Translations under genes and position numbers: made by a program
The notes under the pieces: generated by a model
What the model was told of the DNA's origin: nothing
Seen by the model: the letters and a program-made list of their open reading frames with translations, nothing else
The model's database searches: none
Source: Zoroaster sp. YZ-2022
Taxonomy: Eukaryota > Echinodermata > Asteroidea > Forcipulatida > Zoroasteridae
Direction of reading: 5' to 3'
Assembly: GCA_029582265.1 (NCBI GenBank)
Contig: CM055817.1
Coordinates: 56,989,750 to 57,053,749 of the forward strand
DNA: 64,000 bases
Part shown: in pieces, positions 1 to 64,000 of the stretch
Layout: each line of letters begins with the position of its first letter
Numbering within the stretch: the stretch's first letter is position 1

Positions 1-224
1 TATTTACTTCTCTTCGAAGCATGGAGTTTTGGTGTAGATATTGAAGGTCACATATCATGCGATTGTCCCCTATATGTATAATTATGACGTCACATACTGA
101 AGGGCGCAAAAAAGGAGCCATGGAAAATGTTTGAGGTTACAGGGCAACTACCATAAAATTAACACTTTAATCAGTTTTACGTTGTAATTCCATCATTTGG
201 TTATTTTTTAATTATCAAGCCTCT

Positions 225-600
<376 letters not shown>

Positions 601-732
601 TAATTGTTTTATTCCGTTTCCCTATTCCTTGTAGGCTTATTTTTTCATACCCTGGTATAAAACAACACATTTTAACACAGTGTAAATTTATTTGTTTTTA
701 ACTAAACTTTATTTTCAAAACTTCCAGCATAA

Positions 733-956
733 TTAAAGGGGCAGTATCGTCACGATCAGAGTAGACTTTCAACAGGGCATGGAATCGATTTCCTATTTTA
801 AGATGAATACAGTGACAGAAAATTACTGGCTCATGTATGCAGCAGCAATGGTAATATGAAGTCATCATGTGGGGTATTATTTTCAGTCACTAAGTTAATC
901 TAAAACTAGCATTCTGATTCCATGCCCTGTTGATCGTGATGATATTGTCCCTTTAA
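733..956. mobile_element. TTAA-MITE family A, intact copy with known empty site
   Basis: 224 bp, ttaaaggggcagtatcgtca to gatattgtccctttaa. The duplicate segment at about 1490 reads cataattaataatcaatc with a single TTAA, which proves TTAA target duplication. Confidence 0.95.
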
Positions 957-1022
957 TAATCAATCTTCAATGACGGTTAGCAGAATGTCAAGAGAGTTAA
1001 ACAAATAAAAACAAAAATTATA

Positions 1023-1259
1023 TACTACTCAATTAAAACAATTTAGGGAACACCGGATTTTTAACATCAAATAGGTTTGGGCTATGTGCAATGATGTCAT
1101 GTACCAGCAATATTGACACAATGGCCGTGTTCAATCTGCTGCTCATGACTAAAATTTTTGTTAAATCATCAATTCTGTGAAACATTGTGTTTATCTGAAA
1201 TAAATGATCTTGCTTTAACTGAGATTATTCCGGTGTTCCCTAAATTGTTTTGAGTAGTA
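1023..1259. mobile_element. TA-flanked MITE (Tc1/mariner-like)
   Basis: Inverted ends of about 30 bp, tactactcaattaaaacaat/ttagggaacaccgg against the reverse complement. It is flanked by TA on both sides, as in Tc1/mariner insertions. No transposase is inside. Confidence 0.85.
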
Positions 1260-1681
1260 TATGTATTATTTAGGCCTATTTCCTTTTATTTTCAAGGTGT
1301 GCAGTATATATTATTTCTTGTTATTTTTTTTAATTTATAATTGTTTTATTCCGCTTCCCTATTCCTTCTATTTACTTTCATATATAAAACAATTTCAAGA
1401 GATTGTAAATTTATTTGTTTTTAACTAAAATTTGTTTTCAAAACTTTTAACATATATTTAATACATATTTGCATGAACAATTGAACATAATTAATAATCA
1501 ATCTTCAAAAACAGTTAACATAATGTCAAAAGAGTAAAACAAAAATCAAAAATGACTTTATAATATATGTTTTTTTATTATTATTATTTTAGGCCTATTT
1601 CATTTGATTTCCAAGGGGTGTAGTATCGACTTAGGCTATGGCCAGCAGAGTGCCACCATTAAAAATGGCCACAACATTAAT

Positions 1682-1951
1682 TTAACCCTAACCACCCCAA
1701 ATCCTACAAAATCCTCCAAGGACCACTTTTGGGGAAAAATTCAGCATTGTTGGAAACTGGTACTTTCACCTCTTCAAATGGGACAAAATTACTACCTGGC
1801 AAGAAGTACAGGCCATAAGTGCTGAATATGAAAGATCAACGAAAATGCATGGTGCATTTTGAAGATAAGGGCATGTTGCCAAAAGTGCACTGATGGATTT
1901 TGGAGGATTCAGGAAGGTTCCTAGCCAGAATACCTAGGGGGTTAGGTTGAA
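1682..1951. mobile_element. piggyBac-derived MITE (family C)
   Basis: ttaaCCCTAACCACCCCAAATC at the left equals the inverted right end of the 5.1-kb element (CCCTAACCATCCCAAATCC). The right side taccTAGGGGGTTAGGttga has a mutated TTAA. The second copy is at 63674-63934. Confidence 0.9.
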
Positions 1952-2880
1952 CAGAATACAGGAGGCCTACTGTGGTCAAAGGTGGGGGATAATTCTAAAT
2001 GTCAAATTCCAATGACTGCCTATAAATAAGGTGGGAAAATGCTGCCAACAAGGTGAACACACAGACACAAATGTAAAATTACATACATGTCCCCCCCCCC
2101 CCCTTCCCCACCGGCCAAAGGCTAGGCCAGCCCCACCAAAAAAAAAAAAACCCACCCCAACCCATAACCAAATCCGCCATGCAAGTTGGATGGTCATAAT
2201 TATTTTCTCAAATGCTGGCTGGCTCTATAGCTATAGAGAACTGCGCCTAGCTTTCAGGCAGACTAATTATGGCAATGCACGATATGCCATGCCCATGGCA
2301 TAGGCAATGTATGCAACGTTACAAAGACGGTAACTTACACATAATATTATTAATATCACCAAAATATCTCACGATAACACTTACGTCAGTTCGTCTTGTG
2401 ATTAATCTCTGCCTTGTCAGTCCATGTAATTAACAACATCTATCTCCTCAACAGCCAGAGGAGAAATTGTGAATTACTCAAAATCTACAGTACTACTACT
2501 ACTGACTAGACATACAGAAGGGATGGGCACATTTAAAATAGTACTAGATTCACTTACTACCGCGTCTGCGATGACCTTTCACCTTTCTATGTACGTATTA
2601 TTCGATACTTTACACATCGAAAATTGCTATCTGCAGTGCACACGCAAACTTAGTATCGTCTTAATGCTAATGTAAAATACTAGATTGTACTATGCACAGT
2701 AATCGATACTGTATTTATCGATGTTTACTGCCAATTTCACAAAATAAATAAGCATGAACCCTCTGCGCAGGATCATGAAAAGTGAAACCACAAACATTGA
2801 ATATCGAATTGTTATGCAGTGCACACACCTCCACTGAGCCATGACTATGGGCTAGCTGAAAGCAGGGCTAAACATGGTGA
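1952..2880. other. No gene seen
   Basis: Contains a C-run (2089-2103), an A-run (2139-2150) and no frame with recognisable content. No inverted repeat or tandem repeat of note. Confidence 0.5.
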
Positions 2881-2989
2881 AAGGGTTAATTGGAGGGTAG
2901 AGTAATCAGTGGTAGGAAAGCGTTGACGCAGAATCCTCTAGCGTAGCTTGTCTGCAGTACCCTGGGCAATACCGGGCCCAGCATTCGCT

Positions 2990-3165
2990 CATGGACCATC
3001 TTTGTAGAGCTCACAGTGACGAATATACGAGCATTGGCGTAACTGTGGTCCCCATTTAAGGCTGCATGATAAAAAAAAATGTTCAAGTGTGCCCCCCTAG
3101 AAAAAGTGGCGCACCCCTAGTGCCCCCTGAAAATTGGACTTCTAGTTACGTCACTGTGTACGAGT
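2990..3165. repeat. Possible transposon end (ttacgtcactg)
   Basis: Reading inward from the right, cacagtgacgtaactagaag, tccaattttcagggggcact, aggggtgcgccac resembles the G-rich ends of hAT-like elements. No matching left end was found. Confidence 0.35.
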
Positions 3166-3169
3166 CATC

Positions 3170-4040
3170 GGTGCGATTGCTTTGATATAACGACATATCC
3201 TCCACTTTTGGGCCCAGAAAAAAGAAAAAATAATAATAAATCAACAAAATCTCCAGTGGCTGTTGTTAGAGTTTGTTCAAAAATTATTTAGGGCCATTAT
3301 TAAAAATTCTCCCCAACCTATCTGAAAAGCGAACAAAAATCGAAAATGTGTTTGTTTTTTAATGTACTAGACCTTTTTCTTAATCTCGATCCTAATCTAA
3401 ATGTTTCTAAAATTCAAACATATTTATTGGTGGAGATATTTATATTCTTATAAAGTATGTATGCATTTACAGAATATTAATCAAAAGTATACAACGGCTT
3501 TAACTGTCTTTAAGTTTTGTTCTGCTACGAGCACACATAAACAAAATAATCTGAAAAAACTTTTTCATTTGAATAATCTACTTTAATCATACCAGAATTT
3601 CTATCAAAATTTCCATATAGGCCTATATGCACATAATAAAGCCAAAATGTTACATTTGCAAGTGTTTTCAAAGACTTAATTCCTTAATCGGAAAATAAAA
3701 AAATTAAAAAAGTACAGGAATATTTAATAACAAATTAAATCCTAAAAATCTTAGCAAATGCTGCTTCTGTGTAAATAGTAAGAATATCAAGCCTGATTGT
3801 CATGATTCAATATTTGATTTAAATCATAGGATTTAGTCATTTAACCATTAATCACGACGATTTATGTTATATTTTGGTCTATCAATTATGTTGATCGTTA
3901 ATCAATTCTTATGTGGTAGGGCCCTAGTACATTTACTATTATGCCAAAAAAGTCTCCTGTTTCTGGTCATCGGTTGGCTTCAAAATCACTAGTGCGGCGA
4001 CGCGTGCGGGGACCATAAACCAGAGACTTGTTTAGTCTTA
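3170..4040. other. No gene seen
   Basis: AT-rich sequence without recognisable frames, repeats or RNA genes. Confidence 0.5.
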
Positions 4041-4050
4041 CAGTATCCTT

Positions 4051-4126
4051 TAATAAAAGAACTGCTATTAATAAAAGAACTGCTATTAATAAAAGAACTG
4101 CTATTAATAAAAGAACTGCTATTAAT
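4051..4126. repeat. 18-bp tandem repeat, 4 copies
   Basis: aataaaagaactgctatt, perfect units. Confidence 0.97.
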
Positions 4127-4434
4127 TTATGAAGTTGCTTCATTTGTTCACTTACAGATGTACTATCACCATTTTTATTTTGTTATTTTACCAGCAATTT
4201 CTGGATTGCTATTTTCCTCATCGGAAAATAGTTTGTTATGAGATTTTCACCAAATAACTGTGAGAAGCTTTGTTTATCAGTAAATAGTGTTTAAATTAAG
4301 CTATAATGGTACCTACCATAAATTCGTTTCAGCCCTTATTTAATGTACAACCATAATTCTAACAAAATTAATATGTCATCTTAAACACAAGTTTCCTTTT
4401 CTTCAAGTAAAGTTGTAATGTTCCGATTAGCATG

Positions 4435-5338
4435 AAGATCTGACGTCACGCTTTGAGGCTCACGAATTATGCCAGATACCGGCCGTGCGACCGCCATGGT
4501 TTTTCCCGGAGATTCAACTCTGACCTTTGCACGCGATGATGGGCGTCCACGCGCAATATCTCCAGCGAAGCGAAATATTATGGATGCCAGAAGTACGCGC
4601 GCGCGTAGTCAAGTAGACTTGATTTCAAGTCTGAGATTGCGGTTATTTTTTGTCTACCAGCACATCAGCCACGCAAAACGCCGTTTACCCCTACTGGCTA
4701 TCACAGCCTCAAATCGCGATCTCAGACTTGACCCTCTTGTGTTTGTGGGATATTCATATATTCATAGCTAAAATTTACATAATAATACGGATGCTAGAGA
4801 GATGGCCAATCAGGAGGCCACAAAAACCTTGTAGGCCGCGTCTATTACTAACAGGTTACACTCGCTTAAAATTCTTTCTGTAATATTCATTCGATATTAA
4901 ATTTGTATAGTGCTTGGTACGTAAATAGTATTTGAAATGATAGGTAAATTTAATGAGATCTTAGAGTTGTAAAAAAGCACAAAATAAAATACATAATTCC
5001 TTCTCTACAAAAAACGTCTTACCTACAGTTTAAATGGAATCGTTGAGTACATCTCCTCCAACTGCATGTAGAAGATTTAGTTTGAATATTCATGTTATGG
5101 AAGGCTTTCCGACCAATCAGATTGTTCCGTCCACTTTTGGACTAATTCGCTGACGAACAACATTCCCAAGTCTGTGATCGAAGGTTAATGTCGGAGGTTA
5201 ATACACAAGAGGGCGCTATTTAATGCGATACTGTATTGGCTTCAGGCAGACAAAAAACCACGATCACAGACTTGGAACCAAGTCTAGTAGTAAAGTTACA
5301 TTTGCACGCGAACCTCGAATCGTGACGTCAGATCTTTG
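4435..5338. mobile_element. Nonautonomous DNA transposon with agatctgacgtcacg ends
   Basis: The left end agatctgacgtcacgctttg is the inverse of the right end (cgtgacgtcagatct). Further inverted segments lie inside (caagtctgagattgcggtta near 4625; ccacgatcacagacttgg near 5258), as well as a nested pair (ctcagacttgaccctcttgt; acacaagagggcgct). About 900 bp. Frames inside carry no domain, and the target duplication is not clear. Confidence 0.75.
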
Positions 5339-5339
5339 G

Positions 5340-7028
5340 CACAACTTATCCATTGAAATCCCTTGAATGGTTACGACAGAAGCCCGTCTCTATCCTTCAT
5401 AGGATAAATGCGACCAATCTATGTTCCGATGAGAACATAAATTTTGTTTTCAGGAAAAACAAGGGCGCAACATGTTTAACCATTGCGAAATGACTCAATT
5501 GAAAGCAAGTAGGCCTACAAAGAAAAAACAATGTATTCTGTAAAGTTTGACCAAGTCATAATCATGAAAAACTTACAAAACTTTCAAAATATAAATTACT
5601 TTATATTGAACTATACTAAACAAAGAATGGAACTTAAGTTTTACAACGGCTAAACTTAGATACTTATTCCCCTACCCCCAACTCAAATAGTCACACGGAA
5701 TCGCCGCTATTCTGTTTGGTTTGTTGGCATGACAGCGACGGCTAAACAAAGAAAGGGTTAAATATTTTGTCGCCTGTTAGTTCACGTTTTGACTTCGAAA
5801 TTATGGCAACAAAACTTATTATTCATTTTCATAATTGTGACGATGAAGAGGATGTTTGAAAAACTGGGTCCAGCCCTCTTGTAGGTCCATTATCTGTGGA
5901 GAGTGCTAATTAGGTGTATATCAATGCATACGTCATGATGACAACAACAGTGTTCAACCTGTGAATGCATTCCCACAATTGTCTCTATATAGTTAGCAAC
6001 CTTGTTATATGTGTGCCCAATAATGTGATTTTAGTGAGAAATCAACAACATCGATCAGCGACTGACAATGATTACAGATTATATTACTAGCATCACTCAA
6101 AATAATACCAAAAGAAAGGGAATATGCAGCTAGATTTTACTATGCTTTTATGATCAAATTTCCGGTTTGTTTATAAACTGTAAAAACAGGTGGTTGTAAG
6201 TGAAAGAACTTACCCTAGCAACGGTTGCTATTTGGGTGTTGTTTTGGCAACATTTTGAAACCCGATATCATCGCGTGGCTCCTGGTGCGACCTCCAGTCT
6301 GTCTCGTCTGTAATAACACCGTGCATACTGAGAGACCAAGCTTGCTTGGTCCGATCCTTCGGGGCAAATTGGGCTCTTCTCGGCGCCCAAATAACTGCCT
6401 GATGACGCTCCTTGTTTTAAGTTCGGTATTGTTTTTATTAATGGTACTTGCAACATAGTGGATAAAAAACGGGCTTCATTTGGGCGTTTCTTATCACAAT
6501 AACATATCCTCCGCTATCAACAAATGTTCTGTTTCCTATTTTCCATGGAGAGCATCTCGAAGACCTACTTATGGTTATAATATTTCGGCTTATTGACTAG
6601 TTTTTTCTAGTTTGTTATCGACGGCAGCCAAGTGGGATTAAGGTGAGACAGATGACGTAGTAGATGTTGGTCACAGTGAAGGAACTATAGTATAATTATA
6701 AGGTAGGACAACAGGCCTTCTTTACATACCGTATCTGTGGTAACCACTGGCCGTTTTCTCTATGATTCAAATCACGGATTCTGCGTTAAAATCATATTGT
6801 AAAGCAGTATTGGTGGTAAGTTTATCTTTCCAGGGCCGAATGCCTAAAATGCTAAGTGTATGGCCGCTGGAGGGCTTAATTAAGGGACCGACAGGCCTCA
6901 TTTTGTAATCATCGTGCAGACACTGTCAATTTACTATACGTTTTCAGGTATACCCCTCCTCCGACCCCCTTCCCTTTTCATGTTATGTACATGTAGTTCC
7001 CCTTAGTTGCATTGCGTCCATTTCACTT
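5340..7028. other. No gene seen; one perfect short hairpin
   Basis: The stretch holds no supported gene. gaccaagcttgcttggtc at 6333-6350 is a perfect palindrome. Frames at 6225-6458 lack recognisable content. Confidence 0.45.
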
Positions 7029-7036
7029 GTTACCGT

Positions 7037-7967
7037 CAGTGGCGCACCCAGGATTTGATTGGGGGGGGGGGGGGCTCAAAATATTTTTATTTGAAATCCA
7101 ATATGGGGGAGAGACATGGCTGACCCAAACCATAACCGCTGGCGCGGCTGCAGCCATGTCCCTAGTCGTGCTCGTCAGTGAACCTACGGCACATGTTAAA
7201 TGTTTCCTGGTGGTTTCTAGTCATAAAAAGAAGACATTATGGCATGATTCGGACTCGTAGGGTTTTACCTTCCATATAATTTCCTCCTCTTGATGTAAAG
7301 AACTTGAGCTTGTTTCGTCTGCAAGATTTCTATAGTTAAATACTTTCATTGCGTGGACGTAAAGTTTGTGATCATTCCGGGCGGAGCTAAATTTTTCAAA
7401 CACGAATTTGGCGGCAAAACCAAATCCCAATATTATCCAATCGGTGTTTGCTAAAAGAGTGTCACATAATCTTTGTAAATTAAAACCCAATCCTGGGCCA
7501 TTGTGTACAAACTGGAAAGGAGTTGATTATAATGCGGGCGTGTTTAAATTTTACGAGTAACCTCAACGACAGTCAACGACCTCAACAAGAGAAACGGACA
7601 ACAGAAAATGAAAATAAAATTAAGTAAAGCTGCTCCCTGATCAGGGTGCACCATGGCAGGGGGGGGGGAATGTGTAAAAATGCTTGTTATATATACTGGT
7701 GGCCCTTCAAGCTTACATGCACATGCATACGCAACGCCGTAAAATATAATAGTGAGTGGAATAAATGGAAAACTTTTGGAGGGGAGCTTGAGTCTCCTGA
7801 GTCCCCATCCCTTGTACCACTGCCCTATACTCCTTGCCGAACTCCTCTGTAGACAAGACTTGGGCTCAGATTTTGCTCTTTCCTGGCTCCTTCTTTAAAA
7901 AAAAAAAAAATCATCAGCGGGCCCTTGGGGGGGGGGCTCGAGCCCCACCCCCATGGGTGCGCCACTG
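7037..7967. mobile_element. hAT-like nonautonomous element with 8-bp target duplication
   Basis: The ends CAGTGGCGCACCCA are inverted (left at 7037; right complement ending 7967), each continuing into a G-run. gttaccgt occurs immediately outside on both sides (7029-7036 and 7968-7975), an 8-bp target duplication diagnostic of hAT-type insertion. CAGTGGCG-type ends are common in hAT elements. An 89-codon minus frame (7221-7490) inside was not recognised. Confidence 0.9.
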
Positions 7968-7975
7968 GTTACCGT

Positions 7976-8400
7976 CAATGTGGATTCCGTCTCATGGTTT
8001 AACTGCATTTCCAGCGTGATTGATTGGTTTTGTTTTCGTTCTTATTTGACAGACACTACCCAGAAAATAGAACCACAAGTCAAGTGTGTCATTTTAACTC
8101 CGAATTGACACTTCCGTCATCCTCTCGATCCTGAAGCTTGGAGGTTAACAGCCCCGCAGACCACCGGTAGCTGAATACCAGAAATCACGGTTCAAAAATT
8201 GCAGGACAATCAACCCGATAAACACACAAATCAATACAGATTGTTGATTATCAAGTTTAAGTCTACATAAAGTTTGACATTCCATCCACTAATCCACTCT
8301 ACTGGAAAACAATATATACATCAGTCTGTGAAGTGGGTGTGTCATGAGCCACATATCAAGCAGGCCTATATCAGTGGTAAAGACAGTCTTTGATCAACTG
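7976..8400. other. No gene seen; upstream region of the small gene at 8508
   Basis: No clear TATA or other promoter element could be singled out. Confidence 0.4.
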
Positions 8401-8403
8401 TTA

Positions 8404-8467
8404 ACACGATTTTAGTAAGCACGATTTAGTAAGCACGATTTAGTAAGCACGATTTAGTAACACGATT
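8404..8467. repeat. 14-bp tandem repeat (cacgatttagtaag), ~4.5 copies
   Basis: Sits 40 bp upstream of the start codon of the gene at 8508, in its likely 5' UTR or promoter. Confidence 0.92.
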
Positions 8468-8507
8468 TTGGTCGCTTGCCTTTAATACGGTCTCATTTTG
8501 TACAGTC

Positions 8508-8978
8508 ATGCACGCCAAGTGTGTGCGTTTGTGTATTGTTGTGTTTGCGCTGAGCGTCAATGCCGTAATGGTCAACGCGCAGGGGGATATTTCAGGTTCA
8601 CCCATTATATTATTCACGTCACCTAATACGTCACCTAATACGTCACCTAATCCGACACCTGATCCGACACCTGATCCGACACGTGATCCGACACCTGATC
8701 CGACACCTGATTCGACACGTGATCCGACACCTGATTCGACACGTGATCCTACACCTGATCCGACACCTGATTCGACATTTGGTACTCGCAACGACCCATT
8801 AGCCCTGTATATTGGGGTTTCTGCCGGTGCAGCCTGTCTTCTGATTGTCCTTATTATTGCTACCTTAATTTATATAAAGGTACGGATGTCTAAACGCCGC
8901 AGAATAAGAGTTGCTACAACAGGACCAAGTGACGAAGTGAACACTAATGACAGTGATAGACAGATCCCAAATGCTTAG
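8508..8978 (+). CDS. Putative type I membrane protein with Pro/Thr-rich repeat stalk
   Basis: An uninterrupted 156-codon frame with a full membrane-protein layout. Residues 1-26 look like a signal peptide (CIVVFALSVNAVMVNAQG). Residues about 37-92 are a mucin-like stalk of repeated (S/T)P-N/D-P-T units encoded by a 12-bp minisatellite. Residues about 99-125 form one transmembrane helix (GAACLLIVLIIATLIYI), followed by a basic anchor (KRRR) and a polar tail. This order is unlikely by chance. The stalk would be heavily O-glycosylated if the protein is made. No domain identifies a function. It could be a single-exon gene or the last exon of a longer one. A start at this Met places the signal peptide correctly. 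Confidence 0.7.
   Translation: MHAKCVRLCIVVFALSVNAVMVNAQGDISGSPIILFTSPNTSPNTSPNPTPDPTPDPTRDPTPDPTPDSTRDPTPDSTRDPTPDPTPDSTFGTRNDPLALYIGVSAGAACLLIVLIIATLIYIKVRMSKRRRIRVATTGPSDEVNTNDSDRQIPNA
8640..8776. repeat. 12-bp coding minisatellite (ccgacacctgat)
   Basis: About eleven units in frame encode Thr-Pro-Asp-Pro-type repeats, with variants cacgtgat and cctgattcgaca. The opposite strand is also open, giving a Gly/Val/Ser-rich frame, rejected as a gene. Confidence 0.9.
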
Positions 8979-8990
8979 TAAGGACGTTTA

Positions 8991-9205
8991 CACTGTAAAA
9001 ACGGTGTTTAGAATTTAAACACATGTTAAATAAATGCGTTTAGGAATGCGTATAAATGCTAAACGGCCATCCTCTGTACATGTCACAAAGCTAAACGTGC
9101 TTAGCTTTTTGACACCTGTTCATACGGTATTTAGCATTTAAACACACATCACAGAAAAGCACAATCTAATTTAAATTTAATTTCTAAGCATCATTTTTAC
9201 AGTGT
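8991..9205. mobile_element. MITE with CACTGTAAAAA ends; may supply the poly(A) signal
   Basis: cactgtaaaaacggtgttta at the left is the inverse of tcatttttacagtg at the right. The interior repeats gtttagaatttaaacac and gtatttagcatttaaacaca. It starts 12 bp after the stop of the gene at 8508 and contains AATAAA at about 9029, the first such signal downstream. Confidence 0.75.
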
Positions 9206-9206
9206 G

Positions 9207-9330
9207 GCGACGGACCCTTTAAGCAGTGGCCATTTTGTTGGTAACCACACGACTCAATGGGGATCAAACCGAGGCCATGTCCAAAATAGTCTGGTGCCTT
9301 CTTCATTGTGAGCTTAATATTAAGTTTGAT
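9207..9330. repeat. Diverged dispersed repeat, related to 12702-12795
   Basis: Shared order ccattttg, cacacgactcaatgg, gaggccatgtccaaaatag and ctggtgcctt, compared with gctattttg, gaggctcgtgtccaaaatac and actggtccctt. Old copies with no structure seen. Confidence 0.4.
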
Positions 9331-9755
9331 CGTCTCAAGTTCCGTCTGTCAATAAGTAATAATTATGTTTTTAGGTATTCATGTACATAATTATGATGTG
9401 ATATTCTGGAGTTTGTTTTACTTATTCACATTGGAAGGGAGGGGTTCAAAGGGCGCATACCTTTTTTGGAGGGTGTTTGTTTATTTGTTTAATTTTATTT
9501 TTAATTATTTTTTTAAATTTTTTTTTTGCCGAACACGTTTTTGAGTTTGCCCCCTTTTTTTGGCAAAATATTTCCCTCTTTTTGCTGTGTGCTTTTCCGA
9601 GATCCTGGAATCCTGTTTACTCACGATCTTTTATTATAAGAACACAAGACAACATAATTATATCTGATTAGTATGAGGGGTTGTCTCGCAAGTCCATGGT
9701 TACTTGGCCATCTTTTATGTGTTTGTTGGGCCAGGGATGAGGGAGGTGGAGACTA
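9331..9755. other. No gene seen; T-rich tract
   Basis: Low-complexity T-rich stretch at 9475-9530 and no supported frame. Confidence 0.5.
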
Positions 9756-9757
9756 GA

Positions 9758-10094
9758 CCATCGTGTGCCCGGAAGAAGGACGTAACGAAAGTGTGACCGG
9801 CAAAAGGTCGTAATCAATTAATGTGAAAAATTGTGTTTCAAGAAAACCGAGTGTGAAAGTTTCGTCGCTTTTTTACCATTTATAAGTCATTGTAGGAATG
9901 TTAAATTCCGCACGGGAATGGAAAAACATGTCTTGGGAGTAATTCTAGCAAAACATTATAACAGTTATGCTCTACATTTTTTCAAAGGAGCTATTTTGTT
10001 GCTTACGACCTTCTGCTGAGACAAAAAGTTGTACTTCATGTGCCTGGAAGGTCGTAGAGCCTTACGACCTTCTTCCAGGCACACGACGATGACC
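9758..10094. mobile_element. MITE with catcgt-gtgcc-ggaagaagg ends
   Basis: The left end catcgtgtgcccggaagaag, gacgtaa is the inverse of the right end (ttacgaccttcttccaggca, cacgacgatg). A second internal cttccaggcaca copy lies next to the right end. A 62-codon frame inside is unsupported. Confidence 0.75.
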
Positions 10095-12068
10095 ATAATT
10101 CCTTTTTTAGGCAAGTAGAGAGGGGGGGGGGGGGTGGTTCATACGAACAGATCAAATTCAATCAATCACAGTTAATTCGATCCAAACTCCTCCCACACGT
10201 CCCCCTGACTAGTGCCAGCTTTAATTATTCAAGTCATTTAGTAAGTTAATTTTGCTGTGTTTGCTGTTGTTTTTAAATAAAGCTTTTATACCCAGAGGAT
10301 AATAGTGAATGCTGTGTTCTGCTATTTTTGTGAAAAATAATGCAATTTTCTTTCCTAATAAAATTATTCCTTATAAGGGTAACAATTCTACGATTTCGGG
10401 TCCCATCGGACGTACTAAAAAAAAACATTAGTGTCCTTCTTAGTGAAATTTTATTTAAACGAAGATTTTTATTCTTTGGTTTTGAAATCTAAATTTCTGA
10501 CAAGTGACGTCACAGCGTCACATTTGGTTGTTTCGAGGCATTCTCCTGATCATTTTAGGGGCAATATACTCCATGGATAATGGACCTTAATTTCCAGTCC
10601 CCTCCTTTTTAGCCACGCTTGCCCCCGCCCCTATGTGGTATAACTGCAGTAACTACCTACAGTCCCAATGACCAATATAAATCAGTCACTGGTCAAACAT
10701 AACACTTTAAAAATGACAATTTGACCATGATTAAATACTTTTTTGCACATTTTATTTGCAAAGTGCAGTCACCTTTTCGAAACAATAAACAATCGTATTA
10801 CAGTGTTTATTCAATGAGAAATGAAGTCCAAACAAGTTATATTTTGTTTCACCTTGTTTCGTCTGAAGGCACTATGTTATTATGTCAAACATAAACCAAC
10901 ACGCAATTTGTGAACAGTACGATGGCAATGCAAAAAAATAAAAATAAATAATGTTATATTTGTGAAAACTTCCATTACCATCCTACGAAACCAAAAGGCG
11001 TCTCCATTTATTCTATACCGACAAAGGCATTGAGTGGCATGAATTACCAGAATGAATACAATTTTCTCAAATCATGAAAACAATACAGGCTTTATCAACA
11101 GCGCCCACTAGCGGTAGCTTTATAATACCAGAAATAAAAAACAATTATAAATCCAGTCTTGAATCAAGACTAAGTGGCTATACGAATGTGAACCATTGGT
11201 AGTCTTCATTATACACATAAATCTGTAAAGGAACTTACAAAAAAATGATTTCATACAATACAAGTTAGAGTAAGTATTGAATCGTATTGAATACCGATCT
11301 CATATAATTATAAGGTCACTTTGTTATACAAAAATAATAAAACAATTCTTTAGGAACACTGAGTCATTGAGAAGTCGAATTATGTAACAATGAGTAGTCA
11401 GAGCGGAATGCTAGTTTATTTCATATCTAATTCCCTTTGACAAATATTTAAACTTTGCATATTAGTTATTTCTTCTGCTCCCCACCAAAGTTTCTTATTT
11501 CACATTACTAGTGTCAGTGTCTTGTTAGCATGCACAGTGATGAGAACTTTTGAATTTAACTTCAGTCGATATTAATTTTTTTTACTATTATACCTTATTT
11601 TAGCTTTTAACAAAAGATTACTCAATTTATGTGTAAAATGAAATTGTAACTCACTCGATCAGTTCATCCGTGTTGTCATGACAAATTAATCAAAGTATAA
11701 CATTTATGTCATTATGACGTAGGAGCCCTATTTCTGACACAAACATTTTTAAATAATTCTGAACGTATTATGTGACCCTATTGATCATTTTGTTTTAATT
11801 TAAAGAAATAACGAGTAAATATTGGTTTAAAAAGGGGATGGGTGGTGGTGTGAAAATCACAAACATCTAAATGAAGAAATGTGTTATTCTCTTAGCTCTG
11901 TACAACAACTAGAGGCTCCGTTAATGTTTTAGTTTGTTAATCGATTCATTTATATTTTCTTGCACATTCTATAATATTTGGATATCGGACTACAGATGAT
12001 ACAAGTTATTTGAAGAGACCGCACTGGGGGGCTCTCTAAATGGTTTAAAGGACAACGAACTCTCTCTG
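10095..12068. other. No gene seen
   Basis: AT-rich with a G-run (10122-10133). No supported exons, RNA genes or tandem repeats. Confidence 0.45.
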
Positions 12069-12176
12069 TTAAATATGCAAATATATGTTAGGATCTTTCA
12101 GCCAATCATGCTGGTTAATTTCAGAAATAGTGCATTTCATTATCCAATGAGGATCAAGCTTACTCAAGGCCACAGC
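12069..12176 (-). pseudogene. Possible degenerate last exon of a protein kinase
   Basis: A good acceptor (atattttgcag-like, ttattttgcag) opens a 35-codon frame ending in TAA. It contains KLDP, TISEINQHDWLKDP, which resembles the end of Ser/Thr kinase domains (DP..R.TI.EI..H.WL). The conserved Arg is missing and the spacing is two residues too long, and no sister exon was found nearby. It could be a decayed exon or a chance match. Confidence 0.25.
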
Positions 12177-13005
12177 CTGCAAAATAAATATTACAATGTT
12201 GTCAGTATAAACCCAAACCTTTTTTCTTGTGGATTTTTGTGAATTCGGCAAATAAAGAATCAATTTTCTTTTCATAAGTTACCATGACAACACGGTTGAA
12301 GCTGAAATAATCCATCTTGTAAGTGCTTAAATATTAATATAGGCAAAGGTGCTGATAAATTAATATACAAGTGATATATTATATTGATATTCTGTATAGA
12401 CTGTAAGATAAAATATATATAGGTGAATATTACATTATTGCTGAAATACACAATATCGAATTACTAAAACACATGAATACCCATCCCTCTACGACCATAA
12501 ACAGCCAACCAAGCTTTAAACAATCAATTATTGCTGAAATAATACGTCTTTCATGTATTTCCAAAAATAAATGTCAATTTTGTTTTTAATATTTTTCTAT
12601 TCTTAAACAAATTATCGAACGATTCTCATTATAAAGTATCACACTTATTTTAATTTCGTTTTTTAATTACATTTTTTTTCAAGACACAAGCCTTGGATTA
12701 AATTTGCCACACACGGCTATTTTGATTTCATTACACACAAGTCCATTAGAATCAGAATGAGGCTCGTGTCCAAAATACACTGGTCCCTTTAATTTGATAA
12801 CGTTTAAGTTATATTTTCGAATGTATATGATAAGGGAACTATACAGATATTACCTGCATCATGAACAAGGTTGACTGTTGAAACCACAAAAGGATGGATA
12901 TACATGTCATTTCTACATCATTAACCCGCTCAAACCGAACATACTACATCCTCCAAACCTATTTCATTTATATTCACTAAGCAAGGACATTACCATTACC
13001 CTACC
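12177..13005. other. No gene seen; includes weak dispersed repeat at 12702-12795
   Basis: AT-rich. The only noted signal is the similarity of 12702-12795 to 9207-9330. Confidence 0.45.
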
Positions 13006-13014
13006 CCCTATCTC

Positions 13015-13075
13015 AAGGGATAGGGAGTAGGGGGATAGGGAGTAGGGGGATAGGGAGTGGGGGCGAAGGGGGGGC
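13015..13075. repeat. G-rich tandem repeat (gatagggagtaggggg), 3 copies
   Basis: Three units of about 16-17 bp, followed by a G-run. Could form G-quadruplexes on the plus strand. Confidence 0.85.
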
Positions 13076-13079
13076 GACC

Positions 13080-14090
13080 ATGTATGACGAAGCAATTATG
13101 ACATGGATCTGGGGCCCGTTTAGGGACCCTAGAAGCTTTATTATTGTACATTTTTACCGGTTTAATATTCTGAACGCAGTCCGTAGTCATATATTTTTCG
13201 ATTGTTTTTTCTTTGGCTAAATGAAAGGGGGCTGTAGCAATATTATTTTATACAAATAAAACCAATAAAACCTAGACGGTTTTTTGTTTGTTTTTGAATA
13301 TTTCTTTTTCTTCTACTGCACAAAGATTTTTCAAATATAAATATCGATATTTAGTGGACATTAAGTTTTGTGGACTTATCCTTAACTTCAAAACATGAGG
13401 GTTATGTTCTAAGCTTTCTTAAATCTTTCATAAATATTTCGTATTTACTTACAAAGACTTTTACACAAATTTCTCAATTTAAAGCAATGATTCTAGATCT
13501 AAATGCGGTGTGCATTGCAGTAAAAGTTTAATTTCCTCTTTCTCAAAAATTCTTTGACTTTCTTTATTGTATGCAAATGAAGTAAAGAACGTTCAACGAC
13601 TCATAGCCGTAAAAACAAACCTTGATTTAATTTACCAAATGTACATGTATATATGAATGTTATTTCCAAGGATGAAAATAATTTTCAAGAAAATAAAAAG
13701 TAAATAACTTTCTATGAACAAATTTCAATAATGCGAAAAAATATAAAATGGAAAAAAATATATAAATTTATAAATGAACATTATTATAGCCTCAAACGTG
13801 TTGCAGGTTTATGAAGCATATATTTCAAGTATGTTTGATTTCCAGAGCTTAATCAAATTTAATTAGTATTTCCTTTGTTTTTGTCATGACCTGAAATATT
13901 TATCACCATCATCTTCCTCGCATTCTCATTCAGTAAATGTCTAAACCAAGTTACCATATTACTTAAGCGGTTTTATCCACAATAATAACAAAATGACACA
14001 ATATACTCAACTGAGTTTCTTTTTAACTAATAATAACACACAGTCATAATGTCATTTTACTTTCACACTAGTTTGATTAGAAAAAAGGGT
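13080..14090. other. No gene seen
   Basis: Very AT-rich. No frames or repeats of note. Confidence 0.5.
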
Positions 14091-14104
14091 TATTAGGTGC
14101 CAAT

Positions 14105-14262
14105 TAATTATGTAAATGAGTACTGATATTGGACTTAATATGCAAATTAGTATTGATATTGGACTTATTATGCAAATGATACTAATATTGGACTTATTAT
14201 GCAAATGATACTGATATTGGGAACTTATTATGCAAATGAGTACTGATATTGGACTTTGATCG
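14105..14262. repeat. ~30-bp tandem repeat carrying POU octamers
   Basis: Five units of tgatattggacttattatgc plus aaatga. Four units contain perfect ATGCAAAT, the POU/Oct octamer; the first has ATGTAAAT. Followed by a (TA)n run at 14276-14296. Confidence 0.9.
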
Positions 14263-14475
14263 AATATTAAACATTATTATATATATATATATATATTTCA
14301 TTGATTGGGAACATTAATTGCATACTGTTTTGATGTCAACAATTATTTTGTGGTCTTAAGGAACACAGAGCCTAATGGAAAAAATGGTTTTGTAATAAAA
14401 AGAAACTTCGGTTGTAATGTATATTCTATTTCAAAATATAATCTTTACTTTCATTAGGCCTTCTTACTCATTAAT

Positions 14476-14592
14476 TTGGGGTTTGGGGGTGGGGTTTGGG
14501 GGTGGGGTTTGGGGGTGGGGTTTGGGGGTGGGGTTTGGGGTGGGGGTTTAGTGGGATGGGGTGAGGGGATCTGGGGTAAGGGGATCTGGGGA
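14476..14592. repeat. G-rich array (tttgggggtgggg) with G-quadruplex potential
   Basis: About five units of ttgggggtggggt, then weaker gggatctgggg units. More than eight runs of at least four G on the plus strand. Confidence 0.92.
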
Positions 14593-14709
14593 GTATGTTT
14601 TTATGACACCTTGTATTTAAGTTCCAGTGAAGGAAGGGCTTATATCAGGGTTGGTAAATAAGCCTTGTGCAAGTGACCCAGACTTTGACCCCTGTGCGTA
14701 GCGACTGTT

Positions 14710-15005
14710 ACTATGCCACGTGATTCGGGGCAAGCTTTACGGTCGCGCCGGACGTAAACGATGCAACCATGCGTGTTTGAATAGGCCTTTATGTAGTTTC
14801 TAAAGAGTTTCGGTGACATGATTTTGCAGGACAATCAAATACGTCAAAACAGCTGCATTAACTTTAGTTCTAAGGAAGTTAAACGTTATTAATGCGTTGA
14901 TCATTGAGTTATATGTTGCAGGTACCAGACCACGCACCGCTGCAGTATTGTTGGTTTCTAAGAAAAAGCGGAAAAAGCTTGCCCCGAATCACGTGACTGG
15001 CAACA
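14710..15005. mobile_element. MITE with ~22-bp inverted ends (CACGTGATTCGGGGC)
   Basis: ccacgtgattcggggcaagc near 14717 is mirrored by gcttgccccgaatcacgtga near 14977. About 290 bp, no frame inside. Exact borders uncertain. Confidence 0.75.
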
Positions 15006-15014
15006 GAGACTCGG

Positions 15015-15650
15015 CTGCTGACATCCAGTCACGAATAGTCTGGTGCGGGCGCACTATAAACTGATCTGCGGTATCAGTGTTACAGGGTTCCGAGCCGATA
15101 TGTTAATCAACACGCAAAAGGCTTATTGAAACAGGTGGCATATAGGTGTTATGCATGTGGGGTTCCAAATAAAAAAAAGTATTACAAAAATATATATTAA
15201 ATTAATTTCAAGAGTGGCCCATTATAAAATTTAAAAAAATATAATAATACAAACAAAAAATCAGGGGGACAAAAGAATTCAAACCTTAAATGGATGTTTC
15301 TTCATTTATGTCAAAGGGACTTCTAAACCAATAAATTGTCCATTCAAATTCAAATTTTAATTCCAAAGCGAAGATTTTTGTAACTAATTTAGTGAGCGCA
15401 AAAACAGTGAATATTTTTTAAATCACAAAGTGCAATGAGTGTTTAATATAAGGCACTGCTTCTAATTAATGTGAAAAATAAATCTGTAAATTCAAATGAC
15501 TAATTTAATCAGGTCAAGAACTTAAAACAAAAGCCTAAAACCTTGCTTACACCAGAGTGATTGAGTGACTGTTAACAACATGAGCAAACTTTTATATATT
15601 TCTTGTATTTATTTTCTACAAATGCACTGATCAAAAAGCTGCCCAATGAT
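15015..15650. other. No gene seen
   Basis: AT-rich, no supported features. Confidence 0.5.
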
Positions 15651-15913
15651 TTAACCAGTTCGCACCGGGAACAAAAAAGTTTTTCCGAACCCCGTGGCGG
15701 GTTTATTTTTACCGCACAAACACGACCAATGGTGCTCACCAGAGCGTGACCGGGGAGACCGCGTCTTCCACCGTATGCTTATGGCTCATTGCCACGTCGA
15801 CCGGGAATCTATACAAATATTCCCGAGAATCCTGTGGCGTGTTTAGACGCTCTCCGATCCGCTGTCCAAAAAAAAATTGCGTGTACACACGGCCTCCGAC
15901 GCGAACTGGTTAA
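15651..15913. mobile_element. TTAA-flanked MITE (ends CCAGTTCGC)
   Basis: ttaaCCAGTTCGC at the left, GCGAACTGGttaa at the right. The interior is more GC-rich than the flanks. 263 bp. TTAA target duplication suggests piggyBac-type mobilisation. Confidence 0.85.
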
Positions 15914-16130
15914 ACATTTGTAGTGAAACACATTTTCTTTCTTTTTTTTTACATGATGAAGCAGAATGTTCTTCTTTTCCAGCAAAATTTAATTGTTTCT
16001 CTATCTGGTATAAACAAGACTTGAAATGTTTGTTTTTAATTTAGTTTTTCCTTATAAAAAGTAATTATAAGGCACTAATCAATGTTGATGCTTCATATTG
16101 ATCAGCCAAATACTTCAAGAGGGACCAATT

Positions 16131-16504
16131 TTGTATTTATTTATTTGTTTGTTTATTATTTATTTATTTATTTATTTATTTGTTGGGGTGTTGGGGTGTT
16201 TGTTTATTTATTTGTTTGTTTATTTATTTATTTATGTATTTAGTTGTTTGTTTATTTATTTATTTGTTTATTTATTTATTTGTTTGTTTGTTTATTAATT
16301 TTTTTATTTTTTTATTTATTTGTTTGTTTATTTATTTATTTGTTTATTTATTTATTTATTTATTTGTTTATTTATTTATTTTTTTGTTTTTTTGTTTATT
16401 TATTTGTTTGTTTATTTATTTTTTGTTTGTTTGTTTGTTTGTTTATTTATTTGTTTATTTATTAATTTTTGTGTTTATTTATTTGTTTGTTTACTTATTT
16501 ATTT

Positions 16505-16536
<32 letters not shown>

Positions 16537-16566
16537 GTTTATTTGTTTGTTTGTTTATTTATTTGT
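16131..16566. repeat. (TTTA/TTTG)n tetranucleotide array, ~435 bp
   Basis: Mixed tttatttg and tttgtttg units. All plus-strand frames are open and encode Leu/Phe/Tyr/Ile-rich strings, which are artefacts. Confidence 0.98.
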
Positions 16567-16569
16567 TGT

Positions 16570-16910
16570 GATGGGGAGGGCGATAACAAGCCTATTCAAA
16601 AATGGGGAAACAACTCAGAGGTAGAACTTTTTCAAAATGTTTTTAAATTTTAAGATTTTAAGAACATACTTCTTTTTCTTCAAATTGTGGGTTAGGGTTA
16701 GGGTTGTGGTTGAATGTTTGTAAGTTGAAATTGTTATTGAACAAATAATGACTGCATTCACTACTCATTAGAAGCAGTTTTGTCAACATTATCAATCTTG
16801 TACTATCTCGTTAATTTCAGTCTAACTGGTTAAATACAAATTCTTATTTTGAAAAGTGCTTTATAAGAACTTCTGAAAAAAGTTTTTCCTAAATTTTGTA
16901 AACATTTGTA
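16570..16910. other. No gene seen; short telomere-like run
   Basis: gggttagggttagggtt at 16689-16705, about three TTAGGG units. Otherwise AT-rich sequence downstream of the REJ receptor. Confidence 0.5.
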
Positions 16911-16914
16911 TGAC

Positions 16915-16920
16915 TTTATT
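16915..16920 (-). promoter_or_regulatory. Possible polyadenylation signal of the REJ receptor
   Basis: AATAAA on the minus strand, about 394 nt past the stop codon. It is the nearest canonical hexamer I noticed at a plausible 3' UTR distance. AT-rich sequence makes chance matches common, so this is weak. Confidence 0.3.
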
Positions 16921-16989
16921 ATAGTTTATGTTTGTTTGTTAAATCCAGTTCAGAATCAAAGTAGAATAAAGAGTTATGAGTTGGTATTG

Positions 16990-17335
16990 AGTTCAATAAA
17001 TTATAAGTTTAATAATTTGGATTTCTGTTTATCTTACATCAATTCACATTGAAATGATTAACCTTAGTTATTATTGTAACATGTTTATCTAGTTTAACTT
17101 TTAATGAATTTACATTCAGATTGGCGTAATCACTTGGATTATAACCTGTTAATCAATTAACTAACAATCCATATTAAGATGTGTTTAATTATAAGAGTTA
17201 TGACCTATGAATCCAGTTTAACTTACCACCAATCCAGATTAATTTGCGTTAAGCCATTTGGACCATGATCTGTTAATCCAGTTTAACTTACATTAATTCA
17301 GATTAAGATGGATTTAATCATGAGGATTGACCTTC
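16990..17335. repeat. Diverged ~66-bp tandem repeat across the 3' UTR and stop codon
   Basis: About five imperfect copies of a unit containing ccagtttaactta, attcagattaagatg and a gtttaatca-like segment. The copy nearest the gene (17262-17335) contains the stop codon and the last few codons of the REJ receptor, so the C-terminal residues lie in one unit of an otherwise 3' UTR repeat. Copies differ by many substitutions. Confidence 0.6.
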
Positions 17336-17438
17336 TTGTTGCCGTTTTTCTTCATAACCATGTATACAATGGCGATTACAATGACGAGGAAAGCCAACAC
17401 ACCAATGATGATACCAATCACAGCTCCAATACCAAGAC
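17314..17438 (-). CDS. REJ receptor exon 16: transmembrane helix, tail and stop
   Basis: 125 nt to the TAA stop. It encodes GLGIGAVIGIIIG, a GxxxG glycine zipper, then hydrophobic residues to VYMVM and the tail KKNGNKKVNPHD. One helix plus a roughly 13-residue basic tail means no polycystin-like channel domain follows. The acceptor (ttctttatag) is preceded by about 360 nt without any AG, mostly a 13-bp T-rich tandem repeat. Frames running upstream into that repeat are artefacts of low-complexity intron sequence. Confidence 0.93.
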
Positions 17439-20400
17439 CTATAAAGAACAACAATAAAGAACAATAAAGAACAACAATAAAGAACAACAATAGAGAACAA
17501 CAATAGAGAACAACAATAGAGAACAACAATAGAGAACAACAATAGAGAACAACAATAGAGAACAACAATAGAGAACAACAATAGAGAACAACAATAGAGA
17601 ACAACAATAGAGAACAACAATAGAGAACAACAATAGAGAACAACAATAGAGAACAACAATAGAGAACAACAATAAAGAACAACAATATAGAACAACAATA
17701 AAGAACAGCAATAAAGAACAGCAATAAAGAACAACAATAAAGAACAACAATACAACCAAAATATTCAAAAATATGTCAGTACATTGTATATATATAAATG
17801 TAACTGGCTCTGGCAAAACCCGAAACTTGGACCCAATTTTCAAAAGTGATATTTTGGTATAGTTTGATTCTCTAGATTTTGTTTTCCTCCTTCATTTGAT
17901 ACCAGTTTTGTAGAAATCAGACAAAAATGTTTTCTTATATTTTTTTTCTTATATTATAAGAAAAATATTTTTTTTCCTGATTTCTACAAATCTGGTATCA
18001 AATGAAAGAGGAAAATCTAGAGAATCAAACTATACTAAAATCTCACTTTAATAATTGGGTCCTAGTTTAGGGTTTTGGGCAGAGCCAGTTACATATATTC
18101 CTCCAACATGATTTAGAAGTGTTTTCATAATTGGGAACCAATTATCAAATATATATTTTAGCATGTCCTTTCCATTACTTACAACAATATAAGAGAAAGG
18201 AGTGTTCTCTATGGATATACTTTTTCCAACCCCTATTTTCTGGCATTGTGTGATTTGTCCATGTGTACCCTCTTTTTTGAAAGAACTTTTGAGTTCTGTT
18301 TTTGCCTGAAAACAATACAATATTGTCAATGTATGATTTGACAGTAACCATGCACCTAAATGAACTGAAGATTTAAGACTTAATTGTTCAATGTTTTATT
18401 TTAATGGAAGAATTGTTTTCCTTTCTAAGTGGAAAATAGCAAAATACTTCCTAATGAAACCCAAAGATGAAATATCTTCTTTTGAAAGCAGAAACCATAT
18501 AAAATCATGACTCACCTGCCACAGGTATTAGATCGCCAAGTCCTAAATACAAACAAGAAAAATATACGACAAGTATTAAATCTGACATCACAAACTTCTC
18601 AAGCAATGGTGTAGTTTGCCTCCACTGAAGCATAAAGGCTACTAATCTCTATTCCTGTTCCCCTTCATCCATCTCCTTCCACTGAAATAATCCTCAGAGG
18701 TTTTGCCGCTTTTCTAAAATTTATGAAAATACTCACTCTGCCGGTTTCAAAAAGAAAAAATTAACAAGCTGATTAACCCTTTCATTACCGATTTGTTTCA
18801 ACAGGATGTCCCACTGGTTACCGAATTGTTTGCCCAGTCATGCATGAATTCACACATTATTGCACAACAGTATGCATCCATTTACAGGCACTTTTTCTAA
18901 ACTCGTTTTTCATCATGAAGAATTTGTTGGAGAAAGATATATTCAATGAAATGATTGTTGCTTACGAAATTCCCTTTCATATGATACCAAAATCATTGGC
19001 ATTGCATATAAAATGATCGGGTTATTTAATTTACTTCCCCTAACTTTGTTTCACAAACACAGAGAGCATTTTGTACACAAGTGTATGGCATTCCATAGTA
19101 CAAATGGCCATTGAAATGATTGACTTGTATTATGTCTGATTTCTATAATAGCAACATGTAGGTTGGGCTATACCATTAGAAAGATAGGGAATCAGTCTTT
19201 CCAACCATATATAGCATGGGTATGGACTGCGAAGAATGAAAAAAATACAGCTGTTTTAAAAGCTGGTCATGATACTCCCAATTAATTGCTGTGTGTGTGG
19301 TGACCTTGGTCGACTAAAGTCGCCAATGGTAAGTAACAGGGGGTATGTGTGATGTGGACTAAAGTCGCCAATGGTAGTGAAAGGGTTAAATAACTAACAA
19401 CTTGAACACTCATTGCATTCTGTGCGGACAATTTTCACTTTGACAAAGAATTAAGAGGTCATAGGAACTTCTGTCTGTCCCCACAATATTCTTTGATCCT
19501 CATAACATCAATTGTTAATTGACAATAAAGTCTGAAAGCTTCAAATAACATCATACAATATTACTCACCATCTGAATTGCCATTTGGATCTGTTGGGAAA
19601 TCATAATATAATTCTGATGAAAACAAAATAAAAAAACAAACACAACACCACAACAAATAAAGACTCCATTGTTGGTAAGTCCTCAGATTTTACTAAGTTA
19701 TTAAATAAGTAAGACTAATTGCGGTGACACCATGTGAAATTCTCAATTGAGTAGTAATTAGTTCTGAAAAGAACTGGAGGTACAACCAGTTCTTTTCAGA
19801 ACTAATTACTACTCAATTGAGAATTTCACATGGTGTCACCGCAATTAGTCTTACTTATCCTGTTGAAAACAATTTCAACAGTCACTTTCAGCTCACAAAT
19901 TGAAAGCATTTTTCATTAAATGAGTGATTAGAATCAAAATGGTTTGTCTTCTGTTTGAAAACTTGACAAGACCTCGGACTTGCGTTTCTTTTGCTGTCCT
20001 CGGACTTGCGTTTCTTTTGCTGTTCAGTATATTTAAGTCTTATCATCTTTTGTTGACACCATCTATTTTTCCATCTATTTTTCCATCTATTTTTCCATCT
20101 ATTTTTCCATCTATTTTTCCATCTATTTTTCCATCTATTTTTCCATCTATTTTTCCATCTATTTTTCCATCTATTTTTCCATCTATTTTTCCATCTATTT
20201 TTCCATCTGGAAAATCATTTAACTATGGTTTTAAAGCAACAATATTATAACGATCATTAGGGCATGGTATCAGAGTGCTAGTTTAGATAAATACAGCCAC
20301 TGAAAATAATACCTGACATATTATCATTGCTGCTTTATAAATGAGTCAATAATACCTGACATATTATCATTGCTGCTTTATAAATGAGTCAATAATACCT

Positions 20401-23400
20401 GACATATTATCATTGCTGCTTTATAAATGAGTCAATAATACCTCACATATTATCATTGCTGCTTTATAAATGAGTCAATAATACCTCACATATTATCATT
20501 GCTGCTTTATAAATGAGTCAATAATACCTCACATATTATCATTGCTGCTTTATAAATGAGTCAATAATACCTGACATATTATCATTGCTGCTTTATAAAT
20601 GAGTCAATAATACCTGACATATTATCATTGCTGCTTTATAAATGAGTCAATAATACCTGACATATTATCATTGCTGCTTTATAAATGAGTCAATAATACC
20701 TCACATATTATCATTGCTGCTTTATAAATGAGTCAATAATACCTCACATATTATCATTGCTGCTTTATAGATGAGTCAATAGCCTCACATATTATCATTG
20801 CTGCTTTATAAATGAGTCAATAATACCTGACATATTATCATTGCTGCTTTATAAATGAGTCAATAATACCTCACATATTATCATTGCTGCTTTATAAATG
20901 AGTCAATAATACCTCACATATTATCATTGCTGCTTTATAAATGAGTCAATAATACCTCACATATTATCATTGCTGCTTTATAAATGAGTCAATAATACCT
21001 GACATATTATCATTGCTGCTTTATAAATGAGTCAATAATACCTGACATATTATCATTGCTGCTTTATAAATGAGTCAATAATACCTCACATATTATCATT
21101 GCTGCTTTATAAATGAGTCAATAATACCTCACATATTATCATTGCTGCTTTATAAATGAGTCAATAATACCTCACATATTATCATTGCTGCTTTATAAAT
21201 GAGTCAATAATACCTGACATATTATCATTGCTGCTTTATAAATGAGTCAATAATACCTGACATATTATCATTGCTGCTTTATAAATGAGTCAATAATACC
21301 TCACATATTATCATTGCTGCTTTATAAATGAGTCAATAATACCTGACATATTATCATTGCTGCTTTATAAATGAGTCAATAATACCTGACATATTATCAT
21401 TGCTGCTTTATAAATGAGTCAATAATACCTGACATATTATCATTGCTGCTTTATAAATGAGTCAATAATACCTGACATATTATCATTGCTGCTTTATAAA
21501 TGAGTCAATAATACCTGACATATTATCATTGCTGCTTTATAAATGAGTCAATAATACCTGACATATTATCATTGCTGCTTTATAAATGAGTCAATAATAC
21601 CTGACATATTATCATTGCTGCTTTATAAATGAGTCAATAATACCTCACATATTATCATTGCTGCTTTATAAATGAGTCAATAATACCTCACATATTATCA
21701 TTGCTGCTTTATAAATGAGTCAATAATACCTGACATATTATCATTGCTGCTTTATAAATGAGTCAATAATACCTGACATATTATCATTGCTGCTTTATAA
21801 ATGAGTCAATAATACCTGACATATTATCATTGCTGCTTTATAAATGAGTCAATAATACCTCACATATTATCATTGCTGCTTTATAAATGAGTCAATAATA
21901 CCTCACATATTATCATTGCTGCTTTATAAATGAGTCAATAATACCTCACATATTATCATTGCTGCTTTATAAATGAGTCAATAATACCTGACATATTATC
22001 ATTGCTGCTTTATAAATGAGTCAATAATACCTGACATATTATCATTGCTGCTTTATAAATGAGTCAATAATACCTCACATATTATCATTGCTGCTTTATA
22101 AATGAGTCAATAATACCTGACATATTATCATTGCTGCTTTATAAATGAGTCAATAATACCTCACATATTATCATTGCTGCTTTATAAATGAGTCAATAAT
22201 ACCTCACATATTATCATTGCTGCTTTATAAATGAGTCAATAATACCTCACATATTATCATTGCTGCTTTATAAATGAGTCAATAATACCTCACATATTAT
22301 CATTGCTGCTTTATAAATGAGTCAATAATACCTCACATATTATCATTGCTGCTTTATAAATGAGTCAATAATACCTCACATATTATCATTGCTGCTTTAT
22401 AAATGAGTCAATAATACCTCACATATTATCATTGCTGCTTTATAAATGAGTCAATAATACCTGACATATTATCATTGCTGCTTTATAAATGAGTCAATAA
22501 TACCTGACATATTATCATTGCTGCTTTATAAATGAGTCAATAATACCTCACATATTATCATTGCTGCTTTATAAATGAGTCAATAATACCTCACATATTA
22601 TCATTGCTGCTTTATAAATGAGTCAATAATACCTCACATATTATCATTGCTGCTTTATAAATGAGTCAATAATACCTCACATATTATCATTGCTGCTTTA
22701 TAAATGAGTCAATAATACCTGACATATTATCATTGCTGCTTTATAAATGAGTCAATAATACCTGACATATTATCATTGCTGCTTTATAAATGAGTCAATA
22801 ATACCTGACATATTATCATTGCTGCTTTATAAATGAGTCAATAATACCTCACATATTATCATTGCTGCTTTATAAATGAGTCAATAATACCTCACATATT
22901 ATCATTGCTGCTTTATAAATGAGTCAATAATACCTGACATATTATCATTGCTGCTTTATAAATGAGTCAATAATACCTGACATATTATCATTGCTGCTTT
23001 ATAAATGAGTCAATAATACCTGACATATTATCATTGCTGCTTTATAAATGAGTCAATAATACCTCACATATTATCATTGCTGCTTTATAAATGAGTCAAT
23101 AATACCTGACATATTATTATTGCTGCTTTATAAATGAGTCAATAATACCTGACATATTATCATTGCTGCTTTATAAATGAGTCAATAATACCTGACATAT
23201 TATCATTGCTGCTTTATAAATGAGTCAATAATACCTCACATATTATCATTGCTGCTTTATAAATGAGTCAATAATACCTCACATATTATCATTGCTGCTT
23301 TATAAATGAGTCAATAATACCTCACATATTATCATTGCTGCTTTATAAATGAGTCAATAATACCTGACATATTATCATTGCTGCTTTATAAATGAGTCAA

Positions 23401-26400
23401 TAATACCTGACATATTATCATTGCTGCTTTATAAATGAGTCAATAATACCTCACATATTATCATTGCTGCTTTATAAATGAGTCAATAATACCTGACATA
23501 TTATCATTGCTGCTTTATAGATGAGTCAATAATACCTCACATATTATCATTGCTGCTTTATAAATGAGTCAATAATACCTCACATATTATCATTGCTGCT
23601 TTATAAATGAGTCAATAATACCTCACATATTATCATTGCTGCTTTATAAATGAGTCAATAATACCTGACATATTATCATTGCTGCTTCATAAATGAGTCA
23701 ATAATACCTGACATATTATCATTGCTGCTTTATAAATGAGTCAATAATACCTCACATATTATCATTGCTGCTTTATAAATGAGTCAATAATACCTCACAT
23801 ATTATCATTGCTGCTTTATAAATGAGTCAATAATACCTGACATATTATCATTGCTGCTTTATAAATGAGTCAATAATACCTGACATATTATCATTGCTGC
23901 TTTATAGATGAGTCAATAATACCTGACATATTATCATTGCTGCTTCATAAATGAGTCAATAATACCTGACATATTATCATTGCTGCTTTATAAATGAGTC
24001 AATAATACCTCACATATTATCATTGCTGCTTTATAAATGAGTCAATAATACCTCACATATTATCATTGCTGCTTTATAAATGAGTCAATAATACCTCACA
24101 TATTATCATTGCTGCTTTATAAATGAGTCAATAATACCTGACATATTATCATTGCTGCTTTATAGATGAGTCAATAATACCTGACATATTATCATTGCTG
24201 CTTTATAAATGAGTCAATAATACCTGACATATTATCATTGCTGCTTCATAAATGAGTCAATAATACCTCACATATTATCATTGCTGCTTTATAGATGAGT
24301 CAATAATACCTGACATATTATCATTGCTGCTTTATAGATGAGTCAATAATACCTGACATATTATCATTGCTGCTTCATAAATGAGTCAATAATACCTCAC
24401 ATATTATCATTGCTGCTTTATAGATGAGTCAATAATACCTGACATATTATCATTGCTGCTTTATAGATGAGTCAATAATACCTGACATATTATCATTGCT
24501 GCTTTATAAATGAGTCAATAATACCTCACATATTATCATTGCTGCTTTATAAATGAGTCAATAATACCTGACATATTATCATTGCTGCTTTATAAATGAG
24601 TCAATAATACCTGACATATTATCATTGCTGCTTTATAAATGAGTCAATAATACCTCACATATTATCATTGCTGCTTTATAAATGAGTCAATAATACCTCA
24701 CATATTATCATTGCTGCTTTATAGATGAGTCAATAATACCTGACATATTATCATTGCTGCTTTATAGATGAGTCAATAATACCTGACATATTATCATTGC
24801 TGCTTTATAAATGAGTCAATAATACCTGACATATTATCATTGCTGCTTTATAGATGAGTCAATAATACCTGACATATTATCATTGCTGCTTTATAAATGA
24901 GTCAATAATACCTGACATATTATCATTGCTGCTTTATAAATGAGTCAATAATACCTGACATATTATCATTGCTGCTTTATAGATGAGTCAATAATACCTG
25001 ACATATTATCATTGCTGCTTTATAAATGAGTCAATAATAGTACCTGACATATTATCATTGCTGCTTCATAAATGAGTCAATAATACCTGACATATTATCA
25101 TTGCTGCTTTATAAATGAGTCAATAATACCTCACATATTATCATTGCTGCTTTATAAATGAGTCAATAATACCTCACATATTATCATTGCTGCTTTATAA
25201 ATGAGTCCATAATACCTCACATATTATCATTGCTGCTTTATAAATGAGTCAATAATACCTGACATATTATCATTGCTGCTTTATAGATGAGTCAATAATA
25301 CCTGACATATTATCATTGCTGCTTTATAAATGAGTCAATAATACCTGACATATTATCATTGCTGCTTCATAAATGAGTCAATAATACCTCACATATTATC
25401 ATTGCTGCTTTATAGATGAGTCAATAATACCTGACATATTATCATTGCTGCTTTATAGATGAGTCAATAATACCTGACATATTATCATTGCTGCTTCATA
25501 AATGAGTCAATAATACCTCACATATTATCATTGCTGCTTTATAGATGAGTCAATAATACCTGACATATTATCATTGCTGCTTTATAGATGAGTCAATAAT
25601 ACCTGACATATTATCATTGCTGCTTTATAAATGAGTCAATAATACCTGACATATTATCATTGCTGCTTTATAAATGAGTCAATAATACCTGACATATTAT
25701 CATTGCTGCTTTATAAATGAGTCAATAATACCTGACATATTATCATTGCTGCTTTATAAATGAGTCAATAATACCTGACATATTATCATTGCTGCTTTAT
25801 AAATGAGTCAATAATACCTCACATATTATCATTGCTGCTTTATAAATGAGTCAATAATACCTCACATATTATCATTGCTGCTTTATAAATGAGTCAATAA
25901 TACCTGACATATTATCATTGCTGCTTTATAAATGAGTCAATAATACCTGACATATTATCATTGCTGCTTTATAAATGAGTCAATAATACCTGACATATTA
26001 TCATTGCTGCTTTATAAATGAGTCAATAATACCTGACATATTATCATTGCTGCTTTATAAATGAGTCAATAATACCTGACATATTATCATTGCTGCTTTA
26101 TAAATGAGTCAATAATACCTGACATATTATCATTGCTGCTTTATAGATGAGTCAATAATACCTGACATATTATCATTGCTGCTTTATAAATGAGTCAATA
26201 ATACCTGACATATTATCATTGCTGCTTTATAAATGAGTCAATAATACCTGACATATTATCATTGCTGCTTTATAAATGAGTCAATAATACCTGACATATT
26301 ATCATTGCTGCTTTATAAATGAGTCAATAATACCTGACATATTATCATTGCTGCTTTATAAATGAGTCAATAATACCTGACATATTATCATTGCTGCTTT

Positions 26401-29400
26401 ATAAATGAGTCAATAATACCTGACATATTATCATTGCTGCTTCATAAATGAGTCAATAATACCTGACATATTATCATTGCTGCTTTATAAATGAGTCAAT
26501 AATACCTGACATATTATCATTGCTGCTTTATAAATGAGTCAATAATACCTGACATATTATCATTGCTGCTTTATAAATGAGTCAATAATACCTGACATAT
26601 TATCATTGCTGCTTTATAAATGAGTCAATAATACCTCACATATTATCATTGCTGCTTTATAAATGAGTCAATAATACCTGACATATTATCATTGCTGCTT
26701 CATAAATGAGTCAATAATACCTGACATATTATCATTGCTGCTTTATAAATGAGTCAATAATACCTGACATATTATCATTGCTGCTTTATAAATGAGTCAA
26801 TAATACCTGACATATTATCATTGCTGCTTTATAAATGAGTCAATAATACCTGACATATTATCATTGCTGCTTTATAAATGAGTCAATAATACCTGACATA
26901 TTATCATTGCTGCTTTATAAATGAGTCAATAATACCTGACATATTATCATTGCTGCTTTATAAATGAGTCAATAATACCTGACATATTATCATTGCTGCT
27001 TTATAAATGAGTCAATAATACCTCACATATTATCATTGCTGCTTTATAAATGAGTCAATAATACCTGACATATTATCATTGCTGCTTTATAAATGAGTCA
27101 ATAATACCTGACATATTATCATTGCTGCTTTATAAATGAGTCAATAATACCTGACATATTATCATTGCTGCTTTATAAATGAGTCAATAATACCTGACAT
27201 ATTATCATTGCTGCTTCATAAATGAGTCAATAATACCTGACATATTATCATTGCTGCTTTATAAATGAGTCAATAATACCTGACATATTATCATTGCTGC
27301 TTTATAAATGAGTCAATAATACCTGACATATTATCATTGCTGCTTTATAAATGAGTCAATAATACCTGACATATTATCATTGCTGCTTTATAAATGAGTC
27401 AATAATACCTGACATATTATCATTGCTGCTTTATAAATGAGTCAATAATACCTGACATATTATCATTGCTGCTTCATAAATGAGTCAATAATACCTGACA
27501 TATTATCATTGCTGCTTTATAAATGAGTCAATAATACCTGACATATTATCATTGCTGCTTTATAAATGAGTCAATAATACCTGACATATTATCATTGCTG
27601 CTTTATAAATGAGTCAATAATACCTGACATATTATCATTGCTGCTTTATAAATGAGTCAATAATACCTCACATATTATCATTGCTGCTTTATAAATGAGT
27701 CAATAATACCTCACATATTATCATTGCTGCTTTATAAATGAGTCAATAATACCTCACATATTATCATTGCTGCTTTATAAATGAGTCAATAATACCTCAC
27801 ATATTATCATTGCTGCTTTATAAATGAGTCAATAATACCTCACATATTATCATTGCTGCTTTATAAATGAGTCAATAATACCTGACATATTATCATTGCT
27901 GCTTTATAAATGAGTCAATAATACCTCACATATTATCATTGCTGCTTTATAGATGAGTCAATAATACCTGACATATTATCATTGCTGCTTTATAAATGAG
28001 TCAATAATACCTCACATATTATCATTGCTGCTTTATAAATGAGTCAATAATACCTCACATATTATCATTGCTGCTTTATAAATGAGTCAATAATACCTGA
28101 CATATTATCATTGCTGCTTCATAAATGAGTCAATAATACCTGACATATTATCATTGCTGCTTTATAAATGAGTCAATAATACCTGACATATTATCATTGC
28201 TGCTTTATAAATGAGTCAATAATACCTGACATATTATCATTGCTGCTTTATAAATGAGTCAATAATACCTGACATATTATCATTGCTGCTTTATAAATGA
28301 GTCAATAATACCTGACATATTATCATTGCTGCTTTATAAATGAGTCAATAATACCTGACATATTATCATTGCTGCTTTATAAATGAGTCAATAATACCTG
28401 ACATATTATCATTGCTGCTTTATAGATGAGTCAATAATACCTCACATATTATCATTGCTGCTTTATAAATGAGTCAATAATACCTCACATATTATCATTG
28501 CTGCTTTATAGATGAGTCAATAATACCTCACATATTATCATTGCTGCTTTATAAATGAGTCAATAATACCTGACATATTATCATTGCTGCTTTATAAATG
28601 AGTCAATAATACCTCACATATTATCATTGCTGCTTTATAAATGAGTCAATAATACCTGACATATTATCATTGCTGCTTTATAAATGAGTCAATAATACCT
28701 GACATATTATCATTGCTGCTTTATAAATGAGTCAATAATACCTCACATATTATCATTGCTGCTTTATAAATGAGTCAATAATACCTGACATATTATCATT
28801 GCTGCTTTATAAATGAGTCAATAATACCTGACATATTATCATTGCTGCTTTATAAATGAGTCAATAATACCTCACATATTATCATTGCTGCTTTATAAAT
28901 GAGTCAATAATACCTGACATATTATCATTGCTGCTTTATAAATGAGTCAATAATACCTGACATATTATCATTGCTGCTTTATAAATGAGTCAATAATACC
29001 TGACATATTATCATTGCTGCTTTATAAATGAGTCAATAATACCTCACATATTATCATTGCTGCTTTATAAATGAGTCAATAATACCTCACATATTATCAT
29101 TGCTGCTTTATAAATGAGTCAATAATACCTGACATATTATCATTGCTGCTTTATAAATGAGTCAATAATACCTCACATATTATCATTGCTGCTTTATAAA
29201 TGAGTCAATAATACCTCACATATTATCATTGCTGCTTTATAAATGAGTCAATAATACCTCACATATTATCATTGCTGCTTTATAAATGAGTCAATAATAC
29301 CTGACATATTATCATTGCTGCTTTATAAATGAGTCAATAATACCTGACATATTATCATTGCTGCTTTATAAATGAGTCAATAATACCTGACATATTATCA

Positions 29401-32400
29401 TTGCTGCTTTATAAATGAGTCAATAATACCTGACATATTATCATTGCTGCTTTATAAATGAGTCAATAATACCTGACATATTATCATTGCTGCTTTATAA
29501 ATGAGTCAATAATACCTGACATATTATCATTGCTGCTTTATAAATGAGTCAATAATACCTGACATATTATCATTGCTGCTTTATAAATGAGTCAATAATA
29601 CCTCACATATTATCATTGCTGCTTTATAAATGAGTCAATAATACCTCACATATTATCATTGCTGCTTTATAAATGAGTCAATAATACCTCTCATATTATC
29701 ATTGCTGCTTTATAAATGAGTCAATAATACCTGACATATTATCATTGCTGCTTTATAAATGAGTCAATAATACCTGACATATTATCATTGCTGCTTTATA
29801 AATGAGTCAATAATACCTGACATATTATCATTGCTGCTTTATAAATGAGTCAATAATACCTGACATATTATCATTGCTGCTTTATAAATGAGTCAATAAT
29901 ACCTGACATATTATCATTGCTGCTTTATAAATGAGTCAATAATACCTGACATATTATCATTGCTGCTTTATAAATGAGTCAATAATACCTGACATATTAT
30001 CATTGCTGCTTTATAAATGAGTCAATAATACCTGACATATTATCATTGCTGCTTTATAAATGAGTCAATAATACCTGACATATTATCATTGCTGCTTTAT
30101 AAATGAGTCAATAATACCTGACATATTATCATTGCTGCTTTATAAATGAGTCAATAATACCTGACATATTATCATTGCTGCTTTATAAATGAGTCAATAA
30201 TACCTGACATATTATCATTGCTGCTTTATAAATGAGTCAATAATACCTCACATATTATCATTGCTGCTTTATAAATGAGTCAATAATACCTGACATATTA
30301 TCATTGCTGCTTTATAAATGAGTCAATAATACCTCACATATTATCATTGCTGCTTTATAAATGAGTCAATAATACCTGACATATTATCATTGCTGCTTTA
30401 TAAATGAGTCAATAATACCTCACATATTATCATTGCTGCTTTATAAATGAGTCAATAATACCTCACATATTATCATTGCTGCTTTATAAATGAGTCAATA
30501 ATATTCAGTGACTGTATTCATCTTAAATTAGGGCATTGATTCCATGCCCTGTTGAAAGTCTAGTCTGATCGTGATGATAGTGTCCCTTTAATGTAAAGGA
30601 AGGGGAATGGCAACTTGATTCTGACAAAAATTGATTCTGATAAAAACAAATAAAAATAAAAAATGTAATTTATGTTGTACGAATGCTAAACGTCTGCTAA
30701 ACGGGTATTTAATGGATAGCCCATCATTGACGTAACACATACCATAGTTGGCTTGAACTGCAAAGTCAGTCAGATGAGATGTACAGCAAACAAGTGGATC
30801 TAATTTCCCTTCTCGGAAAGTTTTCAGACCAGCACCTGACCATTCCTGTTTAGTCTCATTAAAGTATTTGCAGGTGCACTCTTCTACCACTGGAGAGAAG
30901 GTGATGTTGATGCATGAGCCTTCCATGCCACTTATAGGAATCACATTACCTGGACGTTAAAGAATTGCAAAACATTCATAAGCAAGACAACAAAAATGTC
31001 TCTTGTTGGTTGATCAATTTGGTCAATTTGGCTTGGTCAATTGGATCAAGTAGGTAAAACTTGTAGCTTTGCATGGTGAGGAGGATAAGTAAGACTAATT
31101 GCGGTGACACCATGTGAAATGCTCAATTGAGTAGTAATTAGTTCTGAAAAGAACTGGAGGTACAACTGGAGGTAGAACTGGAGTTATACCTCCAGTTCTT
31201 TTCAGAATTAATTACTACTCAATTGAGCATTTCACATGGTGTCACCGCAATTAGTCTTATGGATCAAGTAGCTTAGGTCAGTTTGGTTTTGCCAAAAAAC
31301 CTATGTAGAGATCTTTTAATGTAAATTTTATATATTGTTTTCTTTCATAGTCTCTCAAATGAAGAAACATCCAGTCTTACTCATGTTTTTGTTTATCCTG
31401 TCTTTGTTGTATTTTTTTTTAATTTATTTATTTTATTTTTATGGGTAGTTGTCAATCACAAGGCCTAAAACCAGGCCACTCAAGGTGAGGGCTAAAAGAT
31501 AAGGGGAAAGGGGATAAGAGAAGAGGAAATCAAAAAGTAGAAAGATGACTATTGACGTTGCGTTTGAATTGAGACAAGTTACAAATGGCAGGGAAGCAGG
31601 ATACAGGTAGTGAATTCCAAAGTAATGCAGTACATGGGAAGAAACTGGATAATTACCACCAGGTATTTGCTTTGGGGACAGATACAGTATAAGGATGTGA
31701 ATGAGTAGAGAAACATGTGGGTGCTACCAAAGGTACGGTTAGGTAGAACAACCAGTGAAAGTCCTTTGGAGCACCTAACATTATAATATCTGCAAAAGAG
31801 GCTCACTGAGGCTACAGAGTGACGGAGAGATAAGGGTTCCAGAGATGATGCCAAGTCATGTCCTACTAAATTTATAATGTCGTTGTATTATGTCGTATTG
31901 ATTGTATTTTGTCTGTACATATCCAAGTGTAAAAAAGCTCTACTTCCACTTTTTCCCTGCATATCAACATTATTTAATTTTTTTTGTAGTAATTAATTTA
32001 CAGCTAAAAGGTTTCTTGAATCTATCTTGATATATGTGTATGTATTGGTACAAATGATGTCAATATACAGATTTTAACCAAACATACCGTTTTCATCCAT
32101 TATGGTAATGGCTTTCATTGGTTGAACAAAACTTGTCCGTTTGCTCGCCTTGCTGTTATAGTCCGTATTGTCTTCAAACTCTTCTGTGTGCAGAGTGACG
32201 ATACGATCCTTTAATCTTGAAGGGAAATATCACAAAGAAAAACAATGTCAAATTTAATCACTCCTCCAAATAATAATGGTAACACAATTCTTATATTGTG
32301 CATATTACTGTGAACTTCCCAGGTGCTTCCAACATAGCCATTATTTTGTTCTCAAGGAAGGAACGGCATAACTGTTTTTAAAAAAATATTCGCCCACCTT

Positions 32401-32978
32401 TAAGGGATAAATGGGGTAAACTGTTGTACTGTAGGGTAATATTTTATTTCAATTTATACTTTTATTTACAAAAATGTTTTTTAAAAACAGGGCGGGGCGA
32501 GCTCCACCCCTCCTTATCTACAAGGGGAAAACAAAGAAAATCATGTCGCACATATTAGTACATCTTGATTATTTGCATTCTTACATAGTATTGTAATCAT
32601 GTCTTATGATCTATCAAGGTTTTCAAATTTCAGGCAAAGAAACAAATGTATAATCTTACATTCCTTGGAGCAGTTCTTGAGGGAATTCCAGCTTGGTTTT
32701 TTGATCATCTGAAAGATAAGAATGTCCGAGTTTGGTTTTGTGAACCCTTGAGATGCCACGAGGAGTTTCACTGACTACATTCTGCCCTTCTTGTACACCC
32801 AATCCTGCAAGTATCATGGTTCTCTGTCGCCATCTCCTATAAAAACAAAAATAGAGTTGATTTCATAATAAGATTAATCCATTCTTCAGATTGGAAGTAC
32901 TTTTACATATACAGACTAATAATAATAACAATAATAATAATAATAGTAATAATAATAATACACCTCTAGTCGTCGTCG

Positions 32979-33019
<41 letters not shown>

Positions 33020-36000
33020 AACAACAGGCGCATAAATTATTCCTGAAATCATCTCAGCTCCCTGGGGAGTATACAGCTCAATTGCTGCCATTTCGGCGCA
33101 TATAGGGCTAATCAAACACAACAACCAACTCTGCCCTCACAGGTACCCATTCACCCCTGGGCGGAGAGAAGCAATTATGGTAAAGTGTCTTGCTCAATGA
33201 CACAAGTACCACGGTCGCAGTCGGGATTCGAACCCACTTTCTGACGACTCAGCCATCAGAACACAACTCCGATGCACTAAACCGCTCGACCATGGCGCAA
33301 CAATTCTATGGGGATTCATACACATATCATTTAATAAAATGGCTGTGAAGTGCCCTATACTTGGTAGACTGGATGCATTTTTACCACTAGAGGGATATGA
33401 GCTTGTACTTACCTACAGTCTCCTATCAGACTCCTATCTCCTGGCATTTCTAAGTTGTCATGCACCTCTGATATTTTCTTCAATATCATTTTTCGTATCT
33501 CTTCTGTAAACTCTTCTGCATCATTTCCCACATATGCCTGCAGGATTTTTTTGATGTTTTCTATCAAGCTCTCTGCAGGAAATAAAGATATAAGCTATAT
33601 AAGATACATGTAAATGTTACAATGACATGCTGCGTATTTTTAATTAAAGGGACACTATCATCATGATCAGAGCAGACTTTCAACAGGGCATGGAATCGGT
33701 GTCCTAGTTTAACCCTAACCCTCCAGGGTATTTTGGCTAGAAACCCTGCCAGACACAACAGATTGCATCGTTTGTCAAAGTGACTTGACTGACTGCCCAG
33801 TGCAGCAAAATCCATCAGGTCACAAATCTCAAGGCCGAACTGCCTCAGAGTCTGTGGTCACCAAACGCAGCAGGATACAACTCTGGCAGTGTTCAATGGG
33901 ACCAGCTCTCAATAGAAACAGACTTGGCTGCTTATGCACTGGTGTTGACAGCTGAATCCATCAAAGTGCACCAAACTTTTCCACCTGATGCACTTTGCTG
34001 CGTCTGGCAGGGTTAGGGTTAAGATGAACACAGTGACTGAAAATTACTGGCTCAATTTTGCAGCAGCAACGGTAATATGACCTTATCATGTGGGAAATTA
34101 TTTTCAAGCACTTAGTGAAATTTAAAACTAGCACTCTGATTCCATGCCCTGTTGATTGTGACGATATTGTCCCTTTAAGTTAAGCTGATTTTACATTAGG
34201 TTGATCACTAGGCAAATAAGATTGAAATTACATTTGGTCAACGTCATACTGTAATGCTGATTCAAAATCGTTAGTTTGTTGGATAAGCAATTTTTGGTAA
34301 AACCTCAAAATGTGAGCACTGTTCGGGGCAACAAATGCTTGTTATGTTAGTTTCCCTTCACCCATGCAGCCCTGTGCGTTAATTGTAACCTTAATGTATA
34401 GAAAACAGATCAAGAGGTCAAAGGTCAACAAAGACCTGGACATATGTGACCCACTCTGGCAAAACCCGAAACTTCTCGGCATTTACCATAATGCAGCCAT
34501 GAAAACAGCCATGAAAAGGTCAAAAACTGACCCCCAGGGACAAGTTTGAGATTTTCATGTCACCATATAGAGCATTTTCTCTAGATTTTGATGGGAATTG
34601 AAAATCCTGAAACGCTGTTGGGAACATTGTTGGGTCAAAGTATCTCTGAAGGCACTTCCGTTAATTTGTTTTTACGATAAATATAGGAAGTCATTCCGAA
34701 AAGTTGGGTCCAAGTTTAGGGTTTTGCCAGAGCCAGTCACATATTTGTCCTTCAAATTGAGTTGATAAGAAAAGATTGCTTTTATTCAAAAGTCTGTGCT
34801 TTTATTCAAAAGTCTAAGAACTTATTTATAATAAAATAAGATCTTATAATGATCATAATCAGTTTTTGTAGAGAACAACATATTTTACTGAAATATCTGA
34901 AAATTATATCTTAAAATTATAATCATGACATGTCAGGTCACAATTAATGAAATATCAGTATATATCTATATCTTAAAATTATAATCATGACACGTCAGTC
35001 ACAATTGATAAAATATCAATATTCCATTTGCAATTTTTTTGTATCTTAACCTTGTATCTCTTTGCAATTAAACTCAACACAGAAATTGATCACACAAATA
35101 ATGAACAACTTACGTTTCTGCTCTAGTGTTTGTTCTTGTGGGATAACTTCTAAGTCAGAAACAATTGTGCCTCTCTGTGAAGAATCCAATATTCCAATAG
35201 CATCGGTCGCATTGGCCAAATATCGATAGTGTGAACTTAATTCCTCTTGGGTACCACGTTTCCTGCGTCTTCCTCCCGAAGCAGAAGTTTGTAAAAGAAG
35301 CGAATTCTTATGCACGGCTCCACTAGTATCTCCTACAAATAAACATGTTACCGAATAAATAAATACCATTTATTCATTAATTCATAAAACTTTGAAATGA
35401 AAAAACTCTAGACATGAAAGGTTGTGTTAACTCTTTGATGCACAGATTAATTCTATTAATTCTATTGTTTTAACGTGTTTTTGGCGGTCGCTAGCGACTG
35501 CCGTGTGCATCAAAGGGTTAATATACTATACTGTATATTATTGTGAAGGTAGAGATTCCTAACGCATTTGATTTCTCCTCTTAAAAGGACAAGATCATCA
35601 TGATCAGAGTAGACTTTCAACAGGGCATGGAATCGGTGTCCTAGTTTAAGATGAACATAGTGACTGAAAACTACTGGCTCATTTATGCAGCAGCAACGGT
35701 AATATGACGGGTATTATTTTCAGTCACTGACTTAATCTAAAACTAGCACTCTGATTCCATGCCCTGTTGATCGTGGCAATATTGTCCCTGTAGATAAAAA
35801 AATGTTATGATTGTTTTAAGAGTTACCCTTTTCCACATCCTCGTTTATGGCTGCCTGGATTGCATCGGTGTTCACTACTGTTGGAATAATCTGAACTATT
35901 CCACTGCTGTAGAAATCCTTACAAGTACGAGTCACATCACAAACCTGATAGCATAAGGAGATGAAGACATGATTAATGAATAGTCCTAATAAAAGGAGAT

Positions 36001-39000
36001 GAAGACATGATTAATGAATAGTCCTAATAAAAGGAGATGAAGACAGGATTAATGAATAGTCCAAATAAAAGGAGATGAAGACAGGATTAATGAATAGTCC
36101 TAATAAAAGGAGATGAAGACAGGATTAATGAATAGTCCTAATAAAAGGAGATGAAGACAGGATTAATGAATAGTCCTAATAAAAGGAGATGAAGACAGGA
36201 TTAATGAATAGTCCAAATAAAAGGAGATGAAGACAGGATTAATGAATAGTCCGAATAAAAGGAGATGAAGACAGGATTAATGAATAGTCCTAACATAAGG
36301 AGATGAAGACAGGATTAACCCTAACTCCCTAGACAACAAAGGCAGTTGGAGGATTTTGAAGGATTTTTATTGTTCAGTAACAATGCTTAGGGAGTTAGGG
36401 TTAATGAATAGTCCTAACATAAGGAGATGAAGACAGGATTAATGAATAGTCCTAATAAAAGGAGATGAAGACAGGATTAATGAATAGTCCAAATAAAAGG
36501 AGATGAAGACAGGATTAATGAATAGTCCGAATAAAAGGAGATGAAGACAGGATTAATGAATAGTCCTAATAAAAGGAGATGAAGACAGGATTAATGAATA
36601 GTCCTAATAAAAGGAGATGAAGACAGGATTAAAGAATAGTCCGAATAAAAGGAGATGAAGACAGGATTAAAGAATAGTCCGAATAAAAGGAGATGAAGAC
36701 AGGATTAATGAATAGTCCTAATAAAAGGAGATGAAGACAGGATTAATGAATAGTCCTAATAAAAGGAGATGAAGACAGGATTAATGAATAGTCCTAATAA
36801 AAGGAGATGAAGACAGGATTAATGAATAGTCCAAATAAAAGGAGATGAAGACAGGATTAATGAATAGTCCTAATAAAAGGAGATGAAGACAGGATTAATG
36901 AATAGTCCTAATAAAAGGAGATGAAGACAGGATTAATGAATAGTCCTAATAAAAGGAGATGAAGACAGGATTAATGAATAGTCCAAATAAAAGGAGATGA
37001 AGACAGGATTAATGAATAGTCCGAATAAAAGGAGATGAAGACAGGATTAATGAATAGTCCTAACATAAGGAGATGAAGACAGGATTAATGAATAGTCCTA
37101 ACATAAGGAGATGAAGACAGGATTAATGAATAGTCCTAATAAAAGGAGATGAAGACAGGATTAATGAATAGTCCTAATAAAAGGAGATGAAGACAGGATT
37201 AATGAATAGTCCTAATAAAAGGAGATGAAGACAGGATTAATGAATAGTCCAAATAAAAGGAGATGAAGACAGGATTAATGAATAGTCCAAATAAAAGGAG
37301 ATGAAGACAGGATTAATGAATAGTCCGAATAAAAGGAGATGAAGACAGGATTAATGAATAGTCCTAATAAAAGGAGATGAAGACAGGATTAATGAATAGT
37401 CCGAATAAAAGGAGATGAAGACAGGATTAATGAATAGTCCTAATAAAAGGAGATGAAGACAGGATTAATGAATAGTCCTAATAAAAGGAGATGAAGACAG
37501 GATTAATGAATAGTCCTAATAAAAGGAGATGAAGACAGGATTAATGAATAGTCCGAATAAAAGGAGATGAAGACAGGATTAATGAATAGTCCTAATAAAA
37601 GGAGATGAAGACAGGATTAATGAATAGTCCAATAACAGGAGATGAAGACAGGATTAATGAATAGTCCTAATAAAAGGAGATGAAGACAGGATTAATGAAT
37701 AGTCCTAATAAAAGGAGATGAAGACAGGATTAATGAATAGTCCTAATAAAAGGAGATGAAGACAGGATTAATGAATAGTCCTAATAAAAGGAGATGAAGA
37801 CAGGATTAAAGAATAGTCCGAATAAAAGGAGATGAAGACAGGATTAAAGAATAGTCCGAATAAAAGGAGATGAAGACAGGATTAAAGAATAGTCCAAATA
37901 AAAGGAGATGAAGACAGGATTAATGAATAGTCCGAATAAAAGGAGATGAAGACAGGATTAATGAATAGTCCGAATAAAAGGAGATGAAGACAGGATTAAT
38001 GAATAGTCCGAATAAAAGGAGATGAAGACATGATTAATGAATAGTCCGAATAAAAGGAGATGAAGACAGGATTAATGAATAGTCCTAATAAAAGGAGATG
38101 AAGACATGATTAATGAATAGTCCGAATAAAAGGAGATGAAGACAGGATTAATGAATAGTCCGAATAAAAGGAGATGAAGACATGATTAATGAATAGTCCT
38201 AATAAAAGGAGATGAAGACAGGATTAATGAATAGTCCAAATAAAAGGAGATGAAGACAGGATTAATGAATAGTCCTAATAAAAGGAGATGAAGACAGGAT
38301 TAATGAATAGTCCTAATAAAAGGAGATGAAGACAGGATTAATGAATAGTCCAAATAAAAGGAGATGAAGACAGGATTAATGAATAGTCCAAATAAAAGGA
38401 GATGAAGACAGGATTAATGAATAGTCCGAATAAAAGGAGATGAAGACATGATTAATGAATAGTCCGAATAAAAGGAGATGAAGACAGGATTAATGAATAG
38501 TCCGAATAAAAGGAGATGAAGACAGGATTAATGAATAGTCCGAATAAAAGGAGATGAAGACAGGATTAATGAATAGTCCTAATAAAAGGAGATGAAGACA
38601 GGATTAATGAATAGTCCTAATAAAAGGAGATGAAGACAGGATTAATGAATAGTCCTAATAAAAGGAGATGAAGACAGGATTAATGAATAGTCCTAACATA
38701 AGGAGATGAAGACAGGATTAATGAATAGTCCGAATAAAAGGAGATGAAGACAGGATTAATGAATAGTCCTAACATAAGGAGATGAAGACAGGATTAATGA
38801 ATAGTCCTAATAAAAGGAGATGAAGACAGGATTAATGAATAGTCCTAATAAAAGGAGATGAAGACAGGATTAATGAATAGTCCTAATAAAAGGAGATGAA
38901 GACAGGATTAATGAATAGTCCGAATAAAAGGAGATGAAGACAGGATTAATGAATAGTCCTAATAAAAGGAGATGAAGACAGGATTAATGAATAGTCCTAA

Positions 39001-42000
39001 TAAAAGGTGATGAAGACAGGATTAATGAATAGTCCTAACATAAGGAGATGAAGACAGGATTAATGAATAGTCCTAATAAAAGGAGATGAAGACAGGATTA
39101 ATGAATAGTCCGAATAAAAGGAGATGAAGACAGGATTAATGAATAGTCCTAACATAAGGAGATGAAGACAGGATTAATGAATAGTCCTAATAAAAGGGGA
39201 TGAAGACAGGATTAATGAATAGTCCTAATAAAAGGAGATGAAGACAGGATTAATGAATAGTCCGAATAAAAGGAGATGAAGACAGGATTAATGAATAGTC
39301 CTAACATAAGGAGATGAAGACAGGATTAATGAATAGTCCGAATAAAAGGAGATGAAGACAGGATTAATGAATAGTCCTAACATAAGGAGATGAAGACAGG
39401 ATTAATGAATAGTCCTAATAAAAGGAGATGAAGACAGGATTAATGAATAGTCCTAATAAAAGGAGATGAAGACAGGATTAATGAATAGTCCTAATAAAAG
39501 GAGATGAAGACAGGATTAATGAATAGTCCGAATAAAAGGAGATGAAGACAGGATTAATGAATAGTCCTAATAAAAGGAGATGAAGACAGGATTAATGAAT
39601 AGTCCTAATAAAAGGAGATGAAGACAGGATTAATGAATAGTCCTAATAAAAGGAGATGAAGACAGGATTAATGAATAGTCCAAATAAAAGGAGATGAAGA
39701 CAGGATTAATGAATAGTCCGAATAAAAGGAGATGAAGACAGGATTAATGAATAGTCCGAATAAAAGGAGATGAAGACAGGATTAATGAATAGTCCGAATA
39801 AAAGGAGATGAAGACATGATTAATGAATAGTCCGAATAAAAGGAGATGAAGACAGGATTAATGAATAGTCCTAATAAAAGGAGATGAAGACAGGATTAAT
39901 GAATAGTCCGAATAAAAGGAGATGAAGACAGGATTAAAGAAGTCCGAATAAAAGGAGATGAAGACAGGATTAATGAATAGTCCTAACATAAGGAGATGAA
40001 GACAGGATTAATGAATAGTCCGAATAAAAGGAGATGAAGACAGGATTAATGAATAGTCCTAATAAAAGGAGATGAAGACAGGATTAATGAATAGTCCTAA
40101 CATAAGGAGATGAAGACAGGATTAATGAATAGTCCTAATAAAAGGAGATGAAGACAGGATTAAAGAATAGTCCGAATAAAAGGAGATGAAGACAGGATTA
40201 ATGAATAGTCCTAATAAAAGGAGATGAAGACAGGATTAATGAATAGTCCTAACATAAGGAGATGAAGACAGGATTAATGAATAGTCCAAATAAAAGGAGA
40301 TGAAGACAGGATTAAAGAATAGTCCTAATAAAAGGAGATGAAGACAGGATTAATGAATAGTCCGAATAAAAGGAGATGAAGACATGATTAATGAATAGTC
40401 CTAACATAAGGAGATGAAGACAGGATTAATGAATAGTCCGAATAAAAGGAGATGAAGACAGGATTAATGAATAGTCCGAATAAAAGGAGATGAAGACAGG
40501 ATTAATGAATAGTCCGAATAAAAGGAGATGAAGACAGGATTAATGAATAGTCCTAATAAAAGGAGATGAAGACAGGATTAATGAATAGTCCAAATAAAAG
40601 GAGATGAAGACAGGATTAATGAATAGTCCAAATAAAAGGAGATGAAGACAGGATTAATGAATAGTCCGAATAAAAGGAGATGAAGACAGGATTAATGAAT
40701 AGTCCGAATAAAAGGAGATGAAGACAGGATTAATGAATAGTCCTAATAAAAGGAGATGAAGACAGGATTAATGAATAGTCCGAATAAAAGGAGATGAAGA
40801 CAGGATTAATGAATAGTCCTAATAAAAGGAGATGAAGACAGGATTAATGAATAGTCCGAATAAAAGGAGATGAAGACAGGATTAATGAATAGTCCGAATA
40901 AAAGGAGATGAAGACAGGATTAATGAATAGTCCTAATAAAAGGAGATGAAGACAGGATTAATGAATAGTCCTAATAAAAGGAGATGAAGACAGGATTAAT
41001 GAATAGTCCTAATAAAAGGAGATGAAGACAGGATTAATGAATAGTCCTAATAAAAGGAGATGAAGACAGGATTAAAGAATAGTCCGAATAAAAGGAGATG
41101 AAGACAGGATTAAAGAATAGTCCTAATAAAAGGAGATGAAGACAGGATTAAAGAATAGTCCGAATAAAAGGAGATGAAGACAGGATTAATGAATAGTCCG
41201 AATAAAAGGAGATGAAGACAGGATTAATGAATAGTCCTAATAAAAGGAGATGAAGACAGGATTAATGAATAGTCCGAATAAAAGGAGATGAAGACAGGAT
41301 TAATGAATAGTCCTAATAAAAGGAGATGAAGACAGGATTAATGAATAGTCCTAATAAAAGGAGATGAAGACAGGATTAATGAATAGTCCTAATAAAAGGA
41401 GATGAAGACAGGATTAATGAATAGTCCTAATAAAAGGAGATGAAGACAGGATTAATGAATAGTCCGAATAAAAGGAGATGAAGACAGGATTAATGAATAG
41501 TCCGAATAAAAGGCGATGAAGACAGGATTAATGAATAGTCCGAATAAAAGGAGATGAAGACAGGATTAATGAATAGTCCGAATAAAAGGAGATGAAGACA
41601 TGATTAATGAATAGTCCGAATAAAAGGAGATGAAGACAGGATTAATGAATAGTCCGAATAAAAGGAGATGAAGACATGATTAATGAATAGTCCTAATAAA
41701 AGGAGATGAAGACAGGATTAATGAATAGTCCTAATAAAAGGAGATGAAGACAGGATTAATGAATAGTCCAATAAAAGGAGATGAAGACAGGATTAATGAA
41801 TAGTCCTAATAAAAGGAGATGAAGACAGGATTAATGAATAGTCCGAATAAAAAGGAGAGATAGTCCTAATAAAGGAGATGAAGACAGGATTAATGAATAG
41901 TCCAAATAAAAGGAGATGAAGACAGGATTAATGAATAGTCCTAATAAAAGGAGATGAAGACAGGATTAATGAATAGTCCTAATAAAAGGAGATGAAGACA

Positions 42001-45000
42001 GGATTAATGAATAGTCCAAATAAAAGGAGATGAAGACAGGATTAATGAATAGTCCAAATAAAAGGAGATGAAGACAGGATTAATGAATAGTCCGAATAAA
42101 AGGAGATGAAGACATAATTAATGAATAGTCCAAATAAAAGGAGATGAAGACAGGATTAATGAATAGTCCGAATAAAAGGAGATGAAGACAGGATTAATGA
42201 ATAGTCCTAACATAAGGAGATGAAGACAGGATTAATGAATAGTCCTAATAAAAGGAGATGAAGACAGGATTAATGAATAGTCCTAATAAAAGGAGATGAA
42301 GACAGGATTAATGAATAGTCCGAATAAAAGGAGATGAAGACAGGATTAATGAATAGTCCGAATAAAAGGAGATGAAGACAGGATTAATGAATAGTCCTAA
42401 CATAAGGAGATGAAGACAGGATTAATGAATAGTCCGAATAAAAGGAGATGAAGACAGGATTAATGAATAGTCCTAACATAAGGAGATGAAGACAGGATTA
42501 ATGAATAGTCCTAATAAAAGGAGATGAAGACAGGATTAATGAATAGTCCTAATAAAAGGAGATGAAGACAGGATTAATGAATAGTCCTAATAAAAGGAGA
42601 TGAAGACAGGATTAATGAATAGTCCGAATAAAAGGAGATGAAGACAGGATTAATGAATAGTCCTAATAAAAGGAGATGAAGACAGGATTAATGAATAGTC
42701 CTAATAAAAGGAGATGAAGACAGGATTAATGAATAGTCCGAATAAAAGGAGATGAAGACAGGATTAACCCTAACTCCCTAGGCCCATTTGCTTAGACATA
42801 ACCTGAATCCTCCAAAATCCTTCAATTCTACAGTGTTAAAACCTCATATGACCTGAATCCTTCAAAATCCTCCAGCTTTTGGTACTTTGTGCCACTTGCC
42901 TGAATCCTCCAAAATCCTCCAGTGACAGGTTTAGGTAATGGAATTTTTGGGTATGGTGCTGGTGGAAGAAATTATTTTTACTGGATGTTTATGTTTTGGA
43001 GGCCACTCCCAACCACTAAATCTAACCCTTGACCCTTTAACCACTGTAAATATATGCATATGAAAACATATAATACCAGTGTTTTCCCTATATGTTTATA
43101 TTACTGGAGGGACTGCCTATTATGTGGTGTGTACAATACTTAGCTGCTGGGGGGACTGCCTATATGTGTTGTGTACAATACTCAGTTGCTGGGGGTGGAC
43201 TGCCTATATGTGTACAATACTTAGTTGCTGGGGGGACTGCCTATGTGTGTTGTGTACAACACTTAGTTGCTGGAGGGACTGCCTATACATTTATGTGTTG
43301 TGTACAATACTTATGCTGGGGAGACTGCCTATATGTGTTGTGTACAATACGTATGCTGGAGGGACTGCCTATAGTGTTGTGTACAACACTTAGTTGCTGG
43401 AGGGACAATACTTAAATACTGGGGGGTGGGACTGCCTATATGTATTGTGCAATACTTAATTGCTGGGGGGGGGAGGTCTGCCTATGTGTTGTTTACAACA
43501 ATATTTTTTGGTGGACTCAGATGTACATTTACCATCATTGCCATGAAGGTCTTTTCATGTGGTAGTTTTCCCATCATCACTGTCCTTTTATTTATTTATT
43601 TCATCTTTTCTTTTCTTTTCAGTATGAAACAATTTTCTTTTCTTTGGTTTCCTTTGGTTATTCATCATGATACTTTTTGTTAGTTAACTTTTCTTTGTCC
43701 GTTGACTTTTGTTGGGATAGTGTGGTAATTTTCCATCATCACTGTCCTTTTATTTATTTATTTCATCTTTTCTTTTCTTTTCAGTATGAAACAATTTTTT
43801 CTTTTTTCTTGGCTTCCTTTGGTTATTCATCATGATACCTTTTTGTTATTTAACTTTTCTTTTTCGTTGACTTATTTTGGGATAGTTTGGTAGTTTTCCA
43901 TCATTACTGTCCCTTTTTGTTTTTTTCTTTCGGTATGGACAAATTTTCATGTTGGTTACTTCTTTTCTTTGACTTCTTTTGGTTTTCTTTATTTCTTTAA
44001 AATTTGTTAACTTTTCCCTGGCTTTTTCTAATCCTCCCTTCTCCTCTGCTTATTTTCCTTCCTCTGCTTCTTCTGTGTCTCCTCTTTCTCTGTCTGCTTC
44101 TTTTGCATCTTCTTCCTCTTTCTGCTTCTGCTTCTGCTTCTTTCGGGCTGTTTGGGAACTGATGTGGTGGTATCTGCTGTCGAGGTGTCGCTGGTTGTGT
44201 CCTGTCTCCTTGCAACTTCATGGAACTTTATAAAGCATCGTCCAGGACACAGGTTGATCATACAGACCTGGCATCCATGCCTGGTAGTTTTTATGCGGCC
44301 TGACTTAGTGACACCCTCATGGTGAAGACACCATCTGCATCGCTTCGTAAACACCCGCACCTTTGTGGAGGAGTGACCGGTGATGTTATGGCTGGGAATG
44401 GATCTGGATGATTTGTTTTGTGGATAGGTGGAGCTGCCAGCGTATCCATCAATTAACTCTGTACCGAAAGACAACACAAACTGGCTGTGGGTGAGTATGT
44501 TTGACGATGGGACATCGCTGACATCGCTGTCTTCTGTTGGAGCGGCATCGCAGTGGTGTTGCATGTATGCAATGTATCCGTTGACTCGAGCAATGTCCAC
44601 CAAGAAATACAAAATCTTTTTCCACCAAAACTGTGCTTTCCTGGAACAGGTATGATAGGCACGGAGTTGATCACCCTGTCCACGCCGCCCATGAACTTTG
44701 TATAATCACACACCTGTGGAGGGCAGGAATGACTTGAGATACTCGGCGGCCGGTGTCATCATCGGAATTTTCTTGTGACATTGTGTACGTAAGGGTCCTC
44801 CAACCTGGATGGGCAGTAGACAATGTAAGCATTATCCGGCTGTCTTTCCATGCAGTGACAACAATTTGGCCACTTTGTCGGTTATAAAATGTTCTCGTGG
44901 AACTCGGTTCATCTTTTTGCACGATCCCTACTGGGGTTCTTAGCGGTATTCAGGAGTTCACGAGGGAGACCTCTGCTGGTGCTCTTCACGGCGCCCGGTG

Positions 45001-48000
45001 AGATAGGTTTTCTTTGAGAGCAACATATTTGCAAGTCTCACTGACGATACAGCTTGTCTGTATATATGTTGTGATAGCGTCCCAGATGGTGTCTTGCTAC
45101 GTTTTACGCAATTGTTGTAATTTTCGTAGGTTTCTTGCTCCAGGATGTACCATAAAGTTAAGTATAGCTCCGTGGTTGATTCGGCTAGGACATATATCTT
45201 AAAACCAGTTCGAATGGGTTTAAGGGGCATGAAGAATTTCTTAACACTGGATTTGAAGCCCTATATTTTATCATGGCTTCATCAATAGTAAGTTCTCTGA
45301 GGGGTTGTATCGATGAAGGCAGCTCTGTCTTACTTTATCCCACACGGTTCAAGTGGATAAAGGGATGTTTCATTTGAATCTGTACTGATGGGACTTGTCG
45401 CTGATGAAAGAAGGGTCATTGTCAGGATCATTGCAAGCCAGGTAAGTATTTAGGACGCCAAACCGGTTTCGTGACATTGTAGATGATATCATACTATTTC
45501 AAGTGCTGGATGGGTTGACCAGTAGTTTCTGTAGTTGGCCATCTTATTCAACCCCATGAGAACATGTATTCCAAACCAGGCCCTGACCTCATGGATTGTA
45601 GTCATCTTTACACTGGCCTCCCTCAACTTCATGTTAGTCCACTTGACAATGGAAAGCATGAGGGACATCGGGAAAAAATGAAGGAAATATTGGAGGGCAG
45701 AATTATATCGCTCAAAAGTAGGGCCAGATGGTTTCTTTCCTTTGAAGGGTCTCACCAACACATCTTCCAAAGACCGTGTCCATCCAAGTTCATCTGGTGG
45801 GAAATTTGGCTGATAAACAGATGGAGGGTCTGGGTCATTATATGATTCTGGATCCAAGAGTCTCTTTCTTCTCTTCTTCCTCTCTTTGGGAGCCAGTGGT
45901 GGTCTTTTTTCTCTTTTGTGTTGGTGTTGGTTAGGGAATGTCACTGTCATCATCTTCCTCCTCGTCTTCCTCCTCATCTCCATCCTCTCCATCCTCATCA
46001 TCACCATCCTTCTCATCATCACCATCCTCCCTCGTCACCACCACCATCGCTGTCACTGTCTTCACTCCCACTACACTCTGCTGATGGGTCCGTCTCTTCT
46101 GAGTGGGGACTGCATATTGGGTCTTCTTCCATTATCTCTGATACTACTCTGCTTACAAACTCATCACAATGCTCTATACTCCTTTCCCATTCTAATTCCA
46201 GCATCCTTGGCACTCAGTCGAACTGCCTGTCGGAGTTCTTCTTTTGCCTTAACCTGGCGGCGCTGAAAGGCAGCATCTTTGGTCTTACTTAGGGGGGCCT
46301 TTCCCTTGCTTTTCCTTGGTTTCTGTCCATCCTTTCCATTCTCTCTCTGCTTTATGACTGATTTTCTTTGTTGAGTTTTACCCATCATTTTATGTTTGAA
46401 TAAAACTGACTCTTCTTTGGACATGGAGTGCTGTAGTTTTCTCACCTCATGTGAAGACATCTTCACTGCATGGCTAGTCAACAGTATACTGAGGATGAGT
46501 AGCAATCTGCACTCAAAAAGCTACTATGGTATTACATAAGCATGCATTGTTATTAAAATCAACTGAGCTTTCCATGGGCTTTCCATGGGCTTTCCATGGG
46601 CTTGGTATTCATTGACATGGTAACTTATTTGAATTTAGCTTTATTATTATATAACTGTTTCTTTATACCTTTACAAAAGTACCCTCAAATAAATGGAAGT
46701 GGCTGCACAGTAAACAAAGGACCATTGCTATTGATATGCAGATTATATGTGATCTTTGGGTGCAGCATGCACAAGCCACTACTATTACAAAACATACTAT
46801 GTACCACAGGTGTTTATAATCTGTCATGTTTATGGCCCAGAGCCTGGGACCTTCCCTTCATGCACAGAGCAAGTGTCCACTGACCCAAGCATGAACTTTG
46901 CAATACCTACACATAATTAAACCTATACATGTACACTGTATGTATATGGGTTCTAGTTACCATTTATAGAATAGAATACATGTATGCACACACATGTGTG
47001 GGCATATAGTAAACAAAAGACGACTACCATTGATATGCAGATAATAAAGCGCGCCACTACCATAACAATACAGAATACAGACTATGTATGCACAGAGCCC
47101 ACAGTGACTGCCCCTGCATGGAGCAATGAACACTGTCCACTGACCCATTTATAGAATAGACTACATGTATATGCACACACGTGTGGGCATATAATAAACA
47201 AAAGATGCCACTAGCACCATTGATATGCAAGCCACTACTATAACAATACAGAATACATACTATGAATGCACAGGTGTTTATAATCTGTCATCTCTACATG
47301 GCCTCGGCCACAGGGACTGTCCCTGCATGGGCAATGAACAGTGTCCACTGATTCACGTATGTACCTTGCAATACGTAAAATAAACATGTACATGTATGTG
47401 CATATATATACTAAAATAAGCAATAATCTCAATCCTCCAGAATCCTTTTATGGAATGACCAGCATGTAACCTCAATCCTCCATTATCCACCAAGCAAATA
47501 ATCACAACTGCCCTGAATCCTTCAAAATCATTCACCGCTGCAAAGTTCACATAACCTCAATCCTCCATTTTCATCCAGGATAAAAAAATAGCCTGATAAC
47601 CTCAATCCTCCAGAATCCACCCAGCAAATAATCACAACCGCCCTGAATCCTTCAAAATCATTCACCGCTGCAAAGTTCACATAACCTCAATCCTCCATTT
47701 TCATCCAGTGTCAAAAATAGCCTGATAACCTCAATCCTCCAGAATCCACCAAGCAAATAATCACAACCGCCCTGAATCCTTCAAAATCATTCACCGCTGC
47801 AAAGTCCACATAACCTCAATCCTTCAAAATCCTTCACTTTGGCAAAGAGGATTTTGAAGGATTTGGGATGGTTAGGGTTAATGAATAGTCCAAATAAAAG
47901 GAGATGAAGACAGGATTAATGAATAGTCCGAATAAAAGGAGATGAAGACAGGATTAATGAATAGTCCGAATAAAAGGAGATGAAGACAGGATTAATGAAT

Positions 48001-51000
48001 AGTCCGAATAAAAGGAGATGAAGACATGATTAATGAATAGTCCGAATAAAAGGAGATGAAGACAGGATTAATGAATAGTCCTAATAAAAGGAGATGAAGA
48101 CAGGATTAATGAATAGTCCGAATAAAAGGAGATGAAGACAGGATTAAAGAATAGTCCGAATAAAAGGAGATGAAGACAGGATTAATGAATAGTCCTAACA
48201 TAAGGAGATGAAGACAGGGTTAATGAATAGTCCGAATAAAAGGAGATGAAGACAGGATTAATGAATAGTCCTAATAAAAGGAGATGAAGACAGGATTAAT
48301 GAATAGTCCTAACATAAGGAGATAAGACAGGATTAATGAATAGTCCTAATAAAAGGAGATGAAGACAGGATTAAAGAATAGTCCGAATAAAAGGAGATCA
48401 AGACAGGATTAATGAATAGTCCTAATAAAAGGAGATGAAGACAGGATTAATGAATAGTCCGAATAAAAGGAGATGAAGACAGGATTAATGAATAGTCCTA
48501 ATAAAAGGAGATGAAGACAGGATTAATGAATAGTCCTAACATAAGGAGATGAAGACAGGATTAATGAATAGTCCGAATAAAAGGAGATGAAGACAGGATT
48601 AATGAATAGTCCTAATAAAAGGAGATGAAGACAGGATTAATGAATAGTCCGAATAAAAGGAGATGAAGACAGGATTAATGAATAGTCCTAATAAAAGGAG
48701 ATGAAGACAGGATTAATGAATAGTCCGAATAAAAGGAGATGAAGACATGATTAATGAATAGTCCGAATAAAAGGAGATGAAGACATGATTAATGAATAGT
48801 CCTAATAAAAGGAGATGAAGACAGGATTAATGAATAGTCCTAATAAAAGGAGATGAAGACAGGATTAAAGAATAGTCCGAATAAAAGGAGATGAAGACAG
48901 GATTAATGAATAGTCCTAATAAAAGGAGATGAAGACAGGATTAATGAATAGTCCTAATAAAAGGAGATGAAGACAGGATTAATGAATAGTCCTAACATAA
49001 GGAGATGAAGACAGGATTAATGAATAGTCCGAATAAAAGGAGATGAAGACAGGATTAATGAATAGTCCTAATAAAAGGAGATGAAGACAGGATTAATGAA
49101 TAGTCCTAATAAAAGGAGATGAAGACAGGATTAATGAATAGTCCGAATAAAAGGAGATGAAGACAGGATTAATGAATAGTCCTAATAAAAGGAGATGAAG
49201 ACAGGATTAATGAATAGTCCTAATAAAAGGAGATGAAGACAGGATTAATGAATAGTCCTAATAAAAGGAGATGAAGACAGGATTAATGAATAGTCCTAAT
49301 AAAAGGAGATGAAGACAGGATTAATGAATAGTCCTAATAAAGGAGATGAAGACAGGATTAATGAATAGTCCGAATAAAAGGAGATGAAGACAGGATTAAT
49401 GAATAGTCCTAATAAAAGGAGATGAAGACAGGATTAATGAATAGTCCGAATAAAAGGAGATGAAGACATGATTAATGAATAGTCCGAATAAAAGGAGATG
49501 AAGACATGATTAATGAATAGTCCTAATAAAAGGAGATGAAGACAGGATTAATGAATAGTCCTAATAAAAGGAGATGAAGACAGGATTAATGAATAGTCCG
49601 AATAAAAGGAGATGAAGACATGATTAATGAATAGTCCGAATAAAAGGAGATGAAGACAGGATTAATGAATAGTCCTAATAAAAGGAGATGAAGACAGGAT
49701 TAATGAATAGTCCGAATAAAAGGAGATGAAGACAGGATTAATGAATAGTCCTAATAAAAGGAGATGAAGACAGGATTAATGAATAGTCCTAATAAAAGGA
49801 GATGAAGACAGGATTAATGAATAGTCCTAATAAAAGGAGATGAAGACAGGATTAATGAATAGTCCGAATAAAAGGAGATGAAGACATGATTAATGAATAG
49901 TCCGAATAAGAGATGAAGACAGGATTAATGAATAGTCCTAATAAAAGGAGATGAAGACATGATTAATGAATAGTCCTAATAAAAGGAGATGAAGACAGGA
50001 TTAATGAATAGTCCTAATAAAAGGAGATGAAGACAGGATTAATGAATAGTCCGAATAAAAGGAGATGAAGACAGGATTAATGAATAGTCCGAATAAAAGG
50101 AGATGAAGACAGGATTAATGAATAGTCCTAATAAAAGGAGATGAAGACAGGATTAATGAATAGTCCGAATAAAAGGAGATGAAGACAGGATTAATGAATA
50201 GTCCGAATAAAAGGAGATGAAGACAGGATTAATGAATAGTCCTAACATAAGGAGATGAAGACAGGATTAATGAATAGTCCGAATAAAAGGAGATGAAGAC
50301 AGGATTAATGAATAGTCCTAATAAAAGGAGATGAAGACAGGATTAATGAATATTCCTAATAAAAGGAGATGAAGACAGGATTAATGAATAGTCCGAATAA
50401 AAGGAGATGAAGACAGGATTAATGAATAGTCCGAATAAAAGGAGATGAAGACAGGATTAATGAATAGTCCGAATAAAAGGAGATGAAGACAGGATTAATG
50501 AATAGTCCGAATAAAAGGAGATGAAGACAGGATTAATGAATAGTCCTAATAAAAGGAGATGAAGACAGGATTAAAGAATAGTCCGAATAAAAGGAGATGA
50601 AGACAGGATTAAAGAATAGTCCGAATAAAAGGAGATGAAGACAGGATTAAAGAATAGTCCAAATAAAAGGAGATGAAGACAGGATTAATGAATAGTCCGA
50701 ATAAAAGGAGATGAAGACAGGATTAATGAATAGTCCTAATAAAATGAGATGAAGACAGGATTAATGAATAGTCCTAATAAAAGGAGATGAAGACAGGATT
50801 AATGAATAGTCCGAATAAAAGGAGATGAAGACAGGATTAATGAATAGTCCAAATAAAAGGAGATGAAGACAGGATTAATGAATAGTCCTAATAAAAGGAG
50901 ATGAAGACAGGATTAAAGAATAGTCCTAATAAAAGGAGATGAAGACAGGATTAATGAATAGTCCTAATAAAAGGAGATGAAGACAGGATTAATGAATAGT

Positions 51001-54000
51001 CCGAATAAAAGGAGATGAAGACAGGATTAATGAATAGTCCAAATAAAAGGAGATGAAGACAGGATTAATGAATAGTCCGAATAAAAGGAGATGAAGACAG
51101 GATTAATGAATAGTCCAAATAAAAGGAGATGAAGACAGGATTAATGAATAGTCCGAATAAAAGGAGATGAAGACAGGATTAATGAATAGTCCTAATAAAA
51201 GGAGATGAAGACAGGATTAATGAATAGTCCGAATAAAAGGAGATGAAGACAGGATTAATGAATAGTCCGAATAAAAGGAGATGAAGACAGGATTAATGAA
51301 TAGTCCGAATAAAAGGAGATGAAGACAGGATTAATGAATAGTCCGAATAAAAGGAGATGAAGACAGGATTAATGAATAGTCCTAATAAAAGGAGATGAAG
51401 ACAGGATTAATGGATAGTCCGAATAAAAGGAGATGAAGACAGGATTAATGAATAGTCCGAATAAAAGGAGATGAAGACAGGATTAATGAATAGTCCGAAT
51501 AAAAGGAGATGAAGACAGGATTAATGAATAGTCCGAATAAAAGGAGATGAAGACAGGATTAATGAATAGTCCGAATAAAAGGAGATGAAGACAGGATTAA
51601 TGAATAGTCCTAATAAAAGGAGATGAAGACAGGATTAATGAATAGTCCTAATAAAAGGAGATGAAGACAGGATTAATGAATAGTCCTAATAAAAGGAGAT
51701 GAAGACAGGATTAATGAATAGTCCTAACATAAGGAGATGAAGACAGGATTAATGAATAGTCCTAATAAAAGGAGATGAAGACAGGATTAATGAATAGTCC
51801 TAATAAAAGGAGATGAAGACAGGATTAATGAATAGTCCTAATAAAAGGAGATGAAGACAGGATTAATGAATAGTCCTAACATAAGGAGATGAAGACAGGA
51901 TTAATGAATAGTCCGAATAAAAGGAGATGAAGACAGGATTAATGAATAGTCCAAATAAAAGGAGATGAAGACAGGATTAATGAATAGTCCGAATAAAAGA
52001 AAGGTAACATTTTGTATTTGGATTTTATTTCAACCATCTAGTTTTTGTGAAATTCAACACAAATGAATAATCTTAATAAAGGAAGTTTATTTCAACCATC
52101 TAGTTTTTGTGAAATTCAACACAAATGAATAATCTTAATAAAGGAAGTTTATTTCAACCATCTAGTTTTTGTGAAATTCAACACAAATGAATAATCTTAA
52201 TAAAGGAAGTTTATTTCAACTATCTAGTTTTCAAGAAATATAACAAACTAATATGTGAACATTTTATCACAGTTGGTGCAACCCTTTATATGAATTTAAA
52301 AAAAAGTTTTTTTTTAATATTCCAATAATTTAATGGGGCAGTATCATCATGATCAACAAGGAATGGAATCAGAGTGCTAGTTTTAGATGAACTCAGTGAC
52401 TGCCATAATACCTCACATGATAAGGTCATATTACCGTTGCTGCTGCATAAATGAGCCAGTAATTTTCAGTGACTGTGTTCATCTTAAACTACATGTAGGA
52501 CATCGATTCCATGACCTGTTGAAAGTCTGCTCTGATCGTGACGATACTGCCCCTTTAATGGACAGTAACTTTTTAAATTGATTTAACAATTTTTGTTTTT
52601 CTAAAAGTTAGAAAGAAGTTATTATGTTCTAATTCTATATGGTGACATGAAAATCTCAAACTGATCCCTTGGGTCAGTTTTTGACCTTTTCATGGCTGTT
52701 ACGCATTATGGTAAATGCCGAGAAGTTTCAGGTTTTGCCAGAGCGGGTCTCATTTGGTAATTACCAATGTTCCTTCAACTATAGGATCATATAATATACA
52801 GCTGGTATGAAGATAAAAATTCTTTGTTCCCCCCCCCAAAATTTTTTTTATTTTTTCGCTTACAGAATTAATTGGTGCCATAAGTTTGGTATAATCGATT
52901 ATATAAACGATTCTTTTCTCTCTATAAAATCTTCTTCTGATTTTATTGGAAGGACCTTAGATGCTTTGTACTTACTCGAACAATAATGACCACACTGTTT
53001 GCATCAACTTTCACTGCGTAATGCACATATAGAATGCTCTCCTCTGAAGCTTGTGTTGTTAGAGTTCTAGTTTTAGTCCGGTCGTTGTACGGGGCAACGA
53101 ATGCTTGGTATGTAAGTTTACCTTCACCCATGCAGCCCTGTGCGTTAATTGTAACCTGAATGTATAGAAAACAGATCAAGAGGTCAAAGGTCAATAACAA
53201 AGACCTGGACATATGTGACCCACTCTGCGAAAAAGGGTATTAAGGGACGCTATGCTATTAACGTAAAGGGCTGTTCTATGTGGAGAGGGTGAAAAAAAAT
53301 TCACAACGTGATTTTTCTTTTTTTGGTTTATTGGCTTCTATTATATCAATACTTTCATAATTTATTTACAGAAATATTATTATTGATGAGTAAAGATGAA
53401 AAAACAAACTGTCAGTTTTAGGGAAGAAAAACCTCCAAATTTTTGACAAAAAGACTTTTGTTCCTTTGTTTTTTATTCTGGTGGTGAAGTTTAATAAATA
53501 TTTTTAAATAAAACACCTCATTAGCCATAGCTCAAAAGGAACATAACTGTTGCTATGGGCATTCAAGAGACTTTCTTCTTAGCTCATTTCTTTTTCCACT
53601 TGCTGTGTTTAAAGGGCTGTATCTCTGAAGGCACTTCCGTTAATTTGTTTTTACGATAAATATAGGAAGTCATTCCGAAAAGTTGGGTCCAAGTTTAGGG
53701 TTTTGCCAGAGCCAGTCACATATTTGTCCTTCAAATTGAGTTGATAAGAAAGATTGCTTTTATTCAAAAGTCTGTGCTTTTATTCAAAAGTCTAAGAACT
53801 TATTTATAATAAAATAAGATCTTATAATAATCATAATAATTTTACTGAAATATCTAAAAAATAATATCTTAAAATTATAATCATGACAGGTCAGGTCACA
53901 ATTAATGAAATATCAGTATATATCTATATCTTAAAATTATAATCATGACACGTCAGGTCACAATTAATGAAATATCAGTATATATCTATATCTTAAAATT

Positions 54001-57000
54001 ATAATCATGACACGTCAGGTCACAATTAATGAAATATCAGTATAAATACCTATATCTTAAAATTATAATCATGACACGTGAGTCACAATTAATGAAATAT
54101 CAGTATAAATATCTATATCTTAAAATTATAATCATGACACGTGAGTCACAATTAATGAAACATCAGTATAAATACCTATATCTTAAAATTATAATCATGA
54201 CACGTGAGTCACAATTAATGAAATATCAGTATAAATACCTATATCTTAAAATTATAATCATGACACGTGAGTCACAATTAATGAAATATCAGTATAAATA
54301 CCTATATCTTAAAATTATAATCATGACACGTCAGTCACAATTAATGAAATATCAGTATCTTAACCTTCACCAGCAAGTTTTAGTAATTCAATTATTTTAT
54401 CAGAAAAAAGAAAACAAATAACTTTAAAAGAAATACTTCATCGAATACTTTTCATAGAATACTTTTCATTTAGCAGTAATTAGTGCTTTAATGAATTTCA
54501 TTTGGGGCACAATAATCTCATTTGTGGACTTATCGCTGTAAACCATGCTTCTGAAAAATATTTGAAAATGTGTCATTTATGATTCCAGAAAATGTAATAA
54601 GAACTTACTGCTGAGAAGGCTCTGTATTCATCCTGGACAATGACTTCACATCCAGATACTCCTTTGTAGATGGTAAAATATGTCAATGCTGATGACAGCT
54701 CATAACCAATAATATCAGTCATTATAGCCTTGATGTTATATTCATTACCGGACTCCAATGTTCCTAAAATATTGAGAAAACGTTAAGAGCAGTGATTATC
54801 CAGAAAAGCTTAAATAACCATAGTTTTATTTAAAAAGTTGGTTCTATAATGAAAATCTTGATTCAAAGAAAGCATTTTCAAAGAATCCATTTTTCCAACA
54901 AGACCAATGTTATTTGGTCTTTAACCCTCCTATGCCCAGGCTGAAATTTGGCCCAGTAAGCACCGCACACACAGACAGTCACTTGAGTATTTTTGGTTGC
55001 ATTGCCAATTGTTCAAACATGTGTATAAGAGTGCTGGAGATAGTGGCAAAGTCAAACATACTTGTGTATGTTTTACAAGTTATATGCAGAGTCACACAGA
55101 GCTGTGTATGTACTGCATAAGTTACAGTCGAGTGGTTTTGGTTTGACCTCCTACCAGAGCCACATGTCCTTGCATTTATTTGAGTGCACTGCACAAAGTC
55201 AATGGGTTGGGAGTGACATACAAATTGTGAGCGTCTTTGATTGTTAAACCTATTGGAGGGTTAATTTGATAATAACATTACTAGGGTTAGTGTAATTTGC
55301 CACAAGGGAGTAACCATCAGTATTGATATCATTTCAGTTAACCTTATCACACAACTCGTATCTCAACTGTCACTAAGTGAGGATGTGGTTCAGGGAGAAC
55401 CACGGGGATTTCACAGGGTCTTCCCTACATTTCAGATAGCGTGCTCTAATTATCTCATGTGGAATCTCAATTGAGTAGTAATTAGTTCTGAAAAGAACTG
55501 GTGGTACAACTCAACGTTTCGATCAGTATGCTCTGATCGTCCTCAGAGCATACTGATCGAAACGTCGAGTTGTACCACCAGTTCTTTTCAGAACTAATTA
55601 CTACTCAATTGAGATTCCACATGGTGTCACCGCAATTAGTCTTACTTATCATCCTCACCATGCAAAGCTACAAGTTTTACCTAATTATCTCCCCTGAACC
55701 ATATTTTCACTTAGCGACAGTTGAGATACCAGTTGTGCAAAAAGGTTCTTTTCAGAACCTGTTACCTCACTCAGCATGCTTTGGAACTCGTTTACTGGCA
55801 AACTTAAATCCTCAAAAAACATTTCTACTTTTAAGCGTATATACAAATCTATTATGTTGGAAGCTTATCGCTGAATTTCTGTAATGCAATTGTTCATTTT
55901 AAATCCAGTTCGCTGGCCTATTGTATTGTGTAGTCCATGCCCCTAGGTACTTGTCTGTTTTTGTTTGTTTACATCTGTATGTTTAATTAGTTTTTGTAAG
56001 CAACATGTGCATTGAGTCCTGTTATTTTGTCCTCCCAATGGTATGCTATCTTTTATTTCTTTTTCTATAGGCTCAACGCACGTGCATGCTTTATAGGGAC
56101 CATTGCCTACAAGCTTTGCTTCTTAACCCTCCTACACATGGAGGCCACTCCGATCCACTAAATTCTGTTCTTTAGCAACCTTCAGTACATACATGTACAA
56201 GCCTGCTGTCCTTTCCAAGTAATCTTACAAAATCAACTGTGTGCCACCCAAGGCAACTGTAAATGTTTGAACATATTAGTATGGCCTGCAATGTATCGAT
56301 GGGAGACCACCTTACCCTGCAATCTCAGTGGTGTGACAGTGCACAGAAGGGTAACCATAGGACGCCACTGGCAACAGCTAATGGCTTGGAGTGGCCTGAA
56401 TGGGTTGTTTCAAAAATTGCACTGATTGCAGGATCCCTCTGCAGTATCACATTTACTTTATTCACATCTTTATATATTTCATTTACATGTAACTTTCTGT
56501 GATTAACTTTCTTTGGTTTAATACGATGGAAATAAATCAACCTGAAACATGAAACCTAAGGTAAACACATGGTGTTAACGCAAACCGAAACGATATCTAC
56601 ACTCCACCATGCAAAGCCTTAAATCTTATAGCCATATGTATTTTATTACATATTTTTAATCAATGGGGGAGGGTGTGAGGTAACAGAATCAGAGAAGGTC
56701 AGGGTGCAATGTTTAACTTACCTGGAGGTATTATTATGAATGCAGTGGCCATAATTTCAGTGTCCATGGTGAATTGTTTGACGTCTCTGCCATTCAAATT
56801 CTGTAATTGGCTGTTTCTGGTAACCTCCCAGTTAACATTAACAGTTGATCTTGGATTGATGATTTCAGCTTTCACTATGATCTCTTGATCTGGTTTAAAT
56901 TTATCACTGAATTCACCTCCAGAATTCCTTGAAAGAATAGCCTGTCATAAGAAAGATAAGAGGTTTATTTCTTAAGTTCAGTGCAGGATCAAAACATTTA

Positions 57001-60000
57001 TCTGGACAAAGAATTTTCAGCCATGTTAGGGGTGCCATGGCTGATGGCATTTGTGTTCTGTGTCATCAGAATGAGGGTTCCAATTATGGTACTTGTGTCC
57101 TTGAGCAAGAAAATTAATTATACATTGGTTCTGCTGGAGAGGACTGGGGACCGCCAGCAAGAATTTGTCCAAGAAACCTTGTGATTATGAAATTAATTTG
57201 AGGAGACAACATCCTCTAGGAGAAGCTAATCATGATAATGAATGGAATAATTTTCCCCCGTGTCAATGTGACACAACAAGAACAACATAGCAACACTCAC
57301 TATGAACATCTTCACCCTGAAAATACCCTGAAAATACCCTGAAAATCAGTTTTGCCTTGAAATAACAGTTGACCGTAATTTCACTGCAATTTCACGGTGT
57401 CTCTTCCTCTCAGATATAGGCAATAATGTTCACGGTGATTTCACACCAAATTCACGGTGCTCTCAAGAATTAATGAGCTGCCCCAAAAGTGCCACGAGAA
57501 GTTCATGGCATTTTCACAGCATTTTCACAGCGAAGGAATCCCAAGAGTATTTCATGGCATTTTCACAGTGTTGCGTCGTCGTGAAATTGCCGTGAACTAT
57601 TTATTTCACGGTAAAATGGATTTTCAGGGCATTTTCAGGGTAAAGTTATTCATAGTGATTAGATTTTGACAATAACATCAATGGACCCACTACAGTAGAC
57701 TTTCCCTGCCATTGAAATAAGTGATTTTATTGTAGTATTAATGAATTCTTACTTTAGGTGGGTCACCAGACACAACATTGACCATCATACTAGCTGTTGC
57801 ACTGCGATAATCTCCTGTTCCACTGGTAGAAGACATCGTAACAGTGACAAAGAATGTGTACAATCCAATATCTAGATAGCTTGGTTCGATCACAAGTTCA
57901 GCAGTTCTTAAATTAGGCATTTGAAGACCACAATTTCCACCCTGCTCCTGTTGACAGAAATAAAATAAAATAAATAAAGCATTAGCTGTTACAAACTGCT
58001 TAGCAACCACGGCCCAATTTCATAGAGCCGCTAAGCAGCTGATTTTTTGCTTACTGTATGTTTTTCATTTCATAGCACTGCTAACCGTTAACCCTAACCC
58101 TGCCAGACGCAGCACAGTGCATCAGGTGGAAAAGTCTGGTGCACTTTGATGCATTCAGCTGTCAACACCAGTGCATAAGCAGCCAAGTCTGAGGCTATTG
58201 AGAGCTGGTCCCATTGAACAATGCCAGAGTTGTATCCTGCTGCATTTGGTGACCACAGACTCTGAGGCAGTTCGGCCTTGAGATTTGTGACCAGATGGAT
58301 CTTGCTGCACTGGGCAGCCAAGTCACTTTGACAAACAATGCAATATGATGCGTCTGGCAGGGTTTCTAGCCAAAATACCCTGGAGGGTTAGGGTTAAGCA
58401 TAGAGAAAGGCACGCTAACTTGCCGGCTGTTATTGCTAGCAAATAAGTGACGCAACAATACAAATCCATATCCATGGTTAACGCGCACGCCCCTCTCTGA
58501 ATTTTCTTGCTAACCTGTGAAATACGCTCATGCGTAAGAAATTTTTTGTGCTATAGCTAGCACGAAAATTTGCTTAATGTTAAGTAGCGCTATGAAAATG
58601 GACCCAGAAGGACATACATTGTAAATGCAAGAATGGTAGGATCTCTCCCAATAATATAAAATATAACGTCGCTATAATGACCACCATTATAATGATCATC
58701 ATTTGGTTATACTGAACGTGACCCTTGGCACCCAATTTATGTATCAGCATCGCAGATGGGTCATACCAACAGGTTTGGGGCAAACTTTGTGATTGGTGTC
58801 CCTTGTTACGTTGGTAAATGTACCATTTATTATCATTTATTATGACTCATAATTAACATTACTGTAACTTCTTATTCAAGGCATAGAGATTGATTTCATT
58901 CTTATCTGAAGAACTGAGAATGTGGATAAGTTAAGACTGTTTGCGCTGCCACCATGTAAAAATTCTCTTTCACTCTCCTGAAGAAGATCAAAGCATACAT
59001 GTAGGTCTACTGATGGAAAACGTTGAGTTGTAAACAACCGGTTCTTTTTCAGAATTATTTAATACTCAAGAGATTTTTTACATGGTGTCACAGCAAACAG
59101 TCTTTTCTTAACAACGTTAAAGGGCCAATATCATCATGATCAACAGGGCATGGAATCAGAGTGCTAGTTTTAGATCAACAGGGCATGGAATCACAGTGCT
59201 AGTGTTAGATCAACAGGGCATGGAATCACAGTGCTAGTGTTAGATCAACAGGGCATGGAATCACAGTGCTAGTGTTAGATCAACAGGGCATGGAATCACA
59301 GTGCTAGTGTTAGATCAACAGGGCATGGAATCACAGTGCTAGTGTTAGATCAACAGGGCATGGAATCACAGTGCTAGTGTTAGATCAACAGGGCATGGAA
59401 TCACAGTGCTAGTGTTAGATCAACAGGGCATGGAATCACAGTGCTAGTGTTAGATCAACAGGGCATGGAATCACAGTGCTAGTGTTAGATCAACAGGGCA
59501 TGGAATCACAGTGCTAGTGTTAGATCAACAGGGCATGGAATCACAGTGCTAGTGTTAGATCAACAGGGCATGGAATCACAGTGCTAGTGTTAGATCAACA
59601 GGGCATGGAATCACAGTGCTAGTGTTAGATCAACAGGGCATGGAATCACAGTGCTAGTGTTAGATCAACAGGGCATGGAATCACAGTGCTAGTTTTAGAT
59701 AAACCCAGTGCCTGAAAATAATACCCCACATGATAAGGTCATATTACCGTTGCTGCTGCATAAATGAGCCAGTAATTTTCAGTCACTGTGTTCATCTTAA
59801 ACTAAGACACCGATTCCATGCCCTGTTGAAAGTCTACTCTGATACTGCCCCTTTAAACCCCATTCTTACCTTTTCACATGTCCAAGCATAATTAAGAGTT
59901 CTGGTGCGGTCTTCTGGATCATAAGATGCTGAAGCATCAAGTATCAAATTCTCTGTTGACTGTTTGCCGATAGTGACTTGACTTCCTCCATTAATTGTTG

Positions 60001-62993
60001 CAACCAGATTGGATCGAGTCACTCTAACATTTATGTCAGCAGATGCTTGCCTGCTTCCACTATCTTTCTCACGACGAGCAGTTATGGTGAAAGTAAGAAG
60101 AGTATCAACTAGAGGAATATAATTAAACAAAAACAATTAATGGACAGAAACTTTTAAAATTGATTTAGCAATTTTTGTTTTTCTACAAGCAAAATACACT
60201 TTAGATTTAATCATTTGTGAGGATGATTGATATACGACATAAAACACAATAAAGGGGGCCACTTTCCTACCGTCACGTTAGCAGTTTTTCTTATGATTGT
60301 AATTTAATATCTGAAACCACCCAAAAAGAATTTCAACATTTGAATAGACATGCATGCTTATCCTAAAGATAATTTGAGTTGATTATTACTATTATTTTTT
60401 TAATTACCCTAAAATTTCCATCAACAAATGGACGGAAAAGTGAGGTAACTTTTTCCGTCCAATTTTTATGGAAATTTGATGATAAAAAAATAAATAAAAA
60501 AATAAAAAAATAAAATAAATCAACTCAAATTAGTTCTAGTATAAGCCTGCATGTCCATTCACATGTTGAAACACTTTTCGGTCGGTTTCGGGTACTTAAA
60601 AATAAATAACAACCATTGGAAAAACTGCTAACGTGACGGATGCAAAGTGGCCCCCTTTATTGTGTTTTATGTCATATACTAACTTCACACTAAGTAATTG
60701 CTTTAGTAATAATAATAACAAGCATTTATAATTGGAACTCTAAAACAGAACACAACGCCTTACAAAGAAAAAGCGGGAAAAGACTAAGAAAAATTACAAC
60801 TGTATATCAACAAATAATAAAGTCTTATACAATCAATAAACAAGAATTTGTAGGCTATTTCATGTGAGGTTTGAGTGGACATGTTTTTTTAATTTATTTA
60901 TTTAATATGCTCTGAACAAAGCTAAAAGCCACTCAAGGTACAGTGATACAATAGAAGAAAAATAACAAAGTAAATAGACCCAGAGGAGCTGAAGGTGGGA
61001 ATTGAAATTCCTCTTGAAACAGGATAGATCATTGGATGGAGGGAAACATGCATCAGGCAAGGAATTCCAAAGAGATGCAGCACATTGGAAAAAGCTATTA
61101 GTCTAGGTTTTTGTTCTACATCTATGTATAGGCAAGGTGTATGGGTGAGAACTATTACAATTCATACATGTACTTCCTCTTCCCACAAGAATAAGAAATC
61201 ACACAGAAAAATTTACCTGGCAAACTTGCAGCTTGGATGTTTTGTTGAAGTGCCTCCGGCACAAAATCAACATTAACCTGACCACCATTAGGTTGACTAA
61301 CTGACCAAGTGTAAATTGTGTTAGCTGAACTAATGCAATCTGCGTAGTATTTGACGTTGGCAATGATGTAGAAACTAACATCAAAAACAAATAGTAAAAA
61401 TATAAATAAGTAAATTAAAAAGATTGTTGTGAAGAAATTTGCTTGGGCAGATTCAAAGTGGATAAAACGCAGGGGTACACCACATAAAAATGGACGCCAC
61501 ATGAAGGCGTATGAAAAATGAAGGCGTGTGAGAAAAAGTGTAAAGTAGTGCTACCCCACCCCCCCACCACCACCACCCCACCCAAAAACCTGGAAATAAA
61601 AATACACTGGATACTGTAGTTCCATGTGGGACAACCGGCTGTACAACATTTCTGTTCACGTTTTAAGTAAAACATGGCTTTTAATTAAAGCTACATGTAG
61701 TAACCAACCTACTACTACAAGGGTCAAAATCAGTCAAAATGTTGATATACTTGCCAAGGTATATCTAGTGCACTTAAAAGTCAAACGCTGTCAAACCTTC
61801 TGTGACTACAAGGGTCAAAATCAGTCAAAATGTTGATATACTTGCCAAGATACATCTAGTGCACTTAAATGTCAAACACTGTCAAACCTTCTGTGATTGC
61901 AAGGGTCAAAATCGGTCAAAATGTTGATATACTTGCCAAGGTACATCTAGTGCACTTAAAGGTCAAACACTGTCAGCCCTTCTGTGACTGCAAGGGTCAA
62001 AATCAGTCAAAATGTTGATATACTTGCCAAGGTATATCTAGTGCACTTAAAAGTCAAACGCTGTCAAACCTTCTGTGACTGCAAGGGTCAAAATCAGTCA
62101 AAATGTTGATATACTTGCCAAGGTACATCTAGTGCACTTAAATGTCAAACACTGTCAAACCTTCTGTGATTGCAAGGGTCAAAATCGGTCAAAATGTTGA
62201 TATACTTGCCAAGGTACATCTAGTGCACTTAAAGGTCAAACACTGTCAGCCCTTCTGTGACTGCAAGGGTCAAAATCAGTCAAAATGTTGATATACTTGC
62301 CAAGGTATATCTAGTGCACTTAAATGTCAAACACTGTCAAACCTTCTGTGACTACAAGGGTCAAAATCAGTCAAAATGTTGATATACTTGCCAAGGTATA
62401 TCTAGTGCACTTAAAAGTCAAACACTGTCAAACCTTACGTGTAGTTAGTACATTTACAGGTAAAAATGAGCGACTGTTTTTGAGTGGTAAAAGCATTGTC
62501 TTGTATTGTTGTCTTGTATTGTTGTCTTGTATTGTTGTCTTGTATTGTTGTCTTGTATTGTTGTCTTGTATTGTTGTCTTGTATTGTTGTCTTGTATTGT
62601 TGTCTTGTATTGTTGTCTTGTATTGTTGTCTTGTATTGTTGTCTTGTATTGTTGTCTTGTATTTGGGTCAACAGTGAAAACATGCAGTTGACTGATTTTG
62701 ACCACTATCATGACTATAGCTACTTGCCACTTAAGTGCAGGTATAGCGGGAGGGTTTTAATAATCACTTGTAGTATCAAGAAAATGTGATTTACCTTTGA
62801 GATGCTGGAACAGTATTTTCATTTGTGAGACCACGTGACTGAATCTCCAGACCAGGTTTAATGACTGTAAGCCTCTCAATATCATAAGTTGTAGAATCAC
62901 TGCGGACACTTGTGGATACTCTCAATGTAACTTGGTATGGAACACCCTCCGTAAGCAAATTACTAGAGAATTTCAATTTGGCCCTATTTTCAT
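17314..62993 (-). CDS. REJ-GPS single-pass membrane receptor (sperm receptor for egg jelly-like), 3' sixteen exons; 5' end outside window
   Basis: This is a spliced gene built from these exons in transcript order: 62795-62993, 61217-61374, 59870-60108, 57753-57947, 56722-56941, 54609-54763, 52976-53155, 35827-35944, 35114-35332, 33413-33572, 32660-32836, 32088-32215, 30743-30949, 19569-19613, 18516-18542 and 17314-17438. Every junction is GT-AG and the codon phases match at all fifteen joins, giving about 850 codons up to a TAA stop. Residues about 1-610 look like an REJ module (motifs LDASASYDPE, YAWTC, GDPPK). A basic RRRKR site lies near residue 510. A GPS motif ending CCTSHLTDF follows near 770, then one transmembrane helix (about 809-835) and a short Lys-rich tail. 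In this family, REJ-GPS proteins of sea urchin sperm sit in the plasma membrane and mediate egg-jelly recognition, and polycystin-1 shares the modules. A single helix favours an suREJ1-like architecture over the multi-pass suREJ3/polycystin type. The N-terminal modules are not in the window, so the exact orthologue is open. Confidence 0.9.
17441..17755. repeat. 13-bp minisatellite at the last 3' splice site
   Basis: About 23 copies of gaacaacaataga with a few variants (ataaag, cagcaat). On the gene strand the unit is T/C-rich and free of AG. It abuts the acceptor of the terminal exon and so extends its pyrimidine tract. Confidence 0.95.
17798..18095. mobile_element. MITE with ~40-bp inverted ends (GGCTCTGGCAAAACCC type)
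   Basis: The left end atgtaactggctctggcaaa is matched inversely by the right end (agagccagttacat). Inner parts also pair (ctctagattttg near 17868; aaaatctagag near 18012), so most of the element can fold into a hairpin. Relatives lie at 34446-34742, 52640-52750 (half) and 53214-53735. It lies in the intron between exons 15 and 16. Confidence 0.8.
18516..18542 (-). CDS. REJ receptor exon 15: 27-nt microexon
   Basis: 27 nt between acceptor gtatttag and donor GGCAG|gtgagt. It encodes LGDLIPVA just before the transmembrane helix. Phase 1 on both sides means it can be included or skipped without a frameshift, as with exon 14. It is supported by strong consensus splice sites and phase only, since it is too short for recognition by content. 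Confidence 0.8.
18773..19388. mobile_element. TTAA-flanked piggyBac-like nonautonomous element
   Basis: 616 bp between two TTAA sites, with ends CCCTTTCATTACC and GGTAGTGAAAGGG in inverted order. A TTAA target duplication plus CCC...GGG ends is the piggyBac hallmark. No coding frame of note is inside. It lies in the intron between exons 14 and 15. Confidence 0.75.
19569..19613 (-). CDS. REJ receptor exon 14: 45-nt linker microexon
   Basis: 45 nt, acceptor ttttcatcag, donor GATG|gtgagt. It encodes an acidic, Tyr-rich extracellular linker (YYDFPTDPNGNSD) between the GPS and the membrane. Phase 1 on both sides matches exon 13 (Glu codon split) and exon 15 (Gly codon split). The agreement of both sides across an 11-kb intron is what makes so short an exon credible. 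Confidence 0.85.
19705..19858. mobile_element. Foldback element copy 1 (near-perfect palindrome)
   Basis: Two arms of about 70 bp starting aagtaagactaattgcggtg are near-perfect reverse complements around a short loop (ggaggtaca). Further copies lie at 31054-31260, 55435-55690 and, diverged, 58925-59105. It was recognised only by its structure, and no transposase family is assigned. Confidence 0.9.
20059..20208. repeat. 12-bp minisatellite (atttttccatct)
   Basis: About 12.5 near-perfect copies. An open frame through it reads Ile-Phe-Pro-Ser repeats on the plus strand, but it lies in an intron of the minus-strand gene and shows no gene signals. Confidence 0.95.
20231..30591. mobile_element. 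TTAA-MITE family A copy inflated to 10.4 kb by an internal array
   Basis: Both ends of a family A MITE are present. The left end is ttaaag with agggcatggtatcagagtgc just inside. The right end runs attccatgccctgttgaaag to ccctttaa. The middle of the MITE (the segment aatacctcacat...ttgctgctgcataaatgag in other copies) has been replaced by about 237 tandem copies of a shortened version. Normal copies are about 225 bp. Confidence 0.9.
20308..30503. repeat. 43-bp satellite-like array, ~237 copies
   Basis: The unit reads aatacctgacatattatc then attgctgctttataaatgag then tcaat. Variants are cctGac/cctCac, tttataaatg/tttatagatg/ttcataaatg, and rare indels (20778; a 3-bp insertion near 25040). A nine-unit variant pattern at about 24120-24500 recurs identically about 1.12 kb (26 units) later, showing block duplication. 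It lies entirely in intron 13 of the REJ receptor. Confidence 0.98.
30743..30949 (-). CDS. REJ receptor exon 13: GPS autoproteolysis motif
   Basis: 207 nt, acceptor aacgtccag, donor TATG|gtatgt. It encodes SGMEGSCINITF, a C-T-C pair, a Trp, and LVCCTSHLTDFAV. In the GPS family, cleavage occurs between Leu and Thr of HL(T/S), so HLT here fits a cleavable site. The usual GPS Trp and Cys landmarks are mostly kept, though spacing differs from the adhesion-GPCR form. The exon is symmetric (phase 1 at both ends), so the whole GPS could be skipped in frame. The next intron is 11.1 kb and contains the expanded MITE. Confidence 0.95.
31054..31260. mobile_element. Foldback element copy 2
   Basis: Inverted arms as in copy 1, with a longer left end (gtaaaacttgtagctttgca). 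It is flanked by a direct repeat tggatcaagtag at 31042-31053 and 31260-31271, which may be a 12-bp target duplication. It lies in the intron between exons 12 and 13. Confidence 0.85.
31405..31860. repeat. Interspersed repeat, related to 60880-61180
   Basis: It begins with a T-rich stretch (tttaatttatttattttat) and shares scattered blocks with 60880-61180: gccactcaaggt, gaattccaaag-aatgcag and acatggg. The pair looks like two old copies of one dispersed element, perhaps the 3' end of a non-LTR retrotransposon. The family was not recognised. It lies in an intron. Confidence 0.45.
32088..32215 (-). CDS. REJ receptor exon 12 (GAIN-like strands)
   Basis: 128 nt, acceptor ttcccttcaag, donor AACG|gtatgt. 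It encodes an acidic segment and then AITIMDENG, which with the next exon gives the strand-turn-strand found just before GPS motifs. A second acceptor (attaaag) seven bases downstream was rejected because only the upstream AG keeps the phase with exon 11. Confidence 0.87.
32660..32836 (-). CDS. REJ receptor exon 11
   Basis: 177 nt, acceptor tttttatag, donor GGAAT|gtaaga. It encodes a basic start (RWRQRTM), LAGLGVQEGQ and a polar stretch with KLEFPQELLQG. It was placed by splice sites and phase, since it has no stop in this frame and matches exon 10 (Arg codon split) and exon 12 (Ile codon split). Confidence 0.88.
32925..33010. repeat. Microsatellites (ATA)n and (ACG)n
   Basis: aataataataat runs followed by cgacgacgacg runs, forming the tail of the SINE. 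Confidence 0.95.
32925..33300 (-). mobile_element. tRNA-derived SINE with (GTC)n/(ATT)n tail
   Basis: Read on the minus strand from about 33300, it has a tRNA-like head with box A TGGTCGAGCGG (33282-33292) and box B GGTTCGAATCC (33224-33234). A body with gtacttgtgtcattgagcaa follows, then a tail of GTC and ATT triplets (about 32925-33010). The head could fold roughly like a Ser/Leu tRNA, but the body and tail mark it as a SINE. A diverged relative lies at 57040-57180. It lies in the intron between exons 10 and 11. Confidence 0.8.
33413..33572 (-). CDS. REJ receptor exon 10 (helical)
   Basis: 160 nt, acceptor tttcctgcag, donor CTGTAG|gtaagt. It encodes amphipathic helices (IENIKKILQAYVG, EEIRKMILKKISEVHD) and one Cys. 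This resembles the helical subdomain A that precedes the beta-rich GAIN/GPS part in REJ and adhesion-type receptors. That comparison is inference from pattern, not from alignment. Confidence 0.9.
33644..34178. mobile_element. TTAA-MITE family A copy, interrupted by a nested TTAA element
   Basis: Left end ttaaagggacactatcatca, right end gatattgtccctttaa. The inner marker caacagggcatggaatcgg matches the other family A copies. At an internal TTAA another element (33709-34022) has inserted, so this copy predates that one. Confidence 0.9.
33709..34022. mobile_element. TTAA element family B (ends CCCTAACCCT), nested
   Basis: 314 bp between TTAA sites, with ends CCCTAACCCTCCAGGG and, inverted, GGTTAGGG. 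It is nested in a family A MITE. A second copy in the opposite orientation lies at 58088-58397, sharing ttgctgcgtctggcaggg-type ends. The ends are piggyBac-like. Frames inside it are not supported as genes. Confidence 0.88.
34321..34389 (-). pseudogene. Dead duplicate of REJ receptor exon 7 (first third)
   Basis: It matches the 5' part of exon 7, encoding the same VTINAQGCMGEGKLT. The acceptor changed to cattaag, and an in-frame TAA at 34342-34344 follows. Similarity ends at about 34321, so the donor half is missing. It lies between exons 9 and 10 and would truncate the protein if spliced in. Confidence 0.85.
34446..34742. mobile_element. MITE of the GGCAAAACCC type
   Basis: Ends gtgacccactctggcaaaac and, inverted, gttttgccagagccagtcac. 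It is related to 17798-18095 and sits inside the segmental duplication. The equivalent place in the other duplicate (53214-53735) has the same right half but different inner sequence. Confidence 0.75.
35114..35332 (-). CDS. REJ receptor exon 9 with furin-like site
   Basis: 219 nt, acceptor atttgtag, donor GAAAC|gtaagt. It encodes LLLQTSASGG, then RRRKRG, then an acidic/helical stretch. RRRKR fits the R-x-(K/R)-R proprotein convertase consensus, so a second cleavage besides the GPS is possible. This is a motif match only. The exon lies in the C-terminal helical part before the GAIN/GPS region. Confidence 0.92.
35581..35792. mobile_element. TTAA-MITE family A copy with damaged right end
   Basis: It starts ttaaaaggacaagatcatca, contains caacagggcatggaatcggt and ends attgtccctgtag, where ccctttaa is expected. 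It lies between exons 8 and 9. Confidence 0.85.
35827..35944 (-). CDS. REJ receptor exon 8
   Basis: 118 nt, acceptor tgctatcag, donor AAGG|gtaact. It encodes a CDVTRTC pair of cysteines and a helical segment ending EDVEKG. The intron upstream consists almost entirely of the 38-bp tandem array, whose first unit begins only six bases upstream of the acceptor AG. The branch point and pyrimidine tract of this splice site must therefore lie in repeat sequence. Confidence 0.9.
35953..42763. repeat. 38-bp tandem array, left part (~177 copies)
   Basis: The unit reads aaaggagatgaagacaggat then taatgaatagtcctaata. Common variants are ccta/ccga/ccaa, cctaacataagg, gacatg and ttaaagaa. Every unit has one TTAA. 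On the gene strand a unit gives attaat (branch-point-like) and ctgtcttcatctcctttt (pyrimidine tract). The array is interrupted at 36315-36404 and continues at 47882 after a 5.1-kb insertion. It occupies intron 7. Confidence 0.98.
36315..36404. mobile_element. 90-bp piggyBac-type insertion in the 38-bp array
   Basis: The unit sequence aggattaatgaat is split as agga-TTAA[CCCTAACTCCCTA ... TAGGGAGTTAGGG]TTAA-tgaat. Both ends equal the left end of the 5.1-kb piggyBac element at 42764, and the interior holds one ggattttgaaggattt motif. This is a solo-end-like miniature derivative. Confidence 0.9.
43085..43500. repeat. ~43-bp minisatellite inside the piggyBac element
   Basis: About nine imperfect units with ggactgcctatatgtgttg, tgtacaatacttag and ttgctgggg. 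The apparent frames through it (Cys/Gly-rich) shift with each indel and are not genes. Confidence 0.9.
43548..43990. repeat. ~175-bp direct repeat inside the piggyBac element
   Basis: The block tttcccatcatcactgtcct to ggttattcatcatgatac occurs at 43565-43675 and again near 43730-43840, with a weaker third copy to about 43990. Confidence 0.85.
44028..46460 (-). pseudogene. piggyBac transposase (DDE_Tnp_1_7 type), frameshifted
   Basis: The minus strand encodes, in order, a basic N-terminus, an acidic Asp/Glu run (about 46213-45950), WTRSLEDVLVRPF, YWSTHP, ENLTIDEAMIKYR, TGFKIYVLAES, IYTDK, MGGVDRV, WWKKIFYFLVDIARVNGYI and a C-terminal Cys-rich segment (RCRWCLHH, CQVC, CPGRC) followed by a basic tail. 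These match piggyBac transposases, with all three catalytic Asp positions recognisable (TIDEA, YTD, GGVD). At least five frame changes and in-frame stops break it, so it is not functional as written. A few apparent shifts could be short introns or assembly errors. The basic start near 46460 is uncertain. Confidence 0.92.
46566..46605. repeat. 13-bp repeat (tttccatgggctt), 3 copies
   Basis: Three perfect tandem copies inside the piggyBac element, just 5' of the transposase remnant. Confidence 0.9.
46690..47370. repeat. ~200-bp imperfect direct repeats in the piggyBac element
   Basis: Three diverged copies with aaacaaaaga-c, accattgatatgca, actatgaatgcacag and gtgtccactgac. No coding content is apparent. 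Confidence 0.75.
47430..47870. repeat. Subterminal repeats of the piggyBac right end
   Basis: Roughly 128-bp units (three) containing aacctcaatcctccagaatc, aataatcacaaccgccctg and tcaaaatcattcaccgctgc. Short AATCCTYC motifs recur and also occur in the left subterminal region and in the related MITEs, so they are candidate transposase-binding repeats. Confidence 0.85.
47882..51998. repeat. 38-bp tandem array, right part (~108 copies)
   Basis: Same unit and variants as 35953-42763. The first dozen units (about 47882-48330) repeat the variant order seen at about 39680-40110, so blocks of units were duplicated. It ends at aataaaagaaaggtaacat. Confidence 0.98.
52016..52245. repeat. ~62-bp tandem repeat, 3.5 copies
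   Basis: The unit contains tttatttcaaccatctagtt, tttgtgaaattcaacacaaa and tgaataatcttaataaagga. It directly follows the 38-bp array and shares the short motif taataaa with it. Confidence 0.92.
52330..52558. mobile_element. TTAA-MITE family A, unexpanded reference copy
   Basis: 229 bp from ttaatggggcagtatcatca to cgatactgcccctttaa. It contains the parental segment aatacctcacatgataaggt, catattaccgttgctgctgc, ataaatgagccagtaa, from which the 43-bp array unit at 20308-30503 can be derived by an 11-bp deletion and a few changes. Confidence 0.9.
52640..52750. mobile_element. Half copy of the GGCAAAACCC-type MITE
   Basis: Contains ggtaaatgccgagaagtttc, ggttttgccagagcgggtct, the inverse of part of 34446-34742. 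The other end is missing. Confidence 0.6.
52976..53155 (-). CDS. REJ receptor exon 7
   Basis: 180 nt, phase 0 at both ends, acceptor atacattcag, donor GTTCGA|gtaagt. It encodes VTINAQGCMGEGKLTYQAF and YVHYAVKVD. The 3' side of the following intron is the 17-kb intron filled with the 38-bp array and a piggyBac element. The first third of this exon plus its upstream intron is duplicated near 34.3-35.0 kb as a dead copy. Confidence 0.92.
53214..53735. mobile_element. GGCAAAACCC-type MITE, altered left half
   Basis: The left end catatgtgacccactctgcg diverges after ten bases. The right end gttttgccagagccagtcac is intact. It is the counterpart of 34446-34742 in the segmental duplication. Confidence 0.65.
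53860..54360. repeat. ~62-bp tandem repeat, ~8 copies
   Basis: Units contain tatatcttaaaattataatc, atgacacgtgagtcacaatt and aatgaaatatcagtataa. Several units carry CACGTGAGTCAC, an overlapping E-box (CACGTG) and AP-1-like (TGAGTCA) site. Two copies only are present in the duplicate at 34915-35010. Confidence 0.93.
54609..54763 (-). CDS. REJ receptor exon 6
   Basis: 155 nt, acceptor atattttag, donor TCAGCA|gtaagt. It encodes TLESGNEYNIKA, then ALTYFTIYKG and a single Cys. The L-x-x-G-x-x-Y-x-(I/F) pattern is usual in REJ repeats. It ends in phase 0 and joins exon 7 directly. Confidence 0.9.
54921..55264. mobile_element. TTAA-flanked piggyBac-like MITE
   Basis: 344 bp, ttaaCCCTCCTATG at the left and CTATTGGAGGGttaa at the right, with short inverted ends. 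It lies between exons 5 and 6. The frames inside are not supported. Confidence 0.7.
55338..55745. mobile_element. Large foldback: copy 3 of the palindrome inside an outer inverted repeat
   Basis: The outer arms (actcgtatctcaactgtcac at about 55350; gacagttgagataccagttg at about 55719) enclose the familiar foldback arms (aattgagtagtaattagttc and inverse). The centre is a perfect hairpin, cgtttcgatcagtatgctct against its complement. Confidence 0.85.
56560..56645. repeat. Partial foldback remnant
   Basis: acatggtgttaacgcaaacc and caccatgcaaagccttaaat resemble, with substitutions, the right arm of the foldback family (acatggtgtcaccgcaatta; caccatgcaaagctacaagt). Confidence 0.45.
56722..56941 (-). 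CDS. REJ receptor exon 5
   Basis: 220 nt, acceptor tatgacag, donor CCAG|gtaagt. It encodes FKPDQEIIVKAEI and VNVNWEVTRN, continuing the REJ beta-sandwich pattern. It was not visible as an ATG-initiated frame and was found from splice sites and phase. It joins exon 4 at phase 0 and exon 6 through a split Gly codon. Confidence 0.88.
57040..57180 (+). repeat. Diverged SINE remnant
   Basis: gtgtcatcagaatgagggtt and gtacttgtgtccttgagcaa correspond to the body of the SINE at 32925-33300. No intact box A or tail. Confidence 0.5.
57298..57657. mobile_element. MITE with ~40-bp inverted ends (CACTATGAA type)
   Basis: The left end cactatgaacatcttcaccc, then tgaaaataccctgaaaat, is mirrored by the right end (attttcagggtaaagttatt, catagtg). 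The interior repeats ttcacggtg and ttcacagc motifs. It lies between exons 4 and 5. Confidence 0.8.
57753..57947 (-). CDS. REJ receptor exon 4
   Basis: 195 nt, phase 0 at both ends, acceptor tgtcaacag, donor CCTAAA|gtaaga. It encodes a Cys-containing segment, LYTFFVTVTMSS, and ends GDPPK. The strand followed by a G-x-P-P turn is typical of REJ subdomain boundaries. Because the exon is symmetric, skipping it would keep the frame. Confidence 0.9.
58088..58397. mobile_element. TTAA element family B, second copy (inverted)
   Basis: 310 bp, ttaaCCCTAACCCTGCCAGA at the left and CTGGAGGGTTAGGGttaa at the right. It is the reverse complement of the family member at 33709-34022 with a modest number of differences. 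It lies between exons 3 and 4. Confidence 0.9.
58925..59105. mobile_element. Diverged foldback relative (copy 4)
   Basis: taagttaagactgtttgcgc, caccatgtaaaaattctc at the left pair inversely with acatggtgtcacagcaaaca, gtcttttcttaac at the right. The same layout as the aagactaattgcggtg family, but many substitutions. Confidence 0.7.
59117..59856. mobile_element. TTAA-MITE family A copy with internal 35-bp expansion
   Basis: ttaaagggccaatatcatca at the left, actgcccctttaa at the right. The interior near the left end has become a 35-bp tandem array; the remaining MITE sequence is normal. Confidence 0.92.
59139..59700. repeat. 35-bp minisatellite, 16 copies
   Basis: Near-perfect units atcaacagggcatggaatca plus cagtgctagtgttag. 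The first and last units keep MITE-like variants (agagtgctagttttag), marking where the expansion started and ended. Confidence 0.97.
59870..60108 (-). CDS. REJ receptor exon 3 (core REJ motif)
   Basis: 239 nt, acceptor attcctctag, donor GAAAAG|gtaaga. It encodes a strand-rich segment and then LDASASYDPEDRTRTLNYAW followed by TC. This Ser-x-Asp-Pro plus Y-x-W-x-C pattern is the most diagnostic REJ/PKD signature in the gene. The exon lies 13 bp from a TTAA-MITE that carries a 35-bp minisatellite (59117-59856). Confidence 0.93.
60231..60677. mobile_element. Foldback MITE with ~200-bp arms
   Basis: The left arm (acgacataaaacacaataaa, gggggccactttcc) is the inverse of the right arm (gtggcccccttt, attgtgttttatgtcata), and pairing continues inward to ccgtcacgttagcagttttt. 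The tip has an A-rich tract (ataaaaaaataaata). It lies between exons 2 and 3. Confidence 0.9.
60880..61180. repeat. Interspersed repeat, related to 31405-31860
   Basis: Begins with ttttttaatttatttattta and shares gccactcaaggt, ggaattccaaagagatgcag and cacattgg with the other copy. Family not identified. It runs to just before exon 2. Confidence 0.45.
61217..61374 (-). CDS. REJ receptor exon 2
   Basis: 158 nt, acceptor gatgttag, donor CCAG|gtaaat. It encodes FYIIANVKYYADC and then NTIYTWSV. The Cys followed by a Y-x-W is the recurrent REJ motif. One base starts the exon and one base ends it, joining cleanly to exon 3 as a Val codon. Confidence 0.9.
61719..62437. repeat. 91-bp tandem array, 8 copies, with period-3 higher order
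   Basis: Units caagggtcaaaatcagtcaa, aatgttgatatacttgccaa, ggtatatctagtgcacttaa and so on. Units 1-3 differ by cggtcaaa, aatgtcaaac and cagcccttc variants, and units 4-6 repeat the same three types in the same order. It lies between exons 1 and 2. Confidence 0.95.
62497..62662. repeat. 13-bp minisatellite (gtcttgtattgtt), ~13 copies
   Basis: Near-perfect array. Because 13 is not a multiple of 3, all frames are open and encode cycling Leu/Val/Cys peptides, which are artefacts. Confidence 0.97.
62795..62993 (-). CDS. REJ receptor exon 1 of those visible (REJ module start)
   Basis: 199 nt. The acceptor ends tatacag, and the donor AG|gtaaat completes a Ser codon with the next exon. The encoded stretch VPYQVTLRVSTS is a beta-strand-rich segment typical of REJ/PKD-like folds. 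It starts in the middle of a codon (two bases carried over), so at least one more exon lies upstream past the right edge. I see no convincing exon between 63000 and 64000. Confidence 0.88.
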
Positions 62994-63064
62994 CTGTATA
63001 CAATTAAATAAATAGCGAATTAGCTGTTGCAAACTGCTTACTATCCTAAAGGACCTGTAGTACA

Positions 63065-63165
63065 AATGGAAAATAATTGTTATTGGTGTTACGTTCTTTC
63101 TCCAAGGCTTTGAGAAAGAACCTGCTAGGTTCAAAACGTAAGGCCAATAACAATTATTCTGTATA
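63065..63165. repeat. Hairpin (inverted repeat)
   Basis: aaaataattgttattggtgt, tacgttctttctc pairs with gagaaagaac, aacgta and ccaataacaattattctg. Probably a MITE fragment upstream of the first visible exon. Confidence 0.7.
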
Positions 63166-63673
63166 TAATGAATTAAATAGAACAAAAGATATCTTTAAAA
63201 GTAGTCCATAATAATCAATCTACCAAGCAGGGATGTAATTTGACAAAGGTCAAACATCCTGGAAAATGGGTAGCGGGCCTGGGTCTCCCTTTGGTCTAGA
63301 GGACAAAGCCCCCTGAACCGCCTGGATGTTTAATTTAGGAGGATTTACAGACTCTCCACATCGACACAAACAAGAAACTAGATGTTTGGACACAATACAG
63401 GCTACTTATTTCTTTCCTTGGTGGCTACTTCTCTTCATTAAAGAAAATTTTGAGACAAAGAGAGATTTGTAAATAAATCCTGAAATCAGGAAAAGTCCTG
63501 AGAAATCCCAGGTCTGATGAAGAAAACAATATTTTCACTTGATTGGTACACTGTCTACATGTACAGTTGTATATCAGATAAGGATTAATACAGGCTCAGG
63601 CTATAGAATAGCACTGAATTACATGTACATTGATATAATTTTGAAGATATTAAGGGCTGGGTTTAATCATGTT

Positions 63674-63934
63674 TTAACTCTCTAGGTATTCTGACTAGGA
63701 ACCTTCCTGAATCCTCCAAAATCCATCAGTGCACTTTTGGAAACATGCCCTTATCTTCAAAATGCACCATGCATTTTCGTTGATCTTTCATATTCACCAC
63801 TTATGGCCTGTACTTCTTGCCAGGTAGTAATTTTGTCCCAAGTGTTTGAAGAGGTGAAAGTACCAGTTTCTAACAGTTTTTCTCAAAAAGTGCCCCTTGG
63901 AGTATTTTGCAGGATTTAGGGTGGTTAGGGTTAA
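63674..63934. mobile_element. piggyBac-derived MITE (family C), inverted copy
   Basis: ttaaCTCTCTAGGTATTCTG at the left, GGATTTAGGGTGGTTAGGG then ttaa at the right. It is the reverse complement of 1682-1951 and shares both end types with the 5.1-kb piggyBac element, including aatcctccaaaatcc. It is a nonautonomous derivative of that family. Confidence 0.9.
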
Positions 63935-64000
63935 TGGAAGAAATATGACTATAGCAGGTGCAGTACAAATGAACGCATCATATGTGTATCACTAGCGCAT

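Follow-up and report, generated by a model that had tools for sequence, protein, structure and literature searches.

Gene context and structure of the 43-bp array

The window analyzed in this study, i.e. the whole stretch of 64,000 nucleotides from Zoroaster sp. YZ-2022 (C2:56989750-57053749), contains parts of a minus-strand gene with REJ and GPS features as well as several copies of a miniature inverted-repeat element, here termed family A. One of these MITEs, located at 20231-30591, consists of a left arm (20231-20304, plus strand), a right arm (30504-30591, plus strand) and, between them, a tandem array of 237 units of 43 bp from the MITE loop (20305-30503, plus strand).

Two minus-strand open reading frames (ORFs) match the REJ domain (59837-60136, E 8.3e-19; 57741-58019, E 1.6e-6), whereas the minus-strand ORF 30591-30956 matches GPS weakly (E 0.0015), its score of 19.4 bits falling short of the 22.5 cut-off. 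By eye, a donor-like GTATGT follows the candidate GPS exon at about 30742. An earlier note on this DNA, made from the sequence alone, had placed the array inside an intron of a gamete-recognition-type gene. The REJ exons support the gene, but a far-side exon past the array was absent from the 43 minus-strand ORFs scanned below 20.2 kb (60 ORFs scanned in all, of 359 listed); the position of the array within an intron of the REJ/GPS gene is therefore likely rather than certain. That minus-strand exons of REJ and GPS type lie nearby could be taken to mean that the array is kept for a role in the host gene, e.g. as a length-variable regulatory element in the intron of an REJ-domain gene. We consider this very unlikely, as the gene region also harbors another repeat array of ~11 kb and a 5.1-kb transposon without obvious order, and the restriction of the 43-bp array to this locus (see below) is consistent with neutral drift.

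Tandem Repeats Finder reported a single array (20305-30503, period 43, 237.2 copies, matches 98%), and a unit-by-unit cut yielded 237 units, of which 236 measure 43 bp and one measures 41 bp, two of the units being separated by a 3-bp gap. Both counts agree with the roughly 237 copies described earlier for the assembled sequence. A chance product is excluded, since the tandem-junction pattern described below occurs 234 times in the window and not once in 100 shuffles. In the assembled sequence, the expanded MITE measures 10,361 bp compared to 229 bp for an unexpanded copy, which corresponds to a ~45-fold inflation and comes close to the 50-fold expansion claimed previously.

The units fall into 10 sequence types, of which the commonest accounts for 126/237 units and five were seen once each. 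Types C and D are confined to units 74-188 (numbering 0-236), and the longest repeated block containing at least two rare unit types spans 9 units. Adjacent units are more alike than shuffled ones (lag 1 = 0.504, reached in 0/5000 shuffles), while peaks at lags of 27-28 units (p 0.001-0.002) were not significant after correction for 60 lags. Higher-order structure within the array was therefore dropped, the similarity of neighbors alone being firm.

Units that are 98% alike make up the type of array that is hard to assemble, so that a short array might have been inflated, or a longer one collapsed, during assembly. The uneven distribution of variant types and the 9-unit limit of repeated rare-type blocks do not hint at any extensive duplicated block, however, and arm and junction are preserved on either side. 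We thus regard an array length produced by assembly as unlikely. Such an artefact would touch the copy number and not the existence of the array.

Family A copies in the window

The arms of the expanded element align with the remaining family A copies in the window and carry TTAA on both sides (20231-20234 and 30588-30591), in agreement with the earlier statement that TTAA-flanked family A ends bracket the array. The TTAA target site on both sides is what is expected for the T2-MITE/Kolobok type, whose defining terminal motif, according to PMC6004289, is AGGRR in the inverted repeats. In the expanded copy, the right end (AGGGA) fits this motif and the left end does not, its outer part being degraded to AGCAA where sister copies have AGGGA or similar; in the copy at 733-956, both ends fit. 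With a length of ~225-230 bp, high copy number and inverted-repeat ends, family A shows the features of MITEs, that is, of a short non-coding element (non-coding as judged by length). An assignment to piggyBac-type MITEs was rejected, because the CC[C/T]T motif beside TTAA is absent; followed inward from the left end, the sequence is TTAA-AGGG.

Five sister copies are found in the same window. The copy at 733-956 (minus strand) matches family A and keeps the unexpanded loop edge, and the copy at 52330-52558 (plus strand) served as the unexpanded reference. At 33644-34178 (minus strand), a copy with unexpanded loop is split at ~33709-34022 by another TTAA-type element with the ends TTAACCCTAAC and GTTAGGGTTAA. 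The copy at 35581-35788 (minus strand) is likewise unexpanded, and according to the alignment its own loop lacks 11 bp. Finally, the copy at 59117-59856 (plus strand) has an unexpanded loop and carries an independent array of a left-arm segment (59138-59704, 35 bp x 16.2 by Tandem Repeats Finder), which by eye sits between GATCAA and GATAAA. This 16-copy array is not mentioned in the earlier note. Outside the 43-bp array, the unexpanded loop edge has five matches in the window, one per sister copy, confirming that none of the five sisters expanded the loop segment.

Origin of the unit from the MITE loop

All six comparisons with unexpanded copies (6/6) showed that the 43-bp unit corresponds to their middle shortened by 11 bp and differs from it by 5-8 substitutions across 42-43 aligned bases. 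The copy at 35581 aligns to the unit without a gap because of its own 11-bp loop deletion. The derivation proposed before, an 11-bp deletion and a few changes, is hence borne out by the alignments. It also contradicts the idea of an unrelated 43-bp minisatellite into which the MITE inserted or which it captured. Minisatellites are indeed common in this genome, with 19,352 of 200,000 sampled bases lying in tandem repeats of period at least 10 (sample described below), but the unit aligns base by base with the MITE loop, array and arms adjoin at the boundaries of the loop, and no further locus in the genome carries the unit (within 3 mismatches). We rejected a captured, unrelated satellite on the basis of the alignment between unit and loop and find it hardly conceivable.

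When folded as single-stranded DNA, the reference copy at 52330-52558 forms one long hairpin (-46.5 kcal/mol, z -8.3; 0/200 shuffles as good), whose loop is made up of the amplified segment. Three array units together fold no better than expected by chance (z -0.5), so the hairpin cannot account for growth past the first step.

The loop is bordered by short, AT-rich microhomology. Among the 12 unexpanded copies inspected, TAAT is present to the left of the loop in 12/12 and to its right in 11/12, and in the expanded copy the flanking direct repeat reads AATAATA (7 bp). For arbitrary breakpoint pairs 30-70 bp apart in the copy at 52330, 1.9% of 5,915 share at least 4 bases.

Genome-wide distribution of the unit and of family A

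The genome (1.0 Gb, 616 contigs) was searched with sequence patterns allowing at most 3 mismatches; the resulting counts are whole-genome totals, and the search covers unit forms within this limit of resemblance. The pattern within the unit (35 bases) had 237 matches in the genome, all 237 in the window, with 0 matches for the reversed control, and the pattern across the tandem junction (34 bases) had 234 matches, all 234 in the window. From these equal counts it follows that, within 3 mismatches, the 43-bp expansion is private to this locus and does not represent a dispersed satellite. The earlier note had named an independent satellite elsewhere as an observation that would speak against its reading; this check turned out in favor of the note, since all unit (237/237) and junction (234/234) matches within 3 mismatches lie in the array itself. 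Its description of a satellite-like array in a transposon holds for the position within the MITE, but "satellite-like" is too strong, as the array is a single-locus minisatellite.

These counts also bear on the possibility that the array pre-existed the insertion and was brought in by the MITE, like the Xstir-bearing Xmix of Xenopus. Composites of this kind have already been described (Xmix/Xstir), and array-bearing family A copies do occur at several places of the genome, albeit as segmental duplicates (see below). On the other hand, neither unit nor junction has another copy within 3 mismatches in 1.0 Gb, and old arms stand against near-identical units. A carried-in array is therefore decidedly unlikely, and for the 43-bp unit we rejected an array riding in the manner of Xstir on account of its absence elsewhere within 3 mismatches.

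Family A itself is very numerous, as indicated by 23,659 genome matches to the unexpanded loop edge (29 bases, at most 3 mismatches; control 0). A pattern for tandem loop junctions (32 bases, at most 3 mismatches) had 24 matches at 9 places, none of them in the window; the ratio of 9 places to 23,659 matches is rough, since the two patterns differ in length (32 and 29 bases). The search for further family A copies with internal arrays, proposed in the earlier note, thus yielded nine places. Five of these, with two loop units each, lie on C2 between 44.8 and 47.8 Mb and are segmental duplicates, given that one of them (L009) shares 95-98% identity over its longest block with every one of the others. 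The remaining four places (on C4 and C7) contain 54-bp units in 12.1, 4.1, 5.1 and 4.1 copies. Their longest common blocks are 94-97% identical, which together with the differing copy numbers indicates duplicates whose arrays have since been altered in length. The agreement in junction within both duplicate sets is selected rather than independent, because the search pattern required that junction; the sets show that the loop junction recurs, but they cannot prove a preference for it.

Background level of tandem arrays

In order to gain insights into the background, twenty 10-kb stretches of the genome (200,000 bases) were sampled. Family A matches were found at 14 places in this sample, fragments counted, including one with a two-copy, 58-bp duplication of the left arm (L031:4042-4328). 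None of the 19 sampled arrays of period at least 20 overlapped any of these 14 places. Across window and sample, flanking inverted repeats were detected for 5/24 arrays with readable flanks, compared to 3/150 random controls, 4 further arrays at locus edges being left out of this count. Among these five, the 43-bp array alone is strong, and three are weak matches outside family A. A general role of MITEs as the seeds of most arrays in this genome is unsupported (5/24 arrays flanked; 0/19 sampled arrays on family A). The 200-kb sample likewise gives no support for a special proneness of family A to form arrays; its sheer copy number may suffice to yield a few.

Age and homogenization

The mean pairwise divergence of 236 array units is 1.75% and stems mostly from one site: at unit site 11, 152/236 units have G and 84/236 have C. 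All four sister copies whose loop spans this site have C, and G has spread over C within the array. By comparison, the left arm is 80-85% identical to the best 12 of 25 family A copies compared and the right arm 84-90%, the best 12 of 25 being used for both arms and one 18-bp match set aside. The low divergence of the units relative to the 80-90% identity of the arms suggests an old element with a young or recently homogenized array; homogenization may mask an older array and so make it appear young. The divergence of the loop is similar to that of the arms, which suggests that the loop changed before or during the homogenization of the units.

Proposed mechanism

Sequence comparison establishes which segment the unit descends from, that it is private to the locus within 3 mismatches, and that arms and array contrast in age. 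Taken as a whole, an old MITE insertion followed by slippage at the loop and growth in place to 237 units is the probable history of the locus. A near-palindromic family A MITE of ~225 bp with a TTAA target inserted long ago. The sequence shows that its loop lost 11 bp, differs from other loops by 5-8 substitutions in all units and was then multiplied in tandem to 237 units, with both arms retained. The first duplication may have arisen when replication slipped, or switched template through microhomology, between the direct repeats flanking the loop (TAAT in other copies, AATAATA in the expanded copy), perhaps aided by a hairpin formed from the arms. The strong fold of the unexpanded copy and the scarcity of four-base matches among arbitrary breakpoint pairs favor this history, while the shortness and AT-richness of the microhomology count against it. 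Unequal exchange or gene conversion among the units could account for subsequent growth and homogenization. The duplicates with 12.1, 4.1, 5.1 and 4.1 copies of the 54-bp unit indicate that arrays of this kind change their length in place.

Discussion

Tandem arrays inside MITEs are already in print (PMC6004289, PMC12628747, PMC9659126). The phenomenon is thus known, and the 43-bp array is an unusually large, locus-private example of it. Literature on tandem-repeat MITEs and Kolobok elements of sea urchins, covered in part and hence weak as evidence, contained nothing on family A or this locus. A further paper reportedly deals with tandem repeat-containing MITEs of the clam Donax.

The closest system is Xmix with Xstir from Xenopus (T2-MITE, Kolobok-type; PMC6004289, PMC12628747), where, as in family A, a TTAA target site is combined with the amplification of an internal MITE segment; the terminal AGGRR motif of Xmix is matched by the right end of the expanded copy and by both ends of the copy at 733-956. 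Xstir, however, is described as an extensive repeat family whose members occur as MITEs, as free tandem arrays or as composites, whereas the 43-bp unit occurs at one locus. Accordingly, the composite trait of Xstir, a unit from the MITE interior, is found in the 43-bp array, but the dispersed or free occurrence of the unit is not (237/237 unit and 234/234 junction matches in the array). The miDNA4 MITE of Xenopus tropicalis (Scalvenzi and Pollet, via PMC12628747 and PMC9659126) has a variable internal array and resembles the present case in the short AT-rich direct repeats that flank its array and have been proposed as drivers of expansion (PMC12628747, PMC9659126). It differs in that it is reported to be a MITE of the Tc1/mariner type, for which capture of the repeat has been proposed, while family A is of the TTAA type and its unit comes from its own loop.

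More distant likenesses exist as well. In Drosophila virilis, Tetris and TIR-220 (PMC4079207) represent repeats in a foldback-like element, with alleles that differ in copy number and arrays of up to 66 copies, but their 220-bp units lie in the terminal repeats and also form kb-size satDNA-like arrays elsewhere (PMC4079207), in contrast to the single location of the 43-bp loop unit. In BrickBuilt of Porphyromonas gingivalis (PMC4596501), the leader and tail ends of a MITE enclose a minisatellite with units of 23 bp; unlike the 43-bp array, it is bacterial, and its repeats are present in 19 genomic copies (PMC4596501). With regard to the first step, the model of Haber and Louis (via PMC6947457) assumes that a motif between direct repeats of 5-10 bp is duplicated and then amplified. 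The corresponding repeats measure 7 bp in the expanded copy and 4 bp in most others, and the model describes minisatellite birth in general rather than a repeat family.

The origins of tandem repeats are usually lost. For this locus, a single genome preserves the parent sequence and the arms, the breakpoints of the expansion, and unexpanded relatives by the tens of thousands. A known parent together with an expanded unit at a single locus makes the rates of minisatellite birth and growth measurable from a known start. It is also conceivable, though we hold it to be doubtful, that the MITE loop acts as a site of repeat birth, at which slippage between the TAAT repeats of the stem base has begun arrays at least three times (43-bp, 54-bp and 57/58-bp units). 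If this were true, more than 20,000 copies with a known start sequence would constitute a natural experiment on the birth, growth and death of minisatellites.

Other tandem arrays and associated elements

Two 38-bp tandem arrays at 35955-42767 and about 47882-51999 have the same unit and look like a single array of ~11 kb, interrupted by a 5.1-kb element (about 42764-47881) with the ends TTAACCCTAAC and GTTAGGGTTAA. This element contains matches to piggyBac-type transposases, including DDE_Tnp_1_7 (E 2.7e-10) at 45492-46034. At 35950-35960, as judged by eye, only some ten bases separate the start of the 38-bp array from what is probably the 3' splice site of an exon on the minus strand.

A smaller TTAACCCTAAC-type element (33709-34022) is inserted at a TTAA within the family A MITE copy at 33644-34178, and a relative with 94% identity is found at 58088-58397. 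Another repeat family is represented by two copies that are 91.7% identical and carry a 62/63-bp tandem repeat, with 2.3 units in one copy (34640-35022) and 7.9 in the other (53619-54358).

Elsewhere in the genome, on contigs C4 and C7, four segmental duplicates (loci L014, L024, L025 and L028) hold 54-bp arrays of the MITE loop, with 12.1, 4.1, 5.1 and 4.1 units. Arrays of 103 bp and others also flank these duplicates.

Finally, to the eye, the 91-bp tandem array at 61714-62436 and a 74-bp tandem array at a further locus (L037:9358-10000) have sequence in common, oriented oppositely in the two, suggesting one more dispersed repeat that carries arrays.
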